This document shows positions 1-64,000 of a DNA stretch of 64,000 bases, piece by piece; position 1 is the stretch's first letter; the number at the start of each line of letters is the position of its first letter. Position numbers and translations under genes: made by a program. Under the pieces are notes generated by a model. It ran no database searches, was not told the origin of the DNA, and saw only the letters and a list, made by a program, of their open reading frames with translations. The DNA lies in contig JBBELK010000458.1 in the NCBI GenBank assembly GCA_037783545.1, positions 186,001 through 250,000 of the forward strand. Reading direction: 5' to 3'. This stretch comes from Henricia sp. BOLD:AAB3569 (Eukaryota > Echinodermata > Asteroidea > Spinulosida > Echinasteridae).

Positions 1-419
1 ACAATAACTCGGCCGGTTTGAACAGGAAACAGTTCAAATTTGCAGTATACGTTTGCGATGTAGTTCTGTTTAAGCAGAAAACATGCGAAGCTTGTCTGGA
101 AATTCCTTCAGCTCCAAAATTGCGATCATACCAGACGCAGTGTTCTCCGAAAGCGTGGTCTGTTTGTGCCAAACAATTAGTGTGCCGGCACTGAGTTTTA
201 GTTACATTTGACAATAACTCGGTCGGTTTGAACGGGAAACAGTTCAAATTTGCAGTATACGTTTGCGATGTAGTTCTGTTTAAGCAGAACAAATGCGAAG
301 CTTGTCTGGAAATTCTTTCAGCTCCAAAATTTCGATCATACTAGACGCAGTGTTCTCCGAAAGCGGGTTCTGTTTGTGCCAACAATTAGTGTGCCGGCAC
401 TGAGTTTTAGCTACATTCG

Positions 420-628
420 ACAATAACTCGGTCGGTTTGAACAGGAAACAGTTCAAATTTGCAGTATACGTTTGCGTTGTAGATCTGTTTAAGCAGAAAA
501 CATGCGAAGCTTGTCTGGAAATTCCTTCAGCTCCAAAATTGCGATCATACCAGACGCAGTGTTCTCCGAAAGCGGCGTCTGTTTGTGCCAACAATTAGTG
601 TGCCGGCACTGAGTTTTAGTTACATTTG
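420..628. repeat. Representative satellite unit (209 bp)
   Basis: One full unit, used to describe internal landmarks. In order it has: ACAATAACTCGG; a short inverted repeat with arms TTTGAAC and GTTCAAA; a conserved TTTGCAGTATACGTTTGCG stretch; CTGTTTAAGCAGA, itself partly palindromic; GAAGCTTGTCTGG with the AAGCTT site; a variable CCAAAATTGCGATCATACC block; the CAGACGCAGTGTTCTCCGAA block; and GTGCC...GGCAC flanking CAACAATTAGTGT. In unit classes carrying GAACTGG the first inverted repeat becomes a perfect 9-bp stem (TTTGAACTG, CAGTTCAAA) around GAAA. Confidence 0.9.
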
Positions 629-1109
629 ACAATAACTCGGTCGGTTTGAACGGGAAACAGTTCAAATTTGCAGTATACGTTTGCGATGTAGTTCTGTTTA
701 AGCAGAAAAAATGCGAAGCTTGTCTGGAAATTCCTTCAGCTCCAAAATTTCGATCATACCAGACGCAGTGTTCTCCGAAAGCGGTGTCTGTTTGTGCCAA
801 CAATTAGTGTGCCGGCACTGAGTTTTAGCTACATTCGACAATAACTCGGTCGGTTTGAACAGGAAACAGTTCAAATTTGCAGTATACGTTTGCGTTGTAG
901 ATCTGTTTAAGCAGAAAACATGCGAAGCTTGTCTGGAAATTCCTTCAGCTCCAAAATTGCGATCATACCAGACGCAGTGTTCTGCGAAAGCGGCGTCTGT
1001 TTGTGCCAACAATTAGTGTGCCGGCACTGAGTTTTAGCTACATTCGACAATAACTCGGTCGGTTTGAACAGGAAACAGTTCAAATTTGCAGTATACGTTT
1101 GCGTTGTAG

Positions 1110-4100
1110 ATCTGTTTAAGCAGAAAACATGCGAAGCTTGTCTGGAAATTCCTTCAGCTCCAAAATTGCGATCATACCAGACGCAGTGTTCTGCGAAAGC
1201 GTGGTCTGTTTGTGCCAACAATTAGCATGCCGACACTGAGTTTTAGCTACATTCGACAATAACTCGTTCGGTTTGAACTGGAAACAGTTCAAATTTGCAG
1301 TATACGTTTGCGATGTAGATCTGTTAAAGCAGACAAAATGCGAAGCTTGTCTGGAAATTCCTTCAGCTCCAAAATTGCGATCATACCAGACGCAGTGTTC
1401 TCCGAAAGCGGCGTCTGTTTGTGCCAACAATTAGTGTGCCGGCACTGAGTTTTAGCTACATTCGACAATAACTCGGCCGGTTTGAACAGGAAACAGTTCA
1501 AATTTGCAGTATACGTTTGCGATGTAGTTCTGTTTAAGCAGAAAAAATGCGAAGCTTGTCTGGAAATTCCTTCAGCTCCAAAATTGCGATCATACCAGAC
1601 GCAGTGTTCTCCGAAAGCGGGGTCTGTTTGTGCCAACAATTAGCATGCCGACACTGAGTTTTAGCTACATTCGACAATAACTCGTTCGGTTTGAACTGGA
1701 AACAGTTGAAATTTGCAGTATACGTTTGCGATGTAGATCTGTTTAAGCAGAAAAAATGCGAAGCTTGTCTGGAAATTCCTTCAGCTCCAAAATACCGATC
1801 ATACCAGACGCAGTGTTCTCCGAAAGCGGGGTCTGTTTGTACCAACAATTAGTGTGCCGGCACTGAGTTTTAGCTACATTCGACAATAACTCGGTCGGTT
1901 TGAACTGGAAACAGTTCAAATTTGCAGTATACGTTTGCGTTGTAGATCTGTTTAAGCAGAAAACATGCGAAGCTTGTCTGGAAATTCCTTCAGCTCCAAA
2001 ATACCGATCATACCAGACGCAGTCTTCTCCGAAAGCGGGGTCTGTTTGTACCAACAATTAGTGTGCCGGCACTGAGTTTTAGCTACATTCGACAATAACT
2101 CGGTCGGTTTGAACTGGAAACAGTTCAAATTTGCAGTATACGTTTGCGTTGTAGATCTGTTTAAGCAGAAAACATGCGAAGCTTGTCTGGAAATTCCTTC
2201 AGCTCCAAAATTGCGATCATACCAGACGCAGTGTTCTGCGAAAGCGTGGTCTGTTTGTGCCAACAATTAGCATGCCGACACTGAGTTTTAGCTACATTCG
2301 ACAATAACTCGGTCGGTTTGAACGGGAAACAGTTCAAATTTGCAGTATACGTTTGCGATGTAGTTCTGTTTAAGCAGAAAAAATGCGAAGCTTGTCTGGA
2401 AATTCCTTCAGCTCCAAAATTGCGATCATACCAGACGCAGTGTTCTGCGAAAGCGTGGTCTGTTTGTGCCAACAATTAGCATGCCGACACTGAGTTTTAG
2501 CTACATTCGACAATAACTCGTTCGGTTTGAACTGGAAACAGTTGAAATTTGCAGTATACGTTTGCGATGTAGATCTGTTTAAGCAGAAAAAATGCGAAGC
2601 TTGTCTGGAAATTCCTTCAGCTCCAAAATACCGATCATACCAGACGCAGTGTTCTCCGAAAGCGGGGTCTGTTTGTGCCAACAATTAGTGTGCCGGCACT
2701 GAGTTTTAGCTACATTCGACAATAACTCGGCCGGTTTGAACAGGAAACAGTTCAAATTTGCAGTATACGTTTGCGATGTAGTTCTGTTTAAGCAGAAAAC
2801 ATGCGAAGCTTGTCTGGAAATTCCTTCAGCTCCAAAATTGCGATCATACCAGACGCAGTGTTCTCCGAAAGCGTGGTCTGTTTGTGCCAAACAATTAGTG
2901 TGCCGGCACTGAGTTTTAGTTACATTTGACAATAACTCGGTCGGTTTGAACGGGAAACAGTTCAAATTTGCAGTATACGTTTGCGATGTAGTTTTGTTTA
3001 AGCAGAACAAATGTGAAGCTTGTCTGGAAATTCTTTCAGCTCCAAAATTTCGATCATACTAGACGCAGTGTTCTCCGAAAGCGGGGTCTGTTTGTGCCAA
3101 CAATTAGTGTGCCGGCACTGAGTTTTAGCTACATTCGACAATAACTCGGTCGGTTTAAACAGGAAACAGTTCAAATTTGCAGTATACGTTTGCGTTGTAG
3201 ATCTGTTTAAGCAGAAAACATGCGAAGCTTGTCTGGAAATTCCTTCAGCTCCAAAATTGCGATCATACCAGACGCAGTGTTCTCCGAAAGCGGCGTCTGT
3301 TTGTGCCAACAATTAGTGTGCCGGCACTGAGTTTTAGTTACATTTGACAATAACTCGGTCGGTTTGAACGGGAAACAGTTCAAATTTGCAGTATACGTTT
3401 GCGATGTAGTTCTGTTTAAGCAGAAAAAATGCGAAGCTTGTCTGGAAATTCCTTCAGCTCCAAAATTTCGATCATACCAGACGCAGTGTTCTCCGAAAGC
3501 GGTGTCTGTTTGTGCCAACAATTAGTGTGCCGGCACTGAGTTTTAGCTACATTCGACAATAACTCGGTCGGTTTGAACTGGAAACAGTTCAAATTTGCAG
3601 TATACGTTTGCGTTGTAGATCTGTTTAAGCAGAAAACATGCGAAGCTTGTCTGGAAATTCCTTCAGCTCCAAAATTGCGATCATACCAGACGCAGTGTTC
3701 TGCGAAAGCGTGGTCTGTTTGTGCCAACAATTAGCATGCCGACACTGAGTTTTAGCTACATTCGACAATAACTCGTTCGGTTTGAACTGGAAACAGTTCA
3801 AATTTGCAGTATACGTTTGCGATGTAGATCTGTTAAAGCAGACAAAATGCGAAGCTTGTCTGGAAATTCCTTCAGCTCCAAAATTGCGATCATACCAGAC
3901 GCAGTGTTCTCCGAAAGCGGCGTCTGTTTGTGCCAACAATTAGTGTGCCGGCACTGAGTTTTAGCTACATTCGACAATAACTCGGCCGGTTTGAACAGGA
4001 AACAGTTCAAATTTGCAGTATACGTTTGCGATGTAGTTCTGTTTAAGCAGAAAAAATGCGAAGCTTGTCTGGAAATTCCTTCAGCTCCAAAATTGCGATC

Positions 4101-6127
4101 ATACCAGACGCAGTGTTCTCCGAAAGCGGGGTCTGTTTGTGCCAACAATTAGCATGCCGACACTGAGTTTTAGCTACATTCGACAATAACTCGTTCGGTT
4201 TGAACTGGAAACAGTTGAAATTTGCAGTATACGTTTGCGATGTAGATCTGTTTAAGCAGAAAAAATGCGAAGCTTGTCTGGAAATTCCTTCAGCTCCAAA
4301 ATACCGATCATACCAGACGCAGTGTTCTCCGAAAGCGGGGTCTGTTTGTACCAACAATTAGTGTGCCGGCACTGAGTTTTAGCTACATTCGACAATAACT
4401 CGGTCGGTTTGAACTGGAAACAGTTCAAATTTGCAGTATACGTTTGCGTTGTAGATCTGTTTAAGCAGAAAACATGCGAAGCTTGTCTGGAAATTCCTTC
4501 AGCTCCAAAATACCGATCATACCAGACGCAGTCTTCTCCGAAAGCGGGGTCTGTTTGTACCAACAATTAGTGTGCCGGCACTGAGTTTTAGCTACATTCG
4601 ACAATAACTCGGTCGGTTTGAACTGGAAACAGTTCAAATTTGCAGTATACGTTTGCGTTGTAGATCTGTTTAAGCAGAAAACATGCGAAGCTTGTCTGGA
4701 AATTCCTTCAGCTCCAAAATTGCGATCATACCAGACGCAGTGTTCTGCGAAAGCGTGGTCTGTTTGTGCCAACAATTAGCATGCCGACACTGAGTTTTAG
4801 CTACATTCGACAATAACTCGGTCGGTTTGAACGGGAAACAGTTCAAATTTGCAGTATACGTTTGCGATGTAGTTCTGTTTAAGCAGAAAAAATGCGAAGC
4901 TTGTCTGGAAATTCCTTCAGCTCCAAAATTGCGATCATACCAGACGCAGTGTTCTGCGAAAGCGTGGTCTGTTTGTGCCAACAATTAGCATGCCGACACT
5001 GAGTTTTAGCTACATTCGACAATAACTCGTTCGGTTTGAACTGGAAACAGTTGAAATTTGCAGTATACGTTTGCGATGTAGATCTGTTTAAGCAGAAAAA
5101 ATGCGAAGCTTGTCTGGAAATTCCTTCAGCTCCAAAATACCGATCATACCAGACGCAGTGTTCTCCGAAAGCGGGGTCTGTTTGTGCCAACAATTAGTGT
5201 GCCGGCACTGAGTTTTAGCTACATTCGACAATAACTCGGCCGGTTTGAACAGGAAACAGTTCAAATTTGCAGTATACGTTTGCGATGTAGTTCTGTTTAA
5301 GCAGAAAACATGCGAAGCTTGTCTGGAAATTCCTTCAGCTCCAAAATTGCGATCATACCAGACGCAGTGTTCTCCGAAAGCGTGGTCTGTTTGTGCCAAA
5401 CAATTAGTGTGCCGGCACTGAGTTTTAGTTACATTTGACAATAACTCGGTCGGTTTGAACGGGAAACAGTTCAAATTTGCAGTATACGTTTGCGATGTAG
5501 TTTTGTTTAAGCAGAACAAATGTGAAGCTTGTCTGGAAATTCTTTCAGCTCCAAAATTTCGATCATACTAGACGCAGTGTTCTCCGAAAGCGGGGTCTGT
5601 TTGTGCCAACAATTAGTGTGCCGGCACTGAGTTTTAGCTACATTCGACAATAACTCGGTCGGTTTAAACAGGAAACAGTTCAAATTTGCAGTATACGTTT
5701 GCGTTGTAGATCTGTTTAAGCAGAAAACATGCGAAGCTTGTCTGGAAATTCCTTCAGCTCCAAAATTGCGATCATACCAGACGCAGTGTTCTCCGAAAGC
5801 GGCGTCTGTTTGTGCCAACAATTAGTGTGCCGGCACTGAGTTTTAGTTACATTTGACAATAACTCGGTCGGTTTGAACGGGAAACAGTTCAAATTTGCAG
5901 TATACGTTTGCGATGTAGTTCTGTTTAAGCAGAAAAAATGCGAAGCTTGTCTGGAAATTCCTTCAGCTCCAAAATTTCGATCATACCAGACGCAGTGTTC
6001 TCCGAAAGCGGTGTCTGTTTGTGCCAACAATTAGTGTGCCGGCACTGAGTTTTAGCTACATTCGACAATAACTCGGTCGGTTTGAACTGGAAACAGTTCA
6101 AATTTGCAGTATACGTTTGCGTTGTAG
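1110..6127. repeat. Tandem 2509-bp higher-order repeat, two copies
   Basis: Units from about 1110-3618 recur in the same order at about 3619-6127, an offset of 2509 bp (12 units plus one extra base). Shared private variants support this: AACAAATGTGAAGC at about 3006 and 5515, GGTTTAAACAGG at about 3153 and 5662, and GTTTTGTTTAAG at about 2991 and 5500. The match ends on both sides where the neighbouring unit classes differ. The boundaries are approximate to about half a unit. Confidence 0.85.
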
Positions 6128-9100
6128 ATCTGTTTAAGCAGAAAACATGCGAAGCTTGTCTGGAAATTCCTTCAGCTCCAAAATTGCGATCATACCAGAC
6201 GCAGTGTTCTGCGAAAGCGTGGTCTGTTTGTGCCAACAATTAGCATGCCGACACTGAGTTTTAGCTACATTCGACAATAACTCGGTCGGTTTGAACGGGA
6301 AACAGTTCAAATTTGCAGTATACGTTTGCGATGTAGTTCTGTTTAAGCAGAAAAAATGCGAAGCTTGTCTGGAAATTCCTTCAGCTCCAAAATTGCGATC
6401 ATACCAGACGCAGTGTTCTGCGAAAGCGTGGTCTGTTTGTGCCAACAATTAGCATGCCGACACTGAGTTTTAGCTACATTCGACAATAACTCGTTCGGTT
6501 TGAACTGGAAACAGTTGAAATTTGCAGTATACGTTTGCGATGTAGATCTGTTTAAGCAGAAAAAAATGCGAAGCTTGTCTGGAAATTCCTTCAGCTCCAA
6601 AATACCGATCATACCAGACGCAGTGTTCTCCGAAAGCGGGGTCTGTTTGTGCCAACAATTAGTGTGCCGGCACTGAGTTTTAGCTACATTCGACAATAAC
6701 TCGGCCGGTTTGAACAGGAAACAGTTCAAATTTGCAGTATACGTTTGCGATGTAGTTCTGTTTAAGCAGAAAACATGCGAAGCTTGTCTGGAAATTCCTT
6801 CAGCTCCAAAATTGCGATCATACCAGACGCAGTGTTCTCCGAAAGCGTGGTCTGTTTGTGCCAAACAATTAGTGTGCCGGCACTGAGTTTTAGTTACATT
6901 TGACAATAACTCGGTCGGTTTGAACGGGAAACAGTTCAAATTTGCAGTATACGTTTGCGATGTAGTTCTGTTTAAGCAGAACAAATGCGAAGCTTGTCTG
7001 GAAATTCTTTCAGCTCCAAAATTTCGATCATACTAGACGCAGTGTTCTCCGAAAGCGGGGTCTGTTTGTGCCAACAATTAGTGTGCCGGCACTGAGTTTT
7101 AGCTACATTCGACAATAACTCGGTCGGTTTGAACAGGAAACAGTTCAAATTTGCAGTATACGTTTGCGTTGTAGATCTGTTTAAGCAGAAAACATGCGAA
7201 GCTTGTCTGGAAATTCCTTCAGCTCCAAAATTGCGATCATACCAGACGCAGTGTTCTCCGAAAGCGGCGTCTGTTTGTGCCAACAATTAGTGTGCCGGCA
7301 CTGAGTTTTAGTTACATTTGACAATAACTCGGTCGGTTTGAACGGGAAACAGTTCAAATTTGCAGTATACGTTTGCGATGTAGTTCTGTTTAAGCAGAAA
7401 AAATGCGAAGCTTGTCTGGAAATTCCTTCAGCTCCAAAATTTCGATCATACCAGACGCAGTGTTCTCCGAAAGCGGTGTCTGTTTGTGCCAACAATTAGT
7501 GTGCCGGCACTGAGTTTTAGCTACATTCGACAATAACTCGGTCGGTTTGAACAGGAAACAGTTCAAATTTGCAGTATACGTTTGCGTTGTAGATCTGTTT
7601 AAGCAGAAAACATGCGAAGCTTGTCTGGAAATTCCTTCAGCTCCAAAATTGCGATCATACCAGACGCAGTGTTCTGCGAAAGCGGCGTCTGTTTGTGCCA
7701 ACAATTAGTGTGCCGGCACTGAGTTTTAGCTACATTCGACAATAACTCGGTCGGTTTGAACAGGAAACAGTTCAAATTTGCAGTATACGTTTGCGTTGTA
7801 GATCTGTTTAAGCAGAAAACATGCGAAGCTTGTCTGGAAATTCCTTCAGCTCCAAAATTGCGATCATACCAGACGCAGTGTTCTGCGAAAGCGTGGTCTG
7901 TTTGTGCCAACAATTAGCATGCCGACACTGAGTTTTAGCTACATTCGACAATAACTCGTTCGGTTTGAACTGGAAACAGTTCAAATTTGCAGTATACGTT
8001 TGCGATGTAGATCTGTTAAAGCAGACAAAATGCGAAGCTTGTCTGGAAATTCCTTCAGCTCCAAAATTGCGATCATACCAGACGCAGTGTTCTCCGAAAG
8101 CGGCGTCTGTTTGTGCCAACAATTAGTGTGCCGGCACTGAGTTTTAGCTACATTCGACAATAACTCGGCCGGTTTGAACAGGAAACAGTTCAAATTTGCA
8201 GTATACGTTTGCGATGTAGTTCTGTTTAAGCAGAAAAAAATGCGAAGCTTGTCTGGAAATTCCTTCAGCTCCAAAATTGCGATCATACCAGACGCAGTGT
8301 TCTCCGAAAGCGGGGTCTGTTTGTGCCAACAATTAGCATGCCGACACTGAGTTTTAGCTACATTCGACAATAACTCGTTCGGTTTGAACTGGAAACAGTT
8401 GAAATTTGCAGTATACGTTTGCGATGTAGATCTGTTTAAGCAGAAAAAATGCGAAGCTTGTCTGGAAATTCCTTCAGCTCCAAAATACCGATCATACCAG
8501 ACGCAGTGTTCTCCGAAAGCGGGGTCTGTTTGTACCAACAATTAGTGTGCCGGCACTGAGTTTTAGCTACATTCGACAATAACTCGGTCGGTTTGAACTG
8601 GAAACAGTTCAAATTTGCAGTATACGTTTGCGTTGTAGATCTGTTTAAGCAGAAAACATGCGAAGCTTGTCTGGAAATTCCTTCAGCTCCAAAATACCGA
8701 TCATACCAGACGCAGTCTTCTCCGAAAGCGGGGTCTGTTTGTGCCAAACAATTAGTGTGCCGGCACTGAGTTTTAGTTACATTTGACAATAACTCGGTCG
8801 GTTTGAACGGGAAACAGTTCAAATTTGCAGTATACGTTTGCGATGTAGTTCTGTTTAAGCAGAACAAATGCGAAGCTTGTCTGGAAATTCTTTCAGCTCC
8901 AAAATTTCGATCATACTAGACGCAGTGTTCTCCGAAAGCGGGGTCTGTTTGTGCCAACAATTAGTGTGCCGGCACTGAGTTTTAGCTACATTCGACAATA
9001 ACTCGGTCGGTTTGAACAGGAAACAGTTCAAATTTGCAGTATACGTTTGCGTTGTAGATCTGTTTAAGCAGAAAACATGCGAAGCTTGTCTGGAAATTCC

Positions 9101-12100
9101 TTCAGCTCCAAAATTGCGATCATACCAGACGCAGTGTTCTCCGAAAGCGGCGTCTGTTTGTGCCAACAATTAGTGTGCCGGCACTGAGTTTTAGTTACAT
9201 TTGACAATAACTCGGTCGGTTTGAACGGGAAACAGTTCAAATTTGCAGTATACGTTTGCGATGTAGTTCTGTTTAAGCAGAAAAAATGCGAAGCTTGTCT
9301 GGAAATTCCTTCAGCTCCAAAATTGCGATCATACCAGACGCAGTGTTCTCCGAAAGCAATTAGTATGCCGACACTGAGTTTTAGCTACATTCGACAATAA
9401 CTCGTTCGGTTTGAACTGGAAACAGTTGAAATTTGCAGTATACGTTTGCGATGTAGATCTGTTTAAGCAGAAAAAATGCGAAGCTTGTCTGGAAATTCCT
9501 TCAGCTCCAAAATACCGATCATACCAGACGCAGTCTTCTCCGAAAGCGGGGTCTGTTTGTACCAACAATTAGTGTGCCGGCACTGAGTTTTAGCTACATT
9601 CGACAATAACTCGGTCGGTTTGAACTGGAAACAGTTCAAATTTGCAGTATACGTTTGCGTTGTAGATCTGTTTAAGCAGAAAACATGCGAAGCTTGTCTG
9701 GAAATTCCTTCAGCTCCAAAATTGCGATCATACCAGACGCAGTGTTCTGCGAAAGCGTGGTCTGTTTGTGCCAACAATTAGCATGCCGACACTGAGTTTT
9801 AGCTACATTCGACAATAACTCAGTCGGTTTGAGCGGGAAACAGTTCAAATTTGCAGTATACGTTTGCGATGTAGTTCTGTTTAAGCAGAAAAAATGCGAA
9901 GCTTGTCTGGAAATTCCTTCAGCTCCAAAATTTCGATCATACCAGACGCAGTGTTCTCCGAAAGCGGTGTCTGTTTGTGCCAACAATTAGTGTGCCGGCA
10001 CTGAGTTTTAGCTACATTCGACAATAACTCGGTCGGTTTGAACAGGAAACAGTTCAAATTTGCAGTATACGTTTGCGTTGTAGATCTGTTTAAGCAGAAA
10101 ACATGCGAAGCTTGTCTGGAAATTCCTTCAGCTCCAAAATTGCGATCATACCAGACGCAGTGTTCTGCGAAAGCGGCGTCTGTTTGTGCCAACAATTAGT
10201 GTGCCGGCACTGAGTTTTAGCTACATTCGACAATAACTCGGTCGGTTTGAACAGGAAACAGTTCAAATTTGCAGTATACGTTTGCGTTGTAGATCTGTTT
10301 AAGCAGAAAACATGCGAAGCTTGTCTGGAAATTCCTTCAGCTCCAAAATTGCGATCATACCAGACGCAGTGTTCTGCGAAAGCGTGGTCTGTTTGTGCCA
10401 ACAATTAGCATGCCGACACTGAGTTTTAGCTACATTCGACAATAACTCGTTCGGTTTGAACTGGAAACAGTTCAAATTTGCAGTATACGTTTGCGATGTA
10501 GATCTGTTAAAGCAGACAAAATGCGAAGCTTGTCTGGAAATTCCTTCAGCTCCAAAATTGCGATCATACCAGACGCAGTGTTCTCCGAAAGCGGCGTCTG
10601 TTTGTGCCAACAATTAGTGTGCCGGCACTGAGTTTTAGCTACATTCGACAATAACTCGGCCGGTTTGAACAGGAAACAGTTCAAATTTGCAGTATACGTT
10701 TGCGATGTAGTTCTGTTTAAGCAGAAAAAATGCGAAGCTTGTCTGGAAATTCCTTCAGCTCCAAAATTGCGATCATACCAGACGCAGTGTTCTCCGAAAG
10801 CGGGGTCTGTTTGTGCCAACAATTAGCATGCCGACACTGAGTTTTAGCTACATTCGACAATAACTCGTTCGGTTTGAACTGGAAACAGTTGAAATTTGCA
10901 GTATACGTTTGCGATGTAGATCTGTTTAAGCAGAAAAAATGCGAAGCTTGTCTGGAAATTCCTTCAGCTCCAAAATACCGATCATACCAGACGCAGTGTT
11001 CTCCGAAAGCGGGGTCTGTTTGTACCAACAATTAGTGTGCCGGCACTGAGTTTTAGCTACATTCGACAATAACTCGGTCGGTTTGAACTGGAAACAGTTC
11101 AAATTTGCAGTATACGTTTGCGTTGTAGATCTGTTTAAGCAGAAAACATGCAAAGCTTGTCTGGAAATTCCTTCAGCTCCAAAATTGCGATCATACCAGA
11201 CGCAGTGTTCTGCGAAAGCGTGGTCTGTTTGTGCCAACAATTAGCATGCCGACACTGAGTTTTAGCTACATTCGACAATAACTCGGTCGGTTTGAACGGG
11301 AAACAGTTCAAATTTGCAGTATACGTTTGCGATGTAGTTCTGTTTAAGCAGAAAAAATGCGAAGCTTGTCTGGAAATTCCTTCAGCTCCAAAATTGCGAT
11401 CATACCAGACGCAGTGTTCTGCGAAAGCGTGGTCTGTTTGTGCCAACAATTAGCATGCCGACACTGAGTTTTAGCTACATTCGACAATAACTCGTTCGGT
11501 TTGAACTGGAAACAGTTGAAATTTGCAGTATACGTTTGCGATGTAGATCTGTTTAAGCAGAAAAAATGCGAAGCTTGTCTGGAAATTCCTTCAGCTCCAA
11601 AATACCGATCATACCAGACGCAGTGTTCTCCGAAAGCGGGGTCTGTTTGTGCCAACAATTAGTGTGCCGGCACTGAGTTTTAGCTACATTCGACAATAAC
11701 TCGGCCGGTTTGAACAGGAAACAGTTCAAATTTGCAGTATACGTTTGCGATGTAGTTCTGTTTAAGCAGAAAACATGCGAAGCTTGTCTGGAAATTCCTT
11801 CAGCTCCAAAATTGCGATCATACCAGACGCAGTGTTCTCCGAAAGCGTGGTCTGTTTGTGCCAAACAATTAGTGTGCCGGCACTGAGTTTTAGTTACATT
11901 TGACAATAACTCGGTCGGTTTGAACGGGAAACAGTTCAAATTTGCAGTATACGTTTGCGATGTAGTTCTGTTTAAGCAGAACAAATGTGAAGCTTGTCTG
12001 GAAATTCTTTCAGCTCCAAAATTTCGATCATACTAGACGCAGTGTTCTCCGAAAGCGGGGTCTGTTTGTGCCAACAATTAGTGTGCCGGCACTGAGTTTT

Positions 12101-15100
12101 AGCTACATTCGACAATAACTCGGTCGGTTTAAACAGGAAACAGTTCAAATTTGCAGTATACGTTTGCGTTGTAGATCTGTTTAAGCAGAAAACATGCGAA
12201 GCTTGTCTGGAAATTCCTTCAGCTCCAAAATTGCGATCATACCAGACGCAGTGTTCTCCGAAAGCGGCGTCTGTTTGTGCCAACAATTAGTGTGCCGGCA
12301 CTGAGTTTTAGTTACATTTGACAATAACTCGGTCGGTTTGAACGGGAAACAGTTCAAATTTGCAGTATACGTTTGCGATGTAGTTCTGTTTAAGCAGAAA
12401 AAATGCGAAGCTTGTCTGGAAATTCCTTCAGCTCCAAAATTTCGATCATACCAGACGCAGTGTTCTCCGAAAGCGGTGTCTGTTTGTGCCAACAATTAGT
12501 GTGCCGGCACTGAGTTTTAGCTACATTCGACAATAACTCGGTCGGTTTGAACTGGAAACAGTTCAAATTTGCAGTATACGTTTGCGTTGTAGATCTGTTT
12601 AAGCAGAAAACATGCGAAGCTTGTCTGGAAATTCCTTCAGCTCCAAAATTGCGATCATACCAGACGCAGTGTTCTGCGAAAGCGTGGTCTGTTTGTGCCA
12701 ACAATTAGCATGCCGACACTGAGTTTTAGCTACATTCGACAATAACTCGGTCGGTTTGAACGGGAAACAGTTCAAATTTGCAGTATACGTTTGCGATGTA
12801 GTTCTGTTTAAGCAGAAAAAATGCGAAGCTTGTCTGGAAATTCCTTCAGCTCCAAAATTGCGATCATACCAGACGCAGTGTTCTGCGAAAGCGTGGTCTG
12901 TTTGTGCCAACAATTAGCATGCCGACACTGAGTTTTAGCTACATTCGACAATAACTCGTTCGGTTTGAACTGGAAACAGTTGAAATTTGCAGTATACGTT
13001 TGCGATGTAGATCTGTTTAAGCAGAAAAAAATGCGAAGCTTGTCTGGAAATTCCTTCAGCTCCAAAATACCGATCATACCAGACGCAGTGTTCTCCGAAA
13101 GCGGGGTCTGTTTGTGCCAACAATTAGTGTGCCGGCACTGAGTTTTAGCTACATTCGACAATAACTCGGCCGGTTTGAACAGGAAACAGTTCAAATTTGC
13201 AGTATACGTTTGCGATGTAGTTCTGTTTAAGCAGAAAACATGCGAAGCTTGTCTGGAAATTCCTTCAGCTCCAAAATTGCGATCATACCAGACGCAGTGT
13301 TCTCCGAAAGCGTGGTCTGTTTGTGCCAAACAATTAGTGTGCCGGCACTGAGTTTTAGTTACATTTGACAATAACTCGGTCGGTTTGAACGGGAAACAGT
13401 TCAAATTTGCAGTATACGTTTGCGATGTAGTTCTGTTTAAGCAGAACAAATGCGAAGCTTGTCTGGAAATTCTTTCAGCTCCAAAATTTCGATCATACTA
13501 GACGCAGTGTTCTCCGAAAGCGGGGTCTGTTTGTGCCAACAATTAGTGTGCCGGCACTGAGTTTTAGCTACATTCGACAATAACTCGGTCGGTTTGAACA
13601 GGAAACAGTTCAAATTTGCAGTATACGTTTGCGTTGTAGATCTGTTTAAGCAGAAAACATGCGAAGCTTGTCTGGAAATTCCTTCAGCTCCAAAATTGCG
13701 ATCATACCAGACGCAGTGTTCTCCGAAAGCGGCGTCTGTTTGTGCCAACAATTAGTGTGCCGGCACTGAGTTTTAGTTACATTTGACAATAACTCGGTCG
13801 GTTTAAACGGGAAACAGTTCAAATTTGCAGTATACGTTTGCGATGTAGTTCTGTTTAAGCAGAAAAAATGCGAAGCTTGTCTGGAAATTCCTTCAGCTCC
13901 AAAATTTCGATCATACCAGACGCAGTGTTCTCCGAAAGCGGTGTCTGTTTGTGCCAACAATTAGTGTGCCGGCACTGAGTTTTAGCTACATTCGACAATA
14001 ACTCGGTCGGTTTGAACAGGAAACAGTTCAAATTTGCAGTATACGTTTGCGTTGTAGATCTGTTTAAGCAGAAAACATGCGAAGCTTGTCTGGAAATTCC
14101 TTCAGCTCCAAAATTGCGATCATACCAGACGCAGTGTTCTGCGAAAGCGGCGTCTGTTTGTGCCAACAATTAGTGTGCCGGCACTGAGTTTTAGCTACAT
14201 TCGACAATAACTCGGTCGGTTTGAACAGGAAACAGTTCAAATTTGCAGTATACGTTTGCGTTGTAGATCTGTTTAAGCAGAAAACATGCGAAGCTTGTCT
14301 GGAAATTCCTTCAGCTCCAAAATTGCGATCATACCAGACGCAGTGTTCTGCGAAAGCGTGGTCTGTTTGTGCCAACAATTAGCATGCCGACACTGAGTTT
14401 TAGCTACATTCGACAATAACTCGTTCGGTTTGAACTGGAAACAGTTCAAATTTGCAGTATACGTTTGCGATGTAGATCTGTTAAAGCAGACAAAATGCGA
14501 AGCTTGTCTGGAAATTCCTTCAGCTCCAAAATTGCGATCATACCAGACGCAGTGTTCTCCGAAAGCGGCGTCTGTTTGTGCCAACAATTAGTGTGCCGGC
14601 ACTGAGTTTTAGCTACATTCGACAATAACTCGGCCGGTTTGAACAGGAAACAGTTCAAATTTGCAGTATACGTTTGCGATGTAGTTCTGTTTAAGCAGAA
14701 AAAAATGCGAAGCTTGTCTGGAAATTCCTTCAGCTCCAAAATTGCGATCATACCAGACGCAGTGTTCTCCGAAAGCGGGGTCTGTTTGTGCCAACAATTA
14801 GCATGCCGACACTGAGTTTTAGCTACATTCGACAATAACTCGTTCGGTTTGAACTGGAAACAGTTGAAATTTGCAGTATACGTTTGCGATGTAGATCTGT
14901 TTAAGCAGAAAAAATGCGAAGCTTGTCTGGAAATTCCTTCAGCTCCAAAATACCGATCATACCAGACGCAGTGTTCTCCGAAAGCGGGGTCTGTTTGTAC
15001 CAACAATTAGTGTGCCGGCACTGAGTTTTAGCTACATTCGACAATAACTCGGTCGGTTTGAACTGGAAACAGTTCAAATTTGCAGTATACGTTTGCGTTG

Positions 15101-16340
15101 TAGATCTGTTTAAGCAGAAAACATGCGAAGCTTGTCTGGAAATTCCTTCAGCTCCAAAATACCGATCATACCAGACGCAGTCTTCTCCGAAAGCGGGGTC
15201 TGTTTGTGCCAAACAATTAGTGTGCCGGCACTGAGTTTTAGTTACATTTGACAATAACTCGGTCGGTTTGAACGGGAAACAGTTCAAATTTGCAGTATAC
15301 GTTTGCGATGTAGTTCTGTTGAAGCAGAACAAATGCGAAGCTTGTCTGGAAATTCTTTCAGCTCCAAAATTTCGATCATACTAGACGCAGTGTTCTCCGA
15401 AAGCGGGGTCTGTTTGTGCCAACAATTAGTGTGCCGGCACTGAGTTTTAGCTACATTCGACAATAACTCGGTCGGTTTGAACAGGAAACAGTTCAAATTT
15501 GCAGTATACGTTTGCGTTGTAGATCTGTTTAAGCAGAAAACATGCGAAGCTTGTCTGGAAATTCCTTCAGCTCCAAAATTGCGATCATACCAGACGCAGT
15601 GTTCTCCGAAAGCGGCGTCTGTTTGTGCCAACAATTAGTGTGCCGGCACTGAGTTTTAGTTACATTTGACAATAACTCGGTCGGTTTGAACGGGAAACAG
15701 TTCAAATTTGCAGTATACGTTTGCGATGTAGTTCTGTTTAAGCAGAAAAAATGCGAAGCTTGTCTGGAAATTCCTTCAGCTCCAAAATTGCGATCATACC
15801 AGACGCAGTGTTCTCCGAAAGCAATTAGTATGCCGACACTGAGTTTTAGCTACATTCGACAATAACTCGTTCGGTTTGAACTGGAAACAGTTGAAATTTG
15901 CAGTATACGTTTGCGATGTAGATCTGTTTAAGCAGAAAAAATGCGAAGCTTGTCTGGAAATTCCTTCAGCTCCAAAATACCGATCATACCAGACGCAGTC
16001 TTCTCCGAAAGCGGGGTCTGTTTGTACCAACAATTAGTGTGCCGGCACTGAGTTTTAGCTACATTCGACAATAACTCGGTCGGTTTGAACTGGAAACAGT
16101 TCAAATTTGCAGTATACGTTTGCGTTGTAGATCTGTTTAAGCAGAAAACATGCGAAGCTTGTCTGGAAATTCCTTCAGCTCCAAAATTGCGATCATACCA
16201 GACGCAGTGTTCTGCGAAAGCGTGGTCTGTTTGTGCCAACAATTAGCATGCCGACACTGAGTTTTAGCTACATTCGACAATAACTCGGTCGGTTTGAGCG
16301 GGAAACAGTTCAAATTTGCAGTATACGTTTGCGATGTAGT
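4670..16340. repeat. 6465-bp higher-order repeat, second copy partial
   Basis: The series of unit classes from about 4670 to 9880 recurs from about 11135 to 16340 at a constant offset of 6465 bp. The copies share rare markers, including an extra A in AGAAAAAAATGCG (near 6560 and 13025, and near 8234 and 14699), the 19-bp-deleted unit (9351 and 15816) and a GAGCGGG variant (near 9832 and 16297). Two shifted matches flank it: 1-1450 to about 6693-8140 (offset 6692) and 10090-11240 to 16973-18123 (offset 6883). Offsets that change by whole units suggest unequal exchange. Confidence 0.8.
9341..9375. repeat. Deletion junction of the 190-bp unit class
   Basis: Here CCGAAAGC runs directly into AATTAGTATGCC, removing 19 bp (GGGGTCTGTTTGTGCCAAC) relative to the ordinary unit. 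The same junction with the same TAGTATGCC variant occurs at about 15820, 22276, 28064, 33645, 35299, 37373, 39029, 40055, 40873, 43357, 54739, 59507, 61789 and 63020. The identical junction indicates a single origin followed by spread within higher-order repeats. Confidence 0.85.
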
Positions 16341-18152
16341 TCTGTTTAAGCAGAAAAAATGCGAAGCTTGTCTGGAAATTCCTTCAGCTCCAAAATACCG
16401 ATCATACCAGACGCAGTGTTCTCCGAAAGCGGGGTCTGTTTGTACCAACAATTAGTGTGCCGGCACTGAGTTTTAGCTACATTCGACAATAACTCGGTCG
16501 GTTTGAACAGGAAACAGTTCAAATTTGCAGTATACGTTTGCGTTGTAGATCTGTTTAAGCAGAAAACATGCGAAGCTTGTCTGGAAATTCCTTCAGCTCC
16601 AAAATTGCGATCATACCAGACGCAGTGTTCTCCGAAAGCGGCGTCTGTTTGTGCCAACAATTAGTGTGCCGGCACTGAGTTTTAGTTACATTTGACAATA
16701 ACTCGGTCGGTTTGAACGGGAAACAGTTCAAATTTGCAGTATACGTTTGCGATGTAGTTCTGTTTAAGCAGAAAAAATGCGAAGCTTGTCTGGAAATTCC
16801 TTCAGCTCCAAAATTTCGATCATACCAGACGCAGTGTTCTCCGAAAGCGGTGTCTGTTTGTGCCAACAATTAGTGTGCCGGCACTGAGTTTTAGCTACAT
16901 TCGACAATAACTCGGTCGGTTTGAACAGGAAACAGTTCAAATTTGCAGTATACGTTTGCGTTGTAGATCTGTTTAAGCAGAAAACATGCGAAGCTTGTCT
17001 GGAAATTCCTTCAGCTCCAAAATTGCGATCATACCAGACGCAGTGTTCTGCGAAAGCGGCGTCTGTTTGTGCCAACAATTAGTGTGCCGGCACTGAGTTT
17101 TAGCTACATTCGACAATAACTCGGTCGGTTTGAACAGGAAACAGTTCAAATTTGCAGTATACGTTTGCGTTGTAGATCTGTTTAAGCAGAAAACATGCGA
17201 AGCTTGTCTGGAAATTCCTTCAGCTCCAAAATTGCGATCATACCAGACGCAGTGTTCTGCGAAAGCGTGGTCTGTTTGTGCCAACAATTAGCATGCCGAC
17301 ACTGAGTTTTAGCTACATTCGACAATAACTCGTTCGGTTTGAACTGGAAACAGTTCAAATTTGCAGTATACGTTTGCGATGTAGATCTGTTAAAGCAGAC
17401 AAAATGCGAAGCTTGTCTGGAAATTCCTTCAGCTCCAAAATTGCGATCATACCAGACGCAGTGTTCTCCGAAAGCGGCGTCTGTTTGTGCCAACAATTAG
17501 TGTGCCGGCACTGAGTTTTAGCTACATTCGACAATAACTCGGCCGGTTTGAACAGGAAACAGTTCAAATTTGCAGTATACGTTTGCGATGTAGTTCTGTT
17601 TAAGCAGAAAAAATGCGAAGCTTGTCTGGAAATTCCTTCAGCTCCAAAATTGCGATCATACCAGACGCAGTGTTCTCCGAAAGCGGGGTCTGTTTGTGCC
17701 AACAATTAGCATGCCGACACTGAGTTTTAGCTACATTCGACAATAACTCGTTCGGTTTGAACTGGAAACAGTTGAAATTTGCAGTATACGTTTGCGATGT
17801 AGATCTGTTTAAGCAGAAAAAATGCGAAGCTTGTCTGGAAATTCCTTCAGCTCCAAAATACCGATCATACCAGACGCAGTGTTCTCCGAAAGCGGGGTCT
17901 GTTTGTACCAACAATTAGTGTGCCGGCACTGAGTTTTAGCTACATTCGACAATAACTCGGTCGGTTTGAACTGGAAACAGTTCAAATTTGCAGTATACGT
18001 TTGCGTTGTAGATCTGTTTAAGCAGAAAACATGCGAAGCTTGTCTGGAAATTCCTTCAGCTCCAAAATTGCGATCATACCAGACGCAGTGTTCTGCGAAA
18101 GCGTGGTCTGTTTGTGCCAACAATTAGCATGCCGACACTGAGTTTTAGCTAC

Positions 18153-19646
18153 ATTCGACTCGGTCGGTTTGAACGGGAAACAGTTCAAATTTGCAGTATA
18201 CGTTTGCGATGTAGTTCTGTTTAAGCAGAAAAAATGCGAAGCTTGTCTGGAAATTCCTTCAGCTCCAAAATTGCGATCATACCAGACGCAGTGTTCTCCG
18301 AAAGCGGGGTCTGTTTGTGCCAACAATTAGTGTGCCGGCACTGAGTTTTAGCTACATTCGACAATAACTCGTTCGGTTTGAACGGGAAACAGTTCAAATT
18401 TGCAGTATACGTTTGCGATGTAGTTCTGTTTAAGCAGAAAAAATGCGAAGCTTGTCTGGAAATTCCTTCAGCTCCAAAATTGCGATCATACCAGACGCAG
18501 TGTTCTCCGAAAGCGGCGTCTGTTTGTGCCAACAATTAGTGTGCCGGCACTGAGTTTTAGCTACATTCGACAATAACTCGGTCGGTTTGAACAGGAAACA
18601 GTTCAAATTTGCAGTATACGTTTGCGATGTAGATCTGTTTAAGCAGACAAAATGCGAAGCTTGTCTGGAAATTCCTTCAGCTCCAAACTTCCGATCATAC
18701 CAGACGCAGTGTTCTCAGAAAGCAGCGTCTGTTTGTGCCAACAAATAGTTTGCCGGCACTGAGTTCTAGTTACATTTGACAATAACTCGGTCGGTTTGAA
18801 CAGGAAACAGTTCAAATTTGCAGTATACGTTTGCGTTGTAGATCTGTTTAAGCAGAAAACATGCGAAGCTTGTCTGGAAATTCCTTCAGCTCCAAAATTG
18901 CGATCATACCAGACGCAGTGTTCTGCGAAAGCGGCGTCTGTTTGTGCCAACAATTAGTGTGCCGGCACTGAGTTTTAGCTACATTCGACAATAACTCGGT
19001 CGGTTTGAACAGGAAACAGTTCAAATTTGCAGTATACGTTTGCGTTGTAGATCTGTTTAAGCAGAAAACATGCGAAGCTTGTCTGGAAATTCCTTCAGCT
19101 CCAAAATTGCGATCATACCAGACGCAGTGTTCTGCGAAAGCGTGGTCTGTTTGTGCCAACAATTAGCATGCCGACACTGAGTTTTAGCTACATTCGACAA
19201 TAACTCGTTCGGTTTGAACTGGAAACAGTTCAAATTTGCAGTATACGTTTGCGATGTAGATCTGTTAAAGCAGACAAAATGCGAAGCTTGTCTGGAAATT
19301 CCTTCAGCTCCAAAATTGCGATCATACCAGACGCAGTGTTCTCCGAAAGCGGCGTCTGTTTGTGCCAACAATTAGTGTGCCGGCACTGAGTTTTAGCTAC
19401 ATTCGACAATAACTCGGCCGGTTTGAACAGGAAACAGTTCAAATTTGCAGTATACGTTTGCGATGTAGTTCTGTTTAAGCAGAAAAAATGCGAAGCTTGT
19501 CTGGAAATTCCTTCAGCTCCAAAATTGCGATCATACCAGACGCAGTGTTCTCCGAAAGCGGGGTCTGTTTGTGCCAACAATTAGTGTGCCGGCACTGAGT
19601 TTTAGCTACATTCGACAATAACTCGGCCGGTTTGAACAGGAAACAG
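18153..19646. repeat. Block repeated 25237 bp downstream
   Basis: This run of about seven units recurs at 43390-44883 at a constant offset of 25237 bp. It begins in a unit that lacks AATAAC (CATTCGACTCGG instead of CATTCGACAATAACTCGG) and includes the GTTCGGTTTGAACGGG class and the CTGTTAAAGCAGAC class. The second copy ends exactly where the helicase-carrying element is inserted. Confidence 0.75.
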
Positions 19647-20520
19647 TTCAAATTTGCAGTATACGTTTGCGATATAGTTCTGTTTAAGCAGAAAAAATGC
19701 GAAGCTTGTCTGGAAATTCCTTCAGCTCCAAAATTGCGATCATACCAGACGCAGTGTTCTCCGAAAGCGGGGTCTGTTTGTGCCAACAATTAGTGTGCCG
19801 GCACTGAGTTTTAGCTACATTCGACAATAACTCGGCCGGTTTGAACAGGAAACAGTTCAAATTTGCAGTATACGTTTGCGATGTAGTTCTGTTTAAGCAG
19901 AAAACATGCGAAGCTTGTCTGGAAATTCCTTCAGCTCCAAAATTGCGATCATACCAGACGCAGTGTTCTCCGAAAGCGTGGTCTGTTTGTGCCAAACAAT
20001 TAGTGTGCCGGCACTGAGTTTTAGTTACATTTGACAATAACTCGGTCGGTTTGAACGGGAAACAGTTCAAATTTGCAGTATACGTTTGCGATGTAGTTCT
20101 GTTTAAGCAGAACAAATGCGAAGCTTGTCTGGAAATTCTTTCAGCTCCAAAATTTCGATCATACTAGACGCAGTGTTCTCCGAAAGCGGGGTCTGTTTGT
20201 GCCAACAATTAGTGTGCCGGCACTGAGTTTTAGCTACATTCGACAATAACTCGGTCGGTTTGAACAGGAAACAGTTTAAATTTGCAGTATACGTTTGCGT
20301 TGTAGATCTGTTTAAGCAGAAAACATGCGAAGCTTGTCTGGAAATTCCTTCAGCTCCAAAATTGCGATCATACCAGACGCAGTGTTCTCCGAAAGCGGCG
20401 TCTGTTTGTGCCAACAATTAGTGTGCCGGCACTGAGTTTTAGCTACATTCGACAATAACTCGGTCGGTTTGAACAGGAAACAGTTCAAATTTGCAGTATA
20501 CGTTTGCGATGTAGATCTGT

Positions 20521-22090
20521 TTAAGCAGACAAAATGCGAAGCTTGTCTGGAAATTCCTTCAGCTCCAAACTTCCGATCATACCAGACGCAGTGTTCTCCG
20601 AAAGCAGCGTCTGTTTGTGCCAACAATTAGTTTGCCGGCACTGAGTTCTAGTTACATTTGACAATAACTCGGTCGGTTTGAACAGGAAACAGTTCAAATT
20701 TGCAGTATACGTTTGCGTTGTAGATCTGTTTAAGCAGAAAACATGCGAAGCTTGTCTGGAAATTCCTTCAGCTCCAAAATTGCGATCATACCAGACGCAG
20801 TGTTCTGCGAAAGCGGCGTCTGTTTGTGCCAACAATTAGTGTGCCGGCACTGAGTTTTAGCTACATTCGACAATAACTCGGTCGGTTTGAACAGGAAACA
20901 GTTCAAATTTGCAGTATACGTTTGCGTTGTAGATCTGTTTAAGCAGAAAACATGCGAAGCTTGTCTGGAAATTCCTTCAGCTCCAAAATTGCGATCATAC
21001 CAGACGCAGTGTTCTGCGAAAGCGTGGTCTGTTTGTGCCAACAATTAGCATGCCGACACTGAGTTTTAGCTACATTCGACAATAACTCGTTCGGTTTGAA
21101 CTGGAAACAGTTCAAATTTGCAGTATACGTTTGCGATGTAGATCTGTTAAAGCAGACAAAATGCGAAGCTTGTCTGGAAATTCCTTCAGCTCCAAAATTG
21201 CGATCATACCAGATGCAGTGTTCTCCGAAAGCGGCGTCTGTTTGTGCCAACAATTAGTGTGCCGGCACTGAGTTTTAGCTACATTCGACAATAACTCGGC
21301 CGGTTTGAACAGGAAACAGTTCAAATTTGCAGTATACGTTTGCGATGTAGTTCTGTTTAAGCAGAAAAAATGCGAAGCTTGTCTGGAAATTCCTTCAGCT
21401 CCAAAATTGCGATCATACCAGACGCAGTGTTCTCCGAAAGCGGGGTCTGTTTGTGCCAACAATTAGTGTGCCGGCACTGAGTTTTAGCTACATTCGACAA
21501 TAACTCGGCCGGTTTGAACAGGAAACAGTTAAAATTTGCAGTATACGTTTGCGATGTAGTTCTGTTTAAGCAGAAAACATGCGAAGCTTGTCTGGAAATT
21601 CCTTCAGCTCCAAAATTGCGATCATACCAGACGCAGTGTTCTCCGAAAGCGTGGTCTGTTTGTGCCAAACAATTAGTGTGCCGGCACTGAGTTTTAGTTA
21701 CATTTGACAATAACTCGGTCGGTTTGAACGGGAAACAGTTCAAATTTGCAGTATACGTTTGCGATGTAGTTCTGTTTAAGCAGAACAAATGCGAAGCTTG
21801 TCTGGAAATTCTTTCAGCTCCAAAATTTCGATCATACTAGACGCAGTGTTCTCCGAAAGCGGGGTCTGTTTGTGCCAACAATTAGTGTGCCGGCACTGAG
21901 TTTTAGCTACATTCGACAATAACTCGGTCGGTTTGAACAGGAAACAGTTCAAATTTGCAGTATACGTTTGCGTTGTAGATCTGTTTAAGCAGAAAACATG
22001 CGAAGCTTGTCTGGAAATTCCTTCAGCTCCAAAATTGCGATCATACCAGACGCAGTGTTCTCCGAAAGCGGCGTCTGTTTGTGCCAACAA
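20521..22090. repeat. Array copy that spans the empty insertion site
   Basis: This segment matches 43876-44883 at offset 23355, and then 51485-52046 at offset 29956. Position 21528 here corresponds to 44883, and 21529 to 51485, the base after the right target duplication. It therefore shows what the array looked like before the element landed. Minor differences occur, such as GTTAAAATTT at 21529 and one CAGATGCAG variant near 21214. The segment also partly duplicates 18639-19580 at offset 1882. Confidence 0.75.
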
Positions 22091-25000
22091 TTAGTGTGCC
22101 GGCACTGAGTTTTAGTTACATTTGACAATAACTCGGTCGGTTTGAACGGGAAACAGTTCAAATTTGCAGTATACGTTTGCGATGTAGTTCTGTTTAAGCA
22201 GAAAAAATGCGAAGCTTGTCTGGAAATTCCTTCAGCTCCAAAATTTCGATCATACCAGACGCAGTGTTCTCCGAAAGCAATTAGTATGCCGACACTGAGT
22301 TTTAGCTACATTCGACAATAACTCGTTCGGTTTGAACTGGAAACAGTTGAAATTTGCAGTATACGTTTGCGATGTAGATCTGTTTAAGCAGAAAAAATGC
22401 GAAGCTTGTCTGGAAATTCCTTCAGCTCCAAAATACCGATCATACCAGACGCAGTCTTCTCCGAAAGCGGGGTCTGTTTGTACCAACAATTAGTGTGCCG
22501 GCACTGAGTTTTAGCTACATTCGACAATAACTCGGTCGGTTTGAACTGGAAACAGTTCAAATTTGCAGTATACGTTTGCGTTGTAGATCTGTTTAAGCAG
22601 AAAACATGCGAAGCTTGTCTGGAAATTCCTTCAGCTCCAAAATTGCGATCATACCAGACGCAGTGTTCTGCGAAAGCGTGGTCTGTTTGTGCCAACAATT
22701 AGCATGCCGACACTGAGTTTTAGCTACATTCGACAATAACTCGGTCGGTTTGAACGGGAAACAGTTCAAATTTGCAGTATACGTTTGCGATGTAGTTCTG
22801 TTTAAGCAGAAAAAATGCGAAGCTTGTCTGGAAATTCCTTCAGCTCCAAAATTTCGATCATACCAGACGCAGTGTTCTGCGAAAGCGTGGTCTGTTTGTG
22901 CCAACAATTAGCATGCCGACACTGAGTTTTAGCTACATTCGACAATAACTCGTTCGGTTTGAACTGGAAACAGTTGAAATTTGCAGTATACGTTTGCGAT
23001 GTAGATCTGTTTAAGCAGAAAAAATGCGAAGCTTGTCTGGAAATTCCTTCAGCTCCAAAATACCGATCATACCAGACGCAGTGTTCTCCGAAAGCGGGGT
23101 CTGTTTGTGCCAACAATTAGTGTGCCGGCACTGAGTTTTAGCTACATTCGACAATAACTCCGCCGGTTTGAACAGGAAACAGTTCAAATTTGCAGCATAC
23201 GTTTGCGATGTAGTTCTGTTTAAGCAGAAAACATGCGAAGCTTGTCTGGAAATTCCTTCAGCTCCAAAATTGCGATCATACCAGACGCAGTGTTCTCCGA
23301 AAGCGTGGTCTGTTTGTGCCAAACAATTAGTGTGCCGGCACTGAGTTTTAGTTACATTTGACAATAACTCGGTCGGTTTGAACGGGAAACAGTTCAAATT
23401 TGCAGTATACGTTTGCGATGTAGTTCTGTTTAAGCAGAACAAATGCGAAGCTTGTCTGGAAATTCTTTCAGCTCCAAAATTTCGATCATACTAGACGCAG
23501 TGTTCTCCGAAAGCGGGGTCTGTTTGTGCCAACAATTAGTGTGCCGGCACTGAGTTTTAGCTACATTCGACAATAACTCGGTCGGTTTGAACAGGAAACA
23601 GTTCAAATTTGCAGTATACGTTTGCGTTGTAGATCTGTTTAAGCAGAAAACATGCGAAGCTTGTCTGGAAATTCCTTCAGCTCCAAAATTGCGATCATAC
23701 CAGACGCAGTGTTCTCCGAAAGCGGTGTCTGTTTGTGCCAACAATTAGTGTGCCGGCACTGAGTTTTAGTTACATTTGACAATAACTCGGTCGGTTTGAA
23801 CGGGAAACAGTTCAAATTTGCAGTATACGTTTGCGATGTAGTTCTGTTTAAGCAGAAAAAATGCGAAGCTTGTCTGGAAATTCCTTCAGCTCCAAAATTT
23901 CGATCATACCAGACGCAGTGTTCTCCGAAAGCGGTGTCTGTTTGTGCCAACAATTAGTGTGCCGGCACTGAGTTTTAGCTACATTCGACAATAACTCGGT
24001 CGGTTTGAACAGGAAACAGTTCAAATTTGCAGTATACGTTTGCGATGTAGTTCTGTTTAAGCAGAAAAAATGCGAAGCTTGTCTGGAAATTCCTTCAGCT
24101 CCAAAATTGCGAAAGCGGCGTCTGTTTGTGCCAACAATTAGTGTGCCGGCACTGAGTTTTAGCTACATTCGACAATAACTCCGCCGGTTTGAACAGGAAA
24201 CAGTTCAAATTTGCAGCATACGTTTGCGATGTAGTTCTGTTTAAGCAGAAAACATGCGAAGCTTGTCTGGAAATTCCTTCAGCTCCAAAATTGCGATCAT
24301 ACCAGACGCAGTGTTCTCCGAAAGCGTGGTCTGTTTGTGCCAAACAATTAGTGTGCCGGCACTGAGTTTTAGTTACATTTGACAATAACTCGGTCGGTTT
24401 GAACGGGAAACAGTTCAAATTTGCAGTATACGTTTGCGATGTAGTTCTGTTTAAGCAGAACAAATGCGAAGCTTGTCTGGAAATTCTTTCAGCTCCAAAA
24501 TTTCGATCATACTAGACGCAGTGTTCTCCGAAAGCGGGGTCTGTTTGTGCCAACAATTAGTGTGCCGGCACTGAGTTTTAGCTACATTCGACAATAACTC
24601 GGTCGGTTTGAACAGGAAACAGTTCAAATTTGCAGTATACGTTTGCGTTGTAGATCTGTTTAAGCAGAAAACATGCGAAGCTTGTCTGGAAATTCCTTCA
24701 GCTCCAAAATTGCGATCATACCAGACGCAGTGTTCTCCGAAAGCGGTGTCTGTTTGTGCCAACAATTAGTGTGCCGGCACTGAGTTTTAGTTACATTTGA
24801 CAATAACTCGGTCGGTTTGAACGGGAAACAGTTCAAATTTGCAGTATACGTTTGCGATGTAGTTCTGTTTAAGCAGAAAAAATGCGAAGCTTGTCTGGAA
24901 ATTCCTTCAGCTCCAAAATTTCGATCATACCAGACGCAGTGTTCTCCGAAAGCGGTGTCTGTTTGTGCCAACAATTAGTGTGCCGGCACTGAGTTTTAGC

Positions 25001-28000
25001 TACATTCGACAATAACTCGGTCGGTTTGAACAGGAAACAGTTCAAATTTGCAGTATACGTTTGCGATGTAGTTCTGTTTAAGCAGAAAAAATGCGAAGCT
25101 TGTCTGGAAATTCCTTCAGCTCCAAAATTGCGAAAGCGGCGTCTGTTTGTGCCAACAATTAGTGTGCCGGCACTGAGTTTTAGCTACATTCGACAATAAC
25201 TCGGTCGGTTTGAACAGGAAACAGTTCAAATTTGCAGTATACGTTTGCGTTGTAGATCTGTTTAAGCAGAAAACATGCGAAGCTTGTCTGGAAATTCCTT
25301 CAGCTCCAAACTTTCGATCATACCAGACGCAGTGTTCTCCGAAAGCGGGGTCTGTTTGTGCCAACAATTAGTGTGCCGGCACTGAGTTTTAGCTACATTC
25401 GACAATAACTCGGCCGGTTTGAACAGGAAACAGTTCAAATTTGCAGTATACGTTTGCGATGTAGTTCTGTTTAAGCAGAAAAAATGCGAAGCTTGTCTGG
25501 AAATTCCTTCAGCTCCAAAATTGCGATCATACCAGACGCAGTGTTCTCCGAAAGCGGGGTCTGTTTTGTGCCAACAATTAGTGTGCCGGCACTGAGTTTT
25601 AGCTACATTCGACAATAACTCGGCCGGTTTGAACAGGAAACAGTTCAAATTTGCAGTATACGTTTGCGATGTAGTTCTGTTTAAGCAGAAAACATGCGAA
25701 GCTTGTCTGGAAATTCCTTCAGCTCCAAAATTGCGATCATACCAGACGCAGTGTTCTCCGAAAGCGGGGTCTGTTTGTGCCAACAATTAGTGTGCCGGCA
25801 CTGAGTTTTAGCTACATTCGACAATAACTCGGCCGGTTTGAACAGGAAACAGTTCAAATTTGCAGTATACGTTTGCGATGTAGTTCTGTTTAAGCAGAAA
25901 ACATGCGAAGCTTGTCTGGAAATTCCTTCAGCTCCAAAATTGCGATCATACCAGACGCAGTGTTCTCCGAAAGCGTGGTCTGTTTGTGCCAAACAATTAG
26001 TGTGCCGGCACTGAGTTTTAGTTACATTTGACAATAACTCGGTCGGTTTGAACGGGAAACAGTTCAAATTTGCAGTATACGTTTGCGATGTAGTTCTGTT
26101 TAAGCAGAACAAATGCGAAGCTTGTCTGGAAATTCTTTCAGCTCCAAAATTTCGATCATACTAGACGCAGTGTTCTCCGAAAGCGGGGTCTGTTTGTGCC
26201 AACAATTAGTGTGCCGGCACTGAGTTTTAGCTACATTCGACAATAACTCGGTCGGTTTGAACAGGAAACAGTTCAAATTTGCAGTATACGTTTGCGTTGT
26301 AGATCTGTTTAAGCAGAAAACATGCGAAGCTTGTCTGAAATTCCTTCAGCTCCAAAATTGCGATCATACCAGACGCAGTGTTCTCCGAAAGCGGCGTCTG
26401 TTTGTGCCAACAATTAGTGTGCCGGCACTGAGTTTTAGTTACATTTGACAATAACTCGGTCGGTTTGAACGGGAAACAGTTCAAATTTGCAGTATACGTT
26501 TGCGATGTAGTTCTGTTTAAGCAGAAACAATGCGAAGCTTGTCTGGAAATTCCTTCAGCTCCAAAATTGCGATCATACCAGACGCAGTGTTCTCCGAAAG
26601 CGTGGTCTGTTTGTGCCAAACAATTAGTGTGCCGGCACTGAGTTTTAGTTACATTTGACAATAACTCGGTCGGTTTGAACGGGAAACAGTTCAAATTTGC
26701 AGTATACGTTTGCGATGTAGTTCTGTTTAAGCAGAACAAATGCGAAGCTTGTCTGGAAATTCTTTCAGCTCCAAAATTTCGATCATACTAGACGCAGTGT
26801 TCTCCGAAAGCGGGGTCTGTTTGTGCCAACAATTAGTGTGCCGGCACTGAGTTTTAGCTACATTCGACAATAACTCGGTCGGTTTGAACAGGAAACAGTT
26901 CAAATTTGCAGTATACGTTTGCGTTGTAGATCTGTTTAAGCAGAAAACATGCGAAGCTTGTCTGGAAATTCCTTCAGCTCCAAAATTGCGATCATACCAG
27001 ACGCAGTGTTCTCCGAAAGCGGTGTCTGTTTGTGCCAACAATTAGTGTGCCGGCACTGAGTTTTAGCTACATTCGACAATAACTCGGCCGGTTTGAACAG
27101 GAAACAGTTCAAATTTGCAGTATACGTTTGCGATGTAGTTCTGTTTAAGCAGAAAAAATGCGAAGCTTGTCTGGAAATTCCTTCAGCTCCAAAATTGCGA
27201 TCATACCAGACGCAGTGTTCTCCGAAAGCGGGGTCTGTTTGTGCCAACAATTAGTGTGCCGGCACTGAGTTTTAGCTACATTCGACAATAACTCGGCCGG
27301 TTTGAACAGGAAACAGTTAAAATTTGCAGTATACGTTTGCGATGTAGTTCTGTTTAAGCAGAAAACATGCGAAGCTTGTCTGGAAATTCCTTCAGCTCCA
27401 AAATTGCGATCATACCAGACGCAGTGTTCTCCGAAAGCGTGGTCTGTTTGTGCCAAACAATTAGTGTGCCGGCACTGAGTTTTAGTTACATTTGACAATA
27501 ACTCGGTCGGTTTGAACGGGAAACAGTTCAAATTTGCAGTATACGTTTGCGATGTAGTTCTGTTTAAGCAGAACAAATGCGAAGCTTGTCTGGAAATTCT
27601 TTCAGCTCCAAAATTTCGATCATACTAGACGCAGTGTTCTCCGAAAGCGGGGTCTGTTTGTGCCAACAATTAGTGTGCCGGCACTGAGTTTTAGCTACAT
27701 TCGACAATAACTCGGTCGGTTTGAACAGGAAACAGTTCAAATTTGCAGTATACGTTTGCGTTGTAGATCTGTTTAAGCAGAAAACATGCGAAGCTTGTCT
27801 GGAAATTCATTCAGCTCCAAAATTGCGATCATACCAGACGCAGTGTTCTCCGAAAGCGGCGTCTGTTTGTGCCAACAATTAGTGTGCCGGCACTGAGTTT
27901 TAGTTACATTTGACAATAACTCGGTCGGTTTGAACGGGAAACAGTTCAAATTTGCAGTATACGTTTGCGATGTAGTTCTGTTTAAGCAGAAAAAATGCGA

Positions 28001-29741
28001 AGCTTGTCTGGAAATTCCTTCAGCTCCAAAATTTCGATCATACCAGACGCAGTGTTCTCCGAAAGCAATTAGTATGCCGACACTGAGTTTTAGCTACATT
28101 CGACAATAACTCGTTCGGTTTGAACTGGAAACAGTTGAAATTTGCAGTATACGTTTGCGATGTAGATCTGTTTAAGCAGAAAAAATGCGAAGCTTGTCTG
28201 GAAATTCCTTCAGCTCCAAAATACCGATCATACCAGACGCAGTCTTCTCCGAAAGCGGGGTCTGTTTGTACCAACAATTAGTGTGCCGGCACTGAGTTTT
28301 AGCTACATTCGACAATAACTCGGTCGGTTTGAACTGGAAACAGTTCAAATTTGCAGTATACGTTTGCGTTGTAGATCTGTTTAAGCAGAAAACATGCGAA
28401 GCTTGTCTGGAAATTCCTTCAGCTCCAAAATTGCGATCATACCAGACGCAGTGTTCTGCGAAAGCGTGGTCTGTTTGTGCCAACAATTAGCATGCCGACA
28501 CTGAGTTTTAGCTACATTCGACAATAACTCGGTCGGTTTGAACGGGAAACAGTTCAAATTTGCAGTATACGTTTGCGATGTAGTTCTGTTTAAGCAGAAA
28601 AAATGCGAAGCTTGTCTGGAAATTCCTTCAGCTCCAAAATTTCGATCATACCAGACGCAGTGTTCTGCGAAAGCGTGGTCTGTTTGTGCCAACAATTAGC
28701 ATGCCGACACTGAGTTTTAGCTACATTCGACAATAACTCGTTCGGTTTGAACTGGAAACAGTTGAAATTTGCAGTATACGTTTGCGATGTAGATCTGTTT
28801 AAGCAGAAAAAATGCGAAGCTTGTCTGGAAATTCCTTCAGCTCCAAAATACCGATCATACCAGACGCAGTGTTCTCCGAAAGCGGGGTCTGTTTGTGCCA
28901 ACAATTAGTGTGCCGGCACTGAGTTTTAGCTACATTCGACAATAACTCCGCCGGTTTGAACAGGAAACAGTTCAAATTTGCAGCATACGTTTGCGATGTA
29001 GTTCTGTTTAAGCAGAAAACATGCGAAGCTTGTCTGGAAATTCCTTCAGCTCCAAAATTGCGATCATACCAGACGCAGTGTTCTCCGAAAGCGTGGTCTG
29101 TTTGTGCCAAACAATTAGTGTGCCGGCACTGAGTTTTAGTTACATTTGACAATAACTCGGTCGGTTTGAACGGGAAACAGTTCAAATTTGCAGTATACGT
29201 TTGCGATGTAGTTCTGTTTAAGCAGAACAAATGCGAAGCTTGTCTGGAAATTCTTTCAGCTCCAAAATTTCGATCATACTAGACGCAGTGTTCTCCGAAA
29301 GCGGGGTCTGTTTGTGCCAACAATTAGTGTGCCGGCACTGAGTTTTAGCTACATTCGACAATAACTCGGTCGGTTTGAACAGGAAACAGTTCAAATTTGC
29401 AGTATACGTTTGCGTTGTAGATCTGTTTAAGCAGAAAACATGCGAAGCTTGTCTGGAAATTCCTTCAGCTCCAAAATTGCGATCATACCAGACGCAGTGT
29501 TCTCCGAAAGCGGTGTCTGTTTGTGCCAACAATTAGTGTGCCGGCACTGAGTTTTAGTTACATTTGACAATAACTCGGTCGGTTTGAACGGGAAACAGTT
29601 CAAATTTGCAGTATACGTTTGCGATGTAGTTCTGTTTAAGCAGAAAAAATGCGAAGCTTGTCTGGAAATTCCTTCAGCTCCAAAATTTCGATCATACCAG
29701 ACGCAGTGTTCTCCGAAAGCGGTGTCTGTTTGTGCCAACAA
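21357..29741. repeat. 5788-bp higher-order repeat
   Basis: Unit classes at about 21357-23953 recur at about 27145-29741 at a constant offset of 5788 bp. They share the AGTTAAAATTTGC unit (21529 and 27317), the 19-bp-deleted unit (22273 and 28061), and the CTCCGCCGG plus GCAGCATACG unit (23159 and 28947). One copy carries a private GAAATTCATTCAG change near 27806. Between the copies lies a differently ordered set of units that is itself duplicated elsewhere. Confidence 0.75.
23100..25140. repeat. Tandem 1021-bp duplication of five units
   Basis: Five units ending near 24110 are followed by a second copy ending near 25131. The offset is 1021 bp: five units minus a 25-bp deletion, plus one extra base in a 210-bp unit. 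Both copies contain the CTCCGCCGG/GCAGCATACG unit and end with the unit in which AAAATTGCGA runs straight into AAGCGGCG. The deletion is flanked by CGA on both sides, so it predates the duplication. Confidence 0.75.
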
Positions 29742-32700
29742 TTAGTGTGCCGGCACTGAGTTTTAGCTACATTCGACAATAACTCGGTCGGTTTGAACAG
29801 GAAACAGTTCAAATTTGCAGTATACGTTTGCGATGTAGTTCTGTTTAAGCAGAAAAAAATGCGAAGCTTGTCTGGAAATTCCTTCAGCTCCAAAATTGCG
29901 AAAGCGGCGTCTGTTTGTGCCAACAATTAGTGTGCCGGCACTGAGTTTTAGCTACATTCGACAATAACTCGGTCGGTTTGAACAGGAAACAGTTCAAATT
30001 TGCAGTATACGTTTGCGTTGTAGATCTGTTTAAGCAGAAAACATGCGAAGCTTGTCTGGAAATTCCTTCAGCTCCAAACTTTCGATCATACCAGACGCAG
30101 TGTTCTCCGAAAGCGGGGTCTGTTTGTGCCAACAATTAGTGTGCCGGCACTGAGTTTTAGCTACATTCGACAATAACTCGGCCGGTTTGAACAGGAAACA
30201 GTTCAAATTTGCAGTATACGTTTGCGATGTAGTTCTGTTTAAGCAGAAAAAATGCGAAGCTTGTCTGGAAATTCCTTCAGCTCCAAAATTGCGATCATAC
30301 CAGACGCAGTGTTCTCCGAAAGCGGGGTCTGTTTTGTGCCAACAATTAGTGTGCCGGCACTGAGTTTTAGCTACATTCGACAATAACTCGGCCGGTTTGA
30401 ACAGGAAACAGTTCAAATTTGCAGTATACGTTTGCGATGTAGTTCTGTTTAAGCAGAAAACATGCGAAGCTTGTCTGGAAATTCCTTCAGCTCCAAAATT
30501 GCGATCATACCAGACGCAGTGTTCTCCGAAAGCGGGGTCTGTTTGTGCCAACAATTAGTGTGCCGGCACTGAGTTTTAGCTACATTCGACAATAACTCGG
30601 CCGGTTTGAACAGGAAACAGTTCAAATTTGCAGTATACGTTTGCGATGTAGTTCTGTTTAAGCAGAAAACATGCGAAGCTTGTCTGGAAATTCCTTCAGC
30701 TCCAAAATTGCGATCATACCAGACGCAGTGTTCTCCGAAAGCGTGGTCTGTTTGTGCCAAACAATTAGTGTGCCGGCACTGAGTTTTAGTTACATTTGAC
30801 AATAACTCGGTCGGTTTGAACGGGAAACAGTTCAAATTTGCAGTATACGTTTGCGATGTAGTTCTGTTTAAGCAGAACAAATGCGAAGCTTGTCTGGAAA
30901 TTCTTTCAGCTCCAAAATTTCGATCATACTAGACGCAGTGTTCTCCGAAAGCGGGGTCTGTTTGTGCCAACAATTAGTGTGCCGGCACTGAGTTTTAGCT
31001 ACATTCGACAATAACTCGGTCGGTTTGAACAGGAAACAGTTCAAATTTGCAGTATACGTTTGCGTTGTAGATCTGTTTAAGCAGAAAACATGCGAAGCTT
31101 GTCTGAAATTCCTTCAGCTCCAAAATTGCGATCATACCAGACGCAGTGTTCTCCGAAAGCGGCGTCTGTTTGTGCCAACAATTAGTGTGCCGGCACTGAG
31201 TTTTAGTTACATTTGACAATAACTCGGTCGGTTTGAACGGGAAACAGTTCAAATTTGCAGTATACGTTTGCGATGTAGTTCTGTTTAAGCAGAAACAATG
31301 CGAAGCTTGTCTGGAAATTCCTTCAGCTCCAAAATTGCGATCATACCAGACGCAGTGTTCTCCGAAAGCGTGGTCTGTTTGTGCCAAACAATTAGTGTGC
31401 CGGCACTGAGTTTTAGTTACATTTGACAATAACTCGGTCGGTTTGAACGGGAAACAGTTCAAATTTGCAGTATACGTTTGCGATGTAGTTCTGTTTAAGC
31501 AGAACAAATGCGAAGCTTGTCTGGAAATTCTTTCAGCTCCAAAATTTCGATCATACTAGACGCAGTGTTCTCCGAAAGCGGGGTCTGTTTGTGCCAACAA
31601 TTAGTGTGCCGGCACTGAGTTTTAGCTACATTCGACAATAACTCGGTCGGTTTGAACAGGAAACAGTTCAAATTTGCAGTATACGTTTGCGTTGTAGATC
31701 TGTTTAAGCAGAAAACATGCGAAGCTTGTCTGGAAATTCCTTCAGCTCCAAAATTGCGATCATACCAGACGCAGTGTTCTCCGAAAGCGGTGTCTGTTTG
31801 TGCCAACAATTAGTGTGCCGGCACTGAGTTTTAGTTACATTTGACAATAACTCGGTCGGTTTGAACGGGAAACAGTTCAAATTTGCAGTATACGTTTGCG
31901 ATGTAGTTCTGTTTAAGCAGAAAAAATGCGAAGCTTGTCTGGAAATTCCTTCAGCTCCAAAATTTCGATCATACCAGACGCAGTGTTCTCCGAAAGCGGT
32001 GTCTGTTTGTGCCAACAATTAGTGTGCCGGCACTGAGTTTTAGCTACATTCGACAATAACTCGGTCGGTTTGAACAGGAAACAGTTCAAATTTGCAGTAT
32101 ACGTTTGCGATGTAGTTCTGTTTAAGCAGAAAAAGTGCGAAGCTTGTCTGGAAATTCCTTCAGCTCCAAAATTGCGAAAGCGGCGTCTGTTTGTGCCAAC
32201 AATTAGTGTGCCGGCACTGAGTTTTAGCTACATTCGACAATAACTCGGTCGGTTTGAACAGGAAACAGTTCAAATTTGCAGTATACGTTTGCGTTGTAGA
32301 TCTGTTTAAGCAGAAAACATGCGAAGCTTGTCTGGAAATTCCTTCAGCTCCAAACTTTCGATCATACCAGACGCAGTGTTCTCCGAAAGCGGGGTCTGTT
32401 TGTGCCAACAATTAGTGTGCCGGCACTGAGTTTTAGCTACATTCGACAATAACTCGGCCGGTTTGAACAGGAAACAGTTCAAATTTGCAGTATACGTTTG
32501 CGATGTAGTTCTGTTTAAGCAGAAAAAATGCGAAGCTTGTCTGGAAATTCCTTCAGCTCCAAAATTGCGATCATACCTCGACGCAGTGTTCTCCGAAAGC
32601 GGGGTCTGTTTTGTGCCAACAATTAGTGTGCCGGCACTGAGTTTTAGCTACATTCGACAATAACTCGGCCGGTTTGAACAGGAAACAGTTCAAATTTGCA

Positions 32701-33160
32701 GTATACGTTTGCGATGTAGTTCTGTTTAAGCAGAAAACATGCGAAGCTTGTCTGGAAATTCCTTCAGCTCCAAAATTGCGATCATACCAGACGCAGTGTT
32801 CTCCGAAAGCGGGGTCTGTTTGTGCCAACAATTAGTGTGCCGGCACTGAGTTTTAGCTACATTCGACAATAACTCGGCCGGTTTGAACAGGAAACAGTTC
32901 AAATTTGCAGTATACGTTTGCGATGTAGTTCTGTTTAAGCAGAAAACATGCGAAGCTTGTCTGGAAATTCCTTCAGCTCCAAAATTGCGATCATACCAGA
33001 CGCAGTGTTCTCCGAAAGCGTGGTCTGTTTGTGCCAAACAATTAGTGTGCCGGCACTGAGTTTTAGTTACATTTGACAATAACTCGGTCGGTTTGAACGG
33101 GAAACAGTTCAAATTTGCAGTATACGTTTGCGATGTAGTTCTGTTTAAGCAGAACAAATG
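24970..33160. repeat. 4768-bp and 7044-bp higher-order repeat copies
   Basis: Units at about 25116-26950 recur at 29884-31720 (offset 4768). Units at about 24451-26112 recur again near 31495-33157 (offset 7044-7045). Shared markers are the 25-bp-deleted unit (25129, 29895 and 32171), the CTGTTTTGTGCC unit with one extra T (25562, 30330 and 32607) and the CTTGTCTGAAATTCC unit lacking one G (26334, 31102 and 33379). The third copy has a private CATACCTCGACG change at about 32577. Confidence 0.75.
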
Positions 33161-33269
33161 CGAAGCTTGTCTGGAAATTCTTTCAGCTCCAAAATTTCGA
33201 TCATACTAGACGCAGTGTTCTCCGAAAGCGGGGTCTGTTTGTGCCAACAATTAGTGTGCCGGCACTGAG

Positions 33270-36200
33270 TTTTAGCTACATTCGACAATAACTCGGTCGG
33301 TTTGAACAGGAAACAGTTCAAATTTGCAGTATACGTTTGCGTTGTAGATCTGTTTAAGCAGAAAACATGCGAAGCTTGTCTGAAATTCCTTCAGCTCCAA
33401 AATTGCGATCATACCAGACGCAGTGTTCTCCGAAAGCGGCGTCTGTTTGTGCCAACAATTAGTGTGCCGGCACTGAGTTTTAGTTACATTTGACAATAAC
33501 TCGGTCGGTTTGAACGGGAAACAGTTCAAATTTGCAGTATACGTTTGCGATGTAGTTCTGTTTAAGCAGAAACAATGCGAAGCTTGTCTGGAAATTCCTT
33601 CAGCTCCAAAATTGCGATCATACCAGACGCAGTGTTCTCCGAAAGCAATTAGTATGCCGACACTGAGTTTTAGCTACATTCGACAATAACTCGTTCGGTT
33701 TGAACTGGAAACAGTTGAAATTTGCAGTATACGTTTGCGATGTAGATCTGTTTAAGCAGAAAAAATGCGAAGCTTGTCTGGAAATTCCTTCAGCTCCAAA
33801 ATACCGATCATACCAGACGCAGTGTTCTCCGAAAGCGGGGTCTGTTTGTGCCAACAATTAGTGTGCCGGCACTGAGTTTTAGCTACATTCGACAATAACT
33901 CGGCCGGTTTGAACAGGAAACAGTTCAAATTTGCAGTATACGTTTGCGATGTAGTTCTGTTTAAGCAGAAAACATGCGAAGCTTGTCTGGAAATTCCTTC
34001 AGCTCCAAAATTGCGATCATACCAGACGCAGTGTTCTCCGAAAGCGTGGTCTGTTTGTGCCAAACAATTAGTGTGCCGGCACTGAGTTTTAGTTACATTT
34101 GACAATAACTCGGTCGGTTTGAACGGGAAACAGTTCAAATTTGCAGTATACGTTTGCGATGTAGTTCTGTTTAAGCAGAACAAATGCGAAGCTTGTCTGG
34201 AAATTCTTTCAGCTCCAAAATTGCGATCATACCAGACGCAGTGTTCTCCGAAAGCGGGGTCTGTTTTGTGCCAACAATTAGTGTGCCGGCACTGAGTTTT
34301 AGCTACATTCGACAATAACTCGGCCGGTTTGAACAGGAAACAGTTCAAATTTGCAGTATACGTTTGCGATGTAGTTCTGTTTAAGCAGAAAACATGCGAA
34401 GCTTGTCTGGAAATTCCTTCAGCTCCAAAATTGCGATCATACCAGACGCAGTGTTCTCCGAAAGCGGGGTCTGTTTGTGCCAACAATTAGTGTGCCGGCA
34501 CTGAGTTTTAGCTACATTCGACAATAACTCGGCCGGTTTGAACAGGAAACAGTTCAAATTTGCAGTATACGTTTGCGATGTAGTTCTGTTTAAGCAGAAA
34601 ACATGCGAAGCTTGTCTGGAAATTCCTTCAGCTCCAAAATTGCGATCATACCAGACGCAGTGTTCTCCGAAAGCGTGGTCTGTTTGTGCCAAACAATTAG
34701 TGTGCCGGCACTGAGTTTTAGTTACATTTGACAATAACTCGGTCGGTTTGAACGGGAAACAGTTCAAATTTGCAGTATACGTTTGCGATGTAGTTCTGTT
34801 TAAGCAGAACAAATGCGAAGCTTGTCTGAAAATTCTTTCAGCTCCAAAATTTCGATCATACTAGACGCAGTGTTCTCCGAAAGCGGGGTCTGTTTGTGCC
34901 AACAATTAGTGTGCCGGCACTGAGTTTTAGCTACATTCGACAATAACTCGGTCGGTTTGAACAGGAAACAGTTCAAATTTGCAGTATACGTTTGCGTTGT
35001 AGATCTGTTTAAGCAGAAAACATGCGAAGCTTGTCTGAAATTCCTTCAGCTCCAAAATTGCGATCATACCAGACGCAGTGTTCTCCGAAAGCGGCGTCTG
35101 TTTGTGCCAACAATTAGTGTGCCGGCACTGAGTTTTAGTTACATTTGACAATAACTCGGTCGGTTTGAACGGGAAACAGTTCAAATTTGCAGTATACGTT
35201 TGCGATGTAGTTCTGTTTAAGCAGAAACAATGCGAAGCTTGTCTGGAAATTCCTTCAGCTCCAAAATTGCGATCATACCAGACGCAGTGTTCTCCGAAAG
35301 CAATTAGTATGCCGACACTGAGTTTTAGCTACATTCGACAATAACTCGTTCGGTTTGAACTGGAAACAGTTGAAATTTGCAGTATACGTTTGCGATGTAG
35401 ATCTGTTTAAGCAGAAAAAATGCGAAGCTTGTCTGGAAATTCCTTCAGCTTTAAAATACCGATCATACCAGACGCAGTGTTCTCCGAAAGCGGGGTCTGT
35501 TTGTGCCAACAATTAGTGTGCCGGCACTGAGTTTTAGCTACATTCGACAATAACTCGGCCGGTTTGAACAGGAAACAGTTCAAATTTGCAGTATACGTTT
35601 GCGATGTAGTTCTGTTTAAGCAGAAAACATGCGAAGCTTGTCTGGAAATTCCTTCAGCTCCAAAATTGCGATCATACCAGACGCAGTGTTCTCCGAAAGC
35701 GTGGTCTGTTTGTGCCAAACAATTAGTGTGCCGGCACTGAGTTTTAGTTACATTTGACAATAACTCGGTCGGTTTGAACGGGAAACAGTTCAAATTTGCA
35801 GTATACGTTTGCGATGTAGTTCTGTTTAAGCAGAACAAATGCGAAGCTTGTCTGGAAATTCTTTCAGCTCCAAAATTTCGATCATACTAGACGCAGTGTT
35901 CTCCGAAAGCGGGGTCTGTTTGTGCCAACAATTAGTGTGCCGGCACTGAGTTTTAGCTACATTCGACAATAACTCGGTCGGTTTGAACAGGAAACAGTTC
36001 AAATTTGCAGTATACGTTTGCGTTGTAGATCTGTTTAAGCAGAAAACATGCGAAGCTTGTCTGGAAATTCCTTCAGCTCCAAAATTGCGATCATACCAGA
36101 CGCAGTGTTCTCCGAAAGCGGGGTCTGTTTGTGCCAACAATTAGTGTGCCGGCACTGAGTTTTAGCTACATTCGACAATAACTCGGCCGGTTTGAACAGG

Positions 36201-39200
36201 AAACAGTTCAAATTTGCAGTATACGTTTGCGATGTAGTTCTGTTTAAGCAGAAAAAATGCGAAGCTTGTCTGGAAATTCCTTCAGCTCCAAAATTGCGAT
36301 CATACCAGACGCAGTGTTCTCCGAAAGCGGGGTCTGTTTTGTGCCAACAATCAGTGTGCCGGCACTGAGTTTTAGCTACATTCGACAATAACTCGGCCGG
36401 TTTGAACAGGAAACAGTTCAAATTTGCAGTATACGTTTGCGATGTAGTTCTGTTTAAGCAGAAAACATGCGAAGCTTGTCTGGAAATTCCTTCAGCTCCA
36501 AAATTGCGATCATACCAGACGCAGTGTTCTCCGAAAGCGGGGTCTGTTTGTGCCAACAATTAGTGTGCCGGCACTGAGTTTTAGCTACATTCGACAATAA
36601 CTCGGCCGGTTTGAACAGGAAACAGTTCAAATTTGCAGTATACGTTTGCGATGTAGTTCTGTTTAAGCAGAAAACATGCGAAGCTTGTCTGGAAATTCCT
36701 TCAGCTCCAAAATTGCGATCATACCAGACGCAGTGTTCTCCGAAAGCGTGGTCTGTTTGTGCCAAACAATTAGTGTGCCGGCACTGAGTTTTAGTTACAT
36801 TTGACAATAACTCGGTCGGTTTGAACGGGAAACAGTTCAAATTTGCAGTATACGTTTGCGATGTAGTTCTGTTTAAGCAGAACAAATGCGAAGCTTGTCT
36901 GGAAATTCTTTCAGCTCCAAAATTTCGATCATACTAGACGCAGTGTTCTCCGAAAGCGGGGTCTGTTTGTGCCAACAATTAGTGTGCCGGCACTGAGTTT
37001 TAGCTACATTCGACAATAACTCGGTCGGTTTGAACAGGAAACAGTTCAAATTTGCAGTATACGTTTGCGTTGTAGATCTGTTTAAGCAGAAAACATGCGA
37101 AGCTTGTCTGAAATTCCTTCAGCTCCAATATTGCGATCATACCAGACGCAGTGTTCTCCGAAAGCGGCGTCTGTTTGTGCCAACAATTAGTGTGCCGGCA
37201 CTGAGTTTTAGTTACATTTGACAATAACTCGGTCGGTTTGAACGGGAAACAGTTCAAATTTGCAGTATACGTTTGCGATGTAGTTCTGTTTAAGCAGAAA
37301 CAATGCGAAGCTTGTCTGGAAATTCCTTCAGCTCCAAAATTGCGATCATACCAGACGCAGTGTTCTCCGAAAGCAATTAGTATGCCGACACTGAGTTTTA
37401 GCTACATTCGACAATAACTCGTTCGGTTTGAACTGGAAACAGTTGAAATTTGCAGTATACGTTTGCGATGTAGATCTGTTTAAGCAGAAAAAAATGCGAA
37501 GCTTGTCTGGAAATTCCTTCAGCTCCAAAATACCGATCATACCAGACGCAGTGTTCTCCGAAAGCGGGGTCTGTTTGTGCCAACAATTAGTGTGCCGGCA
37601 CTGAGTTTTAGCTACATTCGACAATAACTCGGCCGGTTTGAACAGGAAACAGTTCAAATTTGCAGTATACGTTTGCGATGTAGTTCTGTTTAAGCAGAAA
37701 ACATGCGAAGCTTGTCTGGAAATTCCTTCAGCTCCAAAATTGCGATCATACCAGACGCAGTGTTCTCCGAAAGCGTGGTCTGTTTGTGCCAAACAATTAG
37801 TGTGCCGGCACTGAGTTTTAGTTACATTTGACAATAACTCGGTCGGTTTGAACGGGAAACAGTTCAAATTTGCAGTATACGTTTGCGATGTAGTTCTGTT
37901 TAAGCAGAACAAATGCGAAGCTTGTCTGGAAATTCTTTCAGCTCCAAAATTGCGATCATACCAGACGCAGTGTTCTCCGAAAGCGGGGTCTGTTTTGTGC
38001 CAACAATTAGTGTGCCGGCACTGAGTTTTAGCTACATTCGACAATAACTCGGCCGGTTTGAACAGGAAACAGTTCAAATTTGCAGTATACGTTTGCGATG
38101 TAGTTCTGTTTAAGCAGAAAACATGCGAAGCTTGTCTGGAAATTCCTTCAGCTCCAAAATTGCGATCATACCAGACGCAGTGTTCTCCGAAAGCGGGGTC
38201 TGTTTGTGCCAACAATTAGTGTGCCGGCACTGAGTTTTAGCTACATTCGACAATAACTCGGCCGGTTTGAACAGGAAACAGTTCAAATTTGCAGTATACG
38301 TTTGCGATGTAGTTCTGTTTAAGCAGAAAACATGCGAAGCTTGTCTGGAAATTCCTTCAGCTCCAAAATTGCGATCATACCAGACGCAGTGTTCTCCGAA
38401 AGCGTGGTCTGTTTGTGCCAAACAATTAGTGTGCCGGCACTGAGTTTTAGTTACATTTGACAATAACTCGGTCGGTTTGAACGGGAAACAGTTCAAATTT
38501 GCAGTATACGTTTGCGATGTAGTTCTGTTTAAGCAGAACAAATGCGAAGCTTGTCTGGAAATTCTTTCAGCTCCAAAATTTCGATCATACTAGACGCAGT
38601 GTTCTCCGAAAGCGGGGTCTGTTTGTGCCAACAATTAGTGTGCCGGCACTGAGTTTTAGCTACATTCGACAATAACTCGGTCGGTTTGAACAGGAAACAG
38701 TTCAAATTTGCAGTATACGTTTGCGTTGTAGATCTGTTTAAGCAGAAAACATGCGAAGCTTGTCTGAAATTCCTTCAGCTCCAAAATTGCGATCATACCA
38801 GACGCAGTGTTCTCCGAAAGCGGCGTCTGTTTGTGCCAACAATTAGTGTGCCGGCACTGAGTTTTAGTTACATTTGACAATAACTCGGTCGGTTTGAACG
38901 GGAAACAGTTCAAATTTGCAGTATACGTTTGCGATGTAGTTCTGTTTAAGCAGAAACAATGCGAAGCTTGTCTGGAAATTCCTTCAGCTCCAAAATTGCG
39001 ATCATACCAGACGCAGTGTTCTCCGAAAGCAATTAGTATGCCGACACTGAGTTTTAGCTACATTCGACAATAACTCGTTCGGTTTGAACTGGAAACAGTT
39101 GAAATTTGCAGTATACGTTTGCGATGTAGATCTGTTTAAGCAGAAAAAATGCGAAGCTTGTCTGGAAATTCCTTCAGCTCCAAAATACCGATCATACCAG

Positions 39201-40600
39201 ACGCAGTGTTCTCCGAAAGCGGGGTCTGTTTGTGCCAACAATTAGTGTGCCGGCACTGAGTTTTAGCTACATTCGACAATAACTCGGCCGGTTTGAACAG
39301 GAAACAGTTCAAATTTGCAGTATACGTTTGCGATGTAGTTCTGTTTAAGCAGAAAACATGCGAAGCTTGTCTGGAAATTCCTTCAGCTCCAAAATTGCGA
39401 TCATACCAGACGCAGTGTTCTCCGAAAGCGTGGTCTGTTTGTGCCAAACAATTAGTGTGCCGGCACTGAGTTTTAGTTACATTTGACAATAACTCGGTCG
39501 GTTTGAACGGGAAACAGTTCAAATTTGCAGTATACGTTTGCGATGTAGTTCTGTTTAAGCCGAACAAATGCGAAGCTTGTCTGGAAATTCTTTCAGCTCC
39601 AAAATTTCGATCATACTAGACGCAGTGTTCTCCGAAAGCGGGGTCTGTTTGTGCCAACAATTAGTGTGCCGGCACTGAGTTTTAGCTACATTCGACAATA
39701 ACTCGGTCGGTTTGAACAGGAAACAGTTCAAATTTGCAGTATACGTTTGCGTTGTAGATCTGTTTAAGCAGAAAACATGCGAAGCTTGTCTGAAATTCCT
39801 TCAGCTCCAAAATTGCGATCATACCAGACGCAGTGTTCTCCGAAAGCGGCGTCTGTTTGTGCCAACAATTAGTGTGCCGGCACTGAGTTTTAGTTACATT
39901 TGACAATAACTCGGTCGGTTTGAACGGGAAACAGTTCAAATTTGCAGTATACGTTTGCGATGTAGTTCTGTTTAAGCAGAAACAATGCGAAGCTTGTCTG
40001 GAAATTCCTTCAGCTCCAAAATTGCGATCATACCAGACGCAGTGTTCTCCGAAAGCAATTAGTATGCCGACACTGAGTTTTAGCTACATTCGACAATAAC
40101 TCGTTCGGTTTGAACTGGAAACAGTTGAAATTTGCAGTATACGTTTGCGATGTAGATCTGTTTAAGCAGAAAAAATGCGAAGCTTGTCTGGAAATTCCTT
40201 CAGCTCCAAAATACCGATCATACCAGACGCAGTGTTCTCCGAAAGCGGGGTCTGTTTGTGCCAACAATTAGTGTGCCGGCACTGAGTTTTAGCTACATTC
40301 GACAATAACTCGGCCGGTTTGAACAGGAAACAGTTCAAATTTGCAGTATACGTTTGCGATGTAGTTCTGTTTAAGCAGAAAACATGCGAAGCTTGTCTGG
40401 AAATTCCTTCAGCTCCAAAATTGCGATCATACCAGACGCAGTGTTCTCCGAAAGCGTGGTCTGTTTGTGCCAAACAATTAGTGTGCCGGCACTGAGTTTT
40501 AGTTACATTTGACAATAACTCGGTCGGTTTGAACGGGAAACAGTTCAAATTTGCAGTATACGTTTGCGATGTAGTTCTGTTTAAGCAGAACAAATGCGAA
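33270..40600. repeat. Region of short-offset duplications (1026, 1655, 2073, 3729 bp)
   Basis: One five-to-eight-unit module is repeated several times. It contains the unit with CTTGTCTGAAATTCC, then a unit with AGAAACAATGCG, then the 19-bp-deleted unit, then the GAACTGG/GTTGAAATT unit. It occurs near 33302, 34957 (offset 1655), 37030 (2073), 38686 (1656) and 39712 (1026). Private differences such as CTTTAAAATACC near 35450 and CCAATATTGCG near 37127 show that the copies have begun to diverge. Confidence 0.75.
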
Positions 40601-43389
40601 GCTTGTCTGGAAATTCTTTCAGCTCCAAAATTTCGATCATACTAGACGCAGTGTTCTCCGAAAGCGGGGTCTGTTTGTGCCAACAATTAGTGTGCCGGCA
40701 CTGAGTTTTAGCTACATTCGACAATAACTCGGTCGGTTTGAACAGGAAACAGTTCAAATTTGCAGTATACGTTTGCGTTGTAGATCTGTTTAAGCAGAAA
40801 ACATGCGAAGCTTGTCTGGAAATTCCTTCAGCTCCAAAATTGCGATCATACCAGACGCAGTGTTCTCCGAAAGCAATTAGTATGCCGACACTGAGTTTTA
40901 GCTACATTCGACAATAACTCGTTCGGTTTGAACTGGAAACAGTTGAAATTTGCAGTATACGTTTGCGATGTAGATCTGTTTAAGCAGAAAAAATGCGAAG
41001 CTTGTCTGGAAATTCCTTCAGCTCCAAAATACCGATCATACCAGACGCAGTCTTCTCCGAAAGCGGGGTCTGTTTGTACCAACAATTAGTGTGCCGGCAC
41101 TGAGTTTTAGCTACATTCGACAATAACTCGGTCGGTTTGAACTGGAAACAGTTCAAATTTGCAGTATACGTTTGCGTTGTAGATCTGTTTAAGCAGAAAA
41201 CATGCGAAGCTTGTCTGGAAATTCCTTCAGCTCCAAAATTGCGATCATACCAGACGCAGTGTTCTGCGAAAGCGTGGTCTGTTTGTGCCAACAATTAGCA
41301 TGCCGACACTGAGTTTTAGCTACATTCGACAATAACTCGGTCGGTTTGAACGGGAAACAGTTCAAATTTGCAGTATACGTTTGCGATGTAGTTCTGTTTA
41401 AGCAGAAAAAATGCGAAGCTTGTCTGGAAATTCCTTCAGCTCCAAAATTGCGATCATACCAGACGCAGTGTTCTGCGAAAGCGTGGTCTGTTTGTGCCAA
41501 CAATTAGCATGCCGACACTGAGTTTTAGCTACATTCGACAATAACTCGTTCGGTTTGAACTGGAAACAGTTGAAATTTGCAGTATACGTTTGCGATGTAG
41601 ATCTGTTTAAGCAGAAAAAATGCGAAGCTTGTCTGGAAATTCCTTCAGCTCCAAAATACCGATCATACCAGACGCAGTGTTCTCCGAAAGCGGGGTCTGT
41701 TTGTACCAACAATTAGTGTGCCGGCACTGAGTTTTAGCTACATTCGACAATAACTCGGTCGGTTTGAACTGGAAACAGTTCAAATTTGCAGTATACGTTT
41801 GCGTTGTAGATCTGTTTAAGCAGAAAACATGCGAAGCTTGTCTGGACATTCCTTCAGCTCCAAAATTGCGATCATACCAGACGCAGTGTTCTGCGAAAGC
41901 GTGGTCTGTTTGTGCCAACAATTAGCATGCCGACACTGAGTTTTAGCTACATTCGACTCGTTCGGTTTGAACGGGAAACAGTTCAAATTTGCAGTATACG
42001 TTTGCGATGTAGTTCTGTTTAAGCAGAAAAAATGCGAAGCTTGTCTGGAAATTCCTTCAGCTCCAAAATTGCGATCATACCAGACGCAGTGTTCTCCGAA
42101 AGCGGGGTCTGTTTGTGCCAACAATTTGTGTGCCAGCACTGAGTTTTAGTTACATTTGACAATAATTCGGTCGGTTTGAACGGGAAACAGTTCAAATTTG
42201 CAGTATACGTTTGCGATGTAGATCTGTTTAAGCAGACAAAATGCGAAGCTTGTCTGGAAATTCCTTCAGCTCCAAACTTCCGATCATACCAGACGCAGTG
42301 TTCTCCGAAAGCAGCGTCTGTTTGTGCCAACAATTAGTTTGCCGGCACTGAGTTCTAGTTACATTTGACAATAACTCGGTCGGTTTGAACAGGAAACAGT
42401 TCAAATTTGCAGTATACGTTTGCGTTGTAGATCTGTTTAAGCAGAAAACATGCGAAGCTTGTCTGGAAATTCCTTCAGCTCCAAAATTGCGATCATACCA
42501 GACGCAGTGTTCTCCGAAAGCGGCGTCTGTTTGTGCCAACAATTAGTGTGCCGGCACTGAGTTTTAGCTACATTCGACAATAACTCGGCCGGTTTGAACA
42601 GGAAACAGTTCAAATTTGCAGTATACGTTTGCGATGTAGTTCTGTTTAAGCAGAAAAAATGCGAAGCTTGTCTGGAAATTCCTTCAGCTCCAAAATTGCG
42701 ATCATACCAGACGCAGTGTTCTCCGAAAGCGGGGTCTGTTTGTGCCAACAATTAGTGTGCCGGCACTGAGTTTTAGCTACATTCGACAATAACTCGGCCG
42801 GTTTGAACAGGAAACAGTTTAAATTTGCAGTATACGTTTGCGATGTAGTTCTGTTTAAGCAGAAAACATGCGAAGCTTGTCTGGAAATTCCTTCAGCTCC
42901 AAAATTGCGATCATACCAGACGCAGTGTTCTCCGAAAGCGTGGTCTGTTTGTGCCAAACAATTAGTGTGCCGGCACTGAGTTTTAGTTACATTTGACAAT
43001 AACTCGGTCGGTTTGAACGGGAAACAGTTCAAATTTGCAGTATACGTTTGCGATGTAGTTCTGTTTAAGCAGAACAAATGCGAAGCTTGTCTGGAAATTC
43101 TTTCAGCTCCAAAATTTCGATCATACTAGACGCAGTGTTCTCCGAAAGCGGGGTCTGTTTGTGCCAACAATTAGTGTGCCGGCACTGAGTTTTAGCTACA
43201 TTCGACAATAACTCGGTCGGTTTGAACAGGAAACAGTTCAAATTTGCAGTATACGTTTGCGTTGTAGATCTGCTTAAGCAGAAAACATGCGAAGCTTGTC
43301 TGGAAATTCCTTCAGCTCCAAAATTGCGATCATACCAGACGCAGTGTTCTCCGAAAGCAATTAGTATGCCGACACTGAGTTTTAGCTAC

Positions 43390-44883
43390 ATTCGACTCGG
43401 TCGGTTTGAACGGGAAACAGTTCAAATTTGCAGTATACGTTTGCGATGTAGTTCTGTTTAAGCAGAAAAAATGCGAAGCTTGTCTGGAAATTCCTTCAGC
43501 TCCAAAATTGCGATCATACCAGACGCAGTGTTCTCCGAAAGCGGGGTCTGTTTGTGCCAACAATTAGTGTGCCGGCACTGAGTTTTAGCTACATTCGACA
43601 ATAACTCGTTCGGTTTGAACGGGAAACAGTTCAAATTTGCAGTATACGTTTGCGATGTAGTTCTGTTTAAGCAGAAAAAATGCGAAGCTTGTCTGGAAAT
43701 TCCTTCAGCTCCAAAATTGCGATCATACCAGACGCAGTGTTCTCCGAAAGCGGCGTCTGTTTGTGCCAACAATTAGTGTGCCGGCACTGAGTTTTAGCTA
43801 CATTCGACACTAACTCGGTCGGTTTGAACAGGAAACAGTTCAAATTTGCAGTATACGTTTGCGATGTAGATCTGTTTAAGCAGACAAAATGCGAAGCTTG
43901 TCTGGAAATTCCTTCAGCTCCAAACTTCCGATCATACCAGACGCAGTGTTCTCCGAAAGCAGCGTCTGTTTGTGCCAACAATTAGTTTGCCGGCACTGAG
44001 TTCTAGTTACATTTGACAATAACTCGGTCGGTTTGAACAGGAAACAGTTCAAATTTGCAGTATACGTTTGCGTTGTAGATCTGTTTAAGCAGAAAACATG
44101 CGAAGCTTGTCTGGAAATTCCTTCAGCTCCAAAATTGCGATCATACCAGACGCAGTGTTCTGCGAAAGCGGCGTCTGTTTGTGCCAACAATTAGTGTGCC
44201 GGCACTGAGTTTTAGCTACATTCGACAATAACTCGGTCGGTTTGAACAGGAAACAGTTCAAATTTGCAGTATACGTTTGCGTTGTAGATCTGTTTAAGCA
44301 GAAAACATGCGAAGCTTGTCTGGAAATTCCTTCAGCTCCAAAATTGCGATCATACCAGACGCAGTGTTCTGCGAAAGCGTGGTCTGTTTGTGCCAACAAT
44401 TAGCATGCCGACACTGAGTTTTAGCTACATTCGACAATAACTCGTTCGGTTTGAACTGGAAACAGTTCAAATTTGCAGTATACGTTTGCGATGTAGATCT
44501 GTTAAAGCAGACAAAATGCGAAGCTTGTCTGGAAATTCCTTCAGCTCCAAAATTGCGATCATACCAGACGCAGTGTTCTCCGAAAGCGGCGTCTGTTTGT
44601 GCCAACAATTAGTGTGCCGGCACTGAGTTTTAGCTACATTCGACAATAACTCGGCCGGTTTGAACAGGAAACAGTTCAAATTTGCAGTATACGTTTGCGA
44701 TGTAGTTCTGTTTAAGCAGAAAAAATGCGAAGCTTGTCTGGAAATTCCTTCAGCTCCAAAATTGCGATCATACCAGACGCAGTGTTCTCCGAAAGCGGGG
44801 TCTGTTTGTGCCAACAATTAGTGTGCCGGCACTGAGTTTTAGCTACATTCGACAATAACTCGGCCGGTTTGAACAGGAAACAG
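43390..44883. repeat. Second copy of the 18153-19646 block
   Basis: This repeats the unit order of 18153-19646 at a 25237-bp offset, including the AATAAC deletion at its start. It carries a small private change (GACACTAACTCGG near 43807). Its last nine bases, AGGAAACAG, are the left copy of the target-site duplication of the inserted element. Confidence 0.75.
44875..44883. repeat. Target-site duplication, left copy
   Basis: AGGAAACAG lies immediately before the left TIR and matches the nine bases after the right TIR. It lies between the arms TTTGAAC and GTTCAAA of the unit's short palindrome, sharing its last G with the right arm. Counting a tenth base (T) is possible because of the neighbouring T, but nine bases leave symmetrical TIR ends. 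Confidence 0.9.
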
Positions 44884-44998
44884 TAGTCTTGGTGCAAGAC
44901 GATACTGACCGCCGCGAGAGGGCGCCATACACTTTACTATGAGGACAGGAAACCAGTCTACGTCCGTGCCTGCAGTATCGTCTTGGGACAAATCCTGA
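44884..44998 (+). repeat. Left 115-bp terminal inverted repeat
   Basis: The sequence from TAGTCTTGG to CAAATCCTGA is the exact reverse complement of 51361-51475. It contains a nested inverted repeat: CAAGACGATACTG at 44895-44907 and CAGTATCGTCTTG at 44973-44985. Each end therefore offers two copies of one 13-bp motif in opposite orientation, plausible paired binding sites for a transposase. Confidence 0.95.
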
Positions 44999-45190
44999 AT
45001 CGCTCGGGAAATTCCGAGCGCATTCCACGCATTGATCATTATGCCATGCATACCTATGACGTGGAGCTTATTAACATAAGTTAAGCCCAGCGCTGTGCAG
45101 TCTGGTACCTGTACGTCTAATATGCACATCTACGGTACAAACAGGGAAAGCTATAATGTACATGTACTAACTGCACTTGCTTCAGAAAAA
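44999..45190 (+). promoter_or_regulatory. Possible promoter and leader of the helicase gene
   Basis: This 192-bp stretch lies between the left TIR and the chosen start codon. It holds a small hairpin (CGCTCGG and CCGAGCG, 45001-45020) and a CRE-like TGACGTGG at 45057-45064. No clear TATA box is visible. Transcription would have to start here or in the TIR, since satellite lies immediately upstream. The site calls are weak. Confidence 0.25.
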
Positions 45191-47655
45191 ATGTCGGCTA
45201 GCGTGGACGACGCTATTGACTTTGCTGCCAGGAAATTAGGATTTGAGAAACTGAAAAGCCACCAAATAAATGCTCTCCGGCAATTCGCACAGGGCAGTGA
45301 TTTGTTTATTAATCTACCTACCGGTTTCGGGAAAAGCGTGATATTTCAAGCTGCTCCATTTGTTGTGGATTTTTTGCAAGACGGGCCTGAGACTGAGGGA
45401 AAAACTAGTACGAACGACGGCGACCATGCTCTTGTCATTGTGGTTCTCCCGCTGAAGGCTCTGGCGGTGAACCAGTTAGAACGAGTAAGTCGGCTCGGTG
45501 TAGCGGCAGCCGACATCACCTCGGTCATTCCGGATTGTGTGATTGAGCAAGCAGACAAGTATTCTATATTATTTGCCAGCCCAGAGACCCTTTGCGGACC
45601 TAAGGGGAAGGAGCTACTTCAGTCGGTGAAAAGTAGATGCTGCGGAATCTTTGTTGACGAAAGTCACTGCGTATCAAAATGGTAGGTTAGGTCTAAACCA
45701 CTGGGAACAGCTTTGTTCAATTCCAACTTTTGTAATAGATACTGAAAATAAATGATAAACTTTCCATGCTTTCTGACGATATTTATTTTTAAAACGTTAT
45801 TTTTTAATATTAAAAATGGACCACAGCAAGATGTTAGTTTGACGGTGAGATTTCTGGTCCAGTTGTGAAACCAGCGACAGTTTGGGGAGATTGTTGTCTA
45901 TGTTTGTGCAAAATTTCAGTGTAAAAAAAAAGCACTTTGTTTGTTTTAGCACACAAAAATGATTATCATTTTCTTTCGGTGAAAGATGGAATATGTTCCA
46001 TTTAACTCGGCTTCTCCTCGTTGAATGTAACATTCCATCTTTCACCTCATGAAAATATTCCTCCCATTGCATTCATAACAATTCATTAGTTGTATATTAA
46101 TCATTTTGAGAGGAAAACATTCATCAATGAATCTTTTCGGAGTTTTCTGCGCACAATGCACGTCAAAGGTCGGGTGTACCAATACTAATAGACTGGTTCC
46201 CATATATCCACTTTTTCTTGCAAGTTGAAGTTACATTGTACAATGTACTCAAGAATGAATGTCTTAGCGTGAATATGAATGTCTTCGTGTGAATTCAGTT
46301 TGAGCTTAATTTACTTGTACGATAACATTTAATTTTTGTTTTCTTTTATTTACAGGGGTCATTCATCAAAAGAGAGCACAGTATTCCGCAAGTGCTATGG
46401 TCGACTTGGAGATTTGCGATCTTTGGTGAAACCCACTACCCGCGTTGTAGCTTTGACAGCCACTGCAACTGTGAAAGTGAGACAAACGATTGTTGAGAGC
46501 TTGGCACTCCGGAATTATGGCATGATAGAGGAGAGCCCTGAACGCTTGAACATCAAGTATGTTGTTCTGAAGTCTGACGACAAGAACTTTGAAGCCATGT
46601 TTAAATGGATGGCACAGGGGATCAATGAGAGAGGCGGTTCCATGGAGAGAATCATTCTATACTGTCAATCTCGCAGAGTTGTCAGTGAACTTCATTCTCT
46701 CTTCCGTTTTCTTCTTCCGAAGGAGCTGCATCGTTACTTTGAAATGTACCACACAAATACGGAAGCTGACGTACAACGAAAAATCATTGACAGTTTTTCA
46801 CGAGAAGATGGAGAGGTGCGCATTTTGTTTGCTACGATTGCATTCGGTCTAGGGATTGATGTGTGTGGTCTTCACACAGTAATATTGGTAGGTCACCCAT
46901 CACATCTAGATGACTTGATGCAGTTGAGCGGGAGGGCAGGCCGTGATGGAGCCCAGAGTTTGGCACTCCTTGTTAAGTATCGTGGTGGTGGGCTTGGTGG
47001 GAAAACAAGCGATGCTATGAAAGCTTTTGTAGAGGGAAGCGAGTGCAGACGGCTTGTTATCAAGAAAAACTTCCCTTCACCAGCAAGAAGCGACACTGAC
47101 ACTGATGCCTCAATGATAAAACATGATTGTTGCGACGTTTGTGCCCAGACATGTGCTTGTGATGGAAGCGAATGCTCTGGTAAACACTCCTATGCTGAAA
47201 AGCAAATGCGAGATGCTCTGCTTCATGGACAGTCAACATCGGCTGAATATCTAATTGTGACGGTGCCACAAAGTCTGGTAACACAATTAAAGGAACATCT
47301 ACAGGAGTACAAACAAACGTTACTGGCAGACAGCAGCAGCCACATGTACACAAGCGAGGGTATTGCCTGTGGCTTGTCAGACTCCACAATAACAGAAGTA
47401 GTCAATGAATGTCACATCGTGTTTCCTTTTGATGACTTCTGTGATCGATATGCTTTTGCACGCAAAGAGATTGCATCACAAGTATGGCAAGTCATGAAAA
47501 CTGAAATATATGACTCGAGTGTCCAGTCACCAGACAAGGGACCATTGTCAGAGTTGGAAAGCGACAACAGCACTGCATCAGATTCTTTCGAGGACCCCTT
47601 GGGTGGCGAGTATGCTGAACCACAATTTGGATCTAGCAGTACTGGTAGTGATTAA
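45191..47655 (+). CDS. RecQ-family ATP-dependent DNA helicase, two exons
   Basis: Predicted protein of about 596 residues: exon 1 is 45191-45681 and exon 2 is 46356-47655, joined in phase 2 across a GT-AG intron. The family unwinds DNA 3' to 5' using ATP. Visible motifs are Walker A LPTGFGKS (residues 42-49), motif Ia VVLPLKALAVNQ, motif II DESH (156-159) followed by CVSKW-GH across the splice, motif III ALTATAT (about 196-202), motif IV IILYCQSRR, motif V LFATIAFGLGID, and motif VI QLSGRAGRDG (353-362). A CRRL cysteine (394) with CCDVC (422-426) resembles the RecQ zinc-binding module. No clear HRDC domain is seen, and the tail is acidic and Ser-rich. The length suits a short RecQ core. The ATG at 45191 has A at -3 and precedes the conserved fold; an in-frame ATG at 45122 would add 23 residues, and an upstream exon cannot be excluded. 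The gene is intact and is the sole convincing gene of the transposon. Motif II DESH differs from the usual DEAH. Confidence 0.85.
45682..46355 (+). other. Intron of the RecQ-like helicase gene (674 bp)
   Basis: The donor is ATG|GTAGGT. The acceptor is a T-rich tract followed by TTTACAG|GGGTCAT. Splicing completes the Trp codon and yields SKW-GHSS, matching the QWGH segment after motif II in RecQ proteins. Without splicing, exon 1 hits TAG immediately after the Trp. The intron is AT-rich and holds one foldback at 45968-46056. Otherwise I see nothing functional in it. Confidence 0.85.
45968..46056. repeat. Imperfect foldback within the intron
   Basis: A perfect 15-bp stem, GGTGAAAGATGGAAT at 45978-45992 with ATTCCATCTTTCACC at 46032-46046, extends imperfectly on both sides (ATTTTC outside, CATT and AAC inside). 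It could be a remnant of a small MITE or simply an RNA hairpin. No target duplication is evident. Confidence 0.6.
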
Positions 47656-47737
47656 ATTATTAAGTAGCTGACCACTGCTTCAGACCTTGTGTACATAATA
47701 CAAAACACATGAAACGGGTTGAAGTGTTTCCATTTTT

Positions 47738-47743
47738 ATTAAA
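47738..47743 (+). terminator. Possible polyadenylation signal ATTAAA
   Basis: ATTAAA lies 82 bp after the helicase stop codon and is followed by a TTGATGCATG stretch and T-rich sequence. It is a common variant of AATAAA, which I do not see closer to the stop. AT-rich sequence makes chance occurrence likely. Confidence 0.35.
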
Positions 47744-47809
47744 TCCTTGATGCATGTTTTTTCTTAGCGTACAAATGCTACTTTTAAACAAATGGTGTCT
47801 GTGTGTAGT

Positions 47810-47840
47810 GGGGGGCGGGGGGTGGTGGTGAGTAATGGGG
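47810..47840 (+). other. G-rich tract with G-quadruplex potential
   Basis: Two runs of six G separated by a single C are followed by TGGTGGTG and, further on, GGGG. The tract sits 155 bp after the helicase stop codon and just before a foldback element. Four runs of at least three G within about 31 bp could form an intramolecular quadruplex on the plus strand or its RNA. Confidence 0.5.
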
Positions 47841-47847
47841 AGTAATA

Positions 47848-48004
47848 GACCTTATCGCTAATAGTAATACCCCTTGGGCAAGTCTGCACAAAAGCACAAC
47901 TGTATTGTGGGAAGGAAAACGGGGCAAAGTCTGCCCCGAAAACCTTCCCACAATACATTGCTGCTTTTGTAAAAACTCACCCAAGCGTTATTTGCAATAA
48001 GGTC
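47848..48004. mobile_element. Foldback MITE-like element, 157 bp
   Basis: The whole segment folds on itself. The left arm starts GACCTTATCGC and the right arm ends GCAATAAGGTC. The inner arms include TGTATTGTGGGAAGG and CCTTCCCACAATACA, ending in a CGGGGCAAAGTCTGCCCCG core. It is bounded by TA on both sides (47846-47847 and 48005-48006), consistent with a TA target duplication as in Tc1/mariner-type MITEs. It has no coding capacity; reading frames across it are chance. Confidence 0.7.
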
Positions 48005-48957
48005 TATGTGGAGTGATTGGACAGTTACAGTACTGTACTGTAGTTGATCCAAGTTTCACAGGTGTATAAAGTTTGCGATATTTGATTTATGTTTCTTACT
48101 AATAGTGAATTTAGTAGATGTGGGAAATCTTTTATGAAGCATATAAATACATGTATTGAGGCATGCCGTACACGATCATTGACAATGCTCTATAGCTGCT
48201 GTGATTGATTTATACAACTTAGGTAATGCCATGTACACTTTTAGATAGTTAATAGTAATTTAAATAGAAATTTTAACAATTGTGACTTTTTTACGGAAAA
48301 CATGACTGCCTTGCAAGTAGCCAGTGTTCGTTTTGAAATGATGTTACCCATGCTACATGTACGCCAGTTTGTTGTACACAATTTTAACCATTTAACTATG
48401 TATTTACAATCTGCCAATGTCAAATTTAAACATGTGTGACAGCTAATGTTTTTTCCCTGTTGCAATTTGCATAAATGTCACCTACATGTATGAGTCAGTG
48501 AATGTAAACGTTTACTTTGGAAATCAAGTAGTGTCATGGGCTTGTATTATACAATGAAATTTACAACTACATGTAAATAGCACATAAGCACAATACGTAT
48601 TTCCATGTACATGTACATGTGAATTTTTGTGAAACACCTGAGCCCGTTTACTCATTCTTAGCGAAGGATGATAAAGACCAGAAGTTTTTCACATGCAATA
48701 TTTACTTACTTATAAATACATTGTATTTAATGTAGGCCCCATTAGTTTCTTGTTAATTCCAATCTTAAAGTACCGGTATACTGTACAGTTAAAAATGCAA
48801 ACAAACTCATTATTTCTCGAGTGTGCTAACCCCAACCATAACTTTTCGTACCTCCATGCCCCAACACATGGTATAATTATTCACTTAAAACTGTAAAGTC
48901 TGTTCTGGTTGTATAAAAATAAACTATGTAGTTTTGTATGAAGTTTTGTTTGTTTAA
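48005..48957. other. Non-coding AT-rich stretch of the element
   Basis: No gene is supported. The short reading frames here have no recognisable motifs. A run of ATGTAC repeats lies at about 48605-48620, and several isolated ACATGTA motifs occur, a composition often seen in marine invertebrate DNA. Confidence 0.6.
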
Positions 48958-49077
48958 AGATATACAGTCTGTGGTTCTCAACAAATTCGTGCCATAAAAT
49001 ACGCAGCTCCATGGCATGGAGCTGCTTATTTCGTGGCACGAATTTGGCGCTCATGCATTGGTGACGAGCCTGTGCCT
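48958..49077. mobile_element. Foldback element with TTAA flanks, 120 bp
   Basis: A strong internal hairpin at 48982-49046 has CAAATTCGTGCC and CAGCTCCATG pairing with CATGGAGCTG and GGCACGAATTTG. The outer ends (AGATATACAGTCT on the left; AGGCACAGGCT as the reverse complement of the right) are only partly alike. TTAA stands on both sides (48954-48957 and 49078-49081), as expected for piggyBac- or Kolobok-type MITEs. The left end looks degraded. Confidence 0.5.
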
Positions 49078-49340
49078 TTAAACGAAAAAACATACTTTGA
49101 ACTTTAGACACTGAATATGTGTCATCCTGCGATAAATTATTTCAGAATCTCAATAACTACGTATTTCTGCAAAAGGAGTACACGACGGAGCTGTCTACAA
49201 ATTTTCTAAACAAAATGGTGGCGCTCATGCTACACAAAGTACATGTAGCTGCAATTGCTATGTACATGTACTTTATGAAGCTTGTATCTGATTTTCAGCG
49301 GGCCAAGTTCAGCACAATATCTGTTGTTTCGGGAATGGGT

Positions 49341-49481
49341 GACTTTTGAGAAACATGTTGGCATCAAACAAACCGGTCCTTTTCTATTGTTTGTCACATT
49401 GAGCATGCACACTTTATAGCTCCAATGTGACGTAAATAATGAAGGACTGGTTTGTTTACTGCCACATGCGTCTCAAAAATC
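49341..49481. mobile_element. Foldback MITE-like element, about 141 bp
   Basis: The left arm has CTTTTGAGAAACATGTTGGC, AAACAAACCGGTCCTT and TGTCACATTGAGC. These pair with GCTCCAATGTGACG, AAGGACTGGTTTGTTTAC and GCCACATGCGTCTCAAAAA on the right. The arms are about 60 bp with several mismatches. Weaker complementarity continues outward, so the true ends and any target duplication are uncertain. Confidence 0.6.
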
Positions 49482-49991
49482 TCCTATTGCAACTGTCACC
49501 CTCAGTTGAGCCTGTGGATTTCCTTTGTCCATGGTTCTACATGTAGCACCATGTAAATGAAGTAGGGTTGTGATGCAAGGACATAATATGAATGATTAGA
49601 TGCACGTAAAATGCGAACATGGAATGCTGTGAGCACTTGGTCGTTACTTTGAGGAAACCTTACAACAGACGAAAACAAAAATCCACAAATGTGACTTTCG
49701 TGGCAAGATAACTCTTTTGCCGTGACCAAAATTCGAACCTGGGTTCAAGCCATTTCACATTCACGTTTTACATGCAAACCTCCTAGTGTTTAGTGAACAA
49801 AATAAATGGATTTACGACCACACATCCAGGCAGAGGATGTGTACCGGTAAACACGTTCTGGCAATGTTAGTCACGGGAGCGGTTGACTCCAAGTGTTGCC
49901 GACCCGGTCACGTCATGAAATACCAGTGGTAATTTCAAATTATTCAGGACTTTACACTCCAGCGTTTAATGACAAAGACCATCAAGACTAG
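49482..49991. other. Non-coding stretch, nothing recognised
   Basis: About 500 bp between two foldback elements. No open frame with recognisable motifs, RNA gene or repeat could be supported here. Confidence 0.5.
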
Positions 49992-50104
49992 TGGTGGATC
50001 CAGCCTCATTCAAATACAGGAATAGAATGGATTTCAGTGGGCTATAGCCCTGCGTTTTCTTTGTATTCCTGTATTTCTGTATTTTAATGAGGCTGGATCC
50101 GCCA
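49992..50104. mobile_element. Foldback MITE-like element, 113 bp
   Basis: The left end TGGTGGATCCAGCCTCATT and the right end AATGAGGCTGGATCCGCCA are near-perfect reverse complements. Complementarity continues into AAATACAGGAATA and the matching TATTCCTGTATTT stretch. A GGGCTATAGCCC palindrome lies between the arms. I see no convincing target duplication, and there is no coding capacity. Confidence 0.65.
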
Positions 50105-50196
50105 ATGAAGACAAACCTTAAAAACACCGGAACTCTCTAGGGAAAGAAGAGTTGACCAGAAAATATTTGCGTTTTTCTATCAAATCTAATGCTTAA

Positions 50197-50556
50197 AGGA
50201 GTGTGACCAGATCATTTTTTTTTACCCATAACTCCCCGGGACTTACCTTATGGGTCATGAGATTTTTATATCATAACATCCGTTATATTTTTTTTGATTA
50301 CGAAACTGAAACTCCCGCGCTTCTAGGCCGCATATTTCCGAGGATATCGTCGAAAATCCACCGATTATTTGTAAACTAATTTTCCAGTATCAACGTTTAT
50401 CCGCTAAAAGCATACTCAATAGTTTTGTTAATTTTTTTACTGGAAATTGCGAATGTTTTCGGGTTTTTGGGACATGGGAGGTGTGTATGGGAGTTACTTG
50501 ATAATATTGGTAAGTTACATCGAAAACTATTTTCCAGAAACTCTGGTCACGCTCCT
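50197..50556. mobile_element. 360-bp MITE with TTAA target duplication
   Basis: The left end AGGAGTGTGACCAGA and the right end TCTGGTCACGCTCCT are inverted repeats matching at 14 of 15 positions. TTAA lies directly outside each end (50193-50196 and 50557-50560). TTAA duplications are used by piggyBac and Kolobok families. The interior is AT-rich; short frames there show no known domain, so it is non-autonomous. It is nested in the larger RecQ-carrying element and is therefore the older passenger or an earlier insertion into it. Confidence 0.75.
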
Positions 50557-51360
50557 TTAAAAATCAGTCATTTTATGGGCGAAAATATTTATGGTCAACT
50601 TCATTCTTATCCAAATTTGTGAGTGCATCTGGGAAAACGTTCTTGCGTTTAAACCTAATAAACATCATCTCTTAAACTGCTCTTTCGCACCAACCCATGT
50701 TTCCTACTCTCTGTTGATTCTCGGTCTCGCTGACCGAAAGAATTTACAAGTCGGACATCACATAAGCCCTGCTGCACTAAAATCCTTTGGTTTTCCATTG
50801 GATTTGCACTTATTGATGCCTAATACATGTAAGTCATTGTAAGGAAAAAACAATGATGTTTGAGTATAAATTATTGCTAAAAAAAACGTGCTTCACAACA
50901 GGGGCAGGAGTAGAGCCCCTGGCATAAACCAAAATGCATTGTTGTTCTGCAAATCTTTTGGCAACATTTTAATGCTTTTTCCCATCCAGGGCAGGTCCGT
51001 CCGTCCACGTGTGTTCACGGCCACATGGAGTAAACTGGAGTGCACCTTGGCGGCATGGTTGTTTAAACTTTAATTATAACTTGGCAGTTTATTTGTTTAC
51101 ACAGTTCACAACAGACTGCACTAGACATCTTTTCCTACCTCCGTGATAAGACACAACAACGATCGATCGATCGATCGCATACATTGTACACATGATGACA
51201 CTAGACAGACTACATGTCACACCATGTCGTCAGAACTTTACCCTCCCACCTTTTTTTGCAAGTTGCCAGACTGGCAGTCTCATTATGCCAGGTGAAATTG
51301 ACCTCTTAATGCATATGTATAAGCTTAGGTCAAAGGTCACATGGTGTCACATACCAACAG
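50557..51360. other. Non-coding stretch before the right TIR
   Basis: No gene is supported. A short GATC tandem run (CGATCGATCGATCGATCG) lies at about 51160-51178. A few sub-85-codon frames occur, without motifs. Confidence 0.6.
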
Positions 51361-51475
51361 TCAGGATTTGTCCCAAGACGATACTGCAGGCACGGACGTA
51401 GACTGGTTTCCTGTCCTCATAGTAAAGTGTATGGCGCCCTCTCGCGGCGGTCAGTATCGTCTTGCACCAAGACTA
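51361..51475 (-). repeat. Right 115-bp terminal inverted repeat
   Basis: This is the reverse complement of the left end with no mismatch that I can see. Identity stops abruptly inside: the inner flank is CCAACAG here, but the left end continues into ATCGCTCGG. The nested 13-bp inverted motif of the left end is present here too. Confidence 0.95.
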
Positions 51476-51484
51476 AGGAAACAG
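51476..51484. repeat. Target-site duplication, right copy
   Basis: AGGAAACAG directly follows the right TIR end (CCAAGACTA) and leads into TTCAAATTTGCAG, the normal continuation of the satellite unit. Confidence 0.9.
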
Positions 51485-54400
51485 TTCAAATTTGCAGTAT
51501 ACGTTTGCGATGTAGTTCTGTTTAAGCAGAAAACATGCGAAGCTTGTCTGGAAATTCCTTCAGCTCCAAAATTGCGATCATACCAGACGCAGTGTTCTCC
51601 GAAAGCGTGGTCTGTTTGTGCCAAACAATTAGTGTGCCGGCACTGAGTTTTAGTTACATTTGACAATAACTCGGTCGGTTTGAACGGGAAACAGTTCAAA
51701 TTTGCAGTATACGTTTGCGATGTAGTTCTGTTTAAGCAGAACAAATGCGAAGCTTGTCTGGAAATTCTTTCAGCTCCAAAATTTCGATCATACTAGACGC
51801 AGTGTTCTCCGAAAGCGGGGTCTGTTTGTGCCAACAATTAGTGTGCCGGCACTGAGTTTTAGCTACATTCGACAATAACTCGGTCGGTTTGAACAGGAAA
51901 CAGTTCAAATTTGCAGTATACGTTTGCGTTGTAGATCTGTTTAAGCAGAAAACATGCGAAGCTTGTCTGGAAATTCCTTCAGCTCCAAAATTGCGATCAT
52001 ACCAGACGCAGTGTTCTCCGAAAGCGGCGTCTGTTTGTGCCAACAATTAGTGTGCCGGCACTGAGTTTTAGTTACATTTGACAATAACTCGGTCGGTTTG
52101 AACGGGAAACAGTTCAAATTTGCAGTATACGTTTGCGATGTAGTTCTGTTTAAGCAGAAAAAATGCGAAGCTTGTCTGGAAATTCCTTCAGCTCCAAAAT
52201 TGCGATCATACCAGACGCAGTGTTCTCCGAAAGCGGCGTCTGTTTGTGCCAACAATTAGTGTGCCGGCACTGAGTTTTAGTTACATTTGACAATAACTCG
52301 GTCGGTTTGAACGGGAAACAGTTGAAATTTGCAGTATACGTTTGCGATGTAGATCTGTTTAAGCAGAAAACATGCGAAGCTTGTCTGGAAATTCCTTCAG
52401 CTCCAAAATACCGATCATACCAGACGCAGTCTTCTCCGAAAGCGGGGTCTGTTTGTACCAACAATTAGTGTGCCGGCACTGAGTTTTAGCTACATTCGAC
52501 AATAACTCGGTCGGTTTGAACTGGAAACAGTTCAAATTTGCAGTATACGTTTGCGTTGTAGATCTGTTTAAGCAGAAAACATGCGAAGCTTGTCTGGAAA
52601 TTCCTTCAGCTCCAAAATTGCGATCATACCAGACGCAGTGTTCTGCGAAAGCGTGGTCTGTTTGTGCCAACAATTAGCATGCCGACACTGAGTTTTAGCT
52701 ACATTCGACAATAACTCGTTCGGTTTGAACTGGAAACAGTTGAAATTTGCAGTATACGTTTGCGATGTAGATCTGTTTAAGCAGAAAAAATGCGAAGCTT
52801 GTCTGGAAATTCCTTCAGCTCCAAAATACCGATCATACCAGACGCAGTGTTCTCCGAAAGCGGGGTCTGTTTGTACCAACAATTAGTGTGCCGGCACTGA
52901 GTTTTAGCTACATTCGACAATAACTCGGTCGGTTTGAACTGGAAACAGTTCAAATTTGCAGTATACGTTTGCGTTGTAGATCTGTTTAAGCAGAAAACAT
53001 GCGAAGCTTGTCTGGAAATTCCTTCAGCTCCAAAATTGCGATCATACCAGACGCAGTGTTCTGCGAAAGCGTGGTCTGTTTGTGCCAACAATTAGCATGC
53101 CGACACTGAGTTTTAGCTACATTCGACAATAACTCGGTCGGTTTGAACAGGAAACAGTTCAAATGTGCAGTATACGTTTGCGATGTAGATCTGTTTAAGC
53201 AGACAAAATGCGAAGCTTGTCTGGAAATTCCTTCAGCTCCAAACTTCCAATCATACCAGACGCAGTGTTCTCCGAAAGCAGCGTCTGTTTGTGCCAACAA
53301 TTAGTTTGCCGGCACTGAGTTCTAGTTACATTTGACAATAACTCGGTCGGTTTGAACAGGAAACAGTTCAAATTTGCAGTATACGTTTGCGTTGTAGATC
53401 TGTTTAAGCAGAAAACATGCGAAGCTTGTCTGGAAATTCCTTCAGCTCCAAAATTGCGATCATACCAGACGCAGTGTTCTGCGAAAGCGGCGTCTGTTTG
53501 TGCCAACAATTAGTGTGCCGGCACTGAGTTTTAGCTACATTTGACAATAACTCGGTCGGTTTGAACGGGAAACAGTTCAAATTTGCAGTATACGTTTGCG
53601 ATGTAGATCTGTTTAAGCAGACAAAATGCGAAGCTTGTCTAGAAATTCTTCAGCTCCAAACTTTCGATCATACCAGACGCAGTGTTCTCCGAAAGCGGGG
53701 TCTGTTTGTGCCAACAATTAGTGTGCCGGCACTGAGTTTTAGCTACATTCGACAATAACTCGGTCGGTTTGAACAGGAAACAGTTCAAATTTGCAGTATA
53801 CGTTTGCGTTGTAGATCTGTTTAAGCAGAAAACATGCGAAGCTTGTCTGGAAATTCCTTCAGCTCCAAAATTGCGATCATACCAGACGCAGTGTTCTGCG
53901 AAAGCGGCGTCTGTTTGTGCCAACAATTAGTGTGCCGGCACTGAGTTTTAGCTACATTCGACAATAACTCGGTCGGTTTGAACAGGAAACAGTTCAAATT
54001 TGCAGTATACGTTTGCGATGTAGTTCTGTTTAAGCAGAAAACATGCGAAGCTTGTCTGGAAATTCCTTCAGCTCCAAAATTGCGATCATACCAGACGCAG
54101 TGTTCTCCGAAAGCGTGGTCTGTTTGTGCCAAACAATTAGTGTGCCGGCACTGAGTTTTAGTTACATTTGACAATAACTCGGTCGGTTTGAACGGGAAAC
54201 AGTTCAAATTTGCAGTATACGTTTGCGATGTAGTTCTGTTTAAGCAGAACAAATGCGAAGCTTGTCTGGAAATTCTTTCAGCTCCAAATTTCGATCATAC
54301 TAGACGCAGTGTTCTCCGAAAGCGGGGTCTGTTTGTGCCAACAATTAGTGTGCCGGCACTGAGTTTTAGCTACATTCGACAATAACTCGGTCGGTTTGAA

Positions 54401-54712
54401 CAGGAAACAGTTCAAATTTGCAGTATACGTTTGCGTTGTAGATCTGTTTAAGCAGAAAACATGCGAAGCTTGTCTGGAAATTCCTTCAGCTCCAAAATTG
54501 CGATCATACCAGACGCAGTGTTCTCCGAAAGCGGCGTCTGTTTGTGCCAACAATTAGTGTGCCGGCACTGAGTTTTAGTTACATTTGACAATAACTCGGT
54601 CGGTTTGAACGGGAAACAGTTCAAATTTGCAGTATACGTTTGCGATGTAGTTCTGTTTAAGCAGAAAAAATGCGAAGCTTGTCTGGAAATTCCTTCAGCT
54701 CCAAAATTGCGA

Positions 54713-57700
54713 TCATACCAGACGCAGTGTTCTCCGAAAGCAATTAGTATGCCGACACTGAGTTTTAGCTACATTCGACAATAACTCGTTCGGTTTGAAC
54801 TGGAAACAGTTGAAATTTGCAGTATACGTTTGCGATGTAGATCTGTTTAAGCAGAAAAAATGCGAAGCTTGTCTGGAAATTCCTTCAGCTCCAAAATACC
54901 GATCATACCAGACGCAGTCTTCTCCGAAAGCGGGGTCTGTTTGTACCAACAATTAGTGTGCCGGCACTGAGTTTTAGCTACATTCGACAATAACTCGGTC
55001 GGTTTGAACTGGAAACAGTTCAAATTTGCAGTATACGTTTGCGTTGTAGATCTGTTTAAGCAGAAAACATGCGAAGCTTGTCTGGAAATTCCTTCAGCTC
55101 CAAAATTGCGATCATACCAGACGCAGTGTTCTGCGAAAGCGTTGTCTGTTTGTGCCAACAATTAGCATGCCGACACTGAGTTTTAGCTACATTCGACAAT
55201 AACTCGGTCGGTTTGAACGGGAAACAGTTCAAATTTGCAGTATACGTTTGCGATGTAGTTCTGTTTAAGCAGAAAAAATGCGAAGCTTGTCTGGAAATTC
55301 CTTCAGCTCCAAAATTGCGATCATACCAGACGCAGTGTTCTGCGAAAGCGTGGTCTGTTTGTGCCAACAATTAGCATGCCGACACTGAGTTTTAGCTACA
55401 TTCGACAATAACTCGTTCGGTTTGAACTGGAAACAGTTGAAATTTGCAGTATACGTTTGCGTTGTAGATCTGTTTAAGCAGAAAACATGCGAAGCTTGTC
55501 TGGAAATTCCTTCAGCTCCAAAATTGCGATCATACCAGACGCAGTGTTCTGCGAAAGCGTGGTCTGTTTGTGCCAACAATTAGCATGCCGACACTGAGTT
55601 TTAGCTACATTCGACAATAACTCGGTCGGTTTGAACAGGAAACAGTTCAAATGTGCAGTATACGTTTGCGATGTAGATCTGTTTAAGCAGACAAAATGCG
55701 AAGCTTGTCTGGAAATTCCTTCAGCTCCAAACTTCCGATCATACCAGACGCAGTGTTCTCCGAAAGCAGCGTCTGTTTGTGCCAACAATTAGTTTGCCGG
55801 CACTGAGTTCTAGTTACATTTGACAATAACTCGGTCGGTTTGAACAGGAAACAGTTCAAATTTGCAGTATACGTTTGCGTTGTAGATCTGTTTAAGCAGA
55901 AAACATGCGAAGCTTGTCTGGAAATTCCTTCAGCTCCAAAATTGCGATCATACCAGACGCAGTGTTCTCCGAAAGCGTGGTCTGTTTGTGCCAAACAATT
56001 AGTGTGCCGGCACTGAGTTTTAGTTACATTTGACAATAACTCGGTCGGTTTGAACGGGAAACAGTTCAAATTTGCAGTATACGTTTGCGATGTAGATCTG
56101 TTTAAGCAGACAAAATGCGAAGCTTGTCTAGAAATTCCTTCAGCTCCAAACTTTCGATCATACCAGACGCAGTGTTCTCCGAAAGCGGGGTCTGTTTGTG
56201 CCAACAATTAGTGTGCCGGCACTGAGTTTTAGCTACATTCGACAATAACTCGGCCGGTTTGAACAGGAAACAGTTCAAATTTGCAGTATACGTTTGCGAT
56301 GTAGTTCTGTTTAAGCAGAAAAAATGCGAAGCTTGTCTGGAAATTCCTTCAGCTCCAAAATTGCGATCATACCAGACGCAGTGTTCTCCGAAAGCGGGGT
56401 CTGTTTGTGCCAACAATTAGTGTGCCGTCACTGAGTTTTAGCTACATTCGACAATAACTCGGCCGGTTTGAACAGGAAACAGTTCAAATTTGCAGTATAC
56501 GTTTGCGATGTAGTTCTGTTTAAGCAGAAAACATGCGAAGCTTGTCTGGAAATTCCTTCAGCTCCAAAATTGCGATCATACCAGACGCAGTGTTCTCCGA
56601 AAGCGTGGTCTGTTTGTGCCAAACAATTAGTGTGCCGGCACTGAGTTTTAGTTACATTTGACAATAACTCGGTCGGTTTGAACGGGAAACAGTTCAAATT
56701 TGCAGTATACGTTTGCGATGTAGTTCTGTTTAAGCAGAACAAATGCGAAGCTTGTCTGGAAATTCTTTCAGCTCCAAAATTTCGATCATACTAGACGCAG
56801 TGTTCTCCGAAAGCGGGGTCTGTTTGTGCCAACAATTAGTGTGCCGGCACTGAGTTTTAGCTACATTCGACAATAACTCGGTCGGTTTGAACAGGAAACA
56901 GTTCAAATTTGCAGTATACGTTTGCGTTGTAGATCTGTTTAAGCAGAAAACATGCGAAGCTTGTCTGGAAATTCCTTCAGCACCAAAATTGCGATCATAC
57001 CAGACGCAGTGTTCTCCGAAAGCGGCGTCTGTTTGTGCCAACAATTAGTGTGCCGGCACTGAGTTTTAGTTACATTTGACAATAACTCGGTCGGTTTGAA
57101 CGGGAAACAGTTCAAATTTGCAGTATACGTTTGCGATGTAGTTCTGTTTAAGCAGCAAAAATGCGAAGCTTGTCTGGAAATTCCTTCAGCTCCAAAATTT
57201 CGATCATACCAGACGCAGTGTTCTCCGAAAGCGGTGTCTGTTTGTGCCAACAATTAGTGTGCCGGCACTGAGTTTTAGCTACATTCGACAATAACTCGGT
57301 CGGTTTGAACAGGAAACAGTTCAAATTTGCAGTATACGTTTGCGATGTAGTTCTGTTTAAGCAGAAAAAATGCGAAGCTTGTCTGGAAATTCCTTCAGCT
57401 CCAAAATTTCGAAAGCGGCGTCTGTTTGTGCCAACAATTAGTGTGCCGGCACTGAGTTTTAGCTACATTCGACAATAACTCGGTCGGTTTGAACAGGAAA
57501 CAGTTCAAATTTGCAGTATACGTTTGCGTTGTAGATCTGTTTAAGCAGAAAACATGCGAAGCTTGTCTGGAAATTCCTTCAGCTCCAAAATTGCGATCAT
57601 ACCAGACGCAGTGTTCTGCGAAAGCGTGGTCTGTTTGTGCCAACAATTAGCATGCCGACACTGAGTTTTAGCTACATTCGACAATAACTCGTTCGGTTTG

Positions 57701-60700
57701 AACTGGAAACAGTTCAAATTTGCAGTATACGTTTGCGATGTAGATCTGTTTAAGCAGACAAAATGCGAAGCTTGTCTGGAAATTCCTTCAGCTCCAAAAT
57801 TGCGATCATACCAGACGCAGTGTTCTCCGAAAGCGGCGTCTGTTTGTGCCAACAATTAGTGTGCCGGCACTGAGTTTTAGCTACATTCGACAATAACTCG
57901 GCCGGTTTGAACAGGAAACAGTTCAAATTTGCAGTATACGTTTGCGATGTAGTTCTGTTTAAGCAGAAAAAATGCGAAGCTTGTCTGGAAATTCCTTCAG
58001 CTCCAAAATTGCGATCATACCAGACGCAGTGTTCTCCGAAAGCGGGGTCTGTTTGTGCCAACAATTAGTGTGCCGGCACTGAGTTTTAGCTACATTCGAC
58101 AATAACTCGGCCGGTTTGAACAGGAAACAGTTCAAATTTGCAGTATACGTTTGCGTTGTAGATCTGTTTAAGCAGAAAACATGCGAAGCTTGTCTGGAAA
58201 TTCCTTCAGCTCCAAAATTGCGATCATACCAGACGCAGTGTTCTGCGAAAGCGTGGTCTGTTTGTGCCAACAATTAGCATGCCGACACTGAGTTTTAGCT
58301 ACATTCGACAATAACTCGTTCGGTTTGAACTGGAAACAGTTCAAATTTGCAGTATACGTTTGCGATGTAGATCTGTTTAAGCAGACAAAATGCGAAGCTT
58401 GTCTGGAAATTCCTTCAGCTCCAAAATTGCGATCATACCAGACGCAGTGTTCTCCGAAAGCGGCGTCTGTTTGTGCCAACAATTAGTGTGCCGGCACTGA
58501 GTTTTAGCTACATTCGACAATAACTCGGCCGGTTTGAACAGGAAACAGTTCAAATTTGCAGTATACGTTTGCGATGTAGTTCTGTTTAAGCAGAAAAAAT
58601 GCGAAGCTTGTCTGGAAATTCCTTCAGCTCCAAAATTGCGATCATACCAGACGCAGTGTTCTCCGAAAGCGGGGTCTGTTTGTGCCAACAATTAGTGTGC
58701 CGGCACTGAGTTTTAGCTACATTCGACAATAACTCGGCCGGTTTGAACAGGAAACAGTTCAAATTTGCAGTATACGTTTGCGATGTAGTTCTGTTTAAGC
58801 AGAAAACATGCGAAGCTTGTCTGGAAATTCCTTCAGCTCCAAAATTGCGATCATACCAGACGCAGTGTTCTCCGAAAGCGTGGTCTGTTTGTGCCAAACA
58901 ATTAGTGTGCCGGCACTGAGTTTTAGTTACATTTGACAATAACTCGGTCGGTTTGAACGGGAAACAGTTCAAATTTGCAGTATACGTTTGCGATGTAGTT
59001 CTGTTTAAGCAGAACAAATGCGAAGCTTGTCTGGAAATTCTTTCAGCTCCAAAATTTCGATCATACTAGACGCAGTGTTCTCCGAAAGCGGGGTCTGTTT
59101 GTGCCAACAATTAGTGTGCCGGCACTGAGTTTTAGCTACATTCGACAATAACTCGGTCGGTTTGAACAGGAAACAGTTCAAATTTGCAGTATACGTTTGC
59201 GTTGTAGATCTGTTTAAGCAGAAAACATGCGAAGCTTGTCTGGAAATTCCTTCAGCTCCAAAATTGCGATCATACCAGACGCAGTGTTCTCCGAAAGCGG
59301 CGTCTGTTTGTGCCAACAATTAGTGTGCCGGCACTGAGTTTTAGTTACATTTGACAATAACTCGGTCGGTTTGAACGGGAAACAGTTCAAATTTGCAGTA
59401 TACGTTTGCGATGTAGTTCTGTTTAAGCAGAAAAAATGCGAAGCTTGTCTGGAAATTCCTTCAGCTCCAAAATTGCGATCATACCAGACGCAGTGTTCTC
59501 CGAAAGCAATTAGTATGCCGACACTGAGTTTTAGCTACATTCGACAATAACTCGTTCGGTTTGAACTGGAAACAGTTGAAATTTGCAGTATACGTTTGCG
59601 ATGTAGATCTGTTTAAGCAGAAAAAATGCGAAGCTTGTCTGGAAATTCCTTCAGCTCCAAAATACCGATCATACCAGACGCAGTCTTCTCCGAAAGCGGG
59701 GTCTGTTTGTACCAACAATTAGTGTGCCGGCACTGAGTTTTAGCTACATTCGACAATAACTCGGTCGGTTTGAACTGGAAACAGTTCAAATTTGCAGTAT
59801 ACGTTTGCGTTGTAGATCTGTTTAAGCAGAAAACATGCGAAGCTTGTCTGGAAATTCCTTCAGCTCCAAAATTGCGATCATACCAGACGCAGTGTTCTGC
59901 GAAAGCGTGGTCTGTTTGTGCCAACAATTAGCATGCCGACACTGAGTTTTAGCTACATTCGACAATAACTCGGTCGGTTTGAACGGGAAACAGTTCAAAT
60001 TTGCAGTATACGTTTGCGATGTAGTTCTGTTTAAGCAGAAAAAATGCGAAGCTTGTCTGGAAATTCCTTCAGCTCCAAAATTGCGATCATACCAGACGCA
60101 GTGTTCTGCGAAAGCGTGGTCTGTTTGTGCCAACAATTAGCATGCCGACACTGAGTTTTAGCTACATTCGACAATAACTCGTTCGGTTTGAACTGGAAAC
60201 AGTTGAAATTTGCAGTATACGTTTGCGTTGTAGATCTGTTTAAGCAGAAAACATGCGAAGCTTGTCTGGAAATTCCTTCAGCTCCAAAATTGCGATCATA
60301 CCAGACGCAGTGTTCTGCGAAAGCGTGGTCTGTTTGTGCCAACAATTAGCATGCCGACACTGAGTTTTAGCTACATTCGACAATAACTCGGTCGGTTTGA
60401 ACAGGAAACAGTTCAAATGTGCAGTATACGTTTGCGATGTAGATCTGTTTAAGCAGACAAAATGCGAAGCTTGTCTGGAAATTCCTTCAGCTCCAAACTT
60501 CCGATCATACCAGACGCAGTGTTCTCCGAAAGCAGCGTCTGTTTGTGCCAACAATTAGTTTGCCGGCACTGAGTTCTAGTTACATTTGACAATAACTCGG
60601 TCGGTTTGAACAGGAAACAGTTCAAATTTGCAGTATACGTTTGCGTTGTAGATCTGTTTAAGCAGAAAACATGCGAAGCTTGTCTGGAAATTCCTTCAGC

Positions 60701-63700
60701 TCCAAAATTGCGATCATACCAGACGCAGTGTTCTCCGAAAGCGTGGTCTGTTTGTGCCAAACAATTAGTGTGCCGGCACTGAGTTTTAGTTACATTTGAC
60801 AATAACTCGGTCGGTTTGAACGGGAAACAGTTCAAATTTGCAGTATACGTTTGCGATGTAGATCTGTTTAAGCAGACAAAATGCGAAGCTTGTCTAGAAA
60901 TTCATTCAGCTCCAAACTTTCGATCATACCAGACGCAGTGTTCTCCGAAAGCGGGGTCTGTTTGTGCCAACAATTAGTGTGCCGGCACTGAGTTTTAGCT
61001 ACATTCGACAATAACTCGGCCGGTTTGAACAGGAAACAGTTCAAATTTGCAGTATACGTTTGCGATGTAGTTCTGTTTAAGCAGAAAAAATGCGAAGCTT
61101 GTCTGGAAATTCCTTCAGCTCCAAAATTGCGATCATACCAGACGCAGTGTTCTCCGAAAGCGTGGTCTGTTTGTGCCAAACAATTAGTGTGCCGGCACTG
61201 AGTTTTAGTTACATTTGACAATAACTCGGTCGGTTTGAACGGGAAACAGTTCAAATTTGCAGTATACGTTTGCGATGTAGTTCTGTTTAAGCAGAACAAA
61301 TGCAAAGCTTGTCTGGAAATTCTTTCAGCTCCAAAATTTCGATCATACTAGACGCAGTGTTCTCCGAAAGCGGGGTCTGTTTGTGCCAACAATTAGTGTG
61401 CCGGCACTGAGTTTTAGCTACATTCGACAATAACTCGGTCGGTTTGAACAGGAAACAGTTCAAATTTGCAGTATACGTTTGCGTTGTAGATCTGTTTAAG
61501 CAGAAAACATGCGAAGCTTGTCTGGAAATTCCTTCAGCTCCAAAATTGCGATCATACCAGACGCAGTGTTCTCCGAAAGCGGCGTCTGTTTGTGCCAACA
61601 ATTAGTGTGCCGGCACTGAGTTTTAGTTACATTTGACAATAACTCGGTCGGTTTGAACGGGAAACAGTTCAAATTTGCAGTATACGTTTGCGATGTAGTT
61701 CTGTTTAAGCAGAAAAAATGCGAAGCTTGTCTGGAAATTCCTTCAGCTCCAAAATTGCGATCATACCAGACGCAGTGTTCTCCGAAAGCAATTAGTATGC
61801 CGACACTGAGTTTTAGCTACATTCGACAATAACTCGTTCGGTTTGAACTGAAACAGTTGAAATTTGCAGTATACGTTTGCGATGTAGATCTGTTTAAGCA
61901 GAAAAAATGCGAAGCTTGTCTGGAAATTCCTTCAGCTCCAAAATACCGATCATACCAGACGCAGTCTTCTCCGAAAGCGGGGTCTGTTTGTACCAACAAT
62001 TAGTGTGCCGGCACTGAGTTTTAGCTACATTCGACAATAACTCGGTCGGTTTGAACTGGAAACAGTTCAAATTTGCAGTATACGTTTGCGTTGTAGATCT
62101 GTTTAAGCAGAAAACATGCGAAGCTTGTCTGGAAATTCCTTCAGCTCCAAAATTGCGATCATACCAGACGCAGTGTTCTGCGAAAGCGTGGTCTGTTTGT
62201 GCCAACAATTAGCATGCCGACACTGAGTTTTAGCTACATTCGACAATAACTCGGTCGGTTTGAACGGGAAACAGTTCAAATTTGCAGTATACGTTTGCGA
62301 TGTAGTTCTGTTTAAGCAGAAAAAATGCGAAGCTTGTCTGGAAATTCCTTCAGCTCCAAAATTGCGATCATACCAGACGCAGTGTTCTGCGAAAGCGTGG
62401 TCTGTTTGTGCCAACAATTAGCATGCCGACACTGAGTTTTAGCTACATTCGACAATAACTCGTTCGGTTTGAACTGGAAACAGTTGAAATTTGCAGTATA
62501 CGTTTGCGTTGTAGATCTGTTTAAGCAGAAAACATGCGAAGCTTGTCTGGAAATTCCTTCAGCTCCAAAATTGCGATCATACCAGACGCAGTGTTCTGCG
62601 AAAGCGTGGTCTGTTTGTGCCAACAATTAGCATGCCGACACTGAGTTTTAGCTACATTCGACAATAACTCGGTCGGTTTGAACAGGAAACAGTTCAAATG
62701 TGCAGTATACGTTTGCGATGTAGATCTGTTTAAGCAGACAAAATGCGAAGCTTGTCTGGAAATTCCTTCAGCTCCAAACTTCCGATCATACCAGACGCAG
62801 TGTTCTCCGAAAGCAGCGTCTGTTTGTGCCAACAATTAGTGTGCCGGCACTGAGTTTTAGTTACATTTGACAATAACTCGGTCGGTTTGAACGGGAAACA
62901 GTTCAAATTTGCAGTATACGTTTGCGATGTAGTTCTGTTTAAGCAGAAAAAATGCGAAGCTTGTCTGGAAATTCCTTCAGCTCCAAAATTGCGATCATAC
63001 CAGACGCAGTGTTCTCCGAAAGCAATTAGTATGCCGACACTGAGTTTTAGCTACATTCGACAATAACTCGTTCGGTTTGAACTGGAAACAGTTGAAATTT
63101 GCAGTATACGTTTGCGATGTAGATCTGCTTAAGCAGAAAAAATGCGAAGCTTGTCTGGAAATTCCTTCAGCTCCAAAATACCGATCATACCAGACGCAGT
63201 CTTCTCCGAAAGCGGGGTCTGTTTGTACCAACAATTAGTGTGCCGGCACTGAGTTTTAGCTACATTCGACAATAACTCGGTCGGTTTGAACTGGAAACAG
63301 TTCAAATTTGCAGTATACGTTTGCGTTGTAGATCTGTTTAAGCAGAAAACATGCGAAGCTTGTCTGGAAATTCCTTCAGCTCCAAAATTGCGATCATACC
63401 AGACGCAGTGTTCTGCGAAAGCGTGGTCTGTTTGTGCCAACAATTAGCATGCCGACACTGAGTTTTAGCTACATTCGACAATAACTCGGTCGGTTTGAAC
63501 GGGAAACAGTTCAAATTTGCAGTATACGTTTGCGATGTAGTTCTGTTTAAGCAGAAAAAATGCGAAGCTTGTCTGGAAATTCCTTCAGCTCCAAAATTGC
63601 GATCATACCAGACGCAGTGTTCTGCGAAAGCGTGGTCTGTTTGTGCCAACAATTAGCATGCCGACACTGAGTTTTAGCTACATTCGACAATAACTCGTTC

Positions 63701-63861
63701 GGTTTGAACTGGAAACAGTTGAAATTTGCAGTATACGTTTGCGTTGTAGATCTGTTTAAGCAGAAAACATGCGAAGCTTGTCTGGAAATTCCTTCAGCTC
63801 CAAAATTGCGATCATACCAGACGCAGTGTTCTGCGAAAGCGTGGTCTGTTTGTGCCAACAA
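54713..63861. repeat. Nested higher-order repeats of the right array
   Basis: Units at 54713-56100 recur at 59479-60870 (offset 4766). Those at 59613-60554 recur at 61894-62835 (offset 2281), and those at 61894-62626 at 63129-63861 (offset 1235). All copies share the order 19-bp-deleted unit, GAACTGG unit, GAACGGG unit, then GTTGAAATT with GTTGTAG. In several copies the GTTCAAATGTGCAG unit follows. Decreasing offsets towards the right edge indicate repeated local amplification of one module. Confidence 0.75.
57541..58795. repeat. Tandem 627-bp trimer duplication
   Basis: Three successive units at about 57541-58167 recur at 58168-58794 with an offset of exactly 627 bp, which is three units of 209 bp. 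This is the smallest clean higher-order duplication I could follow in the window. Confidence 0.75.
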
Positions 63862-64000
63862 TTAGCATGCCGACACTGAGTTTTAGCTACATTCGACAAT
63901 AACTCGGTCGGTTTGAACAGGAAACAGTTCAAATGTGCAGTATACGTTTGCGATGTAGATCTGTTTAAGCAGACAAAATGCGAAGCTTGTCTGGAAATTC

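Follow-up and report, generated by a model that had tools for sequence, protein, structure and literature searches.

What kind of transposon carries an intact DNA helicase as its only gene? The window, the whole 64,000-nt stretch of DNA analysed here, contains such an element, 6,592 bp in length (positions 44884-51475), and nearly all of the window outside it is occupied by a 209-bp satellite. A preliminary description of this DNA had proposed either that a Mutator-like element had captured a host gene or that RecQ is a functional part of an unclassified transposon family. We consider it about 82% probable that the element descends from a two-gene AcademH-type transposon as a non-autonomous derivative in which only the helicase is kept, and that it is moved in trans. 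Its features, by window position, are the following.

44875..44883, no strand: left target site duplication AGGAAACAG, 9 bp, read directly, inside a 209-bp satellite unit.
44884..44998, plus strand: left terminal inverted repeat (TIR), 115 bp, 100% complementary to the right arm.
45191..45681, plus strand: helicase exon 1, with the start ATG and, by eye, Walker A GFGKS and a DESH box.
45682..46355, plus strand: helicase intron, GT-AG, from splice-site reading.
46356..47655, plus strand: helicase exon 2, with the C-terminal motor lobe, a cysteine cluster by eye, an acidic tail with EYAE, and the stop at its end.
47656..51360, no strand: 3.7 kb without a recognisable gene, from the frame listing and comparison with DUF6589 proteins.
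51361..51475, minus strand: right TIR, 115 bp, identical to the left TIR.
51476..51484, no strand: right target site duplication AGGAAACAG, 9 bp, read directly.

The ends are thus as first described, with fully matching arms and the same 9 bp on both sides, and the left TIR also holds an inner inverted repeat of its own (CAAGACGATACTG / CAGTATCGTCTTG). The helicase coding sequence comprises 1,791 nt including the stop and specifies a protein of 596 aa, which matches the Pfam families DEAD, Helicase_C, and ResIII. The nearest PDB structures are BLM (3.1e-29), RecQ (1.1e-27), and WRN (1.3e-27), taking the best E-value of each, and these matches bear out an intact two-exon helicase with RecQ affinity. 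The zinc cysteines that had been claimed for it are visible by eye, but no RecQ zinc-binding family in Pfam is matched at E 0.001. In one relative, the RecQ family is the best match to the helicase, albeit below its curated cut-off. The two open frames of the relatives are interrupted at the same place as the window intron, at HCV.KW / GHSS or similar. Besides the two helicase exons, the element contains no stop-to-stop frame longer than 113 aa, and the DUF6589 proteins of two relatives revealed no remnant within it (best E 0.55), in keeping with the original statement that a recognisable transposase is absent.

The element belongs to a larger family. In the 740.7-Mb assembly, the 24-nt TIR tip is found at 485 places with up to 2 mismatches, and a 112-nt TIR pattern is found at 40 places with up to 3 mismatches; the reversed control gave 0 in each case. 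Among the first 100 of the 485 tip places listed, opposite neighbouring tips lie between 130 bp and 11.5 kb apart. The 40 matches to the longer pattern comprise 13 pairs, a lone right end (C306), and 13 more single ends, and helicase sequence is flanked by all 13 pairs as well as by the C306 end. The matches listed include 14 window-family helicase loci, in which the best exon is 99-100% identical to the window helicase; the window copy was read at full length and the other 13 in pieces. The pairs on C685 and C298 are around 9 kb long, the pair on C616 encloses a helicase with a 697-nt deletion, and the other exon of C1078 reaches only 87% because of a frameshift.

A perfect 9-bp duplication flanks every helicase copy that was read at both ends (13/13), and 10 different target sequences are represented: AGGAAACAG, GCTTGCTGC, GTCAAAGTG, ACTAAATAC, GCAACGCAC, CACGTACGA, GGCTAGTCT, CATACATGC, TCCATTGGG, and TCATTCGGA. 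The last of these occurs at four loci (C1691, C1078, C493, C685), where the flanks are a 297-bp satellite, and the fourteenth copy (C306) has a damaged left end. Duplications of 9 bp also flank C915 and C71 at 748878, the only elements outside this set for which both ends were read. Since 13 copies agree on 9 bp across 10 sequences, the 209-bp satellite in which the element lies does not explain its duplication. The window family is a real TIR element that has been recently mobile, and the helicase of the window copy is intact; the recurrence of TIRs and helicase together also disposes of a one-off capture.

Of the 13 further single ends, 11 were compared with 1.5 kb per side; in ten of these, similarity to the element extends over positions 1-233, at about 96%, and is lost beyond that point, and the eleventh, on C337, is rearranged. 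One of the ten, on C915, is the end of a 2,240-bp element with the duplication CCCAACGCC and no wholly internal stop-to-stop frame longer than 109 aa. Of 12 loci with helicase copies, a count that leaves out C71 at 622 kb and C2, six are situated in satellite arrays, as is 1 of 11 for the 2.24-kb type; as four of the six loci share one flank and two loci were left out, this amounts to no firm bias in targeting.

An 11-kb TIR pair on C71 encloses an open frame of 1,466 aa and could be taken for an autonomous partner that encodes the transposase of the family. Both tips are in common with the family, the duplication is again 9 bp (ACCATTAGC), and the large frame is uninterrupted; the ends, however, belong to the 2.24-kb gene-poor type, and the protein has five other long 100% matches (C480, C1037, C638, C111, C822), all on contigs that do not appear among the 100 of 240 exact long-TIR places listed, a list extending to C1266. 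This reading is very unlikely, a nested insertion being the likelier account of the pair, and a short-TIR form is possible on four of the five contigs. Searches with the C71 protein found nothing in Pfam up to E 1 or in NCBIfam up to E 0.1, and in PDB no match was stronger than E 0.6. A link between it and DUF6589 was not significant by hhalign (E 0.39), and its distant relative on C380 matches DUF6589 only below the curated cut-off.

The identity of the missing partner is suggested by the more distant relatives of the helicase. A search of the genome with the helicase protein, in which 72 of 229 candidates were scored so that its counts are lower bounds, gave at least 73 matches at no fewer than 47 loci, whereas all 91 candidates were scored in the search for DUF6589 (PF20231), which gave 62 matches at 43 loci. 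Among the at least 47 helicase loci listed, 28 are followed, at a distance of 2.0-15.9 kb, by a DUF6589 match that lies downstream in the opposite orientation. With the best exon as the measure of identity to the window helicase, such a convergent DUF6589 is found at 28 of the 33 more distant loci (31-96% identity) and at 0 of the 14 window-family loci among the matches listed. The five distant loci without a DUF6589 match are C195, C763, and C95, with one partial match each, and two places on C154 that have exon 2 only. Conversely, none of the helicase matches listed is near 15 of the 43 loci with DUF6589, although one of them, C870, has a convergent DEAD match about 7 kb away. Two DUF6589 exons (C1720, C131) also hold a C2H2 zinc-finger-like part, below the Pfam cut-off; a fold prediction for the DUF6589 part from two sequences gave a mean pLDDT of 35.7, and our literature search for DUF6589 found no paper. 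Longer relatives carrying a transposase had been envisaged in the preliminary description; the two-gene units are there, and DUF6589 is probably their transposase.

These pairings also bear on the proposed capture of a host RecQ gene by a Mutator-like element. A long TIR and a 9-bp duplication fit Mutator-like elements (MuDR) and resemble what is seen in the window family. PMC10045372 gives duplications of 4-10 bp for IS256/MuDR, a range that accommodates 9 bp. Most relatives of the helicase, however, themselves form repeated units together with DUF6589, and none of the 19 matches to the MULE transposase (PF10551) lies on a contig with any of the at least 47 helicase loci listed. As the helicase is a regular component of a long-lived lineage in which most units have two genes, the element is not an isolated capture and does not belong to the Mutator-like elements, and we regard the Mutator-like capture as exceedingly unlikely. 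The helicase is very likely a standing transposon gene, and to that extent the second proposal of the preliminary description has survived; the family to which it belongs is probably not an unclassified one.

AcademH, within the Academ superfamily, is said to have been defined in Kojima 2020. According to PMC10045372, AcademH elements bear a helicase and generate duplications of 9 or 10 bp, whereas AcademX elements have a nuclease in place of the helicase and generate duplications of 3 or 4 bp. The window family accordingly resembles AcademH, as reported there, in its helicase, which is present in the window element, in its TIRs, and in a 9-bp duplication that falls within the AcademH range; it differs from AcademX, placed by the same literature in the same superfamily, in both gene and duplication length. 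Most relatives of the window family have DUF6589 on the opposite strand. The window family differs from AcademH in being without a transposase gene: there is no candidate for an Academ transposase in the window element, nor is there any DUF6589 near the 14 family loci among the matches listed. Because this feature is absent, we file the element as a transposase-less derivative and not as a full AcademH, and the family is probably a member of the AcademH-type lineage. In a screen of fungi (PMC10799480), DEAD and Helicase_C domains are said to derive, in all likelihood, from AcademH, KolobokH, and Helitron.

KolobokH is the other lineage to be considered, since it too is a DNA transposon that encodes a RecQ helicase, and a Kolobok of red algae has its RecQ helicase on the complementary strand, according to PMC9587614. 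The same paper gives Kolobok duplications as TTAA, of 4 bp, and those of KolobokP as 3-5 bp, against 9 bp in 13/13 copies here, and reports KolobokH from fungi only. There is hardly any chance that the window element is of this type.

How, then, does the window family relate to a two-gene parent? Among the matches listed, its nearest two-gene relatives are C62 (helicase identity 92-96%) and C229 (78-94%), in which DUF6589 lies 4.6 kb and 15.9 kb, respectively, beyond the helicase. The two agree at 94% in their DUF6589 DNA, and apart from a 73-nt piece of C229 nothing else in the genome matches it at more than 70% (14/14 candidates scored). The family's own DUF6589 gene is found at two old loci only. 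Stops interrupt the helicases of both C62 and C229; a single in-frame stop is present in DUF6589 of C62, and the matched DUF6589 stretch of C229 is free of stops. C229 aligns with the window element from position 114, the inner TIR border, inwards, the compared stretch excluding the C229 TIR. Within the 3' region that has no gene, C229 and the window element are 94.6% identical over element positions 3123-3474. The left end of C62 is gone, as its match begins only at position 170, and of the TIR tips listed for the contig with C62, the nearest lies about 8 kb upstream. The two-gene parent presumably had the same ends as the window family.

The helicase itself has been maintained over the history of the lineage. 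When window exon 2 is compared with C1387, C3, C154, C1720, and C131, pN is 0.28-0.42 and pS is 0.80-0.82, both given alone because dS between subfamilies is saturated. This comparison, of the kind that the preliminary description had in mind, shows that selection has preserved the gene for a long time. Divergence among the window-family copies is slight: 12 copies with all or nearly all of exon 2 differ from the window copy at 0-5 of about 1,300 bases, and the truncated exon 2 of C616 differs at 3 of 603. Outside exon 2, differences from the window copy are mostly around 1% or less, with insertions and deletions commoner in the intron and the 3' part, which in C298 is not alignable.

Whether selection continued after the partner gene was lost is the point at which a rival reading arises. 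It supposes a split system, in which the helicase-only element is a working helicase donor, a separate and now rare element gives the transposase, and selection kept the helicase after the split. Consistent with this, the helicase frame, judged on the frame alone and not on splice sites, is open in 9 of 14 family copies; in the remaining five, a frameshift, a stop, or a deletion interrupts it. Helicase sequence is present in every one of the 13 elements that the 112-nt TIR pattern matches at two ends, that of C616 with its large deletion, and DUF6589 DNA of the family persists only at the two old loci. In addition, the coding changes found in two or more copies divide into 4 silent and 1 replacing, whereas those private to one copy are 8 silent and 20 replacing, including one stop (Fisher p 0.047; classes sorted by hand). 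The p value rises to 0.106, however, once one silent site confined to four same-target copies is dropped, the Walker A residue is changed in two of the nine open copies (to glycine in C306 and serine in C493), and intact frames may just reflect the youth of copies so similar in exon 2. The counts thus hint, weakly, that the multiplying copies may have kept a working helicase, and the split system as a whole is unlikely.

A helicase-only derivative moved in trans remains the preferred explanation, and a mechanism can be outlined on the basis of the sequence comparisons. The full relatives encode a RecQ-like helicase and a convergent DUF6589 protein, the candidate transposase, and the derivative would have lost the transposase half while its helicase and its two ends were retained. 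The TIRs would be bound by transposase produced from another locus, which would excise the element and insert it at a new site through a 9-bp staggered cut. Strand opening or repair during transposition is the step in which the helicase most likely assists. For the recent copies, C229, with its stop-free stretch of DUF6589, a missing or polymorphic two-gene copy, or another subfamily is a possible source of the transposase.

The significance of these elements is that helicase subfamilies in large number are found side by side in one eukaryotic genome of 740.7 Mb, along with two-gene units, copies that have the helicase alone, and derivatives of very short length. They also link DUF6589, to which Pfam assigns no function, with transposons that carry a helicase, in which it is probably the transposase. 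The young helicase-only copies offer a natural test of the role of the helicase in transposition, and they also bear on why duplication length differs between the helicase and nuclease lineages.

Both TIRs of the window element harbor an inner inverted repeat (CAAGACGATACTG / CAGTATCGTCTTG), and therefore one lone element end could, on the basis of its sequence, fold back on itself. The sequence outside the element consists almost entirely of a 209-bp tandem satellite, in which some units are 184 bp long. The helicase itself is closed by an acidic, serine-rich tail, which is found in all nine aligned exon 2 proteins and carries the motif EYAE in seven of them, EYTE in the copy on contig C1852 and EYRE in that on C131. 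This is possibly a docking tail.

Window features and helicase tails
Window 44895-44985: inner inverted repeat of the TIR
Window 1-44884 and 51476-64000: tandem satellite of 209-bp units, some of them 184 bp long
Window 47560-47655, and exon 2 ends in sequence stretches L041, L054, L056, L058, L059, L062, L063 and L072: helicase acidic tail

Contig C71 encodes a large protein that finds no match in a Pfam search. Six long matches to it are 100% identical, of which one contains a stop, and there are many relatives at 29-50%. Its C-terminal stretch looks nuclease-like, of XPG-like type. The protein probably represents another transposon, nested in an element of the gene-poor 2.24-kb type. Reading frames that by eye resemble genes of other mobile elements lie at two further places: DIRS-like ORFs beside a helicase copy of 52% identity and a LINE-like open frame immediately outside the C915 copy of the 2.24-kb type.

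Probable or possible genes of other mobile elements
L074:396-3500 (C71:752895-755999), minus strand: large protein, open frame of 1,466 aa
L070:6285-9900: ORFs resembling reverse transcriptase and tyrosine recombinase
L073:2540-4999, minus strand: 820-aa open frame resembling LINE endonuclease-reverse transcriptase

Flank inspection (satellite content compared in L009, L012, L017, L018, L023 and L025-L028) places helicase copies within satellite arrays at 6 of the 12 loci examined, with units of 297 bp, a related 296 bp, and 209 bp; for the 2.24-kb type, the figure is 1 of 11. Four of the six satellite-borne helicase loci have in common a single target sequence inside the 297-bp unit, and thus the arrays may have multiplied a helicase-element insertion by copying it.
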